From positions 186,001 through 250,000 of the forward strand of contig NZ_JALKAJ010000003.1 of NCBI RefSeq assembly GCF_023015615.1: DNA of 64,000 nt, given 5' to 3'. Position 1 is the first letter of the stretch. Each line of letters begins with the position of its first letter. Both the position numbers and the translations under genes were made by a program. The notes beneath the pieces are model-generated. The model was not told where the DNA came from. It made no database searches and saw only the letters and a list, made by a program, of their open reading frames with translations. The DNA is from Qipengyuania sp. S6317L1 (lineage in GTDB: Bacteria > Pseudomonadota > Alphaproteobacteria > Sphingomonadales > Sphingomonadaceae). Positions 1-64,000 of the stretch are shown one piece after another.

Positions 1-1385
1 CGGTGCGCGGGCATTGTTATGATGCGCTGGTGGGCTTTGCGGGATGCGACAAGAGCTTGCCCGGCATGATGATGTCGATGCTGCGGCTCAATGTGCCGTC
101 GATCTTCGTCTACGGCGGGTCGATTTTGCCAGGAACATATAAGGGCGAGGATGTGACCGTCGTCGATGTGTTCGAAAAAGTGGGGCAACACGCCGCCGGC
201 AATTGTCCGCTGCAAGAACTCATCGCGCTTGAGAAAGTCGCGTGTCCGGGCCACGGCGCTTGCGGCGGCCAATTCACCGCCAACACCATGGCGTGCGTTG
301 GCGAGGCTATCGGATTGTCTCTGCCAAACAGCAATATGGCGCCTGCACCTTTCCGGTCACGCGAAGAGATCGCGCGTGCCGCTGGCTCTCAGGTGATGGA
401 GCTTTTGAAGCTGAACCTGCGCCCCCGCGATATCTGCACCAAGGCTGCGTTCGAGAACGCTGCGCGCGTTGTTGCAGCCACTGGCGGTTCGACAAACGCC
501 GCGCTTCACCTGCCTGCAATGGCTAGCGAGGCGGGGATTGAATTCGACCTTTTCGATGTTGCCGAAATCTTCAAATCAACGCCCTACATCGCCGATTTGA
601 AGCCCGGCGGCAAATATGTCGCGAAAGACATGCACGAAGCAGGCGGCATCTACATGGGGATGAAGACGCTGCTGGATGGCGGCTTCCTCGACCCCAATCC
701 GATGACGGTCACCGGTAAAACCTTGGGCGAGAATATCGAAGAGATAACCTGGAACCCCGATCAGAAAGTGTTCTACGACGTGGCAAAGCCGATCACTCCG
801 ACAGGCGGTGTTGTCGGGCTGAAAGGCTCGCTCGCGCCCGATGGAGCGATTGTGAAAGTCGCAGGCATGGAACGCCTGAAATTCACCGGCACCGCGCGCG
901 TGTTTGACTGCGAAGAAGACGCCTTTGCCGCTGTTGAGAAGCGCGACATTGCCGAAGGCAGCGTCATCATCATCCGCTACGAAGGGCCCAAGGGCGGCCC
1001 CGGCATGCGCGAAATGCTCTCCACCACCGCTGCGCTTTACGGGCAGGGGATGGGCGAGAAGGTGGCGCTTATCACCGATGGCCGCTTCTCCGGCGCGACC
1101 CGCGGGTTCTGCATCGGACATGTTGGCCCGGAAGCGGCTGATGGCGGCCCGATCGCTCTGGTCGAAGATGGCGACACGATCTCAATCGACGCAGAGGCCG
1201 GAACAATCGACCTTGAGGTTGACGAGGACGTGCTCGCCGAACGGCGCAAAGCGTGGCAACCGCGCATGAATGACTACCAATCAGGGGCGCTTTGGCGCTA
1301 TGCTCAAAATGTGGGTCCAGCACGCGAGGGCGCTCTAACCCACCCGGGAGCAAAGGCGGAGACCCATGTATTTGCGGACATTTAG
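1..1385 (+). CDS. ilvD: Dihydroxy-acid dehydratase, 5'-truncated by the window edge
   Basis: This enzyme dehydrates 2,3-dihydroxy-3-methylbutanoate or -pentanoate to the 2-keto acid in valine, leucine and isoleucine synthesis. The open frame already runs at the window edge, and about 460 residues remain of a family usually near 570-620, so the N-terminus with the first cluster cysteine is missing. Visible motifs are [27 protein letters not shown] (cysteine ligands of the Fe-S cluster) and the C-terminal [16 protein letters not shown] signature. The GTG at position 3 lies inside the conserved domain and is not a real start. The 3' end overlaps the next gene by 20 bases. Confidence 0.96.
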
Positions 1386-1719
1386 CGCCAGTCTCGCAGC
1401 ATTTGCGATCACCGCTTGCAGCGTGGCCGAAACGCCTGAGCCAGAGGGCGAGACAATCGAATGCGCAATCGGCGCTGGCGCCGGGTTTGCCGATGTGTGC
1501 ACGCTCGAATGGGCGAACGGCGTGGAAGGCGGCGAGTTTCTGATCCACCATCCCGAGGGCGGCTTTCGAAGGTTTGCGGTCAATGAAGACGCAAGCGGCG
1601 TGACCGCGCTCGACGGCGCCGAAGTGGCAGTGATGGGCGCGGCTACTGACGGGCAATGGCAGTTTTCGGTATCTGGCGATCAATATCGTATGGCCATCCC
1701 CGCGCCATCGGGTGCCTAA
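1366..1719 (+). CDS. Small predicted lipoprotein, function unknown
   Basis: The 117-residue product starts with a short lipoprotein-type signal ending in AITAC, so the cysteine near residue 18 would be acylated. The mature part is acidic and has two further cysteines, a possible disulfide. I recognise no domain. The ATG at 1366 follows a GGAG-type ribosome site and lies inside the end of ilvD, so the gene is probably translated from the ilvD message. It ends ten bases before the start chosen for the next gene. Lipid anchoring is predicted from the signal alone. Confidence 0.7.
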
Positions 1720-1729
1720 GGGGAGCCTG

Positions 1730-3133
1730 ATGCCCTCCGAACACATTTTCGAGCAAATTCTCACCGTTGAGCAAATGCGCGATGCCGAGCAGCGCATTTT
1801 CGATGCGGGCACGCCCGTGTTTGAGCTGATGCAGCTTGCCGCAGGACGCGCGGCGGAATGGGTGCGCCGTATCGCAGCGGGCCGCAGCGTTACCATTCTG
1901 TGCGGGCCCGGAAACAATGGCGGTGACGGCTATGTCATGGCGCATCGTCTGGCGAATGCGGGGCTGAGCGTCCAGATCGTTGCGCCTGAGCCACCAAAGA
2001 CCGATGCGGCAAAGCAGGCGCGCGAATTGTGGGGCAGTGCCGTCCTTACCTCGGGCGGAAAGGCGCAGGGCGAAGTCTTCGTCGATTGCCTCTTCGGCTC
2101 CGGCCTCACGCGTCCATTGAGCGGCGCGCATGCCCTGCTTCTGCGCGATCTAGCAGGACGCCACCAAATTGCCATCGCACTCGATATGCCGAGCGGGATT
2201 GCGAGCGATACCGGCGCGCTGCTTAATGAAAAGCTGCCCTGCTTTGATGTGACTTTGTCGCTGGGCGCTTGGAAATTTGCGCACTTCATGCTGCCGGGTC
2301 GAGAGAAGATGGGCACCCTGCGGCTTGTGCGCATCGGGATAGACCGCGTCGAAGGCGCGGTTGAGTTGCTGCAAAAGCCGAAATTGACGGGCCCTAAAAG
2401 TGATGCGCATAAATACACCCGCGGCCTTGGCGTAATCGTTGGCGGCGCCATGACGGGGGCAGGGCGCCTTGCAGCAGAGGCTGCGATGCGGGGCGGGGCG
2501 GGCTATATCAAGCTGTGCCCTCAAGACACCGCAGCTGGCACCAATCCCGCTCTTGTTGAAGATGCAGGCGATCTTGAGCCGATTGTGACCGACAAACGCG
2601 CCGATGCGGTTCTTGTTGGTCCGGGGCTTGGGCGCGATGATGTAGCAAAGGCGAGGCTCAATACCGCACTTTCATCGGCAAAGCCTTTGGTGCTCGATGC
2701 CGATGCTCTGGTCATTCTGAAGCCTGCGATGCTTGCTGACGATCAGCCGGTTCTTGTGACTCCGCACGACGGAGAGCTCGACGCGCTTTGCCGCAGCTTC
2801 TCGGTAATCGCAGACGGGCGACGTGACCGTGCGCAGGCTCTCGCACGGGCGGCCGATATCGTGGTCCTTGCCAAGGGACCGGACACAGTGATCGCCGCGC
2901 CTGACGGGCGAATGGTTCTGGCAGGGCCTGCGCCTTCATGGCTGTCGGTTGCGGGGAGCGGCGATGTGCTTGCCGGTATAGCCCTGAGCCGCATGGCCAA
3001 TGGGTCGGACCCATTCACCGCCGCTTGCGAAGCGGTCTGGTTGCATGGCGAGGGGGCACGGCTTTGTGGCGCTGCCTTTACCCCGCTTGAGCTCGCGCAC
3101 AACGTCTCAGGCGCGCTGGCTAGGTGCGTTTGA
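1730..3133 (+). CDS. nnr: Bifunctional NAD(P)H-hydrate epimerase / ADP-dependent NAD(P)H-hydrate dehydratase
   Basis: The protein repairs hydrated NADH and NADPH: an N-terminal YjeF_N domain epimerises NAD(P)HX and a C-terminal ribokinase-like domain dehydrates the S form using ADP. The epimerase motif GNNGGDGYVMAHRLA lies near residue 65. The dehydratase domain shows GGAMTGAGRLAAEAAMRGGA and the anion-hole motif VAGSGDVLAGIAL near the C-terminus. About 467 residues is normal for the fused form. An in-frame GTG exists at 1712, but ATG 1730 follows the ribosome site AAGGGGAG with good spacing and was preferred. The next gene starts two bases after the stop. Confidence 0.93.
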   Translation: MPSEHIFEQILTVEQMRDAEQRIFDAGTPVFELMQLAAGRAAEWVRRIAAGRSVTILCGPGNNGGDGYVMAHRLANAGLSVQIVAPEPPKTDAAKQARELWGSAVLTSGGKAQGEVFVDCLFGSGLTRPLSGAHALLLRDLAGRHQIAIALDMPSGIASDTGALLNEKLPCFDVTLSLGAWKFAHFMLPGREKMGTLRLVRIGIDRVEGAVELLQKPKLTGPKSDAHKYTRGLGVIVGGAMTGAGRLAAEAAMRGGAGYIKLCPQDTAAGTNPALVEDAGDLEPIVTDKRADAVLVGPGLGRDDVAKARLNTALSSAKPLVLDADALVILKPAMLADDQPVLVTPHDGELDALCRSFSVIADGRRDRAQALARAADIVVLAKGPDTVIAAPDGRMVLAGPAPSWLSVAGSGDVLAGIALSRMANGSDPFTAACEAVWLHGEGARLCGAAFTPLELAHNVSGALARCV

Positions 3134-3135
3134 CG

Positions 3136-4338
3136 ATGGCGCAAGAGATCATTCGCATCGCTGCCAGGGGTGACGGGGTAGCCGCCGATGGCACGCATGT
3201 TGCGATGGGCGTCCCGGGTGATTTGGTCGAGGCAGATGGCTCGCTCAATCATGGCCCCCATCATGTCACACCTGCTTGCCCCCATTTTGGCACTTGCGGC
3301 GGATGCCAGTTACAGCACGCTGATGACGAGGTTCTGGCCCGTTTCGTTCGCGAACGGGTGGTCAATGCAGCCGCAGGTCAAGGCCTGGTGCCGGGCGAAG
3401 TGCTTCCTGAGCACATTTCCCCGCCACGTTCGCGCCGCAGAGCAGGGCTTCACGCGCTCAAGGTAAAGGGCGGTGCTCTTGTCGGATACCGCGAGGCGGG
3501 CTCACACAGGCTCGTCGACCTTAAGGCTTGTCCGGTGCTTGACCCCAAACTTGCGAGCCTTATCGAGCCGATGCGATCTCTGGTCGCAGCGCACGGTCCG
3601 AAGGGGAATGTCGATGTCGCCCTTTCGCTTTGTGATCAGGGCGTTGACATGGGGCTCACGCATTTCCCGCTGGAAGGCCTTGCTGCGACCGAGGCCGTTT
3701 CCGACTTCGCGCGGGAACATGGCCTCGCGCGTATCACCATCGACCAAGGATATGGGCCCGAAACGGTCTGGGAGCCTGAGCCTGCTACGGTCACCCTATC
3801 CGGATTGCCGGTCGCAATGCCGCCGGGATCCTTCCTGCAAGCAACGCCCGATGCCGAGGAGCGCATGGTTGAAGATGCTTGTCGCTGGCTTGGCGATGCG
3901 CCGATTGTAGCGGACCTTTTTTCGGGGCTTGGTACATTCGCCTTTGCCATTGCGAAAACCGGGGGCACTGGGCGCAAGGTGCTGGCCGCCGAAGCTGATC
4001 AAGCCGCGCATCTGGCATGCAAATCCGCCACTGCACGCACAGGCGGCAAAGTGATTGCACTCCACCGCGACCTGTTTCGCAATCCTTTGCAGGCCTCCGA
4101 ACTCAGCCGGTTTGGTGCTGTCCTGCTTGATCCGCCGCGCGCAGGGGCCAAGGCGCAAATTGCCGAGATTGCTCAAAGCACGCTTTCTCGTGTTGTTTAT
4201 GTGAGCTGCAATCCGTCCAGTTGGGCGCGCGACGGGGCGGTGCTTGCAGATGCCGGGTTCAAACTCAAGAAACTGCGCCCAGTGGGGCAATTCCGCTGGT
4301 CAACCCACGTCGAGTTGGTGAGCCTGTTTGAACGCTAA
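3136..4338 (+). CDS. Class I RNA methyltransferase of the TrmA/RumA family (uracil C5)
   Basis: The product resembles SAM-dependent enzymes that make 5-methyluridine in 23S rRNA or tRNA. A TRAM-like N-terminal segment (residues about 1-45) is followed by four cysteines in CPHFGTCGGC and a later CPVLDP, the pattern of the RumA 4Fe-4S site. The Rossmann methyltransferase part shows DLFSGLGTFAFAIAK, LLDPPRAGA and the catalytic-cysteine motif YVSCNPSSWARD. The substrate nucleotide cannot be assigned, so no symbol is given. ATG 3136 is used rather than the upstream in-frame GTG, which overlaps nnr. It converges with hydrolase 1: the two stop codons overlap. Confidence 0.88.
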   Translation: MAQEIIRIAARGDGVAADGTHVAMGVPGDLVEADGSLNHGPHHVTPACPHFGTCGGCQLQHADDEVLARFVRERVVNAAAGQGLVPGEVLPEHISPPRSRRRAGLHALKVKGGALVGYREAGSHRLVDLKACPVLDPKLASLIEPMRSLVAAHGPKGNVDVALSLCDQGVDMGLTHFPLEGLAATEAVSDFAREHGLARITIDQGYGPETVWEPEPATVTLSGLPVAMPPGSFLQATPDAEERMVEDACRWLGDAPIVADLFSGLGTFAFAIAKTGGTGRKVLAAEADQAAHLACKSATARTGGKVIALHRDLFRNPLQASELSRFGAVLLDPPRAGAKAQIAEIAQSTLSRVVYVSCNPSSWARDGAVLADAGFKLKKLRPVGQFRWSTHVELVSLFER

Positions 4339-5126
4339 TTGCGCAGCGCAGCGAGGATTTGCGCCTCTAGCCATTTGCGGTGCTCTGGTTCGACATAAGA
4401 ATGGCCCGCACCCTCGCAGCGTTTGATCCGCGGATCGCTCTTGTCCCATATCGCCTCGAAACTTTGCGCGGTGCGGTCTGCGCCAGCGATAAGGAAGCGG
4501 ACGCTGCCATCAAATTCTTCAAGCGAGCGGCGCATGTCTTCAGGAAGGGTCGTGGGTTTGCTGGATGAACGAATGGCACCGCCCAGACCCTTTGCAAGCT
4601 TGCGCAAATTCACTCCACCTTTCAGCAAGCGCATGACTTCTTGCGGGTTCTTCAGTTTCTGAAGATAGCGCGAGCGGATCGCTTCGGCGCTGTGCGTGGG
4701 CTCGGCATTGTTGTCCTTTTCGTCGTCTTCGAAAGTCCAGGGGTTGGACAATATAAGCCCGTCAAAGCCGGCGCCCTTCATCAACATAAGGGCCGAAGCC
4801 GCATCGCAATTGCCAAAGGCGAACACCCGTTCAACTTGCGGTGCCATCGCGCGGAACGCTTCGCAGGCTGCGGCGATATCGTTTGCGCTTTTGAGGAAGC
4901 CTCGATTGTCGCCCTCGCTGTCTCCTGTCCCCCGGCGGTCGAAGCGGAAGACAGGAAAGCCCTGTTTGGCTAGCCTGGCGGCAAGCAATGACTGCCCGCC
5001 AAACGCGCCAGAACGGATTTCATTGCCGCCATTGACAATGAGCAAGCCTGTAACCCCGGGCGCTGTATCGAGCGAGCCTGCAAGCATGTGGCTCTGGCAG
5101 CCGAATTGAAACTGGAGCCGGCTCAT
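4335..5126 (-). CDS. Exosortase A system-associated hydrolase 1 (alpha/beta hydrolase)
   Basis: This 263-residue alpha/beta hydrolase matches from memory the hydrolase 1 family that co-occurs with exosortase A. The oxyanion region is LLIVNGGNEIRSGAFGGQS, followed by RFDRRGTGDSEG. At the nucleophile elbow it reads FGNCDAAS, so the nucleophile would be cysteine rather than serine. A late GAGHSYVEPEH supplies a plausible catalytic histidine. It is the last gene of a four-gene minus-strand operon and starts in an ATGA overlap with hydrolase 2. The substrate is unknown; a thioester or ester made by the neighbouring ACP and ligase is a reasonable guess. Confidence 0.85.
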   Translation of the reverse strand: MSRLQFQFGCQSHMLAGSLDTAPGVTGLLIVNGGNEIRSGAFGGQSLLAARLAKQGFPVFRFDRRGTGDSEGDNRGFLKSANDIAAACEAFRAMAPQVERVFAFGNCDAASALMLMKGAGFDGLILSNPWTFEDDEKDNNAEPTHSAEAIRSRYLQKLKNPQEVMRLLKGGVNLRKLAKGLGGAIRSSSKPTTLPEDMRRSLEEFDGSVRFLIAGADRTAQSFEAIWDKSDPRIKRCEGAGHSYVEPEHRKWLEAQILAALRN

Positions 5127-5827
5127 GTATCGACTCTGTCATTCGCTGCGATAATCTGCGCGAGCGCGTCGGCCTGTGTCTGGTCGTGCGAAGGTTCTGC
5201 GCGTAGCCATAGCCCGCCGCCGCCGACCTGTGATTGCGCGATCACATGCTGAGTGGCCGAGGCGCTTGGGACTGCCGTTTCCAATTCTTGGAACATGGCC
5301 GCGCCGATGGGCCAGCCTGCGAGCATAAGCCCGCTTTTGCGTCCTTCTTCGAGCAATTGCTCCTGCGTCTCGGCGCGTCCTGCCTCGCGTGATGCGATCA
5401 AGCGAGCGCGGAGCATGGATCGCAACAGTTTCGCCCCGGTCTGGGGCGCATATTGCCATGTGGGGAGGGAGGGAGGGGCAAGAAGAGCGCCCGTGCGGAT
5501 GGTCAAGACCTCGGTTGCGCCAAACGCTTCGGCTGCTGCGCTCGCAGCCACGCGTAAGTCTTCAAGCGACAGATTGTCGAGAGGCACAAGGCTTTCATTG
5601 CATCCCGGCAAATCGGGCAGAAAACTGTCCACGCCAAGATCATCGAGAGCGCGCATCACCTGAACCGTGAAGCGGCGCATTTTGTTGGCTTCATCAAACA
5701 GGGCAGGGAGCACGAGCATCCGTCGATCTCGCCCGCGGTCAAACGAAACCAGCAACTCTTGGGAAGTTGTGTCGCCGGAACAGGGGGCCTGCCATGTCGC
5801 GATCATTCGCGGTTCAGGCGCGCTCAC
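5123..5827 (-). CDS. Exosortase A system-associated hydrolase 2 (divergent alpha/beta hydrolase)
   Basis: The 234-residue product resembles hydrolase 2 of XrtA loci. The N-terminus has LPALFDEANKMRR and then FLPDLPGCNES, typical of the alpha/beta hydrolase core. Where active members of the fold have G-x-S-x-G, the sequence reads TIRTGALLAP, so no nucleophile is obvious and the protein may be regulatory or use another mechanism. Start is GTG 5827; an in-frame ATG at 5806 is the alternative. It lies 6 bases after the ACP gene and overlaps hydrolase 1 by four bases, which indicates translational coupling. Confidence 0.72.
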   Translation of the reverse strand: MSAPEPRMIATWQAPCSGDTTSQELLVSFDRGRDRRMLVLPALFDEANKMRRFTVQVMRALDDLGVDSFLPDLPGCNESLVPLDNLSLEDLRVAASAAAEAFGATEVLTIRTGALLAPPSLPTWQYAPQTGAKLLRSMLRARLIASREAGRAETQEQLLEEGRKSGLMLAGWPIGAAMFQELETAVPSASATQHVIAQSQVGGGGLWLRAEPSHDQTQADALAQIIAANDRVDT

Positions 5828-5833
5828 GCGAGG

Positions 5834-6148
5834 TTACCCCTCGTCAAGCTTGGCCTTCGCAAAGGCCAAAAGCCCGCCAAAGGTTTCAAGCATTTCGCCG
5901 TCCACATCCTCATCTTCGATGACGATATCGAGGCGGTCTTCGATTTCGGTCAGAAGTCCGGCAACGGCCATGGAATCAAGCTCGGGCAGGTGTCCGAACA
6001 GCCCGCTGTCCTCATTAAGGGCGGCGGCATCCTCGGCATCAATGCCGAGCACATCGGCAATGATCGATTTCAGCTCGAGTGCCAATGCTTGCTCTTCTGG
6101 CGCGCGTTCGTTTGGCGCTGCGTCTGCCTTAGCCTGTTGAGAGCCCAT
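5834..6148 (-). CDS. Acyl carrier protein of the exosortase A locus
   Basis: This small acidic protein (104 residues from ATG 6148) carries the phosphopantetheine attachment motif LDSMAV, with Ser59 as the modified residue. It would hold an acyl or aminoacyl group as a thioester, probably loaded by the divergent acyl-CoA ligase. An in-frame TTG at 6184 extends the frame by 12 residues. ATG 6148 is preferred because AAGGA lies upstream at normal spacing. It is second in the minus-strand operon, downstream of the FemAB/GNAT-like gene. It has a lysine-, alanine- and glutamate-rich N-terminal extension before the four-helix core. Confidence 0.87.
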   Translation of the reverse strand: MGSQQAKADAAPNERAPEEQALALELKSIIADVLGIDAEDAAALNEDSGLFGHLPELDSMAVAGLLTEIEDRLDIVIEDEDVDGEMLETFGGLLAFAKAKLDEG

Positions 6149-6180
6149 CCCCTTGTGATCCTTCTTCTGAGGCGTTTGAC

Positions 6181-6217
6181 CCAAGGGCGCCCTGTTGCGC
6201 GCCCTGCGGGAGGGCCC
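6181..6217. other. Short hairpin-prone gap between the ACP and FemAB/GNAT genes
   Basis: The gap contains AAGGGC near 6183-6188 and GCCCTT near 6212-6217, with GC-rich repeats of GCGCCC between them. It could fold in the minus-strand transcript and modulate expression between transferase and ACP. No T-run follows, so a classical terminator is not supported. Confidence 0.25.
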
Positions 6218-7279
6218 TTAACGGCGTGGCGGGCTTGGCGCAAGCGCGGGCACCTCTGGCAAGGTAAGGCGTCTTGCCGTGAGACGGGCAAGATCAAGCC
6301 ATGCGCGCGGCTTTGTAAGGTTGAGGCAGTCGATGCGGTAGCGCGGGCGAACGGCCTCCATCCAGTCGGCCTTGTAGCTTTGGGTGCCTGTTCCGAAATC
6401 CACCAGTTGCACCTTGTCGATGTCGATCACGTGCCTGAAAAGTGCCGCTGAAAGTGTGGTGCCAGCGGAAAGTTTGCTTGCGCTATCGAGATGGGCAAGC
6501 TTGTGGATGAAGGCGCAGCCGCCCTCAACCGTCCAACACTGCGCGGCAACGGGCCTGCCTTCGTGAAGCGCAAGTCCCAAGCGCAAACGCCCCGCGCCCC
6601 CCTCCTCCTCGGCAAACCGGCGCAGCATGGCGGGATTGTCTTCCGACGGTTTCCAGCTTGCCTCGTAAATGGTTTCATATGCGTCCCACGCCTCGGCATC
6701 GAAATGTGTAAGAACGCGCGTTTCGACCTTTGAGCCCTTGCGTTTGAGTGTCGTGCGAAGCCGTCCGGGGCGCGATATCCAGTATTCATCAAAGCTGCGT
6801 CCTTTGACGTTCAGCACGTGGTTGGTGTCGCATTGGCAGACCTCGACGCGCCATCCTGCCTTAATAAAGGCTTCGGCAAGGCGGGTTGAGGAGCCATCCT
6901 CATCGGGAACCGGTTCAAGCGTTACGCGATGGGAGCGCGACTTGAGCTGGCGCGCAATTTCTCGAAGCAATACGTCCCCGGCATCGCCAGCAGGCGCCAA
7001 CTGCCGCCAGGTGAAACTGTACCAGTTTCGCAAGGGGCTGATGTGCCCGCCGCTTTGGGTCAGAGCGAGCGCAGCGGTGTTGGCCTCATCACTCGCAATC
7101 GCGATGAGCGGGGTGAGCCCTGCGTCTGCAAGAAGTGCATACCAGGCCGCGCGATCGAAAGGCGCGAGCGGCTGCGCAACCGAGCCGTCGTCAAACAGCT
7201 CTTGCAAGACGTTAACCGTGTCGTGATACCGCGCTTCGATCAATCGTTTTCGTGCCCTTCGATAGGAACCCAATGACAC
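6218..7279 (-). CDS. FemAB/GNAT-type acyltransferase, exosortase A system-associated
   Basis: The 353-residue protein has the double-GNAT-like architecture of BioF2-type/FemAB acyltransferases. In the second half, RPGRLRTTLKRKG, a WKPSEDNPAMLRRF block, HEGRPVAAQCW and LVDFGTGTQSYKADWM resemble the acyl donor-binding fold. It probably transfers an acyl or aminoacyl group to an amine, possibly from the neighbouring ACP. The start is uncertain: GTG 7279 overlaps the divergent ligase start, while TTG 7243 would leave a small gap. It is the first gene of the minus-strand operon. The acceptor is unknown. Confidence 0.77.
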   Translation of the reverse strand: MSLGSYRRARKRLIEARYHDTVNVLQELFDDGSVAQPLAPFDRAAWYALLADAGLTPLIAIASDEANTAALALTQSGGHISPLRNWYSFTWRQLAPAGDAGDVLLREIARQLKSRSHRVTLEPVPDEDGSSTRLAEAFIKAGWRVEVCQCDTNHVLNVKGRSFDEYWISRPGRLRTTLKRKGSKVETRVLTHFDAEAWDAYETIYEASWKPSEDNPAMLRRFAEEEGGAGRLRLGLALHEGRPVAAQCWTVEGGCAFIHKLAHLDSASKLSAGTTLSAALFRHVIDIDKVQLVDFGTGTQSYKADWMEAVRPRYRIDCLNLTKPRAWLDLARLTARRLTLPEVPALAPSPPRR

Positions 7280-8832
7280 CGCAGCCTGACCCTACACCCT
7301 TTCCGCTTGATCACCTCGCAGAGCGGGCGCGCGCAAGCGGTAATGGCGAGGCGTCTGCCTTGGTGCTTCGCAGCGAGGTCCTTACCCACAATGCGTTAAG
7401 AGAGCGTGTGGCCTTGTTCGCCGGGTGGTTGTCACGCGAGGTTCCCCAGAAGGGGGCGCGTATCGCGAGTTGGGCGGCGAAGGGCGAGCTTACCTGCCTC
7501 TTGCCATTGGCAGCAGCGAGGGCAGGGCTCATTCATGTGCCGATCAACCCGCTTTTGAAACGCGCACAGGTCGCGCATATTCTGGCGGACAGCGGGGCGG
7601 TGATGTTGATCGCTACGCCATCGCGGCTGAAATCACTGGAAGAGGGCGATGCGCCCCCTGATTGTGCGCAGCTGGAAGAGGGGCAGGCTCTTGAGGCTGC
7701 GTGGGACGCCGGTGTGGCCGTGGGTCCCTCTGCGGCCGACCCCCATGAAGTTTGCGCCATACTCTACACCAGCGGCTCTACTGGACGACCCAAGGGCGTG
7801 GTGCTGAGCCATGCCAACCTTTGGCTCGGCGCGGTAAGCGTTGCGCACTACCTCAAGCTGGCGAGCGATGATGTGACGCTGGCGGTGCTGCCCTTGTCCT
7901 TTGATTATGGGCAAAACCAGCTGCTTTCGACCTGGTATGCAGGCGGCAGCGTTGTGCCACTCGATTTCCTGTTCCCGCGCGACGTCGCAAAAGCTTGCGC
8001 CAAGCATCAGATTACGACGCTAGCAGCCGTGCCGCCGCTTTGGGTGCAATTGACTGAGATTGACTGGACGCGTGAGGCCTCTTCGCCCCTGCGCAGGCTT
8101 ACCAATAGCGGCGGAGCGCTGACCACCGATCTTGTGACCGATTTGCAAGGGATTTTCGCCAGCGCCGACCTTTATCCCATGTATGGCCTGACCGAGGCGT
8201 TTCGCTCGACCTATCTTGAGCCCGCATTGGTCGATAGCCACCCTACGAGCATGGGCACCGCCATCCCGTTTGCCGAAATCCTTGTGGTCAATGATGAGGG
8301 TGTGATTGCAGATGCAGGTGAAGAGGGCGAATTGGTCCACTGTGGCCCTCTCGTCGCGCAAGGATATTGGCAGGACAAGACCCGCACGGCCGAGAGGTTC
8401 AAACCGGCACCACAAGGATCCCGATATGGCGGAACCGCCGTCTGGTCGGGGGATCGGGTCAAGCGCGATGCGAATGGCCTCCTCTATTTCGTCGGTCGAC
8501 GCGATGCGATGATCAAGAGCGCGGGCAATCGCATCAGTCCGCAAGAGATTGAGGATGCGGCCCGTGCCACTGGCATGGTCGCTGAAGCGGTCGCGCTCGG
8601 CATACCCGATACAAGGCTTGGCCATGCGGTCCATCTGGTGGTAAGGCCAAACGGCAAAACCGTGGAAGAAGCCCGGCTTCCCAAGGCTTTACTCAAGGAA
8701 CTTCCCAACTTCATGCAACCGCAAGAAATTCATTGGAAAGACACGCTTCCACTCAATCCCAATGGCAAGATTGACCGCACGGCGCTTTACCGCGAACTGA
8801 CCGAAGGCCAGAAAATGGAGGGGAGATCATGA
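7273..8832 (+). CDS. Acyl-CoA ligase (AMP-forming), exosortase A system-associated
   Basis: This is an adenylate-forming enzyme of about 519 residues that activates a carboxylic acid as acyl-AMP and passes it to CoA or a carrier protein. The P-loop motif ILYTSGSTGRPKG lies near residue 170, MYGLTEAF near residue 300, and SGDRVKRDANGLLYFVGRRD and the C-terminal NPNGKIDR lysine site follow. From memory it corresponds to the XrtA-associated ligase family. ATG 7273 follows AGGA with good spacing; an in-frame GTG at 7252 is less likely. It overlaps the decarboxylase start by four bases (ATGA). Its substrate is unknown, with the nearby ACP the likely acceptor. Confidence 0.9.
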   Translation: MTPQPDPTPFPLDHLAERARASGNGEASALVLRSEVLTHNALRERVALFAGWLSREVPQKGARIASWAAKGELTCLLPLAAARAGLIHVPINPLLKRAQVAHILADSGAVMLIATPSRLKSLEEGDAPPDCAQLEEGQALEAAWDAGVAVGPSAADPHEVCAILYTSGSTGRPKGVVLSHANLWLGAVSVAHYLKLASDDVTLAVLPLSFDYGQNQLLSTWYAGGSVVPLDFLFPRDVAKACAKHQITTLAAVPPLWVQLTEIDWTREASSPLRRLTNSGGALTTDLVTDLQGIFASADLYPMYGLTEAFRSTYLEPALVDSHPTSMGTAIPFAEILVVNDEGVIADAGEEGELVHCGPLVAQGYWQDKTRTAERFKPAPQGSRYGGTAVWSGDRVKRDANGLLYFVGRRDAMIKSAGNRISPQEIEDAARATGMVAEAVALGIPDTRLGHAVHLVVRPNGKTVEEARLPKALLKELPNFMQPQEIHWKDTLPLNPNGKIDRTALYRELTEGQKMEGRS

Positions 8833-10061
8833 AAACCAAACCTCTGGGACCGATACCTGCAAGGTATGAAACCTTGGATGGTGAACTGGCGATTGGCGGG
8901 CGTAAAGCGAGCGCGCTTGTTGAAGCCGCAGGGCGCACGCCCTTGTTCGTCTATTCCAAATCTCACCTTGATGAGCGTGTGGCGACCCTTCGCGCCGCTA
9001 TCCCGCCGCGTATCGGGATCAACTATGCGGTGAAAGCCAATCCCCACCCGCAGGTGATATCCCACATGGCGCCCTTGGTCGATGGCTTCGACATTGCCTC
9101 TTCAGGCGAACTTTTGATGGTCCAGAAAGCCGGGATCGACCCGGCCCGCGTGAGCTTTGCAGGACCGGGCAAGCGCGATGACGAGCTTGAGGCTGCAATT
9201 TCGGCGGGCGTGACGCTCAATTGCGAGTCGGAGGGAGAGGCGCATCGCTCCCTCACGATTGGACAAACACTCGGCAAGACGCCGCGCATCGCGATCCGGG
9301 TCAATCCTGATTTCGAACTCAAGGGCTCCGGCATGAAAATGGGTGGAGGCGCGAAACCGTTTGGCGTCGATGCCAAGCGTGTTCCTGTGCTTGCGAAGCA
9401 AATTATCGCCGAAGGAGCCGAATGGCGCGGGCTTCATATCTTCACGGGCAGTCAAACGCTAAGCGCAGAAGCAATCACAGAAGCGCAGACCAACGTGTTG
9501 AATTTGGCTTTTTCTCTCACGCAAGAGATCGGTGCAACATTACCCAAACTCAATATGGGCGGCGGCTTTGGCATTCCCTATTTTCCGGGCGATAAGCCGC
9601 TTGATCTGTCCGCAGTTGGCGCAGCCCTTCATGAGCTCGTCGAGGCGCATGGCGCGGCCTTGGGCGACACGGAGCTTTGTCTTGAATTGGGGCGCTATCT
9701 CGTCGGAGAAGCGGGCGTTTACCTGTGCCGGGTGATTGATAAGAAAGTTAGCCATGATCAGACTTACCTGATCACCGATGGCGGCCTTCACCACCAGTTG
9801 GCGGCGTCCGGTAACTTTGGGACCGTGGTGAGACGGAACTATCCTGTGGCGAATGCTTCGCGCTTTGGCGAGGAAGCCAGCGAGGTTGCAAACGTGGTCG
9901 GGTGCCTTTGCACACCGTTGGACAGGCTCGCCGACATGGCTGAACTGCCGCGCACCGAGGTGGGTGATCTGGTCGCAGTCTTTTGTGCTGGCGCCTATGG
10001 GGCAAGCGCATCGCCGGCAAACTTTCTGGGACATGGTCCTGCGGCCGAGATGATTGTTTAA
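8829..10061 (+). CDS. PLP-dependent decarboxylase, exosortase A system-associated
   Basis: The 410-residue protein belongs to the alanine-racemase-fold (group IV) decarboxylases, which act on diaminopimelate, ornithine, arginine and related amino acids. Lys69 in YAVKANPHP should bind the cofactor. GGGFGIPYFPG provides the phosphate-binding glycines, and CLCTPLDRLAD and FCAGAYGASASP match the cysteine and C-terminal tyrosine sites. It is translated from an ATGA overlap with the ligase, so the two proteins probably act in one pathway. The product amine may be the acceptor for the locus's N-acyltransferase. Which amino acid it uses cannot be read from sequence. Confidence 0.9.
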   Translation: MKTKPLGPIPARYETLDGELAIGGRKASALVEAAGRTPLFVYSKSHLDERVATLRAAIPPRIGINYAVKANPHPQVISHMAPLVDGFDIASSGELLMVQKAGIDPARVSFAGPGKRDDELEAAISAGVTLNCESEGEAHRSLTIGQTLGKTPRIAIRVNPDFELKGSGMKMGGGAKPFGVDAKRVPVLAKQIIAEGAEWRGLHIFTGSQTLSAEAITEAQTNVLNLAFSLTQEIGATLPKLNMGGGFGIPYFPGDKPLDLSAVGAALHELVEAHGAALGDTELCLELGRYLVGEAGVYLCRVIDKKVSHDQTYLITDGGLHHQLAASGNFGTVVRRNYPVANASRFGEEASEVANVVGCLCTPLDRLADMAELPRTEVGDLVAVFCAGAYGASASPANFLGHGPAAEMIV

Positions 10062-10073
10062 GCTTCATTAATT

Positions 10074-10098
10074 GGGCTGTCCCGTTCTGGGATTGCCC
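10074..10098 (+). terminator. Hairpin after the decarboxylase gene, possible terminator
   Basis: GGGCTGTCCC and GGGATTGCCC flank a GTTCT loop, giving about nine pairs with one mismatch. No T-run follows on either strand, so factor-independent termination would be weak. It separates the ligase-decarboxylase pair from the export operon. Confidence 0.35.
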
Positions 10099-10239
10099 CG
10101 CATTAATCGCGTTATCACTAACATTATATTCACCATTATCGGCGAGTAACTCCAGGTCATTCGCGAAAAACCGCTTGCGTGAGGTCGCTCCTCACAGGTG
10201 CAGGCAGCTTTCGCACCACGACCTTGAGGAAATGCATCG
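10099..10239 (+). promoter_or_regulatory. Probable promoter and leader region of the XrtA export operon
   Basis: This AT-richer gap precedes the ten-gene polysaccharide operon. TATATT at 10125-10130 fits a -10 box, but the matching -35 (TTAATC at 10103) is poor, so the assignment is tentative. GAGGA at 10225-10229 is the ribosome site for the first gene. I found no convincing sigma-54 GG-N10-GC pair here. Confidence 0.35.
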
Positions 10240-10881
10240 ATGCCAAATTCGCCTTCTTTTGCTCGTCTTGCCGGCGTGTCTTTAGCGACGTTAACGCTGA
10301 CAGCCTGCGCGGGCACAGGACCAGAGCTACCGACTGCGACCTATGCAGATTCGCAAGCAGCGCCGACCGAAGAATACATCATCGGGCCGCTCGACCAGAT
10401 CACCATTCACGTCTGGCGCAATCCGGAATTGAGCGCCGAGGACATTCAGGTTCGTCCCGACGGACGGATCACGATCCCGCTTGTGCGCGACATGACCGCA
10501 GTCGGAAAAACCGCGACGCAGCTTCAAGACGATATTCGCGACGTGCTTGTCCAATATATCGAGCAACCGATCGTGTCGGTGATCGTCAACGAATTCAATT
10601 CAACCTTTGACCAGCAGATCCGCGTGGTCGGTTCAACCGAACAGCCCGCATCCCTGCCTTATCGCGCCAATATGACCGTCCTCGATGCGATGATCGCAGT
10701 CGGCGGTCTTGGTGAATTTGCGTCGGGCAACCGGGCCAAGCTGCTGCGGATCGACCGCGAGACGGGTGTTCAGAAGGAATACCGCCTGCGCCTTTCCGAT
10801 TTGATCAAGCGCGGCGACAGCACGGCGAATGTCATGCTGCGTCCGGGCGACACCATCATTATCCCTGAGAGCCGGTTCTAA
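10240..10881 (+). CDS. Wza-like polysaccharide export lipoprotein, XrtA/PEP-CTERM type
   Basis: The 213-residue protein is a periplasmic or outer-membrane polysaccharide export component. A lipoprotein signal ends at LTLTAC near residue 22. The polysaccharide biosynthesis/export domain begins at YIIGPLDQITIHVWRNPELS and continues with VRPDGRITIPLV. A SLBB-like segment follows, ending with VMLRPGDTIIIPESRF. It is shorter than E. coli Wza, as is usual for this family in XrtA loci. It opens the export operon, followed 18 bases later by the chain-length gene. It would form or gate the export channel with the beta-barrel protein downstream. Confidence 0.9.
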   Translation: MPNSPSFARLAGVSLATLTLTACAGTGPELPTATYADSQAAPTEEYIIGPLDQITIHVWRNPELSAEDIQVRPDGRITIPLVRDMTAVGKTATQLQDDIRDVLVQYIEQPIVSVIVNEFNSTFDQQIRVVGSTEQPASLPYRANMTVLDAMIAVGGLGEFASGNRAKLLRIDRETGVQKEYRLRLSDLIKRGDSTANVMLRPGDTIIIPESRF

Positions 10882-10899
10882 GGGAGCGTTGGGACCACA

Positions 10900-12423
10900 A
10901 TGCACGAGCTATTCGAAGAGCTGCGCACAGCGCTTTATTCGGTCTGGCACCGCCGCTGGATCGCGCTGGCTGTTGCCTGGGGGGTGTGCCTTGCAGGCTG
11001 GCTCGTCGTGGCGCTCATCCCCAATTCATACGAATCCAAGGCCCGTATCTATGTCGACGTCGAGGATGTTCTTTCCGAACAGCTTGGCATTGCAGGTGAC
11101 GGCAAAGAAGAGATCGCGCGCGTTCGCCAGACGCTTTTGAGCTCGGTCAACCTGGAGAAGGTCATCACCACCACCAAGCTGGGCGATGGGATACAGGACC
11201 GACAGGCGCTGGAGAGGGCGATATCTTCTTTGAGCGAGGACGTGAAGATCAGTAGCGAGGAGGACAATTTGTTCGCCATCACCGCGTCGGTGGGCAAAAG
11301 CGATTTGAGTGATGCTCAAAACGCCGTGCTTGCGCGCGATGTGGTACAAAAGCTGCTCGATATTTTCCGCGAAGAACACATCGCGGGCAACCGCGCCGAA
11401 ATCAGCGGCGCGATCAACGACCTCGACGATCAGCTTGAAGAGCGCAAGCTCGAGCTCGAAGCGGCTGAGCAACGGCGCCTTGCCTTCGAGGCTCAATACC
11501 CCGATCTTATCGGCGGTACACAAACGCTTTCCACCCGGGTTCAGCAATCGCGCACCGAACTGCGCGATATCGACGCCGACCTTGCAGCAGCGCAAAGCGC
11601 GCTTGCCGCGATGAACAGCCAGATCGCAAGCACTCCGCGCACGATCATCGGCTCCTCGGACGCTGTGGGACCGCAAGCTGCTCTGCTCGAGGCACAGTCG
11701 CAATTGGCCGGGCTTCGCTCGCGCGGGCTAACCGAAGAGCACCCTGATGTCATTTCAACCAGGCGCCAGGTGGATTTGCTGACTAAGCAAGTCGCGGGCG
11801 CTGGTCCCAATCAGGTTTCGGGCACACCGAACCCAGCTTACTCTTCGCTTATCGCTTTGCGCGCTGATCGTCAGGCTTCGATTGAATCGCTTCAATCGCG
11901 CCGCGCCGCGCTGCAATCGCAGCTGGCATCGCTTGCTGCGAGCCAGGCGACCGAACCTGCCGTTGCAGCCGAAGCAAACCGCATCAGCCGCGACTATGAG
12001 GTGCTGCGCGACAACTATGAAAAGTTGCTCGAAGATCGCGAAAAACTGCGCACACGCGGCGATGTGGTTGATGAAACCAGCCAGTATAAATTCGATCTCG
12101 TCGATCCGCCGGTCGTGCCGCAAAAACCAGCTGCTCCCAATCGTCCGCTTCTTTTGTTCGGCGTGCTTATCGCCGGGATCGGTGCGGGTGTGGGGATTGC
12201 ATGGATAATGGGCCAGCTGCGCTCGGGCTATGCCACGGCGCAAAAGCTTGAAAAATCGATGGGGCTGCCTGTCATCGGGTCAGTGTCGCTCAACCTTTCA
12301 CAAGCCGCCCAAACCTTGCGCAAACGGCGTTTGCGCCAGTTCGCAGGAGCCTGCGCGGGCCTTGTCGGCGTGCTTTGTATTCTTTTGGTGATCGAGGTCG
12401 TCTCGATTGGGACGATTGCGTGA
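10900..12423 (+). CDS. XrtA-system polysaccharide chain length determinant (Wzz family)
   Basis: This 507-residue inner-membrane protein controls polymer length and links polymerisation to export. An N-terminal membrane segment (about residues 18-38) is followed by a Wzz-type beta region (YESKARIYVDVEDVLSE). A long coiled coil with repeated Gln, Glu and Leu spans about residues 165-390, with the GLTEEHPDVISTRRQVDLL motif in it. The proline-rich PPVVPQKPAAPNRP precedes a second membrane segment, and the C-terminus has a third hydrophobic stretch. The cytoplasmic kinase is encoded separately in the next gene, as in XrtA loci. Confidence 0.9.
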   Translation: MHELFEELRTALYSVWHRRWIALAVAWGVCLAGWLVVALIPNSYESKARIYVDVEDVLSEQLGIAGDGKEEIARVRQTLLSSVNLEKVITTTKLGDGIQDRQALERAISSLSEDVKISSEEDNLFAITASVGKSDLSDAQNAVLARDVVQKLLDIFREEHIAGNRAEISGAINDLDDQLEERKLELEAAEQRRLAFEAQYPDLIGGTQTLSTRVQQSRTELRDIDADLAAAQSALAAMNSQIASTPRTIIGSSDAVGPQAALLEAQSQLAGLRSRGLTEEHPDVISTRRQVDLLTKQVAGAGPNQVSGTPNPAYSSLIALRADRQASIESLQSRRAALQSQLASLAASQATEPAVAAEANRISRDYEVLRDNYEKLLEDREKLRTRGDVVDETSQYKFDLVDPPVVPQKPAAPNRPLLLFGVLIAGIGAGVGIAWIMGQLRSGYATAQKLEKSMGLPVIGSVSLNLSQAAQTLRKRRLRQFAGACAGLVGVLCILLVIEVVSIGTIA

Positions 12424-12432
12424 GGAAGCACA

Positions 12433-13434
12433 GTGACTGATCAAAGCAACTTCTCCCGCAAAACGCTCGCCTCCTCCGGGGGCCGCACTTCCTTGTTTGA
12501 ACGTGCGGATGCTGTTTTTGGACTGGATGGGTTTGGCGCAAAGCCAGTGCCTGGCAATTTGCCTTTGGCATCTCGCCCGGTCGCACCGGCGCCATCAAAG
12601 CGTGAGGCGCAGAACGAACAACGTCAAGCTTCCGAACCGCCAAAAACCACCGCCGATAAGCAACAACCAGACCCTGAAACACAAAGACCTGAGCGTGCAG
12701 TTGCGCTGCGCGGGCCAAAGGTCTGCGTTGATCGTGATGTTCTCGAGGTAGAGGGGCTGATCACTCCAGGCGCTCCGGTCACCGGACTTCTCGAAGAGTT
12801 TCGGATCATCAAACGTGAGCTGCTTGCCGATGCGCGTCATGCAGGCGATGACCGGGCGCGCCGCATACTGGTCTGCTCGCCGCATCAGGGCGAGGGCAAG
12901 ACCTATTGCGCCGCCAATTTGGCCATTGCCCTCGCTGCTGAACGAGACATCGAGGTGGTTCTGGTGGATGCTGATGTTCTCAATCCGTCGGTTTCGCAGC
13001 GCCTTGGGGTCGAAACCGGTGCAGGGCTGATGGATGTGCTTGCCGACAAGAGCCTGCGCCCTGAAGACCACGTTTCGCCAACCGATATCGAAGGGCTTTT
13101 CATCCTGCCTGCGGGAACCAGCAGCGCGCGCGATTCAGAGTATCTCACAAGCGCGCGCACCGGCCAGGTGCTCGACCGACTAACTCAAGGTGCGCCCAAT
13201 CGTTTCCTTATTTTCGATACACCTCCGGCGCTCGCCGCATCGCCAGCAGCCGAACTTGCCGCCCATGTCGGCCAAGCCGTGATTGTAGTGCGCGCTGACG
13301 ATACAAGCCGCGCGGCACTCGACGATTCAGTCCAGCTTCTTTCCGCGTGCGACGACATCAAACTGCTTCTCAATGCAACACAATTCAGCCCGTCCGGTCG
13401 CCGCTTTGGCGACTATGGCGAAAGGGAGGGATGA
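12433..13434 (+). CDS. XrtA-associated tyrosine autokinase (BY-kinase)
   Basis: The 333-residue P-loop protein is a bacterial tyrosine kinase partner of the Wzz-like protein. A low-complexity, proline- and glutamine-rich N-terminus (about 1-90) precedes the kinase core. The Walker A motif is SPHQGEGKTYCAANLA, Walker A' is VVLVDADVLNPSVSQR, and FLIFDTPPAL fits Walker B. The C-terminus has only one tyrosine (GDYGEREG), so the usual tyrosine cluster is largely absent. Start is GTG 12433 after GAGGAAG. The stop overlaps an ATG for the next gene, indicating coupling. Confidence 0.88.
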   Translation: MTDQSNFSRKTLASSGGRTSLFERADAVFGLDGFGAKPVPGNLPLASRPVAPAPSKREAQNEQRQASEPPKTTADKQQPDPETQRPERAVALRGPKVCVDRDVLEVEGLITPGAPVTGLLEEFRIIKRELLADARHAGDDRARRILVCSPHQGEGKTYCAANLAIALAAERDIEVVLVDADVLNPSVSQRLGVETGAGLMDVLADKSLRPEDHVSPTDIEGLFILPAGTSSARDSEYLTSARTGQVLDRLTQGAPNRFLIFDTPPALAASPAAELAAHVGQAVIVVRADDTSRAALDDSVQLLSACDDIKLLLNATQFSPSGRRFGDYGEREG

Positions 13435-13436
13435 CC

Positions 13437-15059
13437 ATGCGTTATCTAAAAACTAGCCTTCTTGCAGGGATTGCATCTCTCGCAGCCGCTTCTCCGGCGA
13501 TGGCGCAAGAAGGGCCGCAATCCGATCAAGGTCGGGCCACCACCGTTCAACCCTATATCGAGGTTTCCCAGATCCTCACCGCGCAATTGGAGCCGGTGAG
13601 TGATCAACTGACCTACACCCAGGTTGCAGTCGGAGTGGACACCACCGTTCAAGGGCGTCGCAGCGGAGCTTCCGTGTCGGTGCGCTATGAGCGCAATTTC
13701 GGATGGGGTGATGATCAGGTTGATACCGACACCGTGAGCGGAATTGCGCGGGGATATCTTGAAGTTGTCCCCCGAGCGGTAACGTTACAGGCAGGCGCTC
13801 TTGCAAGCCGTAGCCGCGTTGATGGCGGCGGCGCTGTTTCAGTCAATCCTCTGGCCAGCGAAGATGCGACCAATCAGATCTACAGTGTTTACGCCGGTCC
13901 GGATTTCCAGACCCGCGCAGGCGCAGTCCATATCTCGGGCAATGCGCGCGTCGGTTATAACCGTTTCGAGGCCAACAACGCGGTTTTCGACGTCAACGGC
14001 GATCAGGTCGATGTATTCGATGACAGCGTAACGTATAGCGGCCAGATCGCCGCAGGCGTTCGTCCGGGCGAGGCTCTGCCCGTCGGCTTGGCGGTTAGCG
14101 CAGGCGGCTTTCAGGAAGACCTCTCAAACCTCGATCAGAGGGTGCGTGATGTTTACGTGCGCGGTGATGTGACCGTTCCGGTGACACCGGCGCTCGCTCT
14201 GGTTGGCGGCGTTGGATATGAAGACGTCGAAGTTTCGGGCCGCGATGCGGTGCGAGACGTCAATGGCGATCCAGTGTTCGACAGCAATGGCAGATTGGTC
14301 ACCGACAGCGCCTCCCCACGTCTTGTAGCGTTTGAGGTCGATGGATTGCTGTGGGATGTTGGCGTTTTGTGGCGCCCCAGTTCACGCACCAACCTCGAGG
14401 CGCGTGTTGGCCGTCGCTATGACAGCACGACCTACTACGGCACCTTCAGCTATCAGCCGAACCCGGGCGATTCGCTTGCGATTGCGGTCTACGATGGCAT
14501 TTCGGGGTTTGGCGGGGTCGTGAACAATTCTCTGTCACGCCTCTCGACCGATTTCTCGGTGCAGCGTAATCCTTTCTCCGGCGATTTTGGCGGGCTTGTG
14601 TCGAGCGATGAGGGTGTTGGCCTTGTCGGCGCGCTCGGTTCGGTCCGTTCGTCCGCTTTCCGCGGTCGCGGCGTCAATGCAAGCTACACCACGCAACTTG
14701 GCCGCATCAACGCAGCCATCGGTGCAGGATACGACCGTCGTACCTTTATCGCGGCTGCTGGTGGCGCGCTTGAAAGCGCCGATGGCATCCGTGACGAAAG
14801 CTACTACCTCACCGGCACTTTGAGCACGGACGTTGGCCGCAGCGGCGCGATTGCGACGACAGCCTATGCGAACTGGTTCACTTCGAACTCGGGTAATGGC
14901 GACCTCACAGCGGTTGGTGCAAGCGCTGCTTACAGCCGCACTCTTGCCGGCAGATTGTCAGCGCGAGCCGCGGTGGCGCTGGATTATTTCGACAGCGAAT
15001 TTTCGGACGAAGACTTTGCCACAGCCTCCGCGCTGCTTGGTCTGCGCTACGACTTTTAA
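13437..15059 (+). CDS. XrtA/PEP-CTERM-associated outer membrane beta-barrel protein
   Basis: From ATG 13437 the product has a clear signal peptide (MRYLKTSLLAGIA... cleaved after AMAQ). It is followed by alternating polar and apolar strands with many glycines and aromatics, and it ends in LRYDF, with the terminal phenylalanine recognised by the BAM complex. About 540 residues would allow a large barrel. The family recurs beside the Wza-like and ATPase genes in XrtA loci and may be the outer-membrane exit for the polymer. ATG 13437 sits six bases after GGAGGG; ATG 13431 and a longer upstream frame are less likely. No enzymatic motif is seen. Confidence 0.82.
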   Translation: MRYLKTSLLAGIASLAAASPAMAQEGPQSDQGRATTVQPYIEVSQILTAQLEPVSDQLTYTQVAVGVDTTVQGRRSGASVSVRYERNFGWGDDQVDTDTVSGIARGYLEVVPRAVTLQAGALASRSRVDGGGAVSVNPLASEDATNQIYSVYAGPDFQTRAGAVHISGNARVGYNRFEANNAVFDVNGDQVDVFDDSVTYSGQIAAGVRPGEALPVGLAVSAGGFQEDLSNLDQRVRDVYVRGDVTVPVTPALALVGGVGYEDVEVSGRDAVRDVNGDPVFDSNGRLVTDSASPRLVAFEVDGLLWDVGVLWRPSSRTNLEARVGRRYDSTTYYGTFSYQPNPGDSLAIAVYDGISGFGGVVNNSLSRLSTDFSVQRNPFSGDFGGLVSSDEGVGLVGALGSVRSSAFRGRGVNASYTTQLGRINAAIGAGYDRRTFIAAAGGALESADGIRDESYYLTGTLSTDVGRSGAIATTAYANWFTSNSGNGDLTAVGASAAYSRTLAGRLSARAAVALDYFDSEFSDEDFATASALLGLRYDF

Positions 15060-15083
15060 GAGATTCATGGAGCGTTAGGTAAC

Positions 15084-16331
15084 ATGTACGATTCTTATTA
15101 CGGCTTCACCGGGCGACCGTTTCAGCTAACCCCTGATCCCGAGTTCTATTTTGAGAGCGCAAGCCACAAGAAGGCGATGAGCTATCTTGGCTATGGCCTC
15201 AATCAGGGCGAGGGCTTCATCGTTATTACCGGTGAAGTGGGTGCAGGTAAGTCCACGCTGGTCGCTCATCTGATGGAGCGGATTGATCCGGAGGCCTTGA
15301 CCGTTGCCCAGGTGGTGACCTCCGCGCTGGACGGCGAAGAGCTGATCCATGTCGTTGCGCAAAGTTTTGGAATTGCTGTTGATGGCAAGGATAAAGCGGG
15401 CGCATTGGGTGCAATCGAGCAATTCCTCCAGGAAGAAGCGCGCGCAGGGCGTCGCTGCCTGTTGATCGTCGATGAGTGCCAGAACCTTGAGTTTACTGCG
15501 CTCGAAGAACTGCGGATGCTATCGAACTTTCAATTGGGTTCGCACCCGCTTTTGCAAAGTCTTTTGCTTGGCCAGCCGGAGTTCCGTCGCACCTTGGCGC
15601 ATCATCCGAATCTTGATCAGCTTCGCCAGCGGATTATCGCCTCGCACCACCTTGAGGCTTTGGATGCAGAAGAACTTGAAGATTACGTGCACCACCGTTT
15701 GGCGCATGTCGGCTGGGAACAGCAACCATCGCTTGAAGCTGGCCTGCTCACCGCATTGTATGATGCGACAGATGGCATACCGCGCCGTGTAAACCAGATC
15801 ATGAACCGTTTGCTTCTTCTTGGTGCAATCGAAGAGCGCGATGAGATTGGTTTAAGCATGCTTGATGCGGTGCTCGAAGAAATGTCCCAGGATCAGTCAC
15901 GCGGCGGATCCTTGCGCCAGGTGTCGCCGGAAATTGTTTCGCAGGACACGCTCGGTGAAGCTTCCGCGGAGCGGCTGCTCGATGAGAGAGGCGAGGAACA
16001 GGCCGAAGGTAAACCTGCTGGCGATGGGCCTGCTGAACCCGTTGATGCCGAAACCGAAATCGCAATCGAGAGCATTCCGGCAAGCGAGGTCGCGGCGATG
16101 ATGGCGCAGCGTGATGCCCGCGCTGCCGAATTGGAAGCGGCAATCGGCGAACTGCAGGCGGCTGGCGCTCGGCCGGACGAAGTTCATCTGCATGGTCCGA
16201 GCGAAGATGAATTCAATGAGGCCCTCGAACGTATTGAAGCGCGGCTTGAAGAGCAGGAACGCTCTTTCCGCCATGTGATGACCATGCTGATCGAATGGCT
16301 TGAGGACGATAAGTCGCGCGAGGCCGCCTAG
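15084..16331 (+). CDS. XrtA/PEP-CTERM-associated ExeA-like AAA ATPase
   Basis: The 415-residue protein starts with the typical MYDSYYGFTGRPFQLTPDP and carries Walker A GEVGAGKST (Lys56) and Walker B LLIVDECQNL. Both AAA motifs are intact over about residues 1-270. An acidic, low-complexity stretch follows, and the C-terminus is a predicted coiled coil (FNEALERIEARLEEQERSF). ExeA-type ATPases act in secretion across the envelope. Here the context suggests energising or organising polymer export. The next gene begins three bases after the stop. Confidence 0.88.
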   Translation: MYDSYYGFTGRPFQLTPDPEFYFESASHKKAMSYLGYGLNQGEGFIVITGEVGAGKSTLVAHLMERIDPEALTVAQVVTSALDGEELIHVVAQSFGIAVDGKDKAGALGAIEQFLQEEARAGRRCLLIVDECQNLEFTALEELRMLSNFQLGSHPLLQSLLLGQPEFRRTLAHHPNLDQLRQRIIASHHLEALDAEELEDYVHHRLAHVGWEQQPSLEAGLLTALYDATDGIPRRVNQIMNRLLLLGAIEERDEIGLSMLDAVLEEMSQDQSRGGSLRQVSPEIVSQDTLGEASAERLLDERGEEQAEGKPAGDGPAEPVDAETEIAIESIPASEVAAMMAQRDARAAELEAAIGELQAAGARPDEVHLHGPSEDEFNEALERIEARLEEQERSFRHVMTMLIEWLEDDKSREAA

Positions 16332-16334
16332 GCC

Positions 16335-17261
16335 ATGAACGCGCAGAGCCCTATTGGTTTCAAAGATGCTGTCGCAAGTCCCATTTCCAATGGACTTTCG
16401 GTCGATGTCGAAGACTGGTTCCAAGTCGGAGCCTTCGAGGATGTCATTGACCGGGGTGATTGGGATGGCCTGACAAGCCGGGTCGAGCGCAACGTGGACG
16501 AAATCCTCGCGCTATTCGGCGAGGCTGGGGTGCGCGCGACCTTCTTCACCCTTGGATGGATAGCAGAGCGTTATCCGCAATCCATTCGCCGCATCGCCGA
16601 GGCGGGCCATGAGATAGCCAGTCATGGCTACGATCATGCGCGGGTATTCACCCTTGATCCGGGCAAATTCGCAGAGGATATCCGCAAGACTCGTGAAATC
16701 CTTGAAGATGCGACGGGACAGCCTGTCATCGGCTATCGGGCGCCGAGCTTTTCGATTGATCCGCGATCGCTTTGGGCTCTCGATGTGCTGGCAGAGCAGG
16801 GCTATAAATATTCATCCAGCGTCGCACCGGTCGTGCACGACCATTATGGTTGGCGCGAGGCACCACGTTTTGCCTTTCGCCCGGTTGCAGGGTCGGACCT
16901 GATTGAAATTCCGGTGACAACCGCGCTTCTAGGCTCGCGCCGATTGGCAGCGGGCGGTGGCGGCTTTTTCCGTGTTCTCCCCTATGGCTTCTCGCGTTGG
17001 GCGATTGCACAAGTGAACCGTGAGGACGAGCGGCCAGCGGTGTTTTATTTCCACCCTTGGGAAGTCGATCCCCGACAGCCGCGTGTTGGCAATGCTGGGC
17101 TGCGCTCGAAGCTGCGTCACTACACCAATTTGGACAAAATGGCCGATAAGCTGCGCAAGCTTGTGCGCGAGTTTCATTGGGGCCGCATGGATGCACTTGC
17201 CGAAATTGAGGCAAGCCGTGCTTTTGATTTTCCCGTCTCGCAGCGTGAGCCTGCGCGATGA
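16335..17261 (+). CDS. XrtA-system polysaccharide deacetylase
   Basis: This NodB-type carbohydrate esterase 4 removes acetyl groups from N-acetylated sugars in the polymer. Key motifs are LSVDVEDWFQ (catalytic base and metal aspartates), VRATFFTLGW, EIASHGYDHARVF (metal histidines) and GYRAPSFSID. A C-terminal YFHPWEVDPRQPR provides the last histidine. With 308 residues and no signal peptide it probably acts on the cytoplasmic or membrane side, as in other XrtA loci. It overlaps the FemAB gene by four bases (ATGA). Confidence 0.9.
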   Translation: MNAQSPIGFKDAVASPISNGLSVDVEDWFQVGAFEDVIDRGDWDGLTSRVERNVDEILALFGEAGVRATFFTLGWIAERYPQSIRRIAEAGHEIASHGYDHARVFTLDPGKFAEDIRKTREILEDATGQPVIGYRAPSFSIDPRSLWALDVLAEQGYKYSSSVAPVVHDHYGWREAPRFAFRPVAGSDLIEIPVTTALLGSRRLAAGGGGFFRVLPYGFSRWAIAQVNREDERPAVFYFHPWEVDPRQPRVGNAGLRSKLRHYTNLDKMADKLRKLVREFHWGRMDALAEIEASRAFDFPVSQREPAR

Positions 17262-18319
17262 ATGCGCCGGTAAGCCTTTCTCTCAACGCGCGGGCGGTTG
17301 ATCTGGCTGACGCCGCAATGCGCATGCGGCTCGATGGGTTCGTGCAAGAGATGGGCGCAAGTGTCTTTCACAGGCCGAACTGGCTACTTGCTGTCGAGAA
17401 ATCGACTGGCCAACGCGCTGGCGGATTTGTGGTCGAACAACTGGGCGTCATTCAGGGTTGGTTGCCACTGACGGAGGTGCGCTCCCTTCTTTTTGGGAAG
17501 GCTCTTGTTTCCAGCGGCTTTGGCGTGGGTGGCGGCGTATGTGCAGAGCGGCCCGAAGTCGCGGCGAAACTCGCTGGAGCAGCGCAAAACCTTGCCAAGG
17601 CAAAAGGCTTCGCCAGCGTTGAACTGCGTGGCGGCGAGGTGCCCGAAGGGTGGCATGCCATCGCCAACAAGCACTGCGGTTTTGAGCGAGATTTGGCCGA
17701 GGACAATGAAGCGGAGCTTCTCGCTATCCCGCGCAAATCGCGCGCAGAGGTGCGCAAGGGGCTCAAAAACAATCTCGAGGTGCGCGTCGGGCGCTCGTCA
17801 CAGGATTTGGCAGCGCACTACGCCTGCTACTCGCAGAGCGTGCGCAACCTTGGCACACCGGTTTTTCCAAGGGCTCTTTTCAAGCAAATGCTCGAAGCCT
17901 TCCCGGAAGAAAGCGACATCCTCACGATTTCGCGTGATGGTACACCGCTGGCAAGTGTCCTTTCGTTCTACCACGATGGGGCGGTGCTTCCGTTTTGGGG
18001 CGGGGGCAGCTTTGCTGCGAGGGCAGCGCGCGCGAACGAACTCATGTATTTTGAGCTTATGCGCCATGCTCGGCAGCGCGGAATGAAGCGGTTCGACTTC
18101 GGCCGTTCCAAAACCGGAAGCGGACCTGCAAAGTTCAAAAAGAATTGGGGCTTTGATCCTCAACCTCTCGTTTATGGGATGTGGACCGCGCCGGGCGAGG
18201 CGCGACGCGATGTGGACCCAACAAGCGAAGCGTACAGCCGCAAGATCGAACTTTGGAAGAAGCTGCCGCTCCCGATCGCCAATACCATTGGCCCATTCAT
18301 CGCGCGCGGCCTCGCGTGA
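17258..18319 (+). CDS. FemAB-related protein, XrtA/PEP-CTERM-associated
   Basis: The 353-residue product belongs to the FemAB/BioF2 acyl or aminoacyl transferase group. GFVVEQLGVIQGWLPLTEV is in the first GNAT-like half, and RKSRAEVRKGLKN, FWGGGSFAARAARANELMY and FDFGRSKTGSGPAKFKKNWGF in the second, where the donor would bind. It is a second FemAB-like protein besides the one at 6218-7279, but lies in the export operon. It might attach an amino-acyl or acyl group to the polymer or to its lipid carrier, which is inference. Both ends are tightly packed against neighbours. Confidence 0.86.
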   Translation: MNAPVSLSLNARAVDLADAAMRMRLDGFVQEMGASVFHRPNWLLAVEKSTGQRAGGFVVEQLGVIQGWLPLTEVRSLLFGKALVSSGFGVGGGVCAERPEVAAKLAGAAQNLAKAKGFASVELRGGEVPEGWHAIANKHCGFERDLAEDNEAELLAIPRKSRAEVRKGLKNNLEVRVGRSSQDLAAHYACYSQSVRNLGTPVFPRALFKQMLEAFPEESDILTISRDGTPLASVLSFYHDGAVLPFWGGGSFAARAARANELMYFELMRHARQRGMKRFDFGRSKTGSGPAKFKKNWGFDPQPLVYGMWTAPGEARRDVDPTSEAYSRKIELWKKLPLPIANTIGPFIARGLA

Positions 18320-18331
18320 GGGAACGCTTCG

Positions 18332-19555
18332 ATGGGTGAAATCCTCTTTCTTGCACACCGCGTGCCGTTCCCGCCCAATCGCGGGGACAAGATTCGCAGC
18401 TCTAACCTTCTTAAAAAGCTCGCCAAGCTAGCCCCGGTTCACGTGGGCTGTTTTGCCGAGAGTACCGAAGACAGGGAAGGAGCCAAAGAGGTCGCCTCGC
18501 TTGCCGCTTCGCACTGTGTCGTCAATCGGACCAAGCCGCTTGTTTCGGCCGGCGTCGAAGCGGTGCTTTCAGGAAAGCCTGTAAGCCTCACTGCCTTTCA
18601 TTCGTCCCGGATAGAAAACTGGGTGCGCAAAACAATCTCCTCGCGCCCTATCACCACGATCTTCGTTTTTTCGGGGCAGATGGGCCAATACATCCCCGAA
18701 GACTTCAAAGGCCGGGTGGTGATTGACCTGTGCGATGTCGATAGCGCCAAGTTTGAAAATTACGCCTCCGCAGGTCAGCGCGTGTGGCTCAACTCTCGTG
18801 AAGGGCGGCTGTTGGCACGCGAGGAAGAGCGTTTGGCGAAGCGGGCCGATGCAACGATCCTGATTAGCGAAAACGAGGCTGATCTTTTCTGCTCGCGGCT
18901 CTCGGAGCCTGAGAAGGTGAATGTTCAGGTCATCGGCAATGGCATCGATACTGATTTCTTCGATCCCTCACTCTCCACGCCCCACGCCGATCTTGAGGCC
19001 AGATCCGGACCGCATTTCGTATTCACCGGACAAATGGATTATCCACCAAACGAGCAGGCTGCGTTATGGGCGATTGGGTCGTTCTGGGCTGACTACAATG
19101 CCGAGAACCCCGATGCTGAAATCCATGTTGTCGGGCGCAACCCGACCAGGCGGCTGCAAGACAAGGACGGGCAGGGTGCCACGATCTGGGGAGAGGTCCC
19201 TGATGTGCGCCCTTTCATTGCCGCTGCTGACTGCGTCGTGGTGCCGCTATCGATCGCGCGCGGGGTTCAGAACAAAGTGCTGGAGGCTATGGCAATGGCG
19301 CGCCCCGTATTGCTGACCAAGCAAGCGGCGACCGGCATTGATGCGGTCGATGGCAAACACTGGATGCTGTGCGAAGACAGACCCGAGGCGATGGCCGCGC
19401 GGATTGATGCCCTGCGCGCCAATCCCGACGCCGCGAAAGCCATGGGGAAGGCGGCACGGCAATTCGTTCTCGATCACCACAATTGGGATGCCATGCTCGC
19501 CCCGCTAGAAGCGCTTATCGATCTGCGCCACGTGGAAGCCCGCGATGCCGCCTGA
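18332..19555 (+). CDS. Glycosyltransferase (sugar transferase), XrtA/PEP-CTERM-associated
   Basis: This 407-residue GT-B family 4 glycosyltransferase starts with ILFLAHRVPFPPNRGDKIRS, a signature of the XrtA-linked sugar transferase. The C-terminal nucleotide-sugar domain shows FVFTGQMDYPPNEQA, VVGRNPTRRL, DVRPFIAAADCVVVPL and RGVQNKVLEAMAMARPV, which includes the glutamates that bind the donor. It would add one sugar to the growing lipid-linked unit. No priming transferase or other glycosyltransferase is visible in the window, so the rest of the glycan must be built elsewhere. It overlaps the exosortase gene by 11 bases. Confidence 0.9.
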   Translation: MGEILFLAHRVPFPPNRGDKIRSSNLLKKLAKLAPVHVGCFAESTEDREGAKEVASLAASHCVVNRTKPLVSAGVEAVLSGKPVSLTAFHSSRIENWVRKTISSRPITTIFVFSGQMGQYIPEDFKGRVVIDLCDVDSAKFENYASAGQRVWLNSREGRLLAREEERLAKRADATILISENEADLFCSRLSEPEKVNVQVIGNGIDTDFFDPSLSTPHADLEARSGPHFVFTGQMDYPPNEQAALWAIGSFWADYNAENPDAEIHVVGRNPTRRLQDKDGQGATIWGEVPDVRPFIAAADCVVVPLSIARGVQNKVLEAMAMARPVLLTKQAATGIDAVDGKHWMLCEDRPEAMAARIDALRANPDAAKAMGKAARQFVLDHHNWDAMLAPLEALIDLRHVEARDAA

Positions 19556-20576
19556 AACGACATTTAGTCCCGCGTCAAAACAAGCCGTTTTCTCTCGGAT
19601 CAGCCCCAAGTGGCGCGAGGCTCTGGTCGTTCTCATCCTTGGCGCTTTGGCAAGTGTTGTTGTTACCATTCGCGAATGGGCAGAGATGCTGCACCAGTGG
19701 TGGAATATCGACACCTATTCCCACATTCTCCTCATTCCGATCATCATCGGCTGGCTCGTTGCGCTCAAGGCGAGCGAGTTGGCTAAACTCGCTCCAAGAC
19801 CTTGGTTACCGGGTCTGGGTGTGGTCGCCCTGGGGCTTTCGCTTTGGCTTATAGGGCGTGTCACCGAGACAAATCTGATCGCCCACGCTGGCGCTGTGGG
19901 AACGCTTCAGGGCATCGTTATCGCTGTGTTGGGACCAAGAGTGTGCACGGTGATTGCGCTTCCCTTGTGTTTCGGGGTTTTCCTAGTGCCATTTGGCGAC
20001 GAAATCATCGAGCCCTTGCAAGTTGTCACCGCCGAGATAGCCATTTGGCTCACCCACTTAAGCGGCATCCCCGCTTTTTCGGACGGCATCTATATCGATA
20101 CGCCCGTGGGCCTTTTCATTGTTGCCGAGGCGTGTTCGGGCGTGCGCTTTCTTATCGCGATGATCACCCTTTCGGTCTTGGTCGCTTATACCCGTTTCAC
20201 CAGTTGGTCCCGAAGAGCCGCTTTCATGGTGGCCTCAATCATTGTCCCGGTTGTCGCAAATGGCGTCCGGGCATGGGGCACCATCTATATCGCGCAATCC
20301 CAAGGCGTCGACTTCGCGGCAGGCTTTGACCACGTTTTTTACGGCTGGTTTTTCTTCGCCTTCGTTGTCGTCCTCATCCTCGGCTGTGCGTGGCGCTATT
20401 TCGAGCGCGATCCCGAAGACTACGGCTGGCGTGCCGAAGAAGTGCTGAGCTTTGCGATATTAGACCGTTTTGCAGGTCCCAACACACCGTCTGCATCGAT
20501 CCTGGCTGGCATCCTCGCGTTTTGTATTCTTGCAGGCGGCGCGGCGGTGATTGCTGGCTCTGCGGCAATAGGGTAG
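19545..20576 (+). CDS. xrtA: Exosortase A (XrtA), PEP-CTERM sorting transpeptidase
   Basis: The 343-residue polytopic membrane protein would cleave proteins bearing a C-terminal PEP-CTERM signal and transfer them to another acceptor. About eight membrane segments are evident. The catalytic triad is complete: Cys197 in EACSGVR, Arg242 in NGVRAWG and His263 in FDHVFYGW. Many XrtA proteins continue into an EpsI domain; here the gene stops about 50 residues after the last core segment and the next gene begins 10 bases later, so EpsI is absent. No PEP-CTERM substrate is encoded in the window. Confidence 0.95.
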   Translation: MPPETTFSPASKQAVFSRISPKWREALVVLILGALASVVVTIREWAEMLHQWWNIDTYSHILLIPIIIGWLVALKASELAKLAPRPWLPGLGVVALGLSLWLIGRVTETNLIAHAGAVGTLQGIVIAVLGPRVCTVIALPLCFGVFLVPFGDEIIEPLQVVTAEIAIWLTHLSGIPAFSDGIYIDTPVGLFIVAEACSGVRFLIAMITLSVLVAYTRFTSWSRRAAFMVASIIVPVVANGVRAWGTIYIAQSQGVDFAAGFDHVFYGWFFFAFVVVLILGCAWRYFERDPEDYGWRAEEVLSFAILDRFAGPNTPSASILAGILAFCILAGGAAVIAGSAAIG

Positions 20577-20586
20577 CGCGTTCAAC

Positions 20587-22485
20587 ATGTGCGGGATCGC
20601 GGGGATATTTCATCGAGAGACGCTTAAGCCGGTCGATCCTGCTCGGGTCGAGCGGATGTGCGATGCTATGGTGCATCGAGGGCCGGATGGGGCAGGGGTC
20701 TGGACCGAGCGTGGCGTGGGTCTCGGGCATCGCCGCCTTTCCATCATCGACCTTGAGGGATCGCCTCAGCCGATGGTCTCAACCGATGGCAGGGCGGTGA
20801 TCGTTTTCAACGGCGAGATCTATAACTTCCGCGAACTTCGCGCCCGGCTGGAGCGAGAAGGGGCGCAGTTGCGAACCTCTGGCGATACCGAGGTCATTCT
20901 CGCCGCCTGGCAGCGTTGGGGCCCTGATTGCCTCTCGCGCCTTGATGGCATGTTCGCCTTTGCAATTTATGATTTGGAGCGGCGGCAGCTTTTTCTGGCG
21001 CGCGATCGGCTTGGCGTAAAACCGCTCTTTCTCTCGCACCTTTCCGATGGCAGCCTGATTTTTGCTTCCGAGCTCAAGGGGCTTTTGGCGCACCCAATGA
21101 TGCGCCGACGGATCAATCCGCAGGCAATCGAGGCCTATATGACCTGGGGCTATGTGCCTGATAGCCATTCCATCCTCGATGGGGTGACGAAGTTGCAAGC
21201 CGGCCATTTTCTGTTGCTCGAACACGGCAAGCCGATGCCCGCACAACGACGTTGGTGGGACATCAGTTTCGAGAAGCGGGCAAAAGGCAAGGAAGCCGAT
21301 CTTTCCGCTGAACTTGTGCATTTGCTTCGAGAGGCGGTGCAATCGCGCATGGTAGCAGACGTGCCGCTTGGCGCGTTTCTGTCGGGCGGGGTCGATTCAT
21401 CTAGCGTCGTCGCCTTGATGAGCGAGGCGAGCCCTCAGCCAGTCCGCACCTGCTCGATAGGTTTCGATGTCGAAGCGTTGGATGAGACCAGTTACGCCGA
21501 GATGATCGCAAAGCAATTCGGCACTTCGCACGAGGCACGCGTGGTGAGCCAGAATGATTTTGGAGACATCGACAGGCTCGCTGCCATGTTTGATGAGCCG
21601 TTTGCCGATGCTTCTGCTCTGCCAACATGGCGGGTGTGCCAATTGGCGCGCGAGAAGGTCACCGTGGCGCTTTCCGGAGATGGCGCAGACGAGGCATTCG
21701 CTGGTTACAGGCGACAGGTTTTCCATCAGGGTGAAGAGCGAGTGCGCTCGCTTCTGCCAGCAGGTTTACGGCAACCATTGTTCGGCGGGCTTGGCCGATT
21801 CTGGCCAAAGGCCGATTGGGCGCCGCGCCCCTTGAGGGCAAAGACCACTTTCCTCTCACTGGCTCAGAGTGGGGAGGAGGGCTACGCAAACGCCTTAAGC
21901 GTCACCACGCCTGACCTGCGCTCAAAGCTTTTTACGCCGAAATTTGCTTCGCACCTTGGCGGGTTTTGCGCCGAAGAAGAACTCATTGATCTGATGAAGA
22001 ACGCGCCCGCGAGATCGGGGCTGGACCGCGCGCAGTATGCCGACCTTACATTCTGGCTGCCGGGCGACATCCTCACCAAGGTTGACCGCACAAGCATGGC
22101 GGTGAGCCTTGAAGCGCGTGAACCTTTGCTCGACCATCGCCTTGTGGAGTTCGCGGCCAAACTTCCTGAAAGTATGCGCGTGCGTTCGGGGACGGGTAAG
22201 TATCTGCTCAAGAAGTGTATGGAGCGCTATCTTCCGAGGGACGTCCTCTACCGGCCAAAACAAGGGTTTGTGACCCCTATCGCCAATTGGATGCGGGGGC
22301 CATTGGCCGGTGAAATCCGGGCGATCGCATCGCGTTCTTCGCTTGTACAGGCGGGGTGGGTCAATCCCGCTTTCGTGACGCAAATGGCCGATGCCCACAT
22401 CGCCGGACGAAGCGATTATTCGCGCACCCTGTGGCAAATGTTGATGCTTGAAAAATCATTGAAGGCTATGGGCGCACAACCTTGA
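20587..22485 (+). CDS. XrtA-system amidotransferase 1 (asparagine synthase family)
   Basis: The 632-residue protein has a class II glutamine amidotransferase domain with nucleophile Cys2 (MCGIAGIF) and an asparagine-synthase ATP-pyrophosphatase domain with the PP-loop FLSGGVDSSSVVALM near residue 265. GDGADEAFAGYRR and LPGDILTKVDRTSMA are further conserved sites. It would move ammonia from glutamine to a carboxylate, in this context probably on a sugar acid or peptide component of the polymer rather than free aspartate. It is the last gene of the export operon. True asparagine synthetase activity cannot be excluded. Confidence 0.92.
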   Translation: MCGIAGIFHRETLKPVDPARVERMCDAMVHRGPDGAGVWTERGVGLGHRRLSIIDLEGSPQPMVSTDGRAVIVFNGEIYNFRELRARLEREGAQLRTSGDTEVILAAWQRWGPDCLSRLDGMFAFAIYDLERRQLFLARDRLGVKPLFLSHLSDGSLIFASELKGLLAHPMMRRRINPQAIEAYMTWGYVPDSHSILDGVTKLQAGHFLLLEHGKPMPAQRRWWDISFEKRAKGKEADLSAELVHLLREAVQSRMVADVPLGAFLSGGVDSSSVVALMSEASPQPVRTCSIGFDVEALDETSYAEMIAKQFGTSHEARVVSQNDFGDIDRLAAMFDEPFADASALPTWRVCQLAREKVTVALSGDGADEAFAGYRRQVFHQGEERVRSLLPAGLRQPLFGGLGRFWPKADWAPRPLRAKTTFLSLAQSGEEGYANALSVTTPDLRSKLFTPKFASHLGGFCAEEELIDLMKNAPARSGLDRAQYADLTFWLPGDILTKVDRTSMAVSLEAREPLLDHRLVEFAAKLPESMRVRSGTGKYLLKKCMERYLPRDVLYRPKQGFVTPIANWMRGPLAGEIRAIASRSSLVQAGWVNPAFVTQMADAHIAGRSDYSRTLWQMLMLEKSLKAMGAQP

Positions 22486-22492
22486 TTATCCT

Positions 22493-22513
22493 CCGATTTT
22501 GCGGTCGGCTTTT
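22493..22513 (+). terminator. Weak hairpin with T-run after the amidotransferase
   Basis: CCGA and TCGG flank an eight-base loop and are followed by CTTTTAG. The stem is only four pairs, so this is a marginal terminator candidate for the export operon. Confidence 0.3.
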
Positions 22514-22714
22514 AGTTAACTTGTGAAACAATATAACATTCGCGTGTCCCATTTTGTCACACTTGGGTTCAAGACTGTCCAAACTTGCGAAATATCTATT
22601 TGCAAAATTATGCAAAATCGGACTATTTTACATCCATCGCGGTTCAAAGAAGACTGCGAAAGCTGCTAAGACATGAGTCTGGCGGGTCGTGAAACAAGTC
22701 CGGAGAATGGTGCG
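22514..22714 (+). promoter_or_regulatory. AT-rich promoter region with phased direct repeats upstream of the RpfF-like gene
   Basis: This stretch is far more AT-rich than its flanks. TATAAC at 22532-22537 is a -10 candidate with no good -35. TGCAAAAT occurs at 22601-22608 and again at 22611-22618, exactly one helical turn apart, and TTTGCAAA at 22599-22606 is palindromic. A transcription-factor site is plausible. GGAG at 22702-22705 is the ribosome site that favours ATG 22715. Confidence 0.45.
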
Positions 22715-23638
22715 ATGGACAGTAGTGCGGGAAATCCTCTCCCCTATTCAGGCGAAGAGGATACTCTTGCCGAAAGTATTCTGAACAATTCCGTGCCCGG
22801 CGGATTGTTCGAACTCCGAGAGCTTGATGTCCTTTACGATGACCAATCGGCGGCCTTGTGGACTTTTATGCGTCCGGAAGGCAGGCCAAGTTTTACGCCT
22901 ACCATGCTCAAAGACTTCGAGCGCTGGCAAGACCTCATCTCCGATGGCTTTGGCGAAGAGAAGGTTCCGCTTCGCTATCTCATCCTCGGCAGCCGATCGC
23001 AGGATGTGTTTTGCTTCGGCGGCGATCTTGAACTGTTTCAACATCTGATTCGCACCCGGGATCGCGCCGGTCTGGTCAAATATGGCCACCGGTGCTGTGC
23101 AATTCTGGAACGCAATGTCCGCTCACTCGATCTGCCGATGCTGACAATCGGGCTCGTGCAGGGCGCGGCTCTTGGCGGTGGTTTCGAAGCCCTGCTTTCG
23201 TTTGATTATATCATTGCCGAACGCCACGCGACGTTTGGCCTGCCTGAGATCATGTTTGGTCTCTATCCGGGTATGGGTGCCCATGTATTCCTCGCCCGAA
23301 AGCTGGGCACGGCAATGGCCGAGCGCATCATTTTGTCGAACAAGACCTACACCGCACAAGAATTGTACGACCTTGGTCTGGTCCATCAGATCGCAGAGCC
23401 GGGTGAGGGCGTGAGTGCGGTTCGCGAGTTCATCAGCAAATCGGAGCGTCGCCACTCTGGCCTAGCTGGGGCACACCAAGCGACCAAGATGGTCTGGCCG
23501 GTCAAACTCGACGAATTGAACGCAATTACCGAGCTTTGGGCCGATACCGCGCTCAAATTGTCAGAGCAGGATCTGAAGGTGATGAGCCGACTGGTAGCAG
23601 CGCAAGCGCGCCTCGCTGATCGGCTTGCCGCAGCATAA
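22715..23638 (+). CDS. Crotonase-fold enzyme resembling the DSF synthase RpfF
   Basis: The product is an enoyl-CoA hydratase/isomerase superfamily protein. Two glutamates, Glu158 in GGGFEALLS and Glu178 in GLPEIMFGLYPGMGAH, are 20 residues apart, matching Glu141 and Glu161 known from Xanthomonas RpfF. The flanking GLVQGAALGGGFEA and LYPGMGA blocks are close to RpfF as I remember it. RpfF turns 3-hydroxyacyl-ACP into cis-2-unsaturated fatty-acid signals through dehydratase and thioesterase activity. ATG 22715 has a clear ribosome site; ATG 22673 adds 14 residues. No rpfC or rpfG partner is adjacent. A generic hydratase is the alternative. Confidence 0.78.
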   Translation: MDSSAGNPLPYSGEEDTLAESILNNSVPGGLFELRELDVLYDDQSAALWTFMRPEGRPSFTPTMLKDFERWQDLISDGFGEEKVPLRYLILGSRSQDVFCFGGDLELFQHLIRTRDRAGLVKYGHRCCAILERNVRSLDLPMLTIGLVQGAALGGGFEALLSFDYIIAERHATFGLPEIMFGLYPGMGAHVFLARKLGTAMAERIILSNKTYTAQELYDLGLVHQIAEPGEGVSAVREFISKSERRHSGLAGAHQATKMVWPVKLDELNAITELWADTALKLSEQDLKVMSRLVAAQARLADRLAAA

Positions 23639-23644
23639 TCGAGT

Positions 23645-24766
23645 TTAGTCAGACGCTCCGTCGCTTCCATGGCCAAGCGCCATGTATTCGTCGCTCTGCA
23701 TCTCGTTAAGACGGCTCACTGTCCTTTCAAACTCGAAGCTGCCATCACCTGACTGGTAGAGTGCCTCGGGCTTGGTCGCAGCGGTCGCGAAAAGCTTCAC
23801 GCGGTGTTCGTAAAGTGCATCAATCAGTGTCACAAAGCGCGCCGCTTCATTCCTGTTTTCAGGGCCCATCTGCGGGATCCCGACGATGATGACAGTGTGA
23901 TACTCGCGTGCAATCGCGAGATAATCGGGCGCCCCGCGTGCGTCATGGCACAGGCGCTTAAAGCTGAAAACCGCGACACCTTTCAGAGATTTGGGGACGT
24001 GCATCGTCCGTTTCGAGCCAACTGCAAGCTCGCCCGAAGGGACGTTTTCTGCATCTTCAGGATCGAAATCGGTGAGCCGGAAGAACACCTCACGCACGCG
24101 CGCGGTCGCCTCGTCACCCAGGGGCGAATACCAGCTATTGAGCCCGCCTATCCGATCAAGCCGGTAGTCGGTCGGGCCGTCAAGCGTGAGCACATCAAGC
24201 TCGGCCTCTATCAAATCGATAAAGGGCAGGAAGTGTTCGCGGTTGAGCCCGTCTTTATAAAGCTCGCTCGGCGCACGGTTGGATGTAGTGACAATGGTGA
24301 CGCCTTGCTCCATGATGAGCTGGGTAAAAAGCCGGCTCATTATCATCGCGTCGGCCGAATTGGTCACCACCATTTCGTCAAAAGCGAGCACTCTAACCCT
24401 GTCGGCAAGCTTTGCGGCAACGGGTGGAATGGGATCGCCTGCGTGCGTCTTGCGCGCCTCGCGCATTTCGGCGTGCACTTCTTGCATAAAGGCGTGGAAG
24501 TGCACGCGTCGTTTCTCGGCAATGCTCAGGCTTTCGTGGAACAGGTCCATCAACATGGACTTGCCGCGTCCCACTCCGCCCACCATGTACACACCTTCGG
24601 CGCGCGCAGGTTTGCTTGCGAAGAATTGCGCGAGAAGTCCGCCGGGTTTTTCGGCCTCCAGCTCTTTTTGCAGCCGGTCTAGCCGGGCCGCAGCGCGTCT
24701 TTGGTCGGGGTCTTCGCGAAGCTCGCCATTGGCAATAAGCTGTTCGTATCGCGCAAGGGTGCCCAT
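23645..24766 (-). CDS. zapE: Cell division protein ZapE (AFG1-like ATPase)
   Basis: The 373-residue P-loop ATPase of the AFG1/ZapE family shows Walker A GGVGRGKSM near residue 65, and RVHFHAFMQEVHAEM and LAFDEMVVTNSADAMI (Walker B and sensor region). FRLTDFDPEDAENVP and FSFKRLCHDARGAPDYL follow. ZapE destabilises or regulates FtsZ rings in other bacteria; mitochondrial AFG1 works in respiratory-protein turnover. It lies at the end of an operon with a thioesterase and sdhB and overlaps the thioesterase by one base. It converges on the crotonase gene with a gap of only six bases. Confidence 0.93.
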   Translation of the reverse strand: MGTLARYEQLIANGELREDPDQRRAAARLDRLQKELEAEKPGGLLAQFFASKPARAEGVYMVGGVGRGKSMLMDLFHESLSIAEKRRVHFHAFMQEVHAEMREARKTHAGDPIPPVAAKLADRVRVLAFDEMVVTNSADAMIMSRLFTQLIMEQGVTIVTTSNRAPSELYKDGLNREHFLPFIDLIEAELDVLTLDGPTDYRLDRIGGLNSWYSPLGDEATARVREVFFRLTDFDPEDAENVPSGELAVGSKRTMHVPKSLKGVAVFSFKRLCHDARGAPDYLAIAREYHTVIIVGIPQMGPENRNEAARFVTLIDALYEHRVKLFATAATKPEALYQSGDGSFEFERTVSRLNEMQSDEYMALGHGSDGASD

Positions 24767-25251
24767 TAAGATTGGCCGACGGCGCGGGTGCTCGAAAATT
24801 TGCGAACGATGCCCGAATGCGAGGCAACCACGTTGTCGCCTTGCACCACCTGCCCCCGTACAAAAACAAGCTTGCCAGTTTCGCGCACGATTTCGTTTAC
24901 CGCATCAAGTGGTAGCGCAGGGTCACCACCGCCGACGAACTGCGTCGACAATTCCAGTGTGACCGATGGGCCTGCATCTCCGCCGCCGATCATATGCATG
25001 GTCGTGAACATCGATATGTCGATCAGCGACAGGCTGATCGCGCCGTGGATCATGCCCTGCAGGTTTTCGTGCCGCCGTTCGGGAAACATGCGCAGCCGCG
25101 CCTTACCATCGTCGTCGACACGGGTGATGAGATGGCCCATCACCGCGCCGTTGAAAATGGTTTTATCCTTGATGTTCCACTGCCTCCAACCGGGATTATC
25201 CGGGCAGGGGCCGTCGTCGAAATACTGTTCGCGCAGGGACATTGCAGCCAA
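24766..25251 (-). CDS. PaaI-type hotdog thioesterase
   Basis: The 161-residue protein has the hotdog-fold acyl-CoA thioesterase pattern ENLQGMIHGAISLSLIDISM, with the oxyanion HG and a downstream aspartate typical of PaaI/YdiI-like enzymes, and a C-terminal VQGDNVVASHSGIVRKF strand. It hydrolyses an acyl- or aryl-CoA of unknown identity. It sits between sdhB and zapE, separated from sdhB by two bases, so the three are probably co-transcribed. A role in the succinate dehydrogenase step is not implied by the family. Confidence 0.86.
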   Translation of the reverse strand: MAAMSLREQYFDDGPCPDNPGWRQWNIKDKTIFNGAVMGHLITRVDDDGKARLRMFPERRHENLQGMIHGAISLSLIDISMFTTMHMIGGGDAGPSVTLELSTQFVGGGDPALPLDAVNEIVRETGKLVFVRGQVVQGDNVVASHSGIVRKFSSTRAVGQS

Positions 25252-25253
25252 AT

Positions 25254-26036
25254 TTAGATGGCGCGTTCGGCCATCATCTTCTTGGTCTCAGCAATCGCCT
25301 TGGCTGGCGACAGGCCCTTGGGACACACATTCGCGCAGTTCATGATAGTGTGACAACGATAAAGGCGGAACGGGTCTTCGAGTTCGTTCAGGCGCTCACC
25401 CGTCATCTCGTCACGGCTATCCGCGAGCCAGCGGTACGCCTGAAGCAGGATAGCAGGGCCAAGAAACTTGTCCGAGTTCCACCAGTATGACGGGCACGAG
25501 GTCGAGCAGCAGGCGCACAAGATGCACTCGTAAAGACCGTCCAGCTTCTCACGCTCGGCCGGGCTTTGCAGACGTTCTTTGCCAGATGGCGTCGTGCTGA
25601 CCGTTTGCAGCCAAGGCTTGATCGAGGCGTATTGCGCATAGAAGTGTGTGAAATCCGGCACGAGGTCCTTGATCACATCCATGTGCGGCAGAGGGGTGAT
25701 ACGAATCTCGCCCTTCAGATCCTCAATCGCTGTGGTGCAGGCAAGGCCGTTCTTGCCGTTCAAGTTCATCGAACACGACCCGCAAATCCCCTCGCGGCAC
25801 GAGCGACGGAAGGTTAGAGTGGGGTCGATTTCGTTCTTGATCTTGAACAGTGCGTCCAGAACCATGGGACCGCATTCATCAAGGTCGATTTCGAACTTGT
25901 CATAGCGCGGGTTATCACCCGTGTCGGGATCGTAGCGGTAAATCTTGAACGATTTCACCCGTGAGCCACCTGAGGCTTTGTGAACCTTGCCGGTGCTTTT
26001 GATTTTTGAATTTTTCGGCAGCGTGAAAGTCGCCAT
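25254..26036 (-). CDS. sdhB: Succinate dehydrogenase iron-sulfur subunit
   Basis: This 260-residue subunit passes electrons from the flavoprotein SdhA to quinone in complex II on the cytoplasmic face of the inner membrane. Ligands for all three clusters are visible: [10 protein letters not shown] plus a later C for 2Fe-2[13 protein letters not shown] for 4Fe-4S and [14 protein letters not shown] for 3Fe-4S. N-terminal [19 protein letters not shown] is the ferredoxin-like fold. sdhA, sdhC and sdhD are not upstream: a 263-base gap and a divergent oxidoreductase lie there. It starts the sdhB-thioesterase-zapE transcription unit. Confidence 0.96.
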
Positions 26037-26299
26037 AATCGCTTATCCCTATTTGCGTTTGGTCCTATCTAACGCCTTCGCGCGATGAGGCAAGAGAGCG
26101 GGTATTGCACACTTTGGGATGACCCTTGCCATTCGCTCAATTTGAGCCCGAAACCCACCGCCAACGGCGCTTGAATGTCGCAAGGAGCTCTATAATAACC
26201 TAAATGTTTCAGGTGTTTGTCGCCTAAAACCTAACGTGACAATTTTCGAGCGTTTTTTATTGGCGGGAACCAGGCGGCTTTGGTTGAGCTATAGCTGTC
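26037..26299. promoter_or_regulatory. Divergent intergenic region between sdhB and the SDR gene
   Basis: No gene is seen in these 263 bases. On the minus strand TATTAT near 26190-26200 could be a -10 box for sdhB, with no strong -35. GTGACA near 26236 could serve the plus strand. AGCTATAGCT at 26287-26296 is a 10-base palindrome just before the SDR start codon. All are weak sequence impressions. Confidence 0.3.
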
Positions 26300-27070
26300 A
26301 TGATAGATACAAGAAATGAAGGTGGAAGCGCGCCGCAAGGCGCGAGTGCACAGACGCCGACTAGCGCCGCGATTTTTGGCGCAAGCGGTGGCATTGGCGC
26401 AGCGTTGGTCCGCAGGCTCGAGCAATTGGGGTGCGCAAAGGTTTATGCTGGCTCGCGCTCTGGCAGAGGTGATTTCGGTGCCAATGCCATCCCGTTCCGC
26501 TTCGATCTTGAGCAAGAGGCCAGCATCGAAGAAGCGGCTGCGATGATGCGCGAGGCTCCGCCACAATGGGTTATCGTCGCGAGCGGTGTCCTGACACTTG
26601 AAGGCGGTTCTGGTCCAGAGCGCACATACAAGCGCCTCGATCCGGTTGTGATGGCCAAAGTGTTGTCGCTCAACACCATAGGGCCAGCTATTATCGCCAA
26701 ACACATGATGCGCCTCATGCCAAGGGATGAAGCTTTTGCTTTTGCTGCGCTGAGTGCCCGTGTGGGTTCGATCGGCGATAACGGGCTGGGGGGCTGGCAC
26801 TCCTACAGGGCCTCCAAGGCTGCGCTCAATATGCTGCTCAAAAACTTCGCGATCGAGATGGCGCGCACGCATCCACACGGCGTCATAGCAGGGCTACATC
26901 CCGGCACGGTCGACACCGCGCTCTCAAATCCCTTTCAAAAAGGTCTGCCCGATGGACAATTGACCCATGCCGATGAGGCGGCGGACAATCTTATTTCGGT
27001 TCTGGCTAATCTTACTCCGGACCAATCGGGACAAGTCTATGATTTTGCGGGAAAGTTGATCAAGCCCTAA
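26300..27070 (+). CDS. Short-chain dehydrogenase/reductase family oxidoreductase
   Basis: The 256-residue protein is a classical-type SDR with the cofactor loop AIFGASGGIGAALVRRLE near residue 30. The catalytic serine region is FAALSARVGSIGDNGLGGWHSYRASKAALN, which contains the YxxxK site. HPGTVDTALSNPFQ follows, as in C-factor-like SDRs. It probably reduces or oxidises a carbonyl with NAD(P)H; the substrate is unknown. The N-terminus has about 20 extra polar residues. It is divergent from sdhB and followed by a methyltransferase gene in the same direction. Confidence 0.85.
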   Translation: MIDTRNEGGSAPQGASAQTPTSAAIFGASGGIGAALVRRLEQLGCAKVYAGSRSGRGDFGANAIPFRFDLEQEASIEEAAAMMREAPPQWVIVASGVLTLEGGSGPERTYKRLDPVVMAKVLSLNTIGPAIIAKHMMRLMPRDEAFAFAALSARVGSIGDNGLGGWHSYRASKAALNMLLKNFAIEMARTHPHGVIAGLHPGTVDTALSNPFQKGLPDGQLTHADEAADNLISVLANLTPDQSGQVYDFAGKLIKP

Positions 27071-27147
27071 GAGCCTCGCCCACCGGCAACTTGGCAAGAA
27101 GAACCAATTGCGCAACACTACTTCCCAAGATCTAGGGGAGAGGTTTG

Positions 27148-27783
27148 ATGCGCTTTGGCGATTGGTACGATGCGAATGTCGTACCCAAGGTGATCGGCTG
27201 CGCTTGCGGGATGGGGCAAGTGATGAAACGCCGTGCGAAAGTCGTGCCGCTGGCAAAGGGCGATGTTTTCGAATTAGGTTGCGGCTGCGGCATCAATCAG
27301 GAGTTCTATGACGTTGCTGCGGTGACCAGCTACGCCGGTATTGATCCGCATGACGGGATGCTCGCGACCGCGAGAGAAGCTGTGGCAAAGAAGGGCTGGG
27401 CAGTCGAGATGCGCCAGGGGGTCGGCGAGGCCATCCCGTTTGGCGACAATTCGTTTGATACGGCGGTATGCACATTCACGCTTTGCTCGGTGCAGGAACC
27501 AGCGCGCGTACTGTCAGAAATGCGCAGGATTTTGCGTCCCGGGGGACAAGTGCTGTTTCTCGAGCATGGCCGCGCACCCGATGCAAATGTCGCCAAATGG
27601 CAAGACCGCATAGAGCCTGTCTGGAAGCATCTGGCGGGTGGATGCCACCTGACGCGGCCTATATCGGTCGCCTTTGCAAACGCTGGGTTCGAGGTCGATC
27701 AGCTGGGGAAGGGCTATATGCCCAAGACGCCCCGGTGGGCGATGTGGAATGAATGGGGGGCGGCCCGGAAAGTAGGCGAGTAA
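27148..27783 (+). CDS. Class I SAM-dependent methyltransferase
   Basis: A 211-residue protein with a methyltransferase-11 type core: motif I is FELGCGCGINQEFYD near residue 42, an acidic loop IDPHDGML follows, and EAIPFGDNSFDTAVCTFTLCSV and ILRPGGQVLFLEHG fit motifs II and III. It resembles methyltransferases of small molecules or lipids, for example the METTL7/PmtA-like group, but the substrate cannot be fixed. ATG 27148 lies five bases after GGGGAGAGG; the in-frame TTG 27145 is redundant. It converges on rne with 32 bases between stops. Confidence 0.83.
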   Translation: MRFGDWYDANVVPKVIGCACGMGQVMKRRAKVVPLAKGDVFELGCGCGINQEFYDVAAVTSYAGIDPHDGMLATAREAVAKKGWAVEMRQGVGEAIPFGDNSFDTAVCTFTLCSVQEPARVLSEMRRILRPGGQVLFLEHGRAPDANVAKWQDRIEPVWKHLAGGCHLTRPISVAFANAGFEVDQLGKGYMPKTPRWAMWNEWGAARKVGE

Positions 27784-27815
27784 TCTTCGCATCCACTTTC
27801 CGAGCCGACCACTAA

Positions 27816-30569
27816 CTACTCACCGAAGGTGCGTTGCCACCAACCCCGTTTTTTGGGGCCGCTATCGTCTGAGTTGCCGTCTGAACTTGCTTCTTCAACC
27901 GCAGCGGGCGCGTCTTCTTTTGCCTCAGCCTTGGCCGGTGCTTCTGGTGCAGCGTCGGGTTCAGCAGCCGGAGCCTCAGTCTCAGCTTCGACCTTTTTCT
28001 TGCGCGGGGCGCGTTTGCGCTTGGGCTTCTCTTCTTTCGCCTCTTCGGTAGCGGCTTCGTCTGTTGCCGCCTCCTGTGTTGCGGCGTCTTTCGTGTCAGC
28101 CTTTTTCGCAGTCGCCCGTTTGCGCCTCGCTGGCTTTTCCTCGGCTGCATCCTCTGCGGGAGTTTCAGCCTCGATATCGGCCTTTTTCTTGCGCGGTGCA
28201 CGCTTGCGTTTCGGTTTCTCTTCCTTGGCGGGCTTGGCGTCCGCCTCTGGCTCGGAAACAGCGTCCTCTTCTGCATCTGGCGCGGCTACTACCGCGACGT
28301 CTTCTTCGACTTTCGCGGCGACCTCTTCGAGAGCTTCGGCGCCCTCTTCGATTGCCTTTTCTTCGCTGTCGCCATCCTGCTTGCGGCGGCGACCTCGGCC
28401 ACCACGGCGGCGACGGCGCTTGGGCTTGTCTTCTCCATCGCCGGTTTTGTCCGATGCACTCTCGTCCGAAGCATTCTCGTCTGCGTCAGTTTCTTCCGAG
28501 TCGTCGTCGCCCTCGCTCGAATTTTCGTCCTGACGCTTCTTGTTGCGGCCACGACCACCACGGCGGCGGCGGCGCTTCTTCCTGGGCTGATCGTCTTCAT
28601 CGTCGAAGCCTTCTTCAGCTTCTATGTCATCGTCTTCTTCGTCATCGACGATGGGCTCGAACTTGGGCGCTTCGGCAGGGCGCGGGCCCATGCTCGACAC
28701 GCTCATCTTGGCGCCTTCGTCCTCGCCTTCAGGCGAGACCTCGATGGTGACGCCGTAACGCTCTTCGATTTCGACGAGCTCGCCGCGCTTTTCGTTAAGC
28801 ATGTAGATCGCAGCTTCCGTGCTAGCGGCAAGCTTGATTACGGTGCCTTTGCCTTTGGCAGCTTCGTCTTCGATCAGGCGAAGCGCGGAGAGGCCGGCGG
28901 AGGAGGCGGTGCGAACAAGGCCAGTGCCGTCGCAGTGCGGACACTCGCGCGTGGTCGCCTCAAGGACACCGGTGCGAAGACGCTGCCGGCTCATTTCCAT
29001 CAGGCCAAAGCCCGAGATGCGGCCAACCTGAATGCGCGCGCGGTCGTTCTTGAGCGCTTCTTTCATCGCCTTTTCGACCTTACGAACGTTGGAGTTGTAC
29101 TCCATGTCGATAAAGTCGATCACCACGAGGCCGGCCATATCGCGAAGGCGCAATTGCCGGGCGATTTCGCGCGCTGCCTCAAGGTTGGTATGGAGCGCCG
29201 TCTGCTCGATGCCATGCTCTTTGGTCGAACGGCCAGAGTTGATGTCGATCGAGACCAGTGCCTCGGTCGGGTTGATGATCAGGTAGCCGCCCGATTTTAG
29301 CTGGACCATCGGATCATACATCGCCCTCAGCTGATCTTCGGCACCATAACGTTGGAACAGCGGGACAGGGTCGGAATAGGCTTTCACCCGGCGTGCGTGG
29401 CTGGGCATGAGCATTTTCATAAATGCCTTTGCCGATTTGTAGCCTTCGGCCCCTTCGACGATCACTTCCTCGATCTCGCGATTGTAAATATCGCGGATCG
29501 CGCGCTTGATCAGGTCGCTATCCGAATGGATCAGCGCAGGCGCAGTCGAGGACAGCGTGTTCTGGCGAATACCGTCCCAAAGACGCGCGAGGTAATCGAA
29601 GTCGCGCTTGATCTCGGTCTTTGTCCGTGAAAGACCTGCCGTGCGCACGATCAGGCCCATGCTCTTGGGAAGACTGAGGCTGCTGACGACTTCTTTCAAC
29701 CGTTTGCGGTCGCTCGATGAGTTGATCTTGCGACTGATCCCCCCGCCGTGGCTGCTGTTGGGCATGAGCACGGTGTAGCGGCCGGCAAGGCTCAGATAAG
29801 TGGTGAGGGCCGCGCCCTTGTTGCCGCGTTCTTCCTTGACGACTTGCACCAGCAGAACCTGGCGGCGCTGGATAACGTCCTGAATTTTGTATCGACGGCG
29901 AAGCGCCATACGCTTGGCGCGCACTTCGTCGACTTCCTTGGCACGGCTGCGGCCATTACCACTCTTCTTGCCGCGACCTTGACGGCGGCGACCGCGACCA
30001 CGACGACCACGACGAGGCTTCGTGTCCTCACCGTCATCCGAGTTCTCTTCAGATTCTTCATCGTCGTCGCTGTCGTCATCATCGTCTTCGCCGTCGTCAT
30101 CCGACGTACCGTCTTCGATGGTGGAGACTTTGTCTTTGTCGCTGGTGTCTATCTCTTCAAGACCGTCTTCGGCCAAATCTTCGGCCAGAGCCTCAGCGCT
30201 TTCGTCATCAGCATCATATTCATCGCCGGGGGTAAGGCCTTCTTCCTCTTCCTCAGCGCGAAGGCGTGCCTCTTCTTCGGCGGCTTCGGCCTCTTCAGCC
30301 AAGAGCGCTTCGCGGTCGCTTTGCGGGATCTGGTAATAATCCGGGTGGATTTCGTTGAAGGCGAGGAAGCCGTGGCGATTGCCGCCAAAATCGACAAAAG
30401 CTGCTTGAAGCGAGGGTTCGACCCGCGTGACTTTTGCTAGATAGATGTTCCCTTTGATCTGCTTGTGTTCAGCAGATTCAAAATCAAATTCCTCAATCCG
30501 GTTGCCTTTGAGCACCGCCACCCGGGTTTCTTCCGAGTGGCGCGCGTCGATTAGCATGCGCGTTGCCAT
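27816..30569 (-). CDS. rne: Ribonuclease E/G with acidic insert and Arg/Glu-rich C-terminal tail
   Basis: RNase E is the endonuclease of mRNA decay and rRNA/tRNA processing. The catalytic aspartates are Asp442 (SIDINSG) and Asp485 (VIDFIDM). The Zn-link cysteines are Cys543 and Cys546 (CPHCDGTG). The spacing equals that of the E. coli enzyme. The N-terminal S1 domain is split by about 140 residues (roughly 87-225): a run of Glu and Asp, then an Arg/Gly-rich patch. After about residue 620 the tail alternates acidic blocks with RKKRRRRRGGRGR- and RKRAPRKKK-type basic motifs, likely RNA- and partner-binding sites of a degradosome scaffold. ATG 30569 follows GGAGA. Confidence 0.95.
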   Translation of the reverse strand: MATRMLIDARHSEETRVAVLKGNRIEEFDFESAEHKQIKGNIYLAKVTRVEPSLQAAFVDFGGNRHGFLAFNEIHPDYYQIPQSDREALLAEEAEAAEEEARLRAEEEEEGLTPGDEYDADDESAEALAEDLAEDGLEEIDTSDKDKVSTIEDGTSDDDGEDDDDDSDDDEESEENSDDGEDTKPRRGRRGRGRRRQGRGKKSGNGRSRAKEVDEVRAKRMALRRRYKIQDVIQRRQVLLVQVVKEERGNKGAALTTYLSLAGRYTVLMPNSSHGGGISRKINSSSDRKRLKEVVSSLSLPKSMGLIVRTAGLSRTKTEIKRDFDYLARLWDGIRQNTLSSTAPALIHSDSDLIKRAIRDIYNREIEEVIVEGAEGYKSAKAFMKMLMPSHARRVKAYSDPVPLFQRYGAEDQLRAMYDPMVQLKSGGYLIINPTEALVSIDINSGRSTKEHGIEQTALHTNLEAAREIARQLRLRDMAGLVVIDFIDMEYNSNVRKVEKAMKEALKNDRARIQVGRISGFGLMEMSRQRLRTGVLEATTRECPHCDGTGLVRTASSAGLSALRLIEDEAAKGKGTVIKLAASTEAAIYMLNEKRGELVEIEERYGVTIEVSPEGEDEGAKMSVSSMGPRPAEAPKFEPIVDDEEDDDIEAEEGFDDEDDQPRKKRRRRRGGRGRNKKRQDENSSEGDDDSEETDADENASDESASDKTGDGEDKPKRRRRRGGRGRRRKQDGDSEEKAIEEGAEALEEVAAKVEEDVAVVAAPDAEEDAVSEPEADAKPAKEEKPKRKRAPRKKKADIEAETPAEDAAEEKPARRKRATAKKADTKDAATQEAATDEAATEEAKEEKPKRKRAPRKKKVEAETEAPAAEPDAAPEAPAKAEAKEDAPAAVEEASSDGNSDDSGPKKRGWWQRTFGE

Positions 30570-31035
30570 TTAAATGTCTCCAAACGCCGAGATCCCGCGG
30601 CAGAAAAGCGCGGGAGGGGCGTGTATTGTTGGGGTATTGCGCGCGCGTTTTCAGCAGGGGGCCATGCCTCACTGGACCGGGCCTCTCGCTGTGCGCGCTC
30701 GTGGTAAGAACAGCGTCCGGCATGATTGCCAAACTGGACGCCATAAACGTGTCTGCTGTGAACGAGCTGCGGGTCTCTCCCGCGCTGCGACTCGCAAAAA
30801 CAACAGCGTCAAAGCGCCTTGTGTAGTTTTGCGAGGAGAAGCGTCTCGTCACTGCATCAACCTGTGTGTAACCGGGAGCGGGGGTGAACCCCGAGTGCCC
30901 GGCTCTGCGAAAAAAGCGAAAACTGATCGAGCCTGCCTTAGCAGACAAACTCTTAGCGCTTTCATAAGCACAGCTAGCACCGTGGGAAGTTACCCGCAAC
31001 ACTATTGCGCTATCCATACGCAACATTCTAATCCT
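30570..31035 (-). promoter_or_regulatory. Structured leader region of rne (divergent spacer to the amidase gene)
   Basis: These 466 bases carry no convincing gene. Three inverted repeats stand out. CTCGCAAAA/TTTTGCGAG is a perfect 9-base pair of arms at 30791-30799 and 30827-30835, with an inner ACAA/TTGT. TCCCGCG/CGCGGGA at 30593-30599 and 30609-30615 lies just upstream of the rne ribosome site. CCGGG/CCCGG with inner GGGG/CCCC spans 30872-30902. TTGCG/CGCAA flanks 31010-31018 near the amidase start. E. coli rne has a long leader used for autoregulation by RNase E; the same role here is inference. Confidence 0.5.
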
Positions 31036-31947
31036 ATGGGCACCATGAGTGTCCGAACTCTCCTCTTGATTGTTCTTGGATTACCCGCCCTTTTGCTCGG
31101 CGGGGCCAAAATCGTTGGTACGGATATTCCTGTGCCGCAGTGGGGCCGCGATTACGTGCTGCGTTTTGCCTTTCCGGTTGAAACGCCGGCGCTCGAACTG
31201 CCAGAGGTACAGGGGACATCTGACACATCACGGCCCCTGGTTGTTATCGATGCGGGGCATGGCGGACGCGATCCGGGCAAGGTGCAAACACGGGCCGATG
31301 GAAGTGAAGTTTACGAAAAAGACCTCGTTCTCGCTCTCAGCCTCGAATTGCGTGACGTTCTGCTGGAAAACGGCGGCATTCGTGTCGCATTGACCCGCGA
31401 AGATGATCGTATCATTCCGCTAGCCTATCGCCCTGAAATTGCCAGACGTTTGGGTGCAGACCTGTTTGTCTCCATACACATCGATTCCGCAGGTGAACGA
31501 TCGGAGGTCTCTGGTGCGACAGTGTATACCCTGTCTAACGAAGCATCGAGCGAGGCAGCCGCACGTTTCGCAGAGCGGGAGAACGCCGCTGACAGCCTGA
31601 ACGGCATAAGTGTTGAGACCGATAACAGCGCAGTCAGCGATATTCTGGTGGAGTTGAGTCAGGAACGCACGCAAGAGGATGCGCTTGAATTTGCTGACCT
31701 CATCCTTCGCGAGGGTGAGGGCAAGATTGACTTTCATCCCTTTGCCAAGCGATCAGCAGCGCTCGCGGTGCTGCGTGCGCCCGATGTCCCCGGTGTTTTG
31801 TTCGAAAGCGGATTTGTTACAAACCAGCGCGATCTTGCGCGGTTGATGACCGAGGATGGGAGGCGCGAATACGCCGAGGTCTTGGAGAGTGCTATCCGCG
31901 TCTATCTTGCAAGGCGCGCCGACACTGCGACTTCTCCCGGCAGCTAG
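31036..31947 (+). CDS. N-acetylmuramoyl-L-alanine amidase (Amidase_3 family)
   Basis: This zinc amidase cleaves the bond between muramic acid and the stem peptide during cell separation or wall turnover. Zinc ligands are visible in VIDAGHGGRDPG (His), the EVYEKDLVLA glutamate and FVSIHIDS (His). The late glutamate is in GVLFESGFVTN. A hydrophobic N-terminal segment (TLLLIVLGLPALLLGGAKI) suggests export or anchoring. The frame is open far upstream, but ATG 31036 or 31045 begins the hydrophobic leader. No strong ribosome site is seen for either. The gene precedes PBP1A, so the two probably form a cell-wall unit. Confidence 0.9.
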   Translation: MGTMSVRTLLLIVLGLPALLLGGAKIVGTDIPVPQWGRDYVLRFAFPVETPALELPEVQGTSDTSRPLVVIDAGHGGRDPGKVQTRADGSEVYEKDLVLALSLELRDVLLENGGIRVALTREDDRIIPLAYRPEIARRLGADLFVSIHIDSAGERSEVSGATVYTLSNEASSEAAARFAERENAADSLNGISVETDNSAVSDILVELSQERTQEDALEFADLILREGEGKIDFHPFAKRSAALAVLRAPDVPGVLFESGFVTNQRDLARLMTEDGRREYAEVLESAIRVYLARRADTATSPGS

Positions 31948-31998
31948 TGCGGCATAGCCGCTAGCAATTCGCGCCAAACCCTTTTAAATCGAACCACA

Positions 31999-34530
31999 AT
32001 GACCAACGAAGCCCCCTTTTCACAGACAACCGCTGACCCAAGCGACCTGTCTTTTCCCGCCTATGTCCGATACCGCGTGACCCGCGATCTTGGCGGCGCG
32101 AGTGCATGGTTTGCGGAAAAATGGCGCGCAAGTCTGCTGTTCAAGCTGATCGCCGGCGCAGTGGTTGCCGCGATGCTGATCTGGCTTGCATTGTGGCTTT
32201 GGCTGGCGAGTGACTTGCCAGAGGCAGAAAGCCTCGTTGAGTACCAAACCCCGCTCCCAACGGTAGTGCGCGGCGCGGATGGCGAGATTGTCCATTCCTA
32301 CGCGCGCGAGCGTCGGGTTCAGCTGCAATATGCGGATTTTCCAGATCAGTTGGTTGAGGCATATCTGTCTGCTGAGGACAAGACCTTCTTCAGCCACGGC
32401 GGCGTCGATGTCACGGGTACGGCCAATGCGGTGTTCGACTATGCCATAAAATTCGGCTCGGGCGAGCGGGCCGTGGGTGGATCTACCATCACGCAGCAGC
32501 TGGCGAAGATCCTGCTTCTGGGGGACGAATATTCGATCAGCCGCAAGCTCAAAGAGATGATCCTTGCAAGCCGGATTGAGGGTGTTCTTGAAAAAGAGGA
32601 AATTCTTGAGCTTTACCTAAACGAAATTCCGCTGGGCCGTCGCTCTTTCGGTGTTCAGGCCGCAGCGCGCGCTTATTTCGACAAGGATGTGGGTGAACTT
32701 GATCTTCACGAAGTCGCCTTTCTTGCGATCCTTCCCAAGGCGCCGGAGAGGTATGGGCGCGCGGGACAGGAAGAGGCGGCTTTGGCGCGGCGCGATTTTG
32801 TGCTCTCGCAGATGGAAGACAACGGCTTTATCACCGAAGCCGAACGGGCCGCCGCCGCCGCTCAACCGTTGGGCCTCGTTCAGCAGCGTTCGCGGCGCAG
32901 CGCGGATGCCGGATACTTCCTCGAAGAAGTGCGCCGACAGCTGATCGAGGATTTTGGCGAGACCGCAGAAGACGGTGACAACAGCGTTTATGCAGGCGGC
33001 CTGTGGGTGCGCACCTCGCTAGATGTTGCAATGCAGGATGCAGCTCGTGAGAGCCTTCGCCGCGGCCTCGTGCGCTATCACGGTCGCAGAGCCTGGGCTG
33101 GGCCGATCGCGACAATCAGTTTTGACGATGGTCCGTGGGCAAGCCAGCTTGCAAGCTCGTTTCTTTCAGTGAATTATGAAGATTGGCGGGTCGGTGTTGT
33201 GACCGCCCGCACCGGGTCGTCTGCAACCATCGGTTTTACCAAGGGTGATGAGGCCCCGCTCACCAATTTGCCGAACGCATTGAAAGCGGGCGATGTGATC
33301 GCTGTGAGCCCGTCGGGTAATGGCTACCGCGTCGAAACCATTCCAGAGGCACAGGGCGGTCTTGTCGTGCAAAATGCGCAGACTGGCCGCGTTCTCGCGA
33401 TGCAAGGCGGATTCGATCATCGCCTCACCGACTTTAACCGCGCGACGCAGGCCTATCGTCAGCCCGGTTCGACGATCAAGCCGTTCGTCTATGCGACCGG
33501 GCTCGACAACGGCATGACCCCGTCAACCCAGATCGATAACACGCGATACTGTTATTATCAGGGGCGGCAGCTGGGAGAGAAATGTATTCGCGGCGGGCGC
33601 GCGGGACAATTCCCGATGCGCTATGGGCTGGAGCAGTCGCAGAATATCATGACGGTGCAGATCGGTATGCAGGCGGGCATGAACAACGTCGTCGATATGA
33701 TTAAGACGATGGACATCAGCGATGATGCAGATCCTTATGCGGCGACTTCACTCGGCTCGGAGGAAACGACGGTTTCGCGTCTCGTTGCTGCCTATGGAGC
33801 GATTGCCAATCACGGGCGGCTGAACACGCCGACGGTTATCGACTATGTGCAGGATCGCAACGGCAAGGTTATCTGGCGCGCCGACCGGCGGCCATGCAAC
33901 GGGTGCAATCTTGCTGAGTATGATGGATCACCCATGCCGCGCTTTGGCATCAAGGGTCGTCAAGCGATGGATGCGCGCACCGCGTTTCAGATAATGCACA
34001 TGCTCGAAGGTGTCGTGACCCGCGGAACGGCGACCACTCTGAATGACCTCGGCCTGCCGCTGTTCGGCAAAACCGGCACCACGAGCGGGCCCAAGGACGT
34101 GTGGTTCGTGGGCGGCACGCAGCGCATTATTGCCGGTGCCTATATGGGCTTTGACACGCCGCGCAATATGGGCGGCTATGCCTATGGCGGGACGATTGTT
34201 GCGCCGATTATCAAAGACCTGATCAAGGCATCGCGTGGCAAATGGTCCGAACTCCCGGCGATCGCGCCAGAGGGTATCCGCATGGTTCGTGTCGATCGCC
34301 GCACGGGTAAGCGTGTGCTTGATGGATGGCCCACGGGCGACCCGCGCTCTGATATCATCTGGGAAGCGTTCAAGCCTGATACCGTGCCCGAACGCTCCAC
34401 AAGGCAGGACGAAATTGCTGCCAAGCGCGACGAGATTCTCGAGCTCATAAGGACTAGCCGCGAGGGGCCTCGAACAAGGAACGAGGGAGAACCTGCAAAC
34501 TTCGCCGAAGACCAGGGAGGCATTTACTGA
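31999..34530 (+). CDS. mrcA: Penicillin-binding protein 1A (bifunctional transglycosylase/transpeptidase)
   Basis: An 843-residue class A PBP that polymerises and crosslinks peptidoglycan. One membrane segment (about residues 49-70) anchors it. The glycosyltransferase domain has EDKTFFSHGGVD with catalytic Glu126, GGSTITQQLAK and RKLKEMILASRIE. An OB-like insert follows. The transpeptidase domain has Ser491-Thr-Ile-Lys494 (QPGSTIKPF), SQN in LEQSQNIMT and Lys691-Thr-Gly (FGKTGTTSGPKD). The C-terminal tail is charged. It follows the amidase by about 50 bases and its last base overlaps the peroxiredoxin start. Confidence 0.96.
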   Translation: MTNEAPFSQTTADPSDLSFPAYVRYRVTRDLGGASAWFAEKWRASLLFKLIAGAVVAAMLIWLALWLWLASDLPEAESLVEYQTPLPTVVRGADGEIVHSYARERRVQLQYADFPDQLVEAYLSAEDKTFFSHGGVDVTGTANAVFDYAIKFGSGERAVGGSTITQQLAKILLLGDEYSISRKLKEMILASRIEGVLEKEEILELYLNEIPLGRRSFGVQAAARAYFDKDVGELDLHEVAFLAILPKAPERYGRAGQEEAALARRDFVLSQMEDNGFITEAERAAAAAQPLGLVQQRSRRSADAGYFLEEVRRQLIEDFGETAEDGDNSVYAGGLWVRTSLDVAMQDAARESLRRGLVRYHGRRAWAGPIATISFDDGPWASQLASSFLSVNYEDWRVGVVTARTGSSATIGFTKGDEAPLTNLPNALKAGDVIAVSPSGNGYRVETIPEAQGGLVVQNAQTGRVLAMQGGFDHRLTDFNRATQAYRQPGSTIKPFVYATGLDNGMTPSTQIDNTRYCYYQGRQLGEKCIRGGRAGQFPMRYGLEQSQNIMTVQIGMQAGMNNVVDMIKTMDISDDADPYAATSLGSEETTVSRLVAAYGAIANHGRLNTPTVIDYVQDRNGKVIWRADRRPCNGCNLAEYDGSPMPRFGIKGRQAMDARTAFQIMHMLEGVVTRGTATTLNDLGLPLFGKTGTTSGPKDVWFVGGTQRIIAGAYMGFDTPRNMGGYAYGGTIVAPIIKDLIKASRGKWSELPAIAPEGIRMVRVDRRTGKRVLDGWPTGDPRSDIIWEAFKPDTVPERSTRQDEIAAKRDEILELIRTSREGPRTRNEGEPANFAEDQGGIY

Positions 34531-35060
34531 TGCGAGCATTCAAGTGGGCTATTGGTTTTGGCGTGGCTGCGGTGATGCTGGCCGCTCCCGCCCGCGCTGA
34601 CCTTCCTGTAGGGGCAGACGCTCCGTCCTTCACCACCAGCGCGGCGCTGGCGGGCAAGCAGATGGGCTTCTCGCTAAACGTTGCCCTGCGCCGTGGTCCG
34701 GTCGTGCTCTATTTCTATCCCAAGGCTTTCACCTCTGGCTGCACGCTTGAGGCAAACGCTTTTGCCGAGGCCATGCCCGATTTTCGCGAGGCGGGCGCGA
34801 GCGTTGTTGGCATGTCGAACGATGATATCGAGACGCTCAAACGCTTTAGCAAAGAGGAATGTCGCGACGCCTTTCCTGTTGGCATCGCCAACTCTGATCT
34901 GATCGAAGAATATGACGTGGCATTGGGAGCCTCGGGCCTTGCCAGTCGCACCTCCTACGTCATTGCACAGGACGGCAAGATCGCAATGGTCCATTCTGAC
35001 AGCGATTATCGCAGCCACGTGACCAAGACCCTTGCAGCAGTCCGCGCGCTCTCCAAATAA
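34530..35060 (+). CDS. Exported peroxiredoxin (PrxQ/BCP type)
   Basis: The 176-residue protein starts with a signal peptide (MRAFKWAIGFGVAAVML, cleaved after APARA) and has a thioredoxin-fold peroxidase domain. YFYPKAFTSGCTLEA contains the peroxidatic cysteine; the threonine before the active site that most family members have is replaced, and the conserved arginine is less clear. A second cysteine in KEECRDAF may resolve the disulfide. It should reduce peroxides in the periplasm. The ATG overlaps the end of mrcA by one base, which suggests coupling to cell-wall synthesis. Confidence 0.83.
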   Translation: MRAFKWAIGFGVAAVMLAAPARADLPVGADAPSFTTSAALAGKQMGFSLNVALRRGPVVLYFYPKAFTSGCTLEANAFAEAMPDFREAGASVVGMSNDDIETLKRFSKEECRDAFPVGIANSDLIEEYDVALGASGLASRTSYVIAQDGKIAMVHSDSDYRSHVTKTLAAVRALSK

Positions 35061-35082
35061 TCCACTTTACTTTACAAGTGCG

Positions 35083-35102
35083 GCCCCGGCGTTCATCGGG
35101 GC
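35083..35102 (+). terminator. GC-rich hairpin between peroxiredoxin and prfB
   Basis: GCCCCG and CGGGGC form a perfect six-pair stem around an eight-base loop. A moderately T-containing stretch follows but no clean T-run. It may terminate the amidase-PBP-peroxiredoxin transcript or act in the prfB leader. Confidence 0.4.
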
Positions 35103-35130
35103 GGCTCAGATTTGCCTTTAGGAATTGACT

Positions 35131-36258
35131 ATGCGGGCCGAGGCCCAAGCCAATATTGACCGGATCGAAGCAGCGCTCGATCTTGTGCGCCAATCGCTCG
35201 ATTGGGAGCGCGCTTTGCGGCGTCTTGATGAACTCAATGCGAGAGTTCAGGACCCGAACCTGTGGGATGATCCCAAGGAAGCGCAGAAGGTGAGCCGCGA
35301 GCAAAAGCTGCTCGAAAGTGCGGTCGACACTGTCAATCAGATCACCGCCGAGATGGGCGATGCGGTCGAGTTCATCGAAATGGGCGAGGCAGAGGGCGAA
35401 GAGAGCATCGTCAATGACGGTCTTGCCAGCCTGGAAAAGCTCGCCGAGCGGGCCGATGCAGATAAGGTGCAAGCACTCCTTTCGGGTGAGGCCGACGCCA
35501 ACGACACCTACATCGAAATTCACGCAGGCGCAGGCGGCACGGAAAGCCAGGACTGGGCCGAAATGCTTTTCCGCATGTATGGCCGCTGGGCCGAGCGGCG
35601 CGGGTTCAAGGTCGAGACGGTAGAATACCAGGCGGGCGATCAGGCGGGCATCAAGTCGGCAACGCTGCTCGTCAAAGGCGAAAACGCTTATGGCTATGCC
35701 AAGACGGAAAGCGGGGTCCACCGTCTTGTCCGCATCAGCCCCTATGACAGCGCAGCCAAACGCCACACTTCGTTCTCATCCGTCTGGGTTTACCCAGTGA
35801 TCGACGATGATATCGACATCGAGATCAACCCCGCCGATCTCAAAGTGGACACCTACCGCGCGAGCGGAGCAGGCGGGCAGCACGTCAACACGACCGATTC
35901 AGCTGTTCGGATCACTCACCAACCGACCGGCATTGTCGTGGCCAGCCAAAACGACCGCTCGCAGCACAAGAACCGCGCGACCGCGATGAACATGCTCAAA
36001 GCACGGCTGTTCGAACGCGAAATGCAAGAGCGCGAAGCGGCGGCCTCGGGCGAATATCAGGAAAAGAGCGAAATTGGCTGGGGTCACCAGATCCGCTCCT
36101 ACGTTTTGCAGCCCTATCAGATGGTCAAAGACCTTCGCACAGGATTCACCAGCTCCTCTCCTGACAAGGTGCTTGATGGTGAGATTGACGGCTATATCTC
36201 CGCCGCGCTTGCCCAGCGCGTGACCGGCGAAAAAGTTGATGTTGAAGATGTCGAGTGA
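35131..36258 (+). CDS. prfB: Peptide chain release factor 2
   Basis: RF2 reads UGA and UAA stop codons and triggers peptide release. The hydrolysis motif GGQ is at residues 248-250 (SGAGGQHVNTTDSAVRI). The codon-recognition loop reads RISPYDSAAKRHTSF, with SPY where E. coli has SPF. The N-terminal coiled region LDELNARVQDPNLWDDP is normal. The reading frame is continuous, so the +1 programmed frameshift known in E. coli prfB is not used. ATG 35131 follows AGGA; an in-frame TTG at 35125 is less likely. It is coupled to the next gene by TGATG. Confidence 0.96.
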   Translation: MRAEAQANIDRIEAALDLVRQSLDWERALRRLDELNARVQDPNLWDDPKEAQKVSREQKLLESAVDTVNQITAEMGDAVEFIEMGEAEGEESIVNDGLASLEKLAERADADKVQALLSGEADANDTYIEIHAGAGGTESQDWAEMLFRMYGRWAERRGFKVETVEYQAGDQAGIKSATLLVKGENAYGYAKTESGVHRLVRISPYDSAAKRHTSFSSVWVYPVIDDDIDIEINPADLKVDTYRASGAGGQHVNTTDSAVRITHQPTGIVVASQNDRSQHKNRATAMNMLKARLFEREMQEREAAASGEYQEKSEIGWGHQIRSYVLQPYQMVKDLRTGFTSSSPDKVLDGEIDGYISAALAQRVTGEKVDVEDVE

Positions 36259-36989
36259 TGCATAATCGGATCGCTTCGATCCAACTGGCATTCGCAGGGC
36301 TTTTGCTTGCAGGATGCGATGCGCTGGCGCCTATGCCCGACCGGCCTGAAAGCGTCGCCGAATTTCCGGCAGCCGACCGCACCGTAACCGAACTCTCATC
36401 GCAAGAGGCCGATCCCTTCCCGGACGAGGATGAACGCGAAGAGCGCGGCGAAGCGCAAACGGTTATAGAGTTAGCGGATATTGCAGCCGGAATGACCGTT
36501 GCCGATATCGGTGCAGGGGAAGGGTACTATACGGTCCGCCTTGGCACGCGCGTTGGCGAGGATGGCCGCGTGCTCGCGCAAGATATCGACCGCGACGCTT
36601 TGGAGCGTTTGGGCCGGCGCGTAGAGCGAGAGCGGCTTGAGAATATTTCAATCAAGCTTGGCAGGACCGACGATCCGCAACTTCCCGTGGACAGTTTCGA
36701 CCGCATTTTTCTCGTCCATGTCTACAGTGAAGTGACCGAACCTTATGCGTTTATGTGGCGCATGTGGCCGGCGCTTTCGCGAGGGGGTCAGGTCATCATC
36801 GTCGAGTATGACAGGCCGATCAATACAGGTGGCATCCCGCCTCAGCTGCTGTTCTGCGAGATGGAGGCGGTGGGATACAAGCTTACCGAATTTGTCGAAC
36901 GTCCCGATCTTGAAAGCTACTTTGCTCGGTTTGAACGCGGGGAAACGCGTGTCGAGCCGCAAGAGATCGAGGCATGCACCAATCGGTGA
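36258..36989 (+). CDS. Predicted lipoprotein with a class I methyltransferase domain
   Basis: This 243-residue product begins with a lipoprotein-like signal (AFAGLLLAGC, cysteine near residue 20), followed by an acidic linker. A Rossmann SAM-binding domain comes next: VADIGAGEGYYTVRLG is motif I, QDIDRDALERLGRRVE follows, and FLVHVYSEVTEPYAFMWRMWPAL and GGQVIIVEYDRP are later strands. If the signal is used the enzyme would be outside the cytoplasm, where SAM is not expected, so either it has another function or the N-terminus is only membrane-associated. It overlaps prfB through TGATG. Confidence 0.78.
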   Translation: MHNRIASIQLAFAGLLLAGCDALAPMPDRPESVAEFPAADRTVTELSSQEADPFPDEDEREERGEAQTVIELADIAAGMTVADIGAGEGYYTVRLGTRVGEDGRVLAQDIDRDALERLGRRVERERLENISIKLGRTDDPQLPVDSFDRIFLVHVYSEVTEPYAFMWRMWPALSRGGQVIIVEYDRPINTGGIPPQLLFCEMEAVGYKLTEFVERPDLESYFARFERGETRVEPQEIEACTNR

Positions 36990-37102
36990 GTGCAGAAGCG
37001 CGCCCATTTGTCCACGAGGTGCAGAGCGCGGCCTTTTCATCGCCCAGACGCAATGCTAGGCGCGCATCACCTAATTAAATAATCAAACGGAGTGTCGCCC
37101 GG

Positions 37103-37612
37103 GTGTCTGAATATCCAACCAGCTTTGATCGTGAAGATTTGCTCAAATGCTCGCGCGGGGAACTGTTTGGTCCCGGCAATGCGCAATTGCCAGCGCCGCC
37201 TATGCTGATGATGGACCGGATTACCGATATTTCGGGCGATGGAGGGGAGCATGGCAAGGGCCATGTCGTCGCAGAATACGATATCAATCCGGATCTGTGG
37301 TTTTTTGACTGCCACTTTCCCGGCAATCCGATCATGCCAGGTTGTCTGGGGCTCGATGGCTTGTGGCAGCTGACCGGGTTCAATTTGGGCTGGCGTGGTT
37401 GGAAGGGGCGCGGCTATGCGCTCGGCGTAGGCGAGGTTAAGCTTACCGGAATGGTGCGGCCTGATCGCAAGATGCTCAAATATTACGTGAATTTCACTAA
37501 GGCTGTGCAAACCCGCCGCCTCACAATGGGCGTTGCCGATGGCGTGGTCGAAGCCGATGGCGAAGTCATCTATCAAGTAAAAGACATGAAAGTCGCGCTT
37601 TCCGAGGCTTAA
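37103..37612 (+). CDS. fabA: 3-Hydroxyacyl-ACP dehydratase/isomerase FabA
   Basis: FabA dehydrates 3-hydroxydecanoyl-ACP and isomerises the trans-2 to the cis-3 double bond, the branch point to unsaturated fatty acids. The hotdog active site is seen as [19 protein letters not shown], with catalytic histidine and aspartate. [15 protein letters not shown] and [13 protein letters not shown] are also typical. The length, 169 residues, is normal. Start is GTG 37103. The partner fabB follows 28 bases after the stop, the usual FabA-FabB arrangement. No irr or fabI gene is visible beside it. Confidence 0.96.
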
Positions 37613-37640
37613 GGCCGGATAGCAGCAGCAAGGGGATCAA

Positions 37641-38870
37641 ATGCGCCGCATAGTGATAACGGGACTGGGGATCGTATCCTCAATCGGAAACAATGCCGAA
37701 GAGGTGACCGCTTCATTGATAGCCGGAAAATCCGGCATTTCGTTCAACGAGGACATGGCCGAACACGGCTTCCGCTCGCAGGTCGCGGGCGCGATCAATC
37801 TGGATGTCAAGGAAGCGATCGACAAGCGCACACTCCGTTTTATGGGGCCGGGTGCTGCCTATGCCTACCTCGCGATGGAACAAGCAATTGCCGACGCTGG
37901 TCTAGAGGAAAAAGACGTTATCAACCCGATGACCGGGGTGATTGCAGGCTCCGGCGGGCCCTCAACCTCCGCAATGTTTGCAGCACACCAGACCGTGCTC
38001 AAAAGCGGCGCCACCAAGCGTATCGGCCCGCTCGCTGTGCCAAAAACCATGTCTTCGACCGTGAGCGCGAACCTTGCGACCGCGTACCAGATCAAGGGCA
38101 TGAACTTCTCGATCACATCGGCGTGTTCGACTTCACTCCACTGTATCGGCATGGCTGCGCAGCAGATCGCGCTTGGCGTTCAGGACGTAATGTTCGGCGG
38201 CGGCGGCGAAGAGCTCGATTGGACGCTGTCGTGCCTGTTCGATGCGATGGGTGCGATGTCGAGCAAATATAATGACACACCCGAACGTGCGAGCCGTGCT
38301 TTTGACGCAGACCGCGATGGTTTTGTCATTGGCGGCGGCGGTGCGATGCTGGTTCTGGAAAGCCTCGAACATGCTCAGGCGCGGGGTGCGAAAATCTATG
38401 CCGAGGTCACCGGTTTTTGTGCAACCTCTGACGGCGCAGACATGGTCGCGCCATCGGGCGAGGGCGGTGAGCGGGCTATGGCCGGCGCATTGAAGACCTT
38501 GCCAGAGGGCCGCAAGGTTTCTTACATCAATGCCCACGGCACCTCGACACCGGTTGGCGATGTTGGCGAAATCGAAGCCGTCCGACGCGTGTTCGGTGAA
38601 GGCTCAACGCCTCCTGTAAGCTCGACCAAGTCGATGACCGGGCACAGCCAAGGCGCCACCGGTGCGCAGGAAGCGGTCTATTGCCTGCTCGCGCTCGAAA
38701 ACGATTTCATCATCCCGTCGATCAACGTCGAAAATCTCGATCCGGCCCTGAAACCAGAAGAAATTGCCACCGAACTGGTAGAGAATGCCGGGCTCGACAC
38801 GGTGATGACCAACAGCTTCGGCTTTGGCGGCACCAATGGTTCGATGCTGATGAGCAAATTTCAGGGCTAA
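37641..38870 (+). CDS. fabB: 3-Oxoacyl-ACP synthase I (beta-ketoacyl synthase)
   Basis: FabB elongates acyl-ACP with malonyl-ACP and is needed for the cis-3-decenoyl product of FabA. The catalytic cysteine is in [12 protein letters not shown]. The active-site histidines are in [13 protein letters not shown] and [28 protein letters not shown] at the N-terminus and [12 protein letters not shown] at the C-terminus are standard. 409 residues is typical. Together with fabA it supplies unsaturated acyl chains, and might also feed a cis-2 fatty-acid signal if the RpfF-like enzyme uses them. A GNAT gene begins six bases after the stop. Confidence 0.96.
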
Positions 38871-38876
38871 AACCAA

Positions 38877-39332
38877 ATGGAGATCCGGCGCAGCGACCTT
38901 TCCGAAGCTGAAGTTATTGCGCTAATCGAATTGCATGGGCGCGAGATGGATGCCGGCTCACCACCGGGCACTTGCCATTTCCTCGACCTGTCGGGGCTGA
39001 AAGTGCCTGATGTTGAGCTTTATGCCGCTTGGGACGGTGACAGATTGCTCTCAATCGGTGCGCTCAAAATGCATGAAGGCTTTGGAGAGATCAAGTCCAT
39101 GCGCGCCCACCCGGATGCGCGCGGCACGGGGGCGGGCAAGGCGATGTTGGCCCATCTGGTGGACCGTGCGCGCGAATTGGGTTTTTCGCAGGTGAAGCTT
39201 GAAACGGGCAAGGGGCCGGTTTTTGAGGCGGCCCTTGGCCTTTACCGAAGTTTTGGCTTTGCGCCTTGCGGTGCCTTTGCGAACTACGACCCGGGCGACT
39301 TTAACAAGCTTTATTCGCTTGAACTGAAGTGA
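38877..39332 (+). CDS. GNAT family N-acetyltransferase
   Basis: The 151-residue single-domain GNAT has the acetyl-CoA-binding signature MRAHPDARGTGAGKAMLAHLVDRA in its middle, and LYRSFGFAPCGAFANYDPGDF near the C-terminus. The pattern is close to the YhbS/phosphinothricin-type group. The acceptor amine is unknown. It follows fabB by six bases and overlaps the hydrolase gene by four, so it is likely in the same transcript, although no pathway link to fatty-acid synthesis is evident. Confidence 0.88.
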   Translation: MEIRRSDLSEAEVIALIELHGREMDAGSPPGTCHFLDLSGLKVPDVELYAAWDGDRLLSIGALKMHEGFGEIKSMRAHPDARGTGAGKAMLAHLVDRARELGFSQVKLETGKGPVFEAALGLYRSFGFAPCGAFANYDPGDFNKLYSLELK

Positions 39333-40066
39333 CCTACAAGCCTCCCTCGCTCTTCCTGTTTTTGAGGGAGGTGCCGCATATACCGTTTATCTGGGCCTCA
39401 CGGTGGCGCGAGGCACGCGCTGTGGAGGTTTTGGTCGATCCAGAGGATGACCCGCCGCCAATCATCGTTGTGCCCGGTCTTATGTCGCGCGATATTTCGA
39501 CCACCTTGCTTCGACGCACGCTAAAGCAATCTGGTTTTCCCACCTACGCTTCCAAAATGGGCTTCATGCGCGGGGTCACGCGCAAACGCATGAAAAAGGC
39601 TGAGAAGCGCTTGCGCAAAATCTCGAAACGGCATGGAAGGCCCGTTATTCTGGTGGGTTGGAGCCTTGGCGGGCTTTATGCCCGAGTCCTTGCACAGCGT
39701 CACCCCAAGCGCGTTGCCATGGTGGTGACTTTGGGCTCGCCATTTTCGGGAAGTCGCAAGGCTAACAACGCCTGGCGGGTGTACGAATATCTCAACAAGC
39801 ACACGGTCGATTCGCCACCTGTCAAAGACGACGCGAGCCTTAAGCCGCCTGTCCATACGGTTGCGATCTGGTCGAAGCGCGATGGCATTATCGCGCCGTC
39901 AAGTGCGCGAGGTCAGCCGAACGAACGCGATATCGCGATCGAGATGAAGGCGCGGCACATGACCTTTGGGGCAGGGCGCCGCGAGGCCGCGGAGATCGCC
40001 TCTATTGTGAAGGACGAATTTGAAAAGGCGCAGAAAGCGGCTTCAACCGCCGACGAGGGCGGTTAG
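39329..40066 (+). CDS. Alpha/beta hydrolase (esterase/lipase-like)
   Basis: The 245-residue protein shows IIVVPGLMSRDIST for the oxyanion region and the nucleophile elbow VGWSLGGLYAR with the central serine. VTLGSPFSG and VAIWSKRDGIIAP (catalytic aspartate region) follow, and a histidine in MKARHMTFG completes a plausible triad. It looks like a cytoplasmic esterase or lipase. A lysine/arginine-rich helix (TRKRMKKAEKRLRK) is unusual and may bind membranes or nucleic acid. Start is GTG 39329 in a four-base overlap with the GNAT gene. It converges with and overlaps the next gene's 3' end by 24 bases. Confidence 0.83.
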   Translation: MTYKPPSLFLFLREVPHIPFIWASRWREARAVEVLVDPEDDPPPIIVVPGLMSRDISTTLLRRTLKQSGFPTYASKMGFMRGVTRKRMKKAEKRLRKISKRHGRPVILVGWSLGGLYARVLAQRHPKRVAMVVTLGSPFSGSRKANNAWRVYEYLNKHTVDSPPVKDDASLKPPVHTVAIWSKRDGIIAPSSARGQPNERDIAIEMKARHMTFGAGRREAAEIASIVKDEFEKAQKAASTADEGG

Positions 40067-41062
40067 GACCTGATCGGGCGGTCTGTGCCCGTCGGCCCAG
40101 AAACGGATGTTGGCGATCACCTTTTCGCCCGATGCCTCGCGACCCTCGACGGTGGCGCTGCCGATATGGGGAAGTGTCATCACGTTGGGGTGCCGGATGA
40201 GGCGCGGATCGACCAGAGGTTCGTTCGGATAGACATCTAGGCCAGCACCAGCGAGGTGTCCGGATTGCAGAGCCGCAATAAGCGCCTCTTGGTCGATGAT
40301 TTCCCCTCGCGCGGTGTTAACAATGCATGAGCCGGGCTTCATCATCCCGATACGCCTTGCATCGATTAGTCCGCGCGTTTCCTCGGTCAAAGGACAGTGC
40401 AGGGTGAGAATATCAGCCTCGGCCACGAGCGCATCGACAGTATCGACAAAGCGCGCGCTGAGCATTTTTTCCATTGCTTCGGGCAGTTGGCGCCTTCCGT
40501 AATAGGCGATATCCATGCCGAAAGCGCGGGCGCGGTGGGCGACCGCCTGTCCGATCCGGCCCATGCCGATGATGCCCAGGACCTTCCCACCGATCTTGCG
40601 TCCCAGCATCCCTGTGGGCGCCCATCCTGTCCATTTGCCGCCGCGAATTAACTCAACGCCTTCCCGGATGCGGCGGGGCACACCGATGATGCCAGCCATC
40701 GTCAGATCGGCGGTGTCATCGGTAAAAACGCCGGAGGTGTTGGTGACGATAATCTTACGCTTGGCGGCTGCTTTTAGGTCGATATGCTCAGTGCCTGCGC
40801 CAAAATTGGCGATCAGGCGCAGCCTTTCGCCTGCGTTTTCGATCATGTCTGCGTCAATCCGGTCCGTGACCGTGGGGACCAGCACATCGCAGCTCGCCAT
40901 CGCCTCTGCCAACTGCTCCCGCGTCAATGGCTGATCGGTCTCGTTCAAAACCGTGTCGTAAAGCTCGCTCATTCGCGCTTCGACCGAGGGCGCCAAGTGG
41001 CGTGTGATGACGACTTTGGGTCTGCCAGAGGCAAAGTGCGGAGGGCTTATATGATCGGACAT
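40043..41062 (-). CDS. D-2-hydroxyacid dehydrogenase (glyoxylate/hydroxypyruvate reductase-like)
   Basis: A 339-residue NAD(P)-dependent dehydrogenase. The Rossmann loop is GIIGMGRIGQAVAHRARAFG. Catalytic residues lie in IVNTARGEIIDQ (Arg), YPNEPLVDPRL (Glu) and TLPHIGSATVEGR (His). An N-terminal flavodoxin-like half shows LIANFGAGTEHIDLKAA. These are consistent with glyoxylate or hydroxypyruvate reduction, but the exact substrate is open. It is transcribed alone on the minus strand, divergent from the SH3 gene. Confidence 0.92.
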   Translation of the reverse strand: MSDHISPPHFASGRPKVVITRHLAPSVEARMSELYDTVLNETDQPLTREQLAEAMASCDVLVPTVTDRIDADMIENAGERLRLIANFGAGTEHIDLKAAAKRKIIVTNTSGVFTDDTADLTMAGIIGVPRRIREGVELIRGGKWTGWAPTGMLGRKIGGKVLGIIGMGRIGQAVAHRARAFGMDIAYYGRRQLPEAMEKMLSARFVDTVDALVAEADILTLHCPLTEETRGLIDARRIGMMKPGSCIVNTARGEIIDQEALIAALQSGHLAGAGLDVYPNEPLVDPRLIRHPNVMTLPHIGSATVEGREASGEKVIANIRFWADGHRPPDQVLTALVGG

Positions 41063-41190
41063 TACACCAAAAGCGCTACTGGTATTGGCCCATGAACGTC
41101 AAGCTGGCTTTCCCGGAATGAGACGGGCAAACGAGGCTTTACATTTGTTCATCTTGAAAAGTTGAGATCGTCTTGGTTACTACCCCCTCT

Positions 41191-41676
41191 ATGAAGCAAC
41201 CTCGCGCCATTTTATTTGCCGTCATGGCCATCACGCTGTTCGTTGGCACACTTCCCTCTCCCGCGTTCGCACAGGACCGCGAGGTGCCCTATTGGGCGAC
41301 ACTGCGGTTTGACACCGTGAACATGCGCAAGGGGCCCAGCCAGGACTATCCGATCGACTGGGTGTACAAGCGCAAGGGTCTTCCGGTGAAGGTGGTGCGG
41401 CTTCGCGAAGGGTGGCGATTGGTGCAGGATCCGGATGGCACGCAAGGATGGATCGCCGCAAGCCAGTTGAGCCCGAAGCTGGGCGCTCTTGTGGTTGGTG
41501 AGGGCAACGTCCCAATTCGCGAAGACGCTTCCAATACCGCCGCTTTACGCTGGCACGCAGAGCCCGGCGTGGTCGGCGAGCTTATGCGATGCCGCGAGAA
41601 TTTCTGCGAAATCGATGTCAGCGGTCGCAGCGGATGGATCGCCGCAGAACGGCTTTGGGGCGTTAGCGAAATGTGA
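41191..41676 (+). CDS. Secreted SH3-domain protein (two SH3-like repeats)
   Basis: The product, about 161 residues, has a signal peptide ending near PSPAFAQ and two bacterial SH3-like units. The first is VNMRKGPSQDYPIDWVYK...GWIAASQL and the second contains VPIREDASNTAALRW and GWIAAERLWGV. These domains often bind cell-wall peptides. Two cysteines (RCRENFCEI) might form a disulfide. Start ATG 41191 is chosen because the signal begins there; a TTG at 41173 is in frame. The gene ends beside a strong inverted repeat before the convergent thiolase. Confidence 0.85.
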   Translation: MKQPRAILFAVMAITLFVGTLPSPAFAQDREVPYWATLRFDTVNMRKGPSQDYPIDWVYKRKGLPVKVVRLREGWRLVQDPDGTQGWIAASQLSPKLGALVVGEGNVPIREDASNTAALRWHAEPGVVGELMRCRENFCEIDVSGRSGWIAAERLWGVSEM

Positions 41677-41681
41677 GGTGA

Positions 41682-41710
41682 AGAGCCCCTGCGCGGATCG
41701 CAGGAGCTCT
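41682..41710. terminator. Bidirectional terminator-like hairpin between SH3 gene and thiolase
   Basis: AGAGCCCCTGCG (41682-41693) and CGCAGGAGCTCT (41699-41710) form a 12-base stem with one mismatch and a CGGAT loop. It lies exactly between two convergent genes. A T-run is absent, so it may act with another factor. Confidence 0.6.
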
Positions 41711-41718
41711 CCTGAAGA

Positions 41719-42915
41719 TTAAGCCAGTTCGACTGCCACTGCTGTCGCCTCACCGCCGCCGATGCAAAGGCTGGCGATGCCGCGCTTCTTGCCTTGTGAT
41801 TTAAGCGCGTTGATCAGTGTGACGATGATCCTCGTGCCAGACGCGCCGATCGGGTGGCCCAGAGCGGTTGCGCCGCCGTTCACATTGATCTTGGCATGGT
41901 CGATGCCGATATCGCGCATTGCGAACATGGCGACGCAGGCAAAAGCCTCGTTCACTTCCCAAAGATCGACATCATCGACTGACCAGCCTGCATTGGCGAG
42001 GACCTTTTCAATCGCGCCAACCGGGGCGACGGTGAAGTCCTTTGGCTCGCGCGCGTGTGCGGCAAGGGCGATGATCTTGGCGACGGGTGACTGACCATTT
42101 TCCTTCGCCACACTTTCGCGGGTGAGAACCACAGCCGCGGCGCCGTCTGAAATGGAGCTTGAAGTCGCAGCGGTGATCGTGCCGTCTTTTGCGAACGCCG
42201 CACGAAGGGTCGGGATCTTGTCCGGGCGGCCCTTGCCGGGTTGTTCGTCGGTGTCGACGGTCACATCGCCCTTACGCGTTTTGAAGGTTACGGGAACGAC
42301 TTCGTCCGCAAACGCCCCGCTTTCGATCGCGGCGTTGGCGCGTGAAAGCGATTCAATCGAATAAGCGTCCTGCTCCTCACGGGTCAGCTGGTATTCGTCG
42401 GCCGTGTCCTGCGCAAAAGTGCCCATCGCGCGGCCTTCCTCATAGGCATCTTCGAGCCCGTCGAGGAACATGTGGTCATAGGTGGTGTCATGGCCAATAC
42501 GCGCGCCAGAGCGGTGCTTTTTAAGAAGGTATGGCGCGTTGGTCATGCTTTCCATCCCGCCTGCGACCACATAGTCAACGGTTCCGCTGGCGAGCGCTTC
42601 TGCGCCCATGATGACGGTCTGCATGCCCGAGCCGCATACCTTGTTGACTGTGGTGGCCTGAACGGATTTGGGCAGACCTGCTTTCAAAGCGGCTTGGCGT
42701 GCTGGCGCCTGACCTAGCCCTGCCGGAAGCACGCAGCCCATATAGGCGCGGTCGAATTTGTCGCCTGACACGCCCGAACGTTCTACCGCTGCCTTGACTG
42801 CAGTTGCGCCAAGTTCGGTTGCCGAGACATCGGACAATGCCCCTTGCATTCCGCCCATCGGTGTACGGGCATAAGACAGGATGACGATCGGGTCAGAAGC
42901 AGCAAATTGCGACAT
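41719..42915 (-). CDS. Acetyl-CoA C-acetyltransferase (thiolase)
   Basis: This 398-residue thiolase condenses or cleaves acetoacetyl-CoA. The acyl-binding cysteine is in KVCGSGMQTVIMGAEAL, the catalytic histidine in GATALGHPIGASGTRI, and the second cysteine in SLCIGGGEATAVAVE. These are the normal three sites. It might act in acetoacetyl-CoA supply, polyhydroxybutyrate or amino-acid catabolism; no partner gene is adjacent. ATG 42915 follows a GAAGGA site. It is divergent from the aldehyde dehydrogenase gene. Confidence 0.95.
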   Translation of the reverse strand: MSQFAASDPIVILSYARTPMGGMQGALSDVSATELGATAVKAAVERSGVSGDKFDRAYMGCVLPAGLGQAPARQAALKAGLPKSVQATTVNKVCGSGMQTVIMGAEALASGTVDYVVAGGMESMTNAPYLLKKHRSGARIGHDTTYDHMFLDGLEDAYEEGRAMGTFAQDTADEYQLTREEQDAYSIESLSRANAAIESGAFADEVVPVTFKTRKGDVTVDTDEQPGKGRPDKIPTLRAAFAKDGTITAATSSSISDGAAAVVLTRESVAKENGQSPVAKIIALAAHAREPKDFTVAPVGAIEKVLANAGWSVDDVDLWEVNEAFACVAMFAMRDIGIDHAKINVNGGATALGHPIGASGTRIIVTLINALKSQGKKRGIASLCIGGGEATAVAVELA

Positions 42916-43113
42916 GGTCTAAATCCTTCAGGAAGGGGTCAATATTCTCGTGTGCACGTAGGAGGGGAGTCGCTGAAACGCAACGACTAGAGCCATCAGT
43001 TTCTGGTGCGGGCCAGATGGCGAAGCGTCCTGCCGGTCATAAATCTTGCGCGCGCCGGTGACTTCGCGCAAGGTGCGTCTCAAATCAAAACGATAATTAG
43101 GAGAGGGTCCAAC
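42916..43113. promoter_or_regulatory. Divergent spacer with inverted repeat upstream of the aldehyde dehydrogenase
   Basis: CTTGCGCG (43045-43052) and CGCGCAAG (43065-43072) are perfect 8-base arms with 12 bases between. The size would suit a TetR- or LysR-type operator or an RNA hairpin. GGAGAGGG at 43100-43107 is the ribosome site for the dehydrogenase. No other gene is seen in the spacer. Confidence 0.4.
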
Positions 43114-44544
43114 ATGGCCGATGATCTACGCGAACAGCAAGAAGCGATCCTGAAGCTGCAACGTGACGCCTTTACCGCGTCGCGGCCTGAAAGCATGGCC
43201 TTGCGCAAGGACCGGATCAAACGGACCATGGCACTTTTGAAGGACCATGCAGAAAGTTTGTGCAAGGCGATGGCAGCCGATTTTGGCAATCGTTCGATGG
43301 ATCAGTCGATGATCACCGACATTGGTGCGACCGTGGGGGCTGGTAAACATGCCCTCAAGAACATGGACAAATGGGCAAAAACCGAAAAGCGCCCGGTCCA
43401 GTTTCCTCTTGGGCTTTTGGGTGCAAAGGCTGAACTTCGCTACGAACCCAAAGGTGTCATCGGTATTTTGAGCCCGTGGAACTTCCCGGTGCAACTTGCC
43501 TTTGGACCGCTGATGCAAGTCTTTGCAGCCGGCAACCGGGCGATGATCAAGCCTAGCGAATTTACCGAGCGTACCAGCATGCTCATGGCCGAACTCGTCG
43601 AGGAATACTTCACAAAGGACGAACTCGCTGTGGTGACTGGCGGGCCGGAGGTGGCGGCTGCCTTTTCTTCACTTCCGTTCGATCATCTGGTTTTTACCGG
43701 TTCGACCGCGACCGGACGCCGGGTGATGGAGGCGGCCTCTGCCAATCTTGTGCCCGTAACACTGGAACTGGGCGGCAAGTCGCCTGTGATCATGGGTAAG
43801 AGCGCCGATTTTGCGAAAGCGGGTGAGCGCATTGCCTTGGGCAAGATGATGAACGCAGGGCAGATATGCCTAGCGCCAGATTACATGTACGTCCCGCAAG
43901 AGAGCGAGGACGAGGCGATTGCGGGCGTGGTTCAGGGTGCAACCAGTATGTATCCGACCGTGCTTCAGAACGATGACTACGCCTCAATCGTTTCTGACCG
44001 GCATTTTGAACGGCTGCAGAGCCTCGTCGAAGATGCGCGCGGCAAGGGAGCCGAGGTCATTGAGGTGAACCCTGCGGGCGAGGACTTCAGCAATGCCAAC
44101 CAGCGCAAGATGCCGTTGACGATTCTCAAGAATGTAAACGACGAAATGCAAGCGATGCAGGAGGAAATCTTTGGCCCTGTCCTGCCGGTTAAAACCTATC
44201 GCGCGGTCGATGAAGCAATTGACTATGTGAACGAAAACGATCGTCCGCTTGGCCTTTATTACTTTGGCGAAAGCAAGGCAGAGCAGGAGCGCGTGCTCAC
44301 CCGCACGATCTCAGGCGGGGTGACGACCAATGATGTGCTTTTCCACATCTCGATCGAGGACCTGCCGTTTGGCGGTGTCGGGCCATCGGGCATGGGCAGC
44401 TATCACGCGATTGAGGGCTTTAAGGAATTCAGCCACGCTCGCAGTGTCTATCATCAGCCTAAGATCGACATTGCCAAGCTTGGAGGGTTCAAGCCGCCAT
44501 ACGGGAAAGCCACGCAAAAGGCGGTTGGCAACATGATCAAGTGA
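43114..44544 (+). CDS. Aldehyde dehydrogenase, coniferyl-aldehyde dehydrogenase type
   Basis: The 476-residue enzyme oxidises an aldehyde with NAD(P). LSPWNFPVQLAFGPLMQVFA and KPSEFTERTSMLM form the cofactor site. The catalytic glutamate is in LELGGKSPVIMG and the cysteine in MMNAGQICLAPDYMYV. The short sequence near the C-terminus, FGGVGPSGMGSYHAIEGFKEFSH, resembles class 3 and coniferyl-aldehyde enzymes. Substrate is therefore probably aromatic or long-chain. ATG 43114 is set by its clear ribosome site; the frame upstream is open but not conserved-looking. Confidence 0.92.
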   Translation: MADDLREQQEAILKLQRDAFTASRPESMALRKDRIKRTMALLKDHAESLCKAMAADFGNRSMDQSMITDIGATVGAGKHALKNMDKWAKTEKRPVQFPLGLLGAKAELRYEPKGVIGILSPWNFPVQLAFGPLMQVFAAGNRAMIKPSEFTERTSMLMAELVEEYFTKDELAVVTGGPEVAAAFSSLPFDHLVFTGSTATGRRVMEAASANLVPVTLELGGKSPVIMGKSADFAKAGERIALGKMMNAGQICLAPDYMYVPQESEDEAIAGVVQGATSMYPTVLQNDDYASIVSDRHFERLQSLVEDARGKGAEVIEVNPAGEDFSNANQRKMPLTILKNVNDEMQAMQEEIFGPVLPVKTYRAVDEAIDYVNENDRPLGLYYFGESKAEQERVLTRTISGGVTTNDVLFHISIEDLPFGGVGPSGMGSYHAIEGFKEFSHARSVYHQPKIDIAKLGGFKPPYGKATQKAVGNMIK

Positions 44545-44591
44545 CCGTGTCCTGCAGGTGACCCTTCTGGTGCGTTGATAGTGGCGCGATT

Positions 44592-44744
44592 GAGGGGCGC
44601 GGCCTCTAGGTCTTTTCCCGATTGACAAGAGCCATTGTTCGTCGTTCGATTTTCTGCACGCATTATGCTGCGATTTACGCGTGACTTACCCTTGCGCAGC
44701 GAGCGGCTCATGCGTAAGTGGCCCACAACTGGGATATGAACTAC
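44592..44744 (+). promoter_or_regulatory. Spacer with weak terminator hairpin and -35-like box ahead of nuoA
   Basis: GAGG/CCTC (44592-44606) followed by TAGGTCTTTT could end the aldehyde dehydrogenase transcript. A perfect TTGACA at 44622-44627 fits a housekeeping -35. The -10 at 17-base spacing is only TTCGAT, so the promoter is tentative. GGGAT near 44731 is a possible ribosome site for ATG 44745. Confidence 0.38.
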
Positions 44745-45143
44745 ATGGAAATCGGTATGATCGACCAATCCGTCGACCTCGGACAGTATTTGCCGATACT
44801 GCTCTTCATTGGCGTGGCCCTCGGGCTTTCGGTGCTTTTTGTCTTTTTGCCGATGGGTGTCTCTCGCTTGACGGGGGCGCATAATCCCGACGCTGAAAAA
44901 CTGTCAGAATACGAGTGCGGCTTTCCTGCATTTGAAGATTCGCGCAGTCAGTTTGACGTCCAATTCTATCTGGTCGCGATCAGCTTTATCATTTTTGATC
45001 TCGAGGCTGCTTTCCTCTTTCCCTGGGCGGTGAGCCTTGGTCAAACGGGCTGGATCGGGTGGATCGGGATGATGACCTTCCTCACCATCCTTGCAATTGG
45101 GCTTGCGTATGAGTGGAAAAAGGGAGCCCTCGATTGGCAATAG
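44745..45143 (+). CDS. nuoA: NADH-quinone oxidoreductase subunit A
   Basis: NuoA is a small core membrane subunit of complex I, next to the quinone site. Three membrane segments are seen, with the conserved loop [24 protein letters not shown] (Cys and Glu of the hydrophilic loop) and [15 protein letters not shown]. Several in-frame starts exist (GTG 44718, ATG 44736, 44745, 44757); ATG 44745 has the best-placed purine-rich site, but this is not decisive. It opens the nuo operon, with nuoB 24 bases downstream. Confidence 0.95.
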
Positions 45144-45167
45144 GGTACAGGCCCTGAGGAATCTTAG

Positions 45168-45743
45168 ATGAATACGATCACACCCCCCAAATCTCTCGCT
45201 GACGTAAGCGCACTCGAAACCGCGAAGGCGGGAGAGGTGCGTGCACCTGATCAGGATTATTTCCGCGCGTTGCAATCCGAGGTGAACGACAAGGGCTTTC
45301 TGGTCACCTCGACCGAGGACCTGTTTCAATGGGCTCGTACGGGCTCGCTCTGGTGGATGACGTTTGGCCTGGCGTGCTGTGCGGTCGAGATGATCCACGT
45401 GAACATGCCGCGCTACGATATGGAGCGTTTTGGCGCTGCGCCTCGTGCATCACCGCGTCAATCGGACGTGATGATTGTTGCAGGGACGCTGTGCAACAAG
45501 ATGGCTCCGGCTCTGCGCAAGGTTTACGACCAGATGTCTGATCCAAAATATGTGATTAGCATGGGGTCGTGCGCCAATGGTGGCGGCTATTATCACTATT
45601 CCTACAGCGTGGTTCGCGGCTGTGACCGGATTGTGCCGGTCGACATCTACGTGCCCGGCTGCCCTCCGACGGCAGAGGCGCTGCTTTATGGTGTAATGCA
45701 ATTGCAGCGCAAAATTCGCCGTGTCGGCACGATTGAGCGCTAG
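45168..45743 (+). CDS. nuoB: NADH-quinone oxidoreductase subunit B
   Basis: NuoB carries cluster N2, the last iron-sulfur centre before quinone. The ligands are visible: a tandem cysteine pair in [12 protein letters not shown], the cysteine in [16 protein letters not shown] and the one in [15 protein letters not shown]. 191 residues is normal for alphaproteobacteria, with a polar N-terminal extension of about 30 residues. The gene is followed 11 bases later by nuoC. Confidence 0.97.
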
Positions 45744-45754
45744 GAGCTAGGCCT

Positions 45755-46522
45755 GTGACAGTTCTCCACTCCGCCCCCAAATTCGCGTCGAACGACGGTG
45801 TCTTGGACGACCTCGCTGGCTCACTCAGCGTGTGGCTTGTATCCACATCTGAAGAGCACGGTGAAATCATCTTGACGGCCAAGCGCGAGGAAGTTGGGAC
45901 GGTGCTTAAGTCCTTGAAAGAGGATCACGAGTATCAGCAACTTATGGAAATTGCGGGCGCTGACTATCCGGATCGCGCTGAGCGGTTTGAAGTCGTCTAC
46001 ATGCTCCTGTCGCTGACAAAGAACCACCGCGTCATGGTGAAGTGTTCGACTGACGCGGACACGCCGGTGCCCACCGTGACGACGCTGTGGCCCAATGCAG
46101 GATGGCTCGAGCGCGAGGTGTTCGATCTTTACGGCGTGGTGTTCGAGGGCAACCAGGACCTTCGTCGTATCCTTACCGATTACGGCTTTGAAGGGCACCC
46201 GTTCCGCAAGGACTTCCCGATGACCGGCTACACCGAGCTGCGTTATTCCGAGGAGGAAAAGCGCGTCGTGTCCGAGCCGGTTGAGCTGCCGCAGGATATG
46301 CGCACATTTGATTTCCTCTCGCCATGGGAGGGCGCGGACTATGTGCTGCCCGGTGACGAAAAGGCTGAGGGCGCGCCGAATGTGGATAAACCTAAAGTGA
46401 CCGAGAAGCCTGCTGATACGGGCGCCGGTGCTAAGGCAGAAGAGAATGCGGAGGAGGGCACAGGCGCCGTTCCCCCTGATATGATCGAGATTGAAATCGA
46501 AAATGAGGAGGACGGTAAATGA
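45755..46522 (+). CDS. nuoC: NADH-quinone oxidoreductase subunit C with acidic C-terminal tail
   Basis: NuoC is a hydrophilic peripheral-arm subunit of complex I. The 30-kDa-subunit signature is [17 protein letters not shown] followed by [20 protein letters not shown] and the conserved ending FDFLSPWEG near residue 190. About 60 extra residues then follow, rich in Glu, Lys, Pro and Ala and ending [10 protein letters not shown]. Such a tail is not part of the conserved fold and may be flexible. Start is GTG 45755. The end overlaps nuoD by four bases. Confidence 0.95.
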
Positions 46523-47730
46523 GCGTCCAAATCGAAGAATCGCCCACCAATGACGGCGAAGTTATCAAGAATTACACGCTGAACTTCGGGCCCCAGCACC
46601 CTGCGGCGCACGGCGTTTTGCGCATGGTGATGGAGCTTGATGGCGAAGTGGTTGAGCGGGTGGACCCTCACGTGGGCCTGCTCCACCGCGGCACCGAAAA
46701 GCTGATCGAGCAGAAGACCTATCTGCAGGCGTTGCCGTATTTTGACCGCCTCGATTACTGTTCGCCGCTGTGTCAGGAGCACTCTTACGTGCTCGCGATT
46801 GAGAAGCTTTTGAACATCGAAGTTCCAGAGCGTGCACAATACCTGCGCGTGCTGTTTGCCGAGCTTACCCGCATCTGTAACCACATGCTCAACATCGGCG
46901 CGCACGTGATGGATGTGGGGGCGATGACGCCCAACCTTTGGGTATTTGAACTGCGCGAAGACTGCCTCAACTTCTTTGAGCGGGCCTCTGGTGCGCGTAT
47001 GCACTCGGCGTGGTTCCGTCCGGGCGGTGTGCATCAGGATGTGCCTGAGAAGCTGCTCGTTGATATTGGCGATTGGCTCGACAACCGCTTCTTCCAATTG
47101 TTCGACGACGCGATGAGCCTCGTGATGGACAACCGCATTTTCAAACAGCGCAATGTCGATATCGCCATTGTGGGCCGCGATGATGCGATAGCCTGGGGTT
47201 TCTCCGGTCCGATGATCCGGGCGGCGGGCATTCCATGGGACCTGCGCAAATCGCAGCCTTACGATGTTTACGACCGGATGGAGTTCGATATTCCCGTCGG
47301 CACCAATTCCGACTGCTATGACCGCTTTATGGTGCGCGTGAAGGAAGTTCGCGAGAGCGCCAAGATCATCAAGCAGTGTCTGCGCGATATGCCGCAAGGC
47401 CCGATTGCGAGCACCGATGGCAAGGTCTCACCGCCCAAGCGCGGCGAGATGAAGCAGTCGATGGAAAGCTTGATCCACCACTTCAAGCTCTACACCGAAG
47501 GTTTCCACGTGCCAGCGGGCGAAGTTTACGTTGCAACCGAAAGCCCCAAGGGTGAGTTCGGCGTCTACCTCGTCAGCGATGGGACGAACAAACCCTACCG
47601 CTGCAAAATCCGACCGACCGCTTTCTCGCACCTTCAAGCCATGGAAATGATGACCAAAGGCCACATGCTGGCCGATGCGACCGCGATCCTTGGCGCGATT
47701 GATGTCGTTTTTGGAGAGTGTGACCGCTAA
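46519..47730 (+). CDS. nuoD: NADH-quinone oxidoreductase subunit D
   Basis: NuoD (49-kDa subunit) forms most of the quinone pocket with NuoB. The quinone-site motif [14 protein letters not shown] is present, as are [18 protein letters not shown] and [19 protein letters not shown]. The C-terminal [12 protein letters not shown] and [12 protein letters not shown] are as expected for a [NiFe]-hydrogenase-like fold without metal ligands. 403 residues is the usual length. ATG overlaps the end of nuoC, and the last base overlaps nuoE. Confidence 0.97.
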
Positions 47731-48398
47731 TGGCTGACCGTACACCCGCACCCGATACCCCTGAACTGCGCGCGCGTTGGGGCTCTTTTGAGTGGTCGAA
47801 AGAGAATAAGAAAAAGGCCGATTACCACATCGCCAAATACCCCGAGGGCCGGGCGAAGTCGGCGACGATGCCGTTGCTTGATCTCGCACAGCGTCAGGTG
47901 GGCGAAGAGACCGATACGCAAGGCTGGCTCCCGCTGCCTGTCATTGAATATGTCGCCAAATATATCGACGTCCCGGTGATCCGCGTGCTCGAAGTCGCGA
48001 CCTTCTACTTCATGTACAATATGAAGCCGGTCGGGAAATATCACGTGCAGGTCTGCGGCACGACGCCGTGTATGCTGCGTGGGTCCGATGACATTATCAG
48101 TGCGTGCAAGAAGCGCGGCATGAAGATGGGCCACGTCTCCGAAGACGGTCTTTGGACGCTGACCGAGGTTGAGTGCATGGGCAATTGCGCCACCGCTCCC
48201 ATGGTTCAGATCAACGATGACAATTACGAAGATTTGACGGTCGAGCGCCTCGACGCGGTGCTTGATGCGCTGGCTGCGGGTGAAACGCCCAAGGCTGGCA
48301 CGCAGGAGCCGGGGCGTCACACCTCAGAACCCTCTGGCGGGCCGACCACCTTGAAAGAGATGGTCGATGCGAACCACGATTACCGAGGGGACTGGTAA
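47730..48398 (+). CDS. nuoE: NADH-quinone oxidoreductase subunit E
   Basis: NuoE binds the 2Fe-2S cluster N1a in the NADH-oxidising module. The four cysteines are in QVCGTTPCMLRG and VECMGNCATAPMVQIN. The thioredoxin-like fold is complete, and the C-terminus has a short extension (PKAGTQEPGRHTSEPSGG) common in alphaproteobacteria. 222 residues. Instead of nuoF, three small ORFs follow directly. Confidence 0.96.
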   Translation: MADRTPAPDTPELRARWGSFEWSKENKKKADYHIAKYPEGRAKSATMPLLDLAQRQVGEETDTQGWLPLPVIEYVAKYIDVPVIRVLEVATFYFMYNMKPVGKYHVQVCGTTPCMLRGSDDIISACKKRGMKMGHVSEDGLWTLTEVECMGNCATAPMVQINDDNYEDLTVERLDAVLDALAAGETPKAGTQEPGRHTSEPSGGPTTLKEMVDANHDYRGDW

Positions 48399-48404
48399 AA
48401 CCCG

Positions 48405-48545
48405 ATGGAGGTTCTCTCGATCATCTTGGCGCTCGCAATCGCTTTCGTCGCGTATAAGGTCCTGATGGGCCTTTTGCGTGTGATGGCGATTGTGTTCGTG
48501 ATCGGAGTGACCGCCTATCTTTGGCAATCAGGAGTGATCGGCTGA
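48405..48545 (+). CDS. Small membrane protein inside the nuo operon (46 aa)
   Basis: An ATG-started frame of 46 codons lies seven bases after nuoE. The product is almost entirely hydrophobic: MEVLSIILALAIAFVAYK then LRVMAIVFVIGVTAYLW, so it could span the membrane once or twice. Its stop overlaps the ATG of the next small ORF. The ribosome site is weak (GAGGGG 14 bases upstream), so coupling to nuoE is likely. I recognise no family. A complex I accessory subunit is possible by position only. Confidence 0.5.
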   Translation: MEVLSIILALAIAFVAYKVLMGLLRVMAIVFVIGVTAYLWQSGVIG

Positions 48546-48634
48546 TGGCACTCTGGATCGTTCTTGGCGGCCTGTTTCTGGCACTTACCGTGGTTCTCTT
48601 TGTGGTCAACGCAAAGACGTTAGAGGACAAGTGA
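48545..48634 (+). CDS. Very small membrane protein inside the nuo operon (29 aa)
   Basis: This 29-residue frame starts at an ATG that overlaps the preceding stop and has AGGAG ten bases upstream. The product has one likely membrane helix (LWIVLGGLFLALTVVLFVV) followed by a polar end NAKTLEDK. Its stop in turn overlaps the next start (TGATG). Three successive coupled starts with good spacing are unlikely by chance, which supports translation. Function unknown. Confidence 0.45.
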   Translation: MALWIVLGGLFLALTVVLFVVNAKTLEDK

Positions 48635-48834
48635 TGGGACGCAGCACTCTCCTCCTCATGCTGGCAGGGCTGATCTGCTTTGGCGCGGGCGCATATTTTG
48701 CGCCAACTGGTGAGCGCACGCTTGGCATTGGCCTCATGGGTGTAGGACTGGTGTTTCAGGTTTTGACGCTCAGACAAATGAAATCGGCCCGGAAAAACCG
48801 AGCCTTACAAAGGGATATGACCGATGCTGGCTGA
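48634..48834 (+). CDS. Small two-helix membrane protein inside the nuo operon (66 aa)
   Basis: The 66-residue product starts at ATG 48634 with AGAGGA six bases upstream. Two hydrophobic segments ([18 protein letters not shown] and [18 protein letters not shown]) precede a basic end ([14 protein letters not shown]). It overlaps the nuoF start by 11 bases in another frame. The topology recalls small accessory subunits, but no homology is recognised. It lies at the end of the three-ORF insert between nuoE and nuoF. Confidence 0.55.
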
Positions 48835-50116
48835 TAAGGACCGCATCTTTACCAACGTCTATGGCTTCCAGGATTGGGGTCTAAAAGCGGCGCAAAAGCG
48901 CGGCGACTGGGATGGCACCAAGGCTCTGATCGAGCGTGGGCAGGACGCGATCATTGAAGAGATCAAGGCTAGCGGCCTGCGTGGCCGGGGCGGGGCGGGT
49001 TTCCCGACCGGTCTCAAATGGTCGTTTATGCCCAAGCAAAGCGCGGATGGCCGTCCAAGCTTCCTCGTCATCAACGCCGACGAATCTGAACCGGGATCAT
49101 GCAAAGACCGCGAAATTATCCGCCACGATCCGCACAAGCTGATCGAAGGCGCATTGGTTGCTGGTTTCGCCATGCGGGCAAGGGCGGCCTATATCTACAT
49201 TCGCGGCGAGTATATCCGTGAGGCCGAGACGCTTCAGGCCGCAATTGATGAGGCCTATGACGCTGGTCTGATTGGCAAGAACGCCAGCGGTTCCGGCTAC
49301 GATTTCGACGTGTTCATGCACCGCGGCGCGGGCGCCTATATCTGCGGCGAAGAAACCGCGATGATCGAAAGCCTTGAGGGCAAGAAGGGTCAGCCGCGTT
49401 TGAAACCTCCGTTCCCGGCGGGCGCTGGTCTTTATGGCTGTCCGACCACCGTGAACAACGTTGAGAGCATCGCGGTGGTCCCCACGATCCTGCGTCGTTC
49501 AGGCGCATGGTTTGCAAGCTTCGGGCGCGAGGGCAATGCGGGAACAAAGCTGTTCCAAATCAGCGGCCACGTGGAAAAGCCATGCGTCGTCGAAGAAGAA
49601 ATGAGCATCCCGTTCGAGGAACTTATCGAAAAGCATTGCGGCGGTATTCGCGGCGGTTGGGATAATCTGCTCGCGGTCATTCCGGGCGGCTCTTCGGTTC
49701 CGCTCGTGCCAGCGGAGCAAATCCGCTCAGCGCCGATGGACTTTGACGGCCTGAAAGAACTCGGCTCCGGCCTTGGCACGGCGGCGGTGATCGTGATGGA
49801 CAAGTCCACCGATATCGTGCGCGCGATTTCTCGCATCAGCTATTTCTATAAGCACGAATCCTGCGGCCAATGCACGCCGTGCCGTGAGGGCACCGGTTGG
49901 ATGTGGCGCATGATGGAGCGGCTTCGCACAGGCGATGCCGAGATCGAAGAGATCGACATGCTCCAGGAAGTCACCAAACAGGTTGAGGGCCACACAATCT
50001 GTGCGCTTGGCGATGCAGCAGCGTGGCCAATTCAGGGCCTCATCCGCCACTTCCGCCCCGAGCTTGAGCGCCGGATCGAAGAACACAATGCACAATTCCG
50101 GGAGGCGGCGGAATGA
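48824..50116 (+). CDS. nuoF: NADH-quinone oxidoreductase subunit F
   Basis: NuoF oxidises NADH with FMN and carries 4Fe-4S cluster N3. The NADH/FMN glycine-rich loop is [15 protein letters not shown] near residue 60, and [14 protein letters not shown] and [19 protein letters not shown] follow. The cluster ligands are in [17 protein letters not shown] with a distal cysteine in [13 protein letters not shown]. 430 residues is normal. ATG 48824 has AAAGGGA upstream. Its last four bases overlap the next small ORF. Confidence 0.97.
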
Positions 50117-50442
50117 GTATCATGATCGGCCTTCTGGCGGCGCTAGCTATGGTGCAAGATGCACCAAGCGAAAACGCATCAAGCGACGAAGTGGATGTGG
50201 TTATCGCTGTCCAAGAGACAGTGACCACCGAAACGCAGTTCGCGCAATGTGTCTATGACGCTGATCGTGATTTGGCGTTCAAGATTGTGTCCGCAAAAAA
50301 GCAGGATGATTTTCAGAATGCTATGAATTTGGCCGTCATCGCCTGCCAAATTGAGGGGAGTTTGAGTCTTGCTAAATTGAACAGAGCATTTCTCGCTTTG
50401 TTTCCCGATTTTCGTCCCGGTCAAGAAGAGGATGGGCAATAA
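50113..50442 (+). CDS. Uncharacterised exported small protein between nuoF and nuoG
   Basis: A 109-residue product begins in an ATGA overlap with nuoF. The N-terminus [16 protein letters not shown] resembles a short signal peptide or anchor. The rest is acidic and probably helical, with two cysteines ([13 protein letters not shown] and [11 protein letters not shown]) that could pair. The DNA is visibly less GC-rich than its neighbours in the second half. The last base overlaps the nuoG start. I recognise no family; position suggests a complex I assembly or accessory role. Confidence 0.65.
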
Positions 50443-52457
50443 TGCCTAAGGTAACCGTAGACGGCCAAGAGATCGAAGTCCCGCAAGGGGCGACCGTGCT
50501 TCAGGCGTGTGAGGAAGCGGGGAAGGAAATCCCGCGCTTCTGTTATCATGAGCGCCTGTCGATCGCGGGTAACTGTCGCATGTGTCTGGTCGAAGTGAAG
50601 CCGGGGCCTCCCAAGCCACAGGCATCTTGCGCGCTTCCGGCGGCTGATGGTCAGGAAATTCGCACCGACAGCGCGATGGTTAAAAAAGCGCGCGAAGGGG
50701 TGATGGAGTTTCTGCTCGTCAATCACCCGCTCGATTGCCCGATCTGCGACCAGGGCGGTGAGTGTGATCTTCAAGACCAGGCCATGGCCTACGGCCGTGG
50801 ATCTTCGCGCACGAAAGAAAATCGCCGCGCGGTGACCGAGAAATACATGGGGCCGTTGATCAAGACGGAGATGACCCGCTGCATTCACTGCACGCGCTGT
50901 GTACGCTTCTCTGAAGAGATCGCGGGCGTGGACGAAATCGGCGCGCTCTATCGCGGCGAAGATATGCAGATCACGACTTATCTCGAGCAGGCGGCAAGCC
51001 ACGAGCTTAGCGCGAACGTGATCGACCTTTGCCCTGTGGGTGCTCTCACCTCGCGCCCTTATGCGTTCGAGGCTCGCCCTTGGGAATTGAAGCGCACGCT
51101 CAGCATTGATGTGTCTGATGCGGTTGGGGCGAATATTTCGCTGCATTCAAAGGGCCGCGAAGTTATGCGCGCGCTTCCTCGCATCAACGATGACGTGAAC
51201 GAGGAATGGCTCTCCGATAAGGGTCGCTATCAGGTCGATGGCCTGACCAAGCGTCGCTTGGACCGTGTGTTCGTTCGTAAAGACGGCAAGCTCGCTCCAA
51301 GCGACTGGAACGAAGCGTTCGGCATGATTGCAGGCTCACTTGAGGCCGACGAGTCGTCGGTCGCGGCGGTCGCTGGCGATATGGTCGATTGCGAGACCAT
51401 GTTCGCAGCCAAGGCGCTTCTCAAGGCTTGCGGCTCGACACTGCTTGAGGGTCGTCAGACAGGCATGGACTACGACGTGTCCAACTTGGCTGCGGTCAAT
51501 TTTAATTCGACCTTTGCCGGGATTGAGACTGCGGACTGCATCCTGATCGTTGGCAGCCACATTCGCTGGGAAGCGGCGCTCGTAAACGCGCGCATCCGCA
51601 AGGCTGTGAAGGCGGGTGCGAAGGTGTTTGTGGTCGGTCCTGAATGGGAGACCACTTACTCGGCAGAATTCTTGGGGGATGACCTCAAGGTATTGAACCG
51701 CGTGCCGAAGGCTCTTGGCGATGCGATGAAAGAAGCCGAGCGGCCTGCTGTGATCCTTGGCGGAGCAGCCTTGGCTCAAGGTGCGCTTGGTGCTGGCCTC
51801 AAGCTGGTCGATAAATTCGGCCTCGTGAAAGAAGGCTGGAATGGTTTCAACGTCCTGCACTTCAGCGCGGCACGAATGGGCGGCCTTATGCTCGGATACG
51901 CGCAAGAAGGCGGCATGGCGGATATCGCTGCTGCCAAGCCTAGAGTGCTTTTCAGCCTTGGCGCGGATGAGATGGACTACGAGCCCTTCGCGGACAGTCT
52001 CAAGGTTTACATCGGCCACCACGGCGACAAGGGCGCACATAATGCAGACATCATTCTGCCCGCCGCGTCCTATGCCGAGAAAGATGGCACTTACGTCAAC
52101 ACCGAAGGGCGTGTGCAGTTCGCTGAGAAAGCGGTGTTCGCACCGGGTGATGCCCGCGAAGACTGGACGATCCTGCGCGCGCTTGCGGATGCGATTGGCG
52201 TGAACGTTGGCTTCGACAGCTTTGCGCAATTGCAGGGCGCGATGATTGCCGAAGTGCCTGCTCTTGGCGAAGAGGCACTCGCTGATTACGGCGACCTCCC
52301 CAAGGCGGATAGCAAGGCCAAGGCAGAAGGCGTGATCAGTGCCTATCCGGTCAAGGATTTCTACCTCACCAACCCCATCGCCCGCGCGTCAACCGTCATG
52401 CAGCAATGCTCGGCAGAACTGCTCCACGGCGAAGAGATGAAGGAGGCTGCGGAATGA
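50442..52457 (+). CDS. nuoG: NADH-quinone oxidoreductase subunit G
   Basis: NuoG is the largest peripheral subunit and holds several clusters. N-terminal ligands for N1b are in PRFCYHERLSIAGNCRMC plus ASCALPA. HPLDCPICDQGGECDLQDQ holds cluster N5 or N4 ligands, and TRCIHCTRCVRFSEEIAG the next set. The C-terminal half is molybdopterin-oxidoreductase-like without a cofactor. At 671 residues it is of the shorter alphaproteobacterial/mitochondrial type. It is followed by a small ORF whose start overlaps its stop. Confidence 0.97.
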   Translation: MPKVTVDGQEIEVPQGATVLQACEEAGKEIPRFCYHERLSIAGNCRMCLVEVKPGPPKPQASCALPAADGQEIRTDSAMVKKAREGVMEFLLVNHPLDCPICDQGGECDLQDQAMAYGRGSSRTKENRRAVTEKYMGPLIKTEMTRCIHCTRCVRFSEEIAGVDEIGALYRGEDMQITTYLEQAASHELSANVIDLCPVGALTSRPYAFEARPWELKRTLSIDVSDAVGANISLHSKGREVMRALPRINDDVNEEWLSDKGRYQVDGLTKRRLDRVFVRKDGKLAPSDWNEAFGMIAGSLEADESSVAAVAGDMVDCETMFAAKALLKACGSTLLEGRQTGMDYDVSNLAAVNFNSTFAGIETADCILIVGSHIRWEAALVNARIRKAVKAGAKVFVVGPEWETTYSAEFLGDDLKVLNRVPKALGDAMKEAERPAVILGGAALAQGALGAGLKLVDKFGLVKEGWNGFNVLHFSAARMGGLMLGYAQEGGMADIAAAKPRVLFSLGADEMDYEPFADSLKVYIGHHGDKGAHNADIILPAASYAEKDGTYVNTEGRVQFAEKAVFAPGDAREDWTILRALADAIGVNVGFDSFAQLQGAMIAEVPALGEEALADYGDLPKADSKAKAEGVISAYPVKDFYLTNPIARASTVMQQCSAELLHGEEMKEAAE

Positions 52458-52741
52458 TCGAGTTACCACGCCTTCTTCGGCGCTTGCCTTATGTCTTCTA
52501 CGCTCTCGCTCTGATCTTTGGTGGGTGGCGCTTTCTCACAGAATGGACACTCATCGAGAGCACTTACGCGCAGGTGAACGACATCTCTTTTGAAAGCCCG
52601 AGCTACAACATGGCGCATGCCGCTGGCCGTTCTGCGGCACTCTATTGGGGCTTTGTAGAGGCGGCATATATGGTCGCGAACGGTGCGATGCTTCAGATCT
52701 TAATTGCAATCTTTGATAAAATGAAAGGACCGGCTCAATGA
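52454..52741 (+). CDS. Uncharacterised small membrane protein between nuoG and nuoH
   Basis: The 95-residue product begins at ATG 52454, with AGGAGG seven bases upstream, in an ATGA overlap with nuoG; its end overlaps nuoH in the same way. One or two membrane segments are visible ([17 protein letters not shown], and a less hydrophobic second half, [20 protein letters not shown]). An extracytoplasmic loop may hold [15 protein letters not shown]. The tight coupling argues it is a real gene. Family not recognised. Confidence 0.65.
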
Positions 52742-53874
52742 CCGCGTTCTTTGAAAGTCTGGGCCTTTCATACGAGTGGGCCTGGTTCATCGCCACCATC
52801 GCTGGCATCCTCCTCATCGCGCTGCCGGTGATGGTTGCCGTTGCCTATGTGATCTATGTCGACCGTAAGGTAATCGGTGCCGTGTCACTGCGGCGCGGAC
52901 CCAATGTGGTGGGGCCGTTTGGCTTGCTCCAGTCGTTTGCCGACGGGCTTAAGGTGTTCCTGCAAGAGACCATCATTCCTAGCGCTGCGAACAAGGGCAT
53001 TTTTCTGCTCGCACCGATCATCACCTTCACCGTGGCGCTTGCCGCGTGGGCGGTGATTCCATTTAGCGAGGGAGTGGTGCTCGCCGACATCAATGTGGGG
53101 CTGCTCTACATCCTCGCGATCTCGTCGCTCGGCGTTTACGGCGTTGTGATGAGCGGGTGGGCCTCGAACTCGAAATACCCCTTCTTCTCCGCCATGCGCG
53201 CCGCGGCTCAGATGATCTCCTACGAGGTTTCTATCGGGTTTATCCTGGTGTGCGTGGTCCTGTGGGCAGGCACGTTCAACATGACTGGCATCGTTGAAGC
53301 GCAGCGCGGACACGGGCTCGGCATCGTCAACGGGTTTTTCTTCAACCCGCTGCTTTTCCCTATGTTTGTGGTGTTCTTCATCTCGGCTCTCGCTGAAACA
53401 GCGCGCGCTCCGTTCGATTTGACCGAAGCTGAGTCCGAGCTCGTCGCAGGGTATCAGACCGAATATTCCTCAATGGCCTTCGCGCTGTTTTGGCTGGGTG
53501 AATATGCGAACATCCTGTTGATGTGTTCGCTGTGCACGATCCTGTTCATGGGCGGGTGGCTGCCACCGCTTGATTGGGCACCGCTTTACTATGTGCCGGG
53601 CATCGTGTGGTTCTTGCTCAAGACCTTCTTCTTCTTCCTGCTGTTCAGCTGGATCTGGGCGACCGTGCCTCGCTACCGCTATGACCAGCTGATGCGTCTT
53701 GGCTGGAAAGTGTTCCTGCCGATGAGCCTTGGATTTGTCGTCGTGATCAGCGGGTACTTGATGGCCACGGGTCATTTCACAAGCGCCGCGCCGTTGGTTG
53801 AGCCGGCAAGCGTTGCTCCAACTGAAATCGTCGAAGCTTCTAATACGCAGCCAGCAACTGCGAGGGATATGTAA
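52738..53874 (+). CDS. nuoH: NADH-quinone oxidoreductase subunit H
   Basis: NuoH is the membrane subunit at the quinone tunnel entrance. [21 protein letters not shown] near residue 45 and [20 protein letters not shown] near 220 carry its conserved charged residues. About eight membrane helices are present. 378 residues includes a C-terminal extension of about 30 residues rich in Ala, Glu and Thr ([15 protein letters not shown]). The stop overlaps nuoI by one base. Confidence 0.97.
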
Positions 53875-54362
53875 TGGCTACCGCAACCCAGCTTCTCAAA
53901 AGCTTCACCCTCTGGGAATTCCTGAAAGCGCACGCGCTGACCTTGAAGTATTTCTTCAAGCCCAAGGTGACGATCAACTATCCGTTCGAGAAGTCGCCGC
54001 TTTCTCCGCGCTTTCGCGGGGAGCATGCGCTGCGCCGTTATCCGAACGGCGAAGAACGCTGCATTGCTTGTAAGCTGTGCGAAGCGGTCTGTCCCGCGCA
54101 AGCGATCACGATCGAGAGCGAGCCGCGCGAGGACGGCAGTCGCCGCACCACGCGCTATGACATCGACATGACAAAGTGCATTTACTGCGGATTTTGTCAG
54201 GAGGCCTGCCCGGTGGATGCCGTGGTTGAGGGGCCAAACTTTGAATACGCCACCGAAACACGCGAGGAATTGCTTTATGACAAGGCCAAACTCCTCGCAA
54301 ATGGTGACAAATGGGAACGCGCCATTGCGGCGAACCTTGAAGCAGACGCACCCTATCGTTAA
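53874..54362 (+). CDS. nuoI: NADH-quinone oxidoreductase subunit I
   Basis: NuoI binds clusters N6a and N6b in the connecting arm. Two 4Fe-4S motifs are clear: [17 protein letters not shown] and [18 protein letters not shown]-terminal [21 protein letters not shown] and the C-terminal [20 protein letters not shown] are conserved. 162 residues is normal. The coding start abuts nuoH. A 46-base gap separates it from nuoJ. Confidence 0.97.
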
Positions 54363-54408
54363 GGGCGCGTCCAAGCCTTTCTAGGCGGGACGGGATAACA
54401 GGGATCAA

Positions 54409-55032
54409 ATGATTCAAGCTTTAGCCTTCTACCTGTTCGCAGGTGTCGTCATCGCGAGCGCGGTGATGGTCATCATGTCGCGCAACCCGGTGCACTCTGT
54501 GCTGTGGCTCATCCTTGCGTTTTTCAACGCGGCGGGCCTGATGGTGCTGGTGGGCGCCGAGTTTATCGCGATGCTACTCGTCATCGTCTATGTGGGGGCG
54601 GTCGCTGTGCTGTTCCTGTTCGTCGTGATGATGCTCGACATTGACTTTGCCGCGATGCGCGCAGGGTTTATCAAGAATTTCCCGCTGGGCATCGCTATCG
54701 CCTTGGTGCTTCTTGCAGAGCTTGGCCTTGGCATTGGCGCCTATGGCGCGGGCGGTGTCGAGCTTGGCAGCGCCGACGGTGCGGCTGCGGCAAGCGCGAC
54801 CACCTCGAACATCGAGGCGATCGGCGCGCTTCTTTATGGCCGGTATATCCTGCTGTTCGAGATCGCTGGCATCATCCTGCTGGTTGCGATGATTGGCGCG
54901 ATTGTGCTGACGTTCCAGGCGCCCCCTCCGGGCAGCCGCGCGCAGCAAGATATCGGCAAACAGATTTCCCGTCGTCCTGAAGAGGCCACGCAAATGAAGA
55001 ACCCGGAAGTCGGGAAGGGGGTCGAGCTATGA
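54409..55032 (+). CDS. nuoJ: NADH-quinone oxidoreductase subunit J
   Basis: NuoJ is a core membrane subunit next to NuoA and NuoK. The conserved [21 protein letters not shown] and [21 protein letters not shown] segments are present, with five predicted membrane helices. The 207-residue product has a polar C-terminal tail ([19 protein letters not shown]). ATG 54409 has a GGGAT-type site. It overlaps nuoK by four bases. Confidence 0.95.
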
Positions 55033-55337
55033 CCATCGGCATCGAACATTACCTTGTCGTTGGCGCGATCCTGTTCGTGCTTGGCGTTCTGGGCATCTTT
55101 CTCAATCGCAAGAATGTGATCGTCATCCTGATGGCGGTTGAGCTGATCCTGCTCGCAGTGAACATCAACCTTGTCGCATTCAGTGCCTTCAAGGGCGATC
55201 TTGTTGGACAGGTGTTCGCGATGATGGTGCTGACAGTGGCGGCTGCGGAGGCGGCGATCGGTCTTGCGATCCTCGTTATCTATTTCCGTGGCCGTGGCAC
55301 GATTGCGGTTGATGATGTCAACCGGATGAAAGGATAA
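55029..55337 (+). CDS. nuoK: NADH-quinone oxidoreductase subunit K
   Basis: NuoK is a small antiporter-like membrane subunit with three helices and 102 residues. The conserved charged residues are visible: the glutamate in [19 protein letters not shown] and the one in [27 protein letters not shown] precedes them. It starts in an ATGA overlap with nuoJ. nuoL follows six bases after the stop. Confidence 0.97.
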
Positions 55338-55343
55338 GGCGCC

Positions 55344-57338
55344 GTGGACACGCAGATCCTAATCATCGTCTTTGCCCCGCTGATTGCCTCGATCATCGCT
55401 GGTCTCGGCAACAAGGCGCTGGGCAACACGATTGCCAAGTCGATCACAACGGGTGGCCTTTTCCTTTCGGCGGCACTGAGCTGGCCGATCTTCATTGGCT
55501 TTCTGACCGGCTCGAACACGGCTGAGGTCGTGCCCGTGCTTCAATGGGTTCAGTCGGGTGATATGAGCTTCGACTGGGCGCTTCGTGTCGATGCGCTTAC
55601 CGCCGTCATGCTGGTGGTGATCAACTCGGTCTCCGCGCTCGTTCACCTGTATAGCTGGGGCTATATGGAAGAAGACCCGGATCAGCCGCGCTTCTTCGCA
55701 TACCTTTCGCTCTTCACCTTCGCCATGCTCATGCTGGTGACAGCCGATAACCTCGTTCAGATGTTCTTCGGTTGGGAAGGGGTGGGCCTTGCCTCATACC
55801 TGCTGATCGGTTTCTGGTTCAGAAAACCATCTGCTGGCGCTGCCGCGATCAAAGCTTTTGTGGTCAACCGGGTGGGCGATTTGGGCTTCATGCTCGGCAT
55901 CTTTGGTACATTTCTGGTGTTCCAGACGACATCTATTCCTGAGATTCTTGCCGCCTCTGCTGGCATGAGTGGTTCGACCATCGGTTTCCTTGGCATGCGT
56001 TTGCCGACGATGGATATCTTGTGCTTCCTGCTCTTTATCGGAGCGATGGGTAAGTCGGCGCAGCTTGGCCTGCACACATGGCTTCCTGACGCGATGGAGG
56101 GGCCGACGCCAGTTTCGGCGTTGATCCACGCAGCGACTATGGTGACCGCAGGCGTGTTCATGGTCTGCCGCCTGTCGCCAATGTTTGAGGCCGCTCCAAT
56201 CGCGCTGATGATCGTGACAATCGTGGGTGCAGCAACATGCTTCTTCGCAGCGACCATCGGCACGACGCAGTGGGACATTAAGCGGGTCATTGCCTATTCA
56301 ACCTGCTCGCAGCTCGGATACATGTTCTTTGCCGCAGGTATCGGGGCATACGGCGTTGCGATGTTCCACCTGTTCACCCACGCCTTCTTCAAGGCACTGT
56401 TGTTCCTTGGCGCAGGCTCGGTAATTCATGCGATGCATCACGAGCAGGACATGCGCTATTATGGCGGTCTCAGGAAAGCGATCCCGATTACCTTTGTGGC
56501 GATGCTCTTGGGCACTCTCGCGATTACGGGCCTTGGTGTTTATCACCTCGGTGCAGGTTTCGCTGGCTTCTGGTCGAAAGACGCGATTCTTGAGGCAGCC
56601 TTTGCGCGTGGTACCACCACTTCGACAGTTGCCTTCTGGGCAGGTGTGACTGCGGCGCTTCTCACCAGCTTCTACAGCTGGCGACTGATGTTCCTCACCT
56701 TCTGGGGTAAGCCCCGCTGGATCGAGAGCGAGCATATCCAGCACACGGTTCACAAGACACCCGAGGAAGCGGGCGAGGACACAACCGGCGGCTATCACCC
56801 GCATGAAAGCCCGATTGCTATGCTAATCCCGCTGGTGGTTCTCTCCACCGGAGCGGTTCTGGCTGGCCAAGTGTTCGCGCCAAGCTTTATTGATGATGCA
56901 AGCTTCTGGGCAGGCTCGATCTTCTACAACGAAAACCTCATCCACGCGCTTCACGCCGTGCCGTATTGGGTGAAATATTCAGCCCTAGTGGTCATGGTGC
57001 TGGGCTTTATCGGCGCTTATATCGCCTATATCGCCAAGCCCGACATACCTGCGAAGTTCGTCTCGTCTTTTGGCTGGTTGCACAATTTCGTATTCCGCAA
57101 ATGGTATTTCGACGAGCTTTATGATGCAATCTTCGTAAAGCCTGCCTTCTGGCTTGGCCGCCAGTTCTGGAGACTGGGCGACATTGGCACCATCGACCGC
57201 TTCGGCCCCAACGGCATTGCTGCGGTGGTCCAACGTGGTTCGGTCGCGGCCAAGACGATCCAGTCGGGCTATCTCTACACCTATGCGTTGATCATGCTTC
57301 TGGGCCTGATCGCCGCTGTCACTTATGTGCTGCTCTAG
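55344..57338 (+). CDS. nuoL: NADH-quinone oxidoreductase subunit L
   Basis: NuoL is the distal proton-pumping, Mrp-antiporter-like subunit. The conserved TM7-8 block HTWLPDAMEGPTPVSALIHAATMV and the FFGWEGVGLASYLLIGFW block (with key glutamate) are present. HALHAVPYWVKYS and FRKWYFDELYD belong to the C-terminal part with the lateral helix. 664 residues is normal. Start is GTG 55344. Confidence 0.97.
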   Translation: MDTQILIIVFAPLIASIIAGLGNKALGNTIAKSITTGGLFLSAALSWPIFIGFLTGSNTAEVVPVLQWVQSGDMSFDWALRVDALTAVMLVVINSVSALVHLYSWGYMEEDPDQPRFFAYLSLFTFAMLMLVTADNLVQMFFGWEGVGLASYLLIGFWFRKPSAGAAAIKAFVVNRVGDLGFMLGIFGTFLVFQTTSIPEILAASAGMSGSTIGFLGMRLPTMDILCFLLFIGAMGKSAQLGLHTWLPDAMEGPTPVSALIHAATMVTAGVFMVCRLSPMFEAAPIALMIVTIVGAATCFFAATIGTTQWDIKRVIAYSTCSQLGYMFFAAGIGAYGVAMFHLFTHAFFKALLFLGAGSVIHAMHHEQDMRYYGGLRKAIPITFVAMLLGTLAITGLGVYHLGAGFAGFWSKDAILEAAFARGTTTSTVAFWAGVTAALLTSFYSWRLMFLTFWGKPRWIESEHIQHTVHKTPEEAGEDTTGGYHPHESPIAMLIPLVVLSTGAVLAGQVFAPSFIDDASFWAGSIFYNENLIHALHAVPYWVKYSALVVMVLGFIGAYIAYIAKPDIPAKFVSSFGWLHNFVFRKWYFDELYDAIFVKPAFWLGRQFWRLGDIGTIDRFGPNGIAAVVQRGSVAAKTIQSGYLYTYALIMLLGLIAAVTYVLL

Positions 57339-57353
57339 AGGTCTTTGAGCGTA

Positions 57354-58895
57354 ATGGACTTTCCCATCCTCACCATCATGATGCTGGTGCCGCTTGCAGG
57401 CGCGTTGGCATGTTTGTTCGCAGGTTCAGCCTCGCGCGTGATCGCGCTCGGCGCTACGCTCGTGACATTTGTTCTCGGCATCATGCTGTGGGCCAATTAC
57501 GAGATTGGCGGCGCGCAATGGCAGTTTCAGGAAAAGTATGAGCTAGTCGCAGGCTTCTCTTACGCTCTCGGGATCGACGGCATTGCGCTGATGCTAATTA
57601 TGCTCAGCGTGTTCCTCATGCCGATCTGCATTCTCGCGAGTTGGGATTCGATCAAGAAGCGCACCGGCGAATACATGGCGGCCTTCCTGTTCATGGAAGT
57701 GCTGATGATCGGGACGTTTGCGGCGCAGGATCTGTTCCTGTTCTATATCTTCTTCGAAGCTGGCCTTATTCCGATGTATCTCATCATCGGCGTGTGGGGT
57801 GGGGACAACCGCATTTACGCGAGCTACAAGTTCTTCCTCTACACGCTGATTGGCTCGGTTCTGATGCTGATCGCGATGTTCTGGATGGTGAGCGAAGCTG
57901 GCACGTCGGACATTCCGACGCTGATGCAGTACAATTTCCCCGGCGGGGCGCAGACGTGGCTGTGGCTGGCGTTCTTCGCGAGCTTTGCGGTGAAGGTGCC
58001 GATGTGGCCGTTCCACACCTGGCTTCCCGATGCGCACGTTCAGGCACCAACTGCCGGTTCTGTGATCCTTGCAGGCGTCTTGCTGAAACTGGGCGGATAT
58101 GGCTTTATCCGTTTCAGTCTGCCTATGTTTCCTGATGCCAGCGCCGACTTTGCGTGGTTCGTTTTCATCCTCTCGATGATCGCGGTGATTTACACCTCAT
58201 TGGTCGCGCTGGTTCAGGCGGATATGAAGAAGCTGATTGCTTACTCGTCGGTCGCTCACATGGCGATCGTGACCGTCGGCCTTTTTGCATTCAATGTGCA
58301 GGGCCTTGAAGGCGCAATGATCGTCATGCTCTCGCACGGCCTCGTCTCTGGTGCGCTCTTCCTGTGTGTCGGCGTCATCTACGACCGCCTGCACACCCGC
58401 GAGATTGAACGTTACGGCGGCCTTTCCATCAACATGCCGTATTACGCTTTGTTTTTCCTGTTTTTCACCATGGCATCCATTGGCCTGCCTGGCACCAGCG
58501 GGTTCGTGGGCGAATTCCTCTCGCTTGCCGGCATCTACCAAACTTCCAGCCTCGTGGCGCTTGTGAGCACCACTGGCATTATTCTGGGCGCAGCTTACAT
58601 GCTCTACCTCTACCGCCGCGTGGCTTTCGGTGATCAGAAGAACGCTGACGCCGCCGCGATGAAAGACATTACAGCGCGCGAATGGATTATGATGACCCCG
58701 ATCGCTGCTGTCGTTCTTTGGATGGGTGTCTATCCTGAGAGCTTTCTGGCACCGATGCGCGCCGACATTGCTGCGCTTGATGCGCTACTTTCTGCAGCTG
58801 CACCTGCCAGCGATGCAGCGCTTACCGGCGGTGAACCCTTGAGCGAGGCGGCCAACGCCATCGAGTTCGAGGGACACGAAGGGGAGGCGCACTGA
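57354..58895 (+). CDS. nuoM: NADH-quinone oxidoreductase subunit M
   Basis: NuoM is the second antiporter-like subunit. [20 protein letters not shown] carries the key glutamate, and [20 protein letters not shown] the conserved lysine-pocket region. [16 protein letters not shown] follows. About 513 residues from ATG 57354. A TTG at 57345 is in frame but less likely. The C-terminus has an acidic cytoplasmic-looking tail ([16 protein letters not shown]). The stop overlaps nuoN by one base. Confidence 0.97.
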
Positions 58896-60376
58896 TGCTC
58901 GATTTCTCATCCTCCTTCGCTCTGGTCATTCCAGAATTGATCCTCACGGGCGCGGGCCTCGTTCTGCTGCTTGTTGCCGCATGGGTCGGTGACAAAGCCG
59001 CGCGCGCAGCGACAATTGTCGCTGCTGGCACTTTGTTCACGGCGGGCCTTTTCACCATTCCCGGCCTGCACTTCGGAACTGATGGTCCTGACACTTATGC
59101 GTTCGGCACGCTTCTGAAGATCGACAGCTTCGCGCTCTTCTCAAAGGCGTTGATCTATCTTGCAGGTATCGGCGCGCTGATGGTTGCGCCGGCTTTTTTC
59201 AACGGCCCCGCAGCCGCGAGCGAACGCGGGCTTCGCGCGGAATATCCCGTGCTTGTCCTGTTCGCGACGCTGGGTATGAGCATCATGGTTTCGGCCAGCG
59301 ATTTCATGACGCTTTATATGGGGCTCGAATTGAACTCGCTTGCGGCTTATGTGCTCGCAGCGATCCTGCGCAAGGATACGCGTTCGGCAGAAGCAGGTCT
59401 TAAATATTTCGTCCTTGGAGCGCTTGCTTCGGGCATTCTGTTGTACGGCATCAGCCTCCTTTACGGCTTCACCGGCGGCACCGACTTCGCAAGCGTTCGT
59501 GCTGGCCTTGAGGGAGAGCTTTCGACCGGACAGCTTTTCGGTTTGACTTTTGTCCTTGCCGGCCTCGCGTTCAAGATTGCCGCAGTGCCGTTCCACATGT
59601 GGACGCCTGACGTCTACGAAGGGGCTCCTACGCCGGTCACGCTGTTTTTCGCCACTGCGCCGAAGGTCGCAGCGGTCGCGCTCACCGCGCGCGTCGTTTT
59701 CGAAGTCTTCGGCGGTCAGGTTCAGGCCTGGCAACAGATCGTAATGTTTACCGCCTTGGCCTCGATCGTCTTCGGTGCGCTTGGTGCTATTGGTCAGGAC
59801 AATTTGAAACGCTTGCTGGCCTACTCGTCGATCAACAACGTCGGTTTCATCCTCTTGGGCCTCGCAGTGGCTACTCCGGCGGGCGCAAGTGCAATGTTGA
59901 TTTACCTCGTCATCTATGTGGTGATGAGCCTTGGTAGCTTTACAGCGCTTCTGATGCTGCGTGGTGCGGATGGTGAGCTTTATGAGACTTTCGGCGACAT
60001 TGCAGGCCTCGCTGTTACGCGACCTGCCATCGCCTGGGCTCTGTTGCTCTTCATGTTCAGCCTTGCTGGTATCCCGCCGCTTCTCGGCTTCTACAGCAAG
60101 TTCGTCGTATTCCAGGCCGTGGTCGAAGCAGACCTAATAGTGTTCGCAGCCATTGGCATTGCCGCCAGCGTGATCGGCGCGTTCTACTACATCAAGTTTG
60201 TGAAGGTCATGTTCTTTGATGAGCCTGTGGGACTTGCGACCGGCAAAAGTGAGACGTCGCATTGGGTCCTGCTCGCGATCACCGCAGCGATCATTTCGCC
60301 GCTGGGCTATCTCATGACGGGTTCGATCAGCGATCTTGCCAACAAGGCAGCATATGCGCTGTTCCTTGCTGTCTAG
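58895..60376 (+). CDS. nuoN: NADH-quinone oxidoreductase subunit N
   Basis: NuoN is the proximal antiporter-like subunit. Conserved sites include LYMGLELNSLAAYVLAAILR (key glutamate), SAEAGLKYFVLGALASGILLYG and FHMWTPDVYEGAPTPVTLFF. GQDNLKRLLAYSSINNVGFIL carries the central lysine. 493 residues fits. It ends the nuo genes. birA follows three bases after the stop and could be read from the same message. Confidence 0.97.
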   Translation: MLDFSSSFALVIPELILTGAGLVLLLVAAWVGDKAARAATIVAAGTLFTAGLFTIPGLHFGTDGPDTYAFGTLLKIDSFALFSKALIYLAGIGALMVAPAFFNGPAAASERGLRAEYPVLVLFATLGMSIMVSASDFMTLYMGLELNSLAAYVLAAILRKDTRSAEAGLKYFVLGALASGILLYGISLLYGFTGGTDFASVRAGLEGELSTGQLFGLTFVLAGLAFKIAAVPFHMWTPDVYEGAPTPVTLFFATAPKVAAVALTARVVFEVFGGQVQAWQQIVMFTALASIVFGALGAIGQDNLKRLLAYSSINNVGFILLGLAVATPAGASAMLIYLVIYVVMSLGSFTALLMLRGADGELYETFGDIAGLAVTRPAIAWALLLFMFSLAGIPPLLGFYSKFVVFQAVVEADLIVFAAIGIAASVIGAFYYIKFVKVMFFDEPVGLATGKSETSHWVLLAITAAIISPLGYLMTGSISDLANKAAYALFLAV

Positions 60377-60379
60377 AGG

Positions 60380-61099
60380 ATGGGCGGCTTGATCCGCTTC
60401 GTCGAGAAAACAGGCTCTACCAACGCAGATTTGGCGGGAGCGCTTCGTTCAGATGCAAGGCCGGTAGAGGGTGATTGGCTTGTCGCCCGGCGCCAAACTG
60501 CAGGCAAGGGGCGTCAGGGCCGCGAATGGTTCGATGGTTCGGGCAATTTCATGGGCTCGACAGTTGTTACTCTTGCAGCGGATGACCCTCCGCCCGCGTC
60601 ATTGAGTTTCGTCGCCGCCTTGGCTGTTTTTGACACCACTCTTCAGGCATCGAATGCGGCGCACAATCTCAAGCTAAAATGGCCCAATGATGTGCTTTTG
60701 AACGACGGCAAGCTCTCCGGCATTCTGCTTGAACTGGTTGGGAATACGATTGTCGCCGGTATCGGCGTGAACCTTGCCCAAGCCCCAAGCTTGCCGGATC
60801 GAAAGACAAGCGCGCTTGTCGACATTGGTACGGTGGTGAATGTCGATGCGTTTGCGCATGAACTTGCCAGCAATTTTGCGGCTTGGCTTGGTGAGTGGCG
60901 TCAACGCGGATTGCCGCACCTGCTTACCCATTTTCTTGAACGCTCAATGCACTCGAGCGGAAGCGCGATCACCGTCCATGACACTGACGGCACGTACATC
61001 TCAGGCAGCTTTGCAGGGTTGGAAGAAAGTGATGGCGCATTGAGGCTGCGCTTGGCGGATGGCTCGGAACGTGTCATTCGAGCTGGAGACATTTCATAA
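60380..61099 (+). CDS. birA: Biotin--[acetyl-CoA-carboxylase] ligase, short form
   Basis: BirA attaches biotin to the carboxyl carrier protein of acetyl-CoA carboxylase through biotinyl-AMP. The adenylate motif is [13 protein letters not shown] near residue 48, and the lysine motif [19 protein letters not shown] near 95. At 239 residues it lacks the DNA-binding repressor domain of E. coli BirA, so it is enzymatic only. A C-terminal SH3-like segment ([18 protein letters not shown]) is present. It is downstream of nuoN and upstream of coaX. Confidence 0.93.
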
Positions 61100-61112
61100 A
61101 GGGAGCGCCGCA

Positions 61113-61910
61113 ATGCTGCTGGCAGCTGACGTCGGAAACACCAATGTTGTCTTTGCCCTGTTTGAGCCTGACGGGGAGGGCGGTTTTACCATGCCGCCGC
61201 GCGCACGCTGGCGCATCGCCACCGATCCGCGCCGGACGGGCGATGAGTATGCGGTCTGGCTCTTACAGCTTCTCGATATTGAAGGTGTGTCGCGCGAGGA
61301 TGTGAATGCGATCATCTACGCCTCTGTTGTGCCGCGCGCAGATCATAATCTGACGGTGTTGAGCCAGAAATATTTCGATATCACGCCGCTTAAAGCAGGC
61401 GAGGGTGCGGCAGCATGGCCATTTGTTGCCGACGTCGATCAGCCAAGCTCGCTTGGTGCAGATCGCGCGCTCAATATTCTGGCGGCCCATCATAAATATG
61501 GCGGTGACCTTGTCGTGATCGACTTTGGCACGGCAACAAAGTTTGAAGTGATTGATTTCAATGGCACGTATAAGGGCGGCTCAATCGCTCCCGGGATCAA
61601 TCTGTCGCTCGACGCCTTGGTTGGCAAGACTGCAAAGCTACCGCGCATTGCGATCGAAACACCAGCGAGCCAGAGTGTCATCGGACGCAACACGGAAGAC
61701 CAAATGCTCATTGGAGTTTTCTGGGGCTATGTTGCAATGATGGAAGGGATCGTTGCGCGGATGAAGACCGAAATCGGCCGTCCGGTAAAAGTTGTCGCAA
61801 CCGGCGGCCTTGCCATATTGTTTGACGAGGCGACCGATATTTTCGACGAAGTCGATGCCGATTTAACCATTGAGGGCCTCGCGATCCTCGCTAGGCAGGC
61901 ATTGAGCTGA
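61113..61910 (+). CDS. coaX: Type III pantothenate kinase
   Basis: CoaX phosphorylates pantothenate, the first step of coenzyme A synthesis, and unlike types I and II is insensitive to CoA feedback in studied members. The actin-like fold is visible as [15 protein letters not shown] at the N-terminus, [19 protein letters not shown] in the middle and [15 protein letters not shown] plus [15 protein letters not shown] as nucleotide and substrate sites. 265 residues is typical. ATG 61113 follows AAAGGGAG. The frame upstream overlaps birA but is not used. Confidence 0.94.
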
Positions 61911-61946
61911 ATGCCGTATCAATCGAGATAGAACGATAAAAACAAA

Positions 61947-63611
61947 GTGAAAAAAGACTACACCCCAGAAAATGAATTGCTCTTTCTCGCCCTTGGGGGC
62001 TCGGGCGAGATTGGCATGAACGTCAACCTTTATGGCTGCAATGGCAAATGGTTGATGGTCGATCTTGGCATGACCTTTTCGGGCGGCGAATACCCCGGCG
62101 TCGATCTCGTTTTTGCTGATCTGGAATTCATTGAAGAGCGCACCACGGACTTATTGGGCATCGTCCTCACCCACGCGCACGAAGACCACATTGGCGCCGT
62201 GCCCTACTTCGCTGGCGAGCTTGGCGTGCCGCTCTACGCGACGCCGTTCACCGCTGATCTGGTGGCCCGCAAACTCGAAGAGGCGGGGCTTCTGGGTCAG
62301 GTTGAGCTTAACATCATCGAGGAAGATCACGGCCAGATCGACATTTGGCCTTTTACGGTGAGGTATCTCCCGCTCGCGCACTCGATTGCGGAAGGAAACG
62401 CGCTGCTGATCGACACGCCGCATGGCCGCATTTTTCACACGGGCGACTGGAAACTCGACGAAGATCCGATCATCGGTGAGCCAACCACAGAGGATGAGCT
62501 TCGCGAGATTGGCAATGAGGGCGTCCTCGCGCTCGTGTGCGACAGCACCAACGTCTTTAATCCCAACCCCTCGGGCTCCGAAGGCGCGGTGCATAAGGGG
62601 CTGATGGAGGAGGTCGCGCGTCACAAGGGCAAGCGTGTTCTCGTGACCACCTTTGCGAGCAATGTCGCCCGTCTGCAAACGCTGGGCGAAGTGGCGCGCG
62701 AAACCGGGCGGCAGGTGTGTGTGGCTGGCCGCTCGATCGACCGAATTCTTGAGGTGGCGCAGGACAACGGCTATCTCGAAGACTTTCCCACCCCAGTGGA
62801 CTTCGACACCGCCATGCGTCTTCCACGCGGCGATGTGATGATTTTGGCCACCGGCGGACAAGGTGAGCCTCGCGCAGCGTTGGCCAGAATTGCCGATGAC
62901 AATCATCCGCTTGAGCTTGTCTCAGGCGACGTGGTGCTTTTCTCATCGCGCCTTATCCCTGGCAATGAGATTGCGGTTGGCAAAATGCAAAACCAGCTCG
63001 CAGCTCGCGGGATCGAGATGATCACCGATCGCCAAAGCTTCATCCACGTCTCGGGACACCCCGGACGTCCTGAGCTTGAAGCGCTTTACGGTTGGCTTCG
63101 TCCTGATGTGCTCGTGCCTGTGCACGGCGAAATGCGGCATATGCAGGAGCAAGCGCGGGTCGGCAAAGCGTTCGGAATTGCCAGCAACGTGGTCCAGTCA
63201 AACGGCGATATTGTCCGGCTTGCACCGGGAGAGCCCGGCAAAATCGGTGAAGTTCGCTCGGGCCGCCTCGTCCTTGATGGTGATATCATTTCACCGGCTG
63301 ATGGCAATGCCGTGAACACAAGGCGGAGGGTGTCGTTCGAGGGCCTCGTCATCGTGGTTCTCGCTCGCGGAGAAGCCCCCCTTATCGAAGCGATTGGCTT
63401 GCCTCTTGATGAGGATCTGCCCGAGTTCATCGAGGAAACCCGCGAAGATATCCTCAAAGCGATAGGCAAGCTCAAGGGCCGCGATGCCAGCGATCCCTCT
63501 GCGGTTCACGAAGCAGCCCGTCTTGCTGCGAGACGAGCAGCCCGGCGCTGGTCAGGCAAGAACCCGCAAGTCCGCGTGCTTATGCCGGGTCTTTCAGGTG
63601 CGACAGACTAA
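61947..63611 (+). CDS. rnj: Ribonuclease J
   Basis: RNase J is a metallo-beta-lactamase/beta-CASP enzyme with 5'-3' exonuclease and endonuclease activity. The zinc motif LTHAHEDHIGAVPYF and the HSIAEGNALLIDTPHG and IFHTGDWKLDEDP histidine and aspartate sites are present. VTTFASNVARLQ and the beta-CASP block FSSRLIPGNE and FIHVSGHPGRPE follow; the C-terminal segment has the usual conserved helix. 554 residues. Start is GTG 61947 in a poorly defined site. Together with rne this window encodes two separate RNA-decay nucleases. Confidence 0.95.
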   Translation: MKKDYTPENELLFLALGGSGEIGMNVNLYGCNGKWLMVDLGMTFSGGEYPGVDLVFADLEFIEERTTDLLGIVLTHAHEDHIGAVPYFAGELGVPLYATPFTADLVARKLEEAGLLGQVELNIIEEDHGQIDIWPFTVRYLPLAHSIAEGNALLIDTPHGRIFHTGDWKLDEDPIIGEPTTEDELREIGNEGVLALVCDSTNVFNPNPSGSEGAVHKGLMEEVARHKGKRVLVTTFASNVARLQTLGEVARETGRQVCVAGRSIDRILEVAQDNGYLEDFPTPVDFDTAMRLPRGDVMILATGGQGEPRAALARIADDNHPLELVSGDVVLFSSRLIPGNEIAVGKMQNQLAARGIEMITDRQSFIHVSGHPGRPELEALYGWLRPDVLVPVHGEMRHMQEQARVGKAFGIASNVVQSNGDIVRLAPGEPGKIGEVRSGRLVLDGDIISPADGNAVNTRRRVSFEGLVIVVLARGEAPLIEAIGLPLDEDLPEFIEETREDILKAIGKLKGRDASDPSAVHEAARLAARRAARRWSGKNPQVRVLMPGLSGATD

Positions 63612-63901
63612 TGCAGTGGACCTCTATCCTCGCTGTCTATTTTCTCATCTGGGTGATGAGTGCGTTCATGATGTTGCCTTTCGGTGTGCGCACATCGGAA
63701 GAGGCAGGCGAAGCGCTTGTGCCGGGGCAGTCCGAAAGCGCGCCAGCACAATTCAAGCCGGGCAAGCTGCTGTTCCGCGCAACGCTGATCGCGATTGTGC
63801 TCACCAGCCTCTTCGTGCTCAATTACGAGTATGGTTGGATCGGCGCGAGTGACCTCGACATTCTGCCAAAGCCGCCTGAAAACCTATCCCGCGAAGGATA
63901 A
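63611..63901 (+). CDS. DUF1467 family small membrane protein
   Basis: The 96-residue protein has two membrane helices (ILAVYFLIWVMSAFMMLPFGV and LLFRATLIAIVLTSLFVLNY) joined by a polar loop and a short tail. The conserved LPFGVRTSEEAG motif is that of DUF1467, a family known in alphaproteobacteria as small inner-membrane proteins with unknown role, often beside rnj. ATG 63611 overlaps the stop of rnj by one base. It converges on the last gene. Confidence 0.88.
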   Translation: MQWTSILAVYFLIWVMSAFMMLPFGVRTSEEAGEALVPGQSESAPAQFKPGKLLFRATLIAIVLTSLFVLNYEYGWIGASDLDILPKPPENLSREG

Positions 63902-63910
63902 AGCCCTAGA

Positions 63911-64000
63911 TTAACGCAGACGTTCGATCGCCTGCGCAAGCACCACGTAGAGCTTGCCGACGTCAGAGCCGAGGACTGTCACGCCCAGAGCTTTGCCGTC
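63911..64000 (-). CDS. 3' end of a minus-strand gene, identity unknown
   Basis: A frame without stops reads in from the window edge and ends with TAA at 63911-63913. It gives 29 residues, DGKALGVTVLGSDVGKLYVV followed by LAQAIERLR. The composition looks like a real C-terminal helix. I do not recognise the family. It is nine bases from the convergent DUF1467 gene. Confidence 0.5.
   Translation of the reverse strand, partial: DGKALGVTVLGSDVGKLYVVLAQAIERLR

Follow-up and report, generated by a model that had tools for sequence, protein, structure and literature searches.

The best-supported explanation of our results is that the RpfF-like gene in the window (by which we mean the whole stretch of 64,000 nucleotides analysed) encodes one half of a split pair, in which an RpfF-family synthase and a membrane GGDEF-EAL receptor encoded elsewhere in the genome would act together through c-di-GMP. 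We consider this explanation likely, and propose the pair as an arrangement distinct from both RpfF-RpfC/G and RpfF-RpfR, the third of its kind. Its computed basis consists of the family and catalytic pocket of the synthase, the adjacency of the two genes in relatives, their co-occurrence and repeated joint absence across genomes, and the empty site found where the synthase gene is missing. These observations suggest that the tight partner of the synthase is the unlinked membrane GGDEF-EAL protein, not the adjoining polymer genes.

In the proposed pathway, the synthase would dehydrate a 3-hydroxyacyl-ACP and release a free cis-2-enoic (DSF-type) fatty acid, by analogy with known RpfF enzymes, for which the portions of PMC4504480 and PMC6361424 available to us describe a 3-hydroxyacyl-ACP substrate and a released cis-2 acid. 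The candidate receptor would then sense the acid within the membrane by binding it, and its GGDEF-EAL part would alter c-di-GMP turnover, much as RpfR does by way of a PAS domain, the sign of the change being presumed as well. The neighbouring polymer may be one of the presumed downstream targets, and a c-di-GMP link from the synthase signal to exopolysaccharide is possible.

An RpfF/DfsA-type synthase in the window

The open frame runs on the forward strand from an upstream ATG at 22673 to 23638 (321 aa), and its second ATG, at 22715, gives a 307-aa protein that starts where the closest relatives start. We preferred 22715 because of this better fit, which leaves ATG 22673 as the less likely start. 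The RpfF-like ORF noticed earlier at 22715-23638 is thus real, with an open frame and a start supported by relatives. Its product scores 352.5 bits against the PRK08788 profile (NF006452; cut-off 177) and 213.8 bits against the xanthomonad RpfF equivalog NF053515 (cut-off 550), placing it in the former family and outside that equivalog. Its best PDB sequence matches are 7zq7 (1.2e-53) and the RpfF structure 3m6m (1e-51), followed by 5fus and 6dgn (about 3e-40), with the first ordinary hydratase, 3rsi, appearing at 4.8e-19. The AlphaFold2 model (mean pLDDT 87.3) superposes on five RpfF/DfsA structures with Z scores of 36.0-37.7, compared with at most 28.9 for the other crotonases listed. The closest named relative, among the best 80 of at least 528 loci, is that of Erythrobacter longus (78% identical), which makes the genome a probable Erythrobacter.

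In a tree of 106 rows (rows longer than 450 aa trimmed to their RpfF part; L123 and L156 absent because no RpfF ORF was called there), a branch with an SH-aLRT of 100 parts the RpfF-type rows, including four solved RpfFs, from three crotonases of the same genome as the window. These three served as the outgroup, out of seven own-genome crotonase loci (L002-L008) of which two had no matching ORF and two were over-long. The solved RpfFs group with kinase-linked relatives; the inner order of the tree is unsure because the outgroup branches are long. The phylogenetic comparison with ordinary hydratases suggested in the earlier note therefore places the synthase with RpfF, as do the fold scores.

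The same note had pointed to two catalytic glutamates, 20 residues apart and matching RpfF, and this reading held: E172 and E192 (321-aa numbering; E158 and E178 in the 307-aa protein) align with E141 and E161 of Xcc RpfF. All of the Xcc pocket residues G85, L136, G137, G138, E141, E161, G169, M170, W258 and L276 are conserved in the synthase, where Xcc numbers are obtained by a uniform shift of 31, which holds at each of the ten residues examined, and where the list and the roles of the residues come from the accessible part of a review (PMC9864630). The two glutamates and the pocket residues, among them M170, W258 and L276 (M201, W289 and L307 in the 321-aa numbering of the synthase), are common to all four PDB RpfF rows. 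As a family mark, on the other hand, the spacing of the glutamates is present but not diagnostic, and we dropped it as evidence because, of three ordinary crotonases encoded by this genome, two have it too. Taken together, profile, fold, tree and pocket residues support the assignment of the gene to the DSF synthases of the RpfF/DfsA family and set it apart from ordinary hydratases; its product very probably synthesises a signalling molecule of the fatty-acid type.

A conserved slot beside exosortase A

The synthase gene adjoins an XrtA/PEP-CTERM exopolysaccharide cluster, identified by TIGR profiles, with the TIGR03108 amidotransferase gene directly upstream (Table 1), which bears out its described placement beside an exosortase A locus. 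As also noted earlier, neither rpfC nor rpfG is found among the classified neighbours of the synthase in the window, and the HD-GYP family (PF13487) has no match in the genome. Scanning 22380-23800 for promoters and terminators gave one promoter-like and two terminator-like sites; these counts are close to the means for shuffled sequence (1.0 and 1.7), so that we draw no conclusion about a separate rpfF transcript.

Table 1. Coordinates of the synthase, its neighbours in the window and the candidate receptor
Feature	Position	Strand	Basis
Hydrolase 1 (TIGR03100)	within 4335..7279	-	TIGR profile
Hydrolase-2-like ORF (TIGR03101, below its cut-off)	within 4335..7279	-	profile
Phosphopantetheine carrier protein	5834-6184	-	
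GNAT-type acetyltransferase	6218-7279	-	
XrtA-system genes for an acyl-CoA ligase (TIGR03098) and a PLP-dependent decarboxylase (TIGR03099)	7252..10061	+	
XrtA cluster: export TIGR03027, chain length TIGR03007, ParA/AAA-type ATPase ORF	within 10240..19555	+	
XrtA cluster: 570-aa ORF, no Pfam match	within 10240..19555	+	
XrtA cluster: ATPase TIGR03015, deacetylase TIGR03006, FemAB TIGR03019, glycosyltransferase TIGR03087	within 10240..19555	+	
Exosortase A (TIGR03109)	19545..20576	+	
XrtA/PEP-CTERM amidotransferase (TIGR03108); bounds the slot on its upstream side	20587..22485	+	
RpfF/DfsA-type synthase (PRK08788 family), 307 aa	22715..23638	+	profile, fold, tree, pocket residues
AFG1-type ATPase, convergent to the synthase; bounds the slot on its downstream side	23645..24766	-	
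Thioesterase-family ORF	24766-25251	-	
SdhB-type iron-sulfur protein	25254-26036	-	
Candidate membrane GGDEF-EAL receptor, 661 aa	G000:C3:4337-6322 (outside the window)	+	profile search

Among 147 genomes of the order, RpfF-like proteins of at least 200 bits occur in 21, and in 14 of these the gene lies within 9 kb of an over-cut-off xrtA. We compared 20 xrtA regions taken from genomes selected for the absence of rpfF. In 19 of them AFG1 and SdhB come after the amidotransferase, directly in 10 and with other gene(s) between in 9; in the last one (G105), AFG1 and SdhB fall outside the fetched region. Synteny is thus otherwise conserved with or without the synthase gene, and a conserved slot exists between the XrtA cluster and the AFG1 ATPase, in which rpfF is an insertion/deletion. 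Where the synthase and the receptor gene are separated (80 genomes of the family sample described below), the synthase lies upstream of AFG1/SdhB in all 33 inspected.

Ten of the 108 rpfF-positive genomes of the family sample have no xrtA over its cut-off. The receptor gene is adjacent to rpfF in four of them, and five others (G382, G405, G335, G308 and G024, the last being locus L104) keep rpfF in the slot and have matches to the acyl ligase, carrier protein and decarboxylase upstream of it; the sixth genome of the split type, G305, has a contig that ends at the locus. These five genomes indicate that exosortase A is unnecessary for retention of the gene, and, since ligase, carrier and decarboxylase stay beside it, that rpfF may be in partnership with that module. 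At five loci (L075, L082, L106, L109 and L112), ABC exporter genes or large ORFs separate the amidotransferase gene from the synthase gene (an ATPase and ABC-2 permeases in L075 and L082, which were read, and an HlyD-like gene in L075), suggesting that the slot beside AFG1 accepts various genes. We rejected adjacency as proof of function, as the slot may be filled or empty and rpfF is kept without xrtA, and we conclude that the location of the gene next to exosortase A says little about what the synthase does. The idea in the earlier note that adjacency ties the signal to the polymer therefore stands weakly at best, next to a tight partner that is unlinked.

A candidate receptor elsewhere in the genome

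The candidate receptor, with intact GGDEF, EAL and DDFGTG motifs, is the only one of its kind in the genome. Its N-terminus contains about six hydrophobic helices arranged in a bundle, after which the GGDEF-EAL part follows; the predicted structure of this N-terminal part is a helix bundle of fair confidence (mean pLDDT 84.4), and its hydrophobic helices lead us to read it as a putative membrane domain. Pfam matched only GGDEF and EAL in the protein, with no PAS and no match for the N-terminal domain, and a Foldseek search with the membrane domain gave no match at E <= 0.001. Among the structures compared with the N-terminal part, the six-helix domain of adenylyl cyclase AC9 (7pd4) scored highest, with a Z of 11.5 (rmsd 3.6, 181 residues aligned; best unrelated row 8.9), and Rv1625c (7yzk) gave a Z of 6.4. 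Helical bundles may match by chance below a Z of about 13, a range that includes the AC9 score, and we therefore treat the similarity to AC9 as a lead only.

The genome of the window has 11 places with an EAL domain, including the candidate receptor. Pfam on ten of them (all but L247) found a PAS match in two, L239 and L242, and the N-terminal part of L242 had no RpfR match among PDB sequences. When a hybrid kinase linked to RpfF in a relative was used as the single query, only its kinase and receiver regions were matched elsewhere in the genome, and its input part was not. An RpfC/G pathway in this genome was rejected on this result together with the lack of a PF13487 (HD-GYP) match. The search for RpfC or RpfR receptors recommended in the earlier note thus gave neither a PF13487 protein nor, with that single query, an RpfC input part, while leaving PAS matches in two of ten EAL places.

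Adjacency of synthase and candidate receptor genes in relatives

Classified by marker matches, the best 80 of at least 528 named loci, which come partly from the same genomes as the samples of 147 and 397 genomes, comprise 27 with rpfF in the XrtA-AFG1 slot, 35 with a membrane GGDEF-EAL gene, 14 with a hybrid histidine kinase and 4 others. Several contigs are short, and xrtA itself is visible in 20 of the 27 slot-type loci. Synthase and membrane GGDEF-EAL gene are adjacent in Sphingomonas, Sphingobium, Parasphingopyxis and some Rhizobiales. Both ORFs were called at 34 of the 35 loci of this type, and the genes are convergent in 28 (end gaps of -69 to 52 bp) and divergent in 6. In Erythrobacter and its relatives, the synthase gene occupies the slot between the XrtA cluster and AFG1-sdhB, separate from the receptor gene. 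Three loci with a convergent receptor gene (L120, L127 and L084, the last in G097) have a second, long GGDEF-EAL gene directly upstream of rpfF.

Co-occurrence across genomes and its relation to kinship

In the order sample of 147 genomes, all 17 genomes with an RpfF of more than 300 bits have a full-length homologue of the receptor, unlinked to rpfF in 15; among the other 130, a strong homologue occurs in 10 and a weak one (up to 27 bits) in another 10, where "strong" means at least 61 bits, a limit chosen after viewing the list. The family sample of 397 genomes, with profile thresholds (RpfF at least 250 bits, receptor at least 140 bits) set after seeing the gaps in the scores, has RpfF in 108 genomes and the receptor in 130: both in 108, the receptor only in 22 and neither in 267. 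Put differently, the receptor is present in 108 of 108 rpfF-positive genomes and in 22 of 289 others. The two genes lie within 5 kb of each other in 28 genomes and apart in 80 (in 49 they share a contig, with 70 kb or more between them, and in 31 they fall on separate contigs), and when the 28 adjacent pairs are removed, the receptor is still found in 80 of 80. Six genomes with a receptor match of 60-72 bits were scored as lacking it, none of them among the 108. A lower-scoring RpfF-like protein (195-235 bits) occurs in 22 genomes, none with the receptor; the four examined (G060, G145, G117 and G178) are of the histidine-kinase type.

The receptor-only genomes (G016, G039, G065, G071, G074, G094, G099, G105, G114, G134, G210, G228, G231, G254, G271, G324, G327, G337, G370, G384, G395 and G396) are possibly listeners that have no synthase. 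The GGDEF motif reads AGDEF in two (G065 and G099) of the five such genomes whose motifs were read.

Fisher values computed on the 397 genomes ignore kinship. We made contrasts within the 13 genera that contain both rpfF-positive and rpfF-negative genomes, counting only those rpfF-negative genomes whose genus was given: in ten genera the receptor is missing along with the synthase, none went the opposite way and three were ties (sign test, p 0.002). Six of the ten concordant genera have adjacent pairs, which means that the split pair is tested by four only (g1, g14, g15 and g27), with a p of 0.125 for these alone. A tree of SdhB, AFG1 and thioesterase from 52 genomes (G105 left out, there being no SdhB in its region) offered eight independent pairs that differ in rpfF; the receptor changed in the same direction in five, in the opposite direction in none and not at all in three (median p 0.0625), which for the split pair is suggestive but not significant.

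As a control we took a different GGDEF-EAL protein from the same genome and used its N-terminal domain, present in 36 of the 147 genomes (a first control domain, from L244, was found in 3 of 147 and was too rare to be useful). In the rpfF-negative genomes of g1, g14 and g15, the control domain is kept in 12 of 12 and a strong receptor match in 1 of 12. The control domain is also enriched in rpfF genomes (13 of 17 vs 23 of 130), which gives a gauge of what kinship alone yields. Moreover, RpfF and receptor distances are correlated over 15 split-gene genomes with an r of 0.88, ranking third of 101 gene pairs; the two are each other's best partner by this measure, the two higher-ranking pairs being genes of one cluster. 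Correlations with the receptor were nearly as high for the glycosyltransferase (0.79) and the 570-aa ORF (0.84), and some ORF calls in this comparison are unsure (AFG1 gives an r of 0.02 with RpfF).

Alternative explanations

Two alternatives concern the reaction itself. An ordinary beta-oxidation enoyl-CoA hydratase would share its superfamily and its two glutamates with the synthase, but the tree branch, the Z scores and the C-terminal W289/L307 pocket all favour RpfF, and we rejected this highly improbable reading. The synthase could also belong to the XrtA cluster as a biosynthetic crotonase, working on acyl-ACP supplied by the ligase (TIGR03098) and carrier protein so as to build or decorate the polymer or the anchor of the polymer. 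The cluster does contain an acyl ligase, a carrier protein and a PLP decarboxylase, and these accompany rpfF in all five xrtA-less genomes with a readable slot. However, the sensor-adjacent relatives show no matches to this module within 10 kb on each side, save for a weak ligase match in L134, the rpfF considered here is missing from 167 of 265 xrtA genomes, and the complete co-occurrence with the receptor would be left unexplained; we regard such a role as quite improbable.

The other two concern the purpose and the reader of the signal. A DSF signal dedicated to the neighbouring exopolysaccharide, with adaptive co-location, would be compatible with the split pair, and it draws on the 14 of 21 RpfF-like genomes of the order in which rpfF lies near xrtA and on a Burkholderia RpfR mutant with altered exopolysaccharide control, as described in the part of PMC9684580 available to us. 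Against it, xrtA over its cut-off is found in 98 of 108 rpfF-positive genomes but also in 167 of 289 others, a weaker tie than that of the receptor, a tenth or so of the rpfF-positive genomes do without it, and one conserved slot next to AFG1-sdhB explains the location, all of which makes dedication to the polymer unlikely. Finally, the co-occurrence might reflect kinship only, the signal being read by some other protein or the synthase being an orphan. The 22 receptor genomes without this rpfF fit such a reading, and both the 52-genome tree test and the four split-pair genera alone fall short of significance; it is nevertheless opposed by adjacency in two orientations and in several families, by within-genus contrasts of ten to none and by a control domain that is not co-lost in g1, g14 and g15, and we consider it rather unlikely.

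Comparison with known DSF systems

The split pair, as the explanation we favour, has features of both core routes of DSF perception, RpfC/G and RpfR, that are named in the accessible part of a review (PMC4504480). Like the RpfF-RpfR system (BDSF; Burkholderia, Cronobacter), it would combine an RpfF-family synthase with a GGDEF-EAL partner, and the genes are mostly convergent where they are adjacent, as are rpfF and rpfR in Burkholderia and Cronobacter (PMC4504480 and PMC6361424, in the portions available). Unlike RpfR, which is soluble and has an FI and PAS input, the candidate receptor has a hydrophobic helix bundle as its input and no PAS match, and the pair is unlinked in Erythrobacter and relatives. 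With the xanthomonad RpfF-RpfC-RpfG system it would share the RpfF-family synthase, a membrane input domain (predicted here) and a c-di-GMP output, but no HD-GYP protein was found in the genome and the proposed receptor involves no histidine kinase step. We regard the pair as a variant within DSF signalling, with features that define the two known core systems missing (HD-GYP RpfG from the genome, PAS input from the proposed receptor).

Six-helix membrane domains of adenylyl cyclases (mammals, Rv1625c) are reported as fatty-acid receptors in the parts of PMC11606603 and PMC12505454 that we could consult. The candidate receptor may resemble AC9 and Rv1625c in its predicted helix arrangement and in carrying a membrane domain on a nucleotide second-messenger enzyme; it differs in its catalytic domains, and the similarity is one of predicted fold, with no sequence match shown. 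A broader and more tentative version of our proposal is that Alphaproteobacteria widely possess a core DSF pathway, the third of its kind, in which RpfF would be paired with an AC-like six-helix receptor that binds the fatty acid directly and drives GGDEF-EAL, the pair being split in Erythrobacter and relatives with the synthase beside exosortase A, and receptor-only genomes listening.

In the literature on DSF and RpfF in sphingomonads and other Alphaproteobacteria we found no such synthase/receptor pair, and none joining RpfF with exosortase, in searches that covered few subscription papers; Sphingobium is absent among the matches listed for RpfF/RpfR. Diffusible signal factors are mentioned among the quorum-sensing genes of an Erythrobacter-containing community, with no synthase or receptor named in the available part of that paper (PMC8406228). 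If the proposal is true, the membrane GGDEF-EAL partner seen with every rpfF of the family sample constitutes a third route of DSF perception, and DSF signalling extends to many sphingomonads and other alphaproteobacteria, with a concrete candidate receptor named. It also carries a caution, namely that a neighbourhood such as that of exosortase A can suggest a doubtful partner, and co-occurrence across genomes an unlinked one.

Other arrangements of rpfF

Hybrid-kinase loci of other relatives stand closer to RpfF-RpfC-RpfG. In L147, L148, L154, L158-L162, L166, L168, L085, L086 and L088, rpfF lies beside two genes, one for a hybrid histidine kinase (of HisKA-HATPase-REC-HPt make-up in L085) and one for a protein of the REC-PAS-GGDEF-EAL type, a strong match to the latter being present at 10 of the 14 hybrid-kinase loci. 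The layout is RpfC-like, with GGDEF-EAL replacing the HD-GYP of RpfG. An RpfF-like gene also occurs in a metagenome-assembled genome labelled Terriglobia (Acidobacteriota; L155), with no kinase or GGDEF-EAL reference match nearby. Lastly, in L087 (5122-7011, reverse strand; G006) an RpfF-like domain is joined in one protein with a C-terminal domain like that of haem-oxygenase-like iron enzymes (PF14518), and the fusion gene adjoins a REC-PAS histidine-kinase-like ORF; perhaps the fusion makes a fatty acid and then modifies it further.
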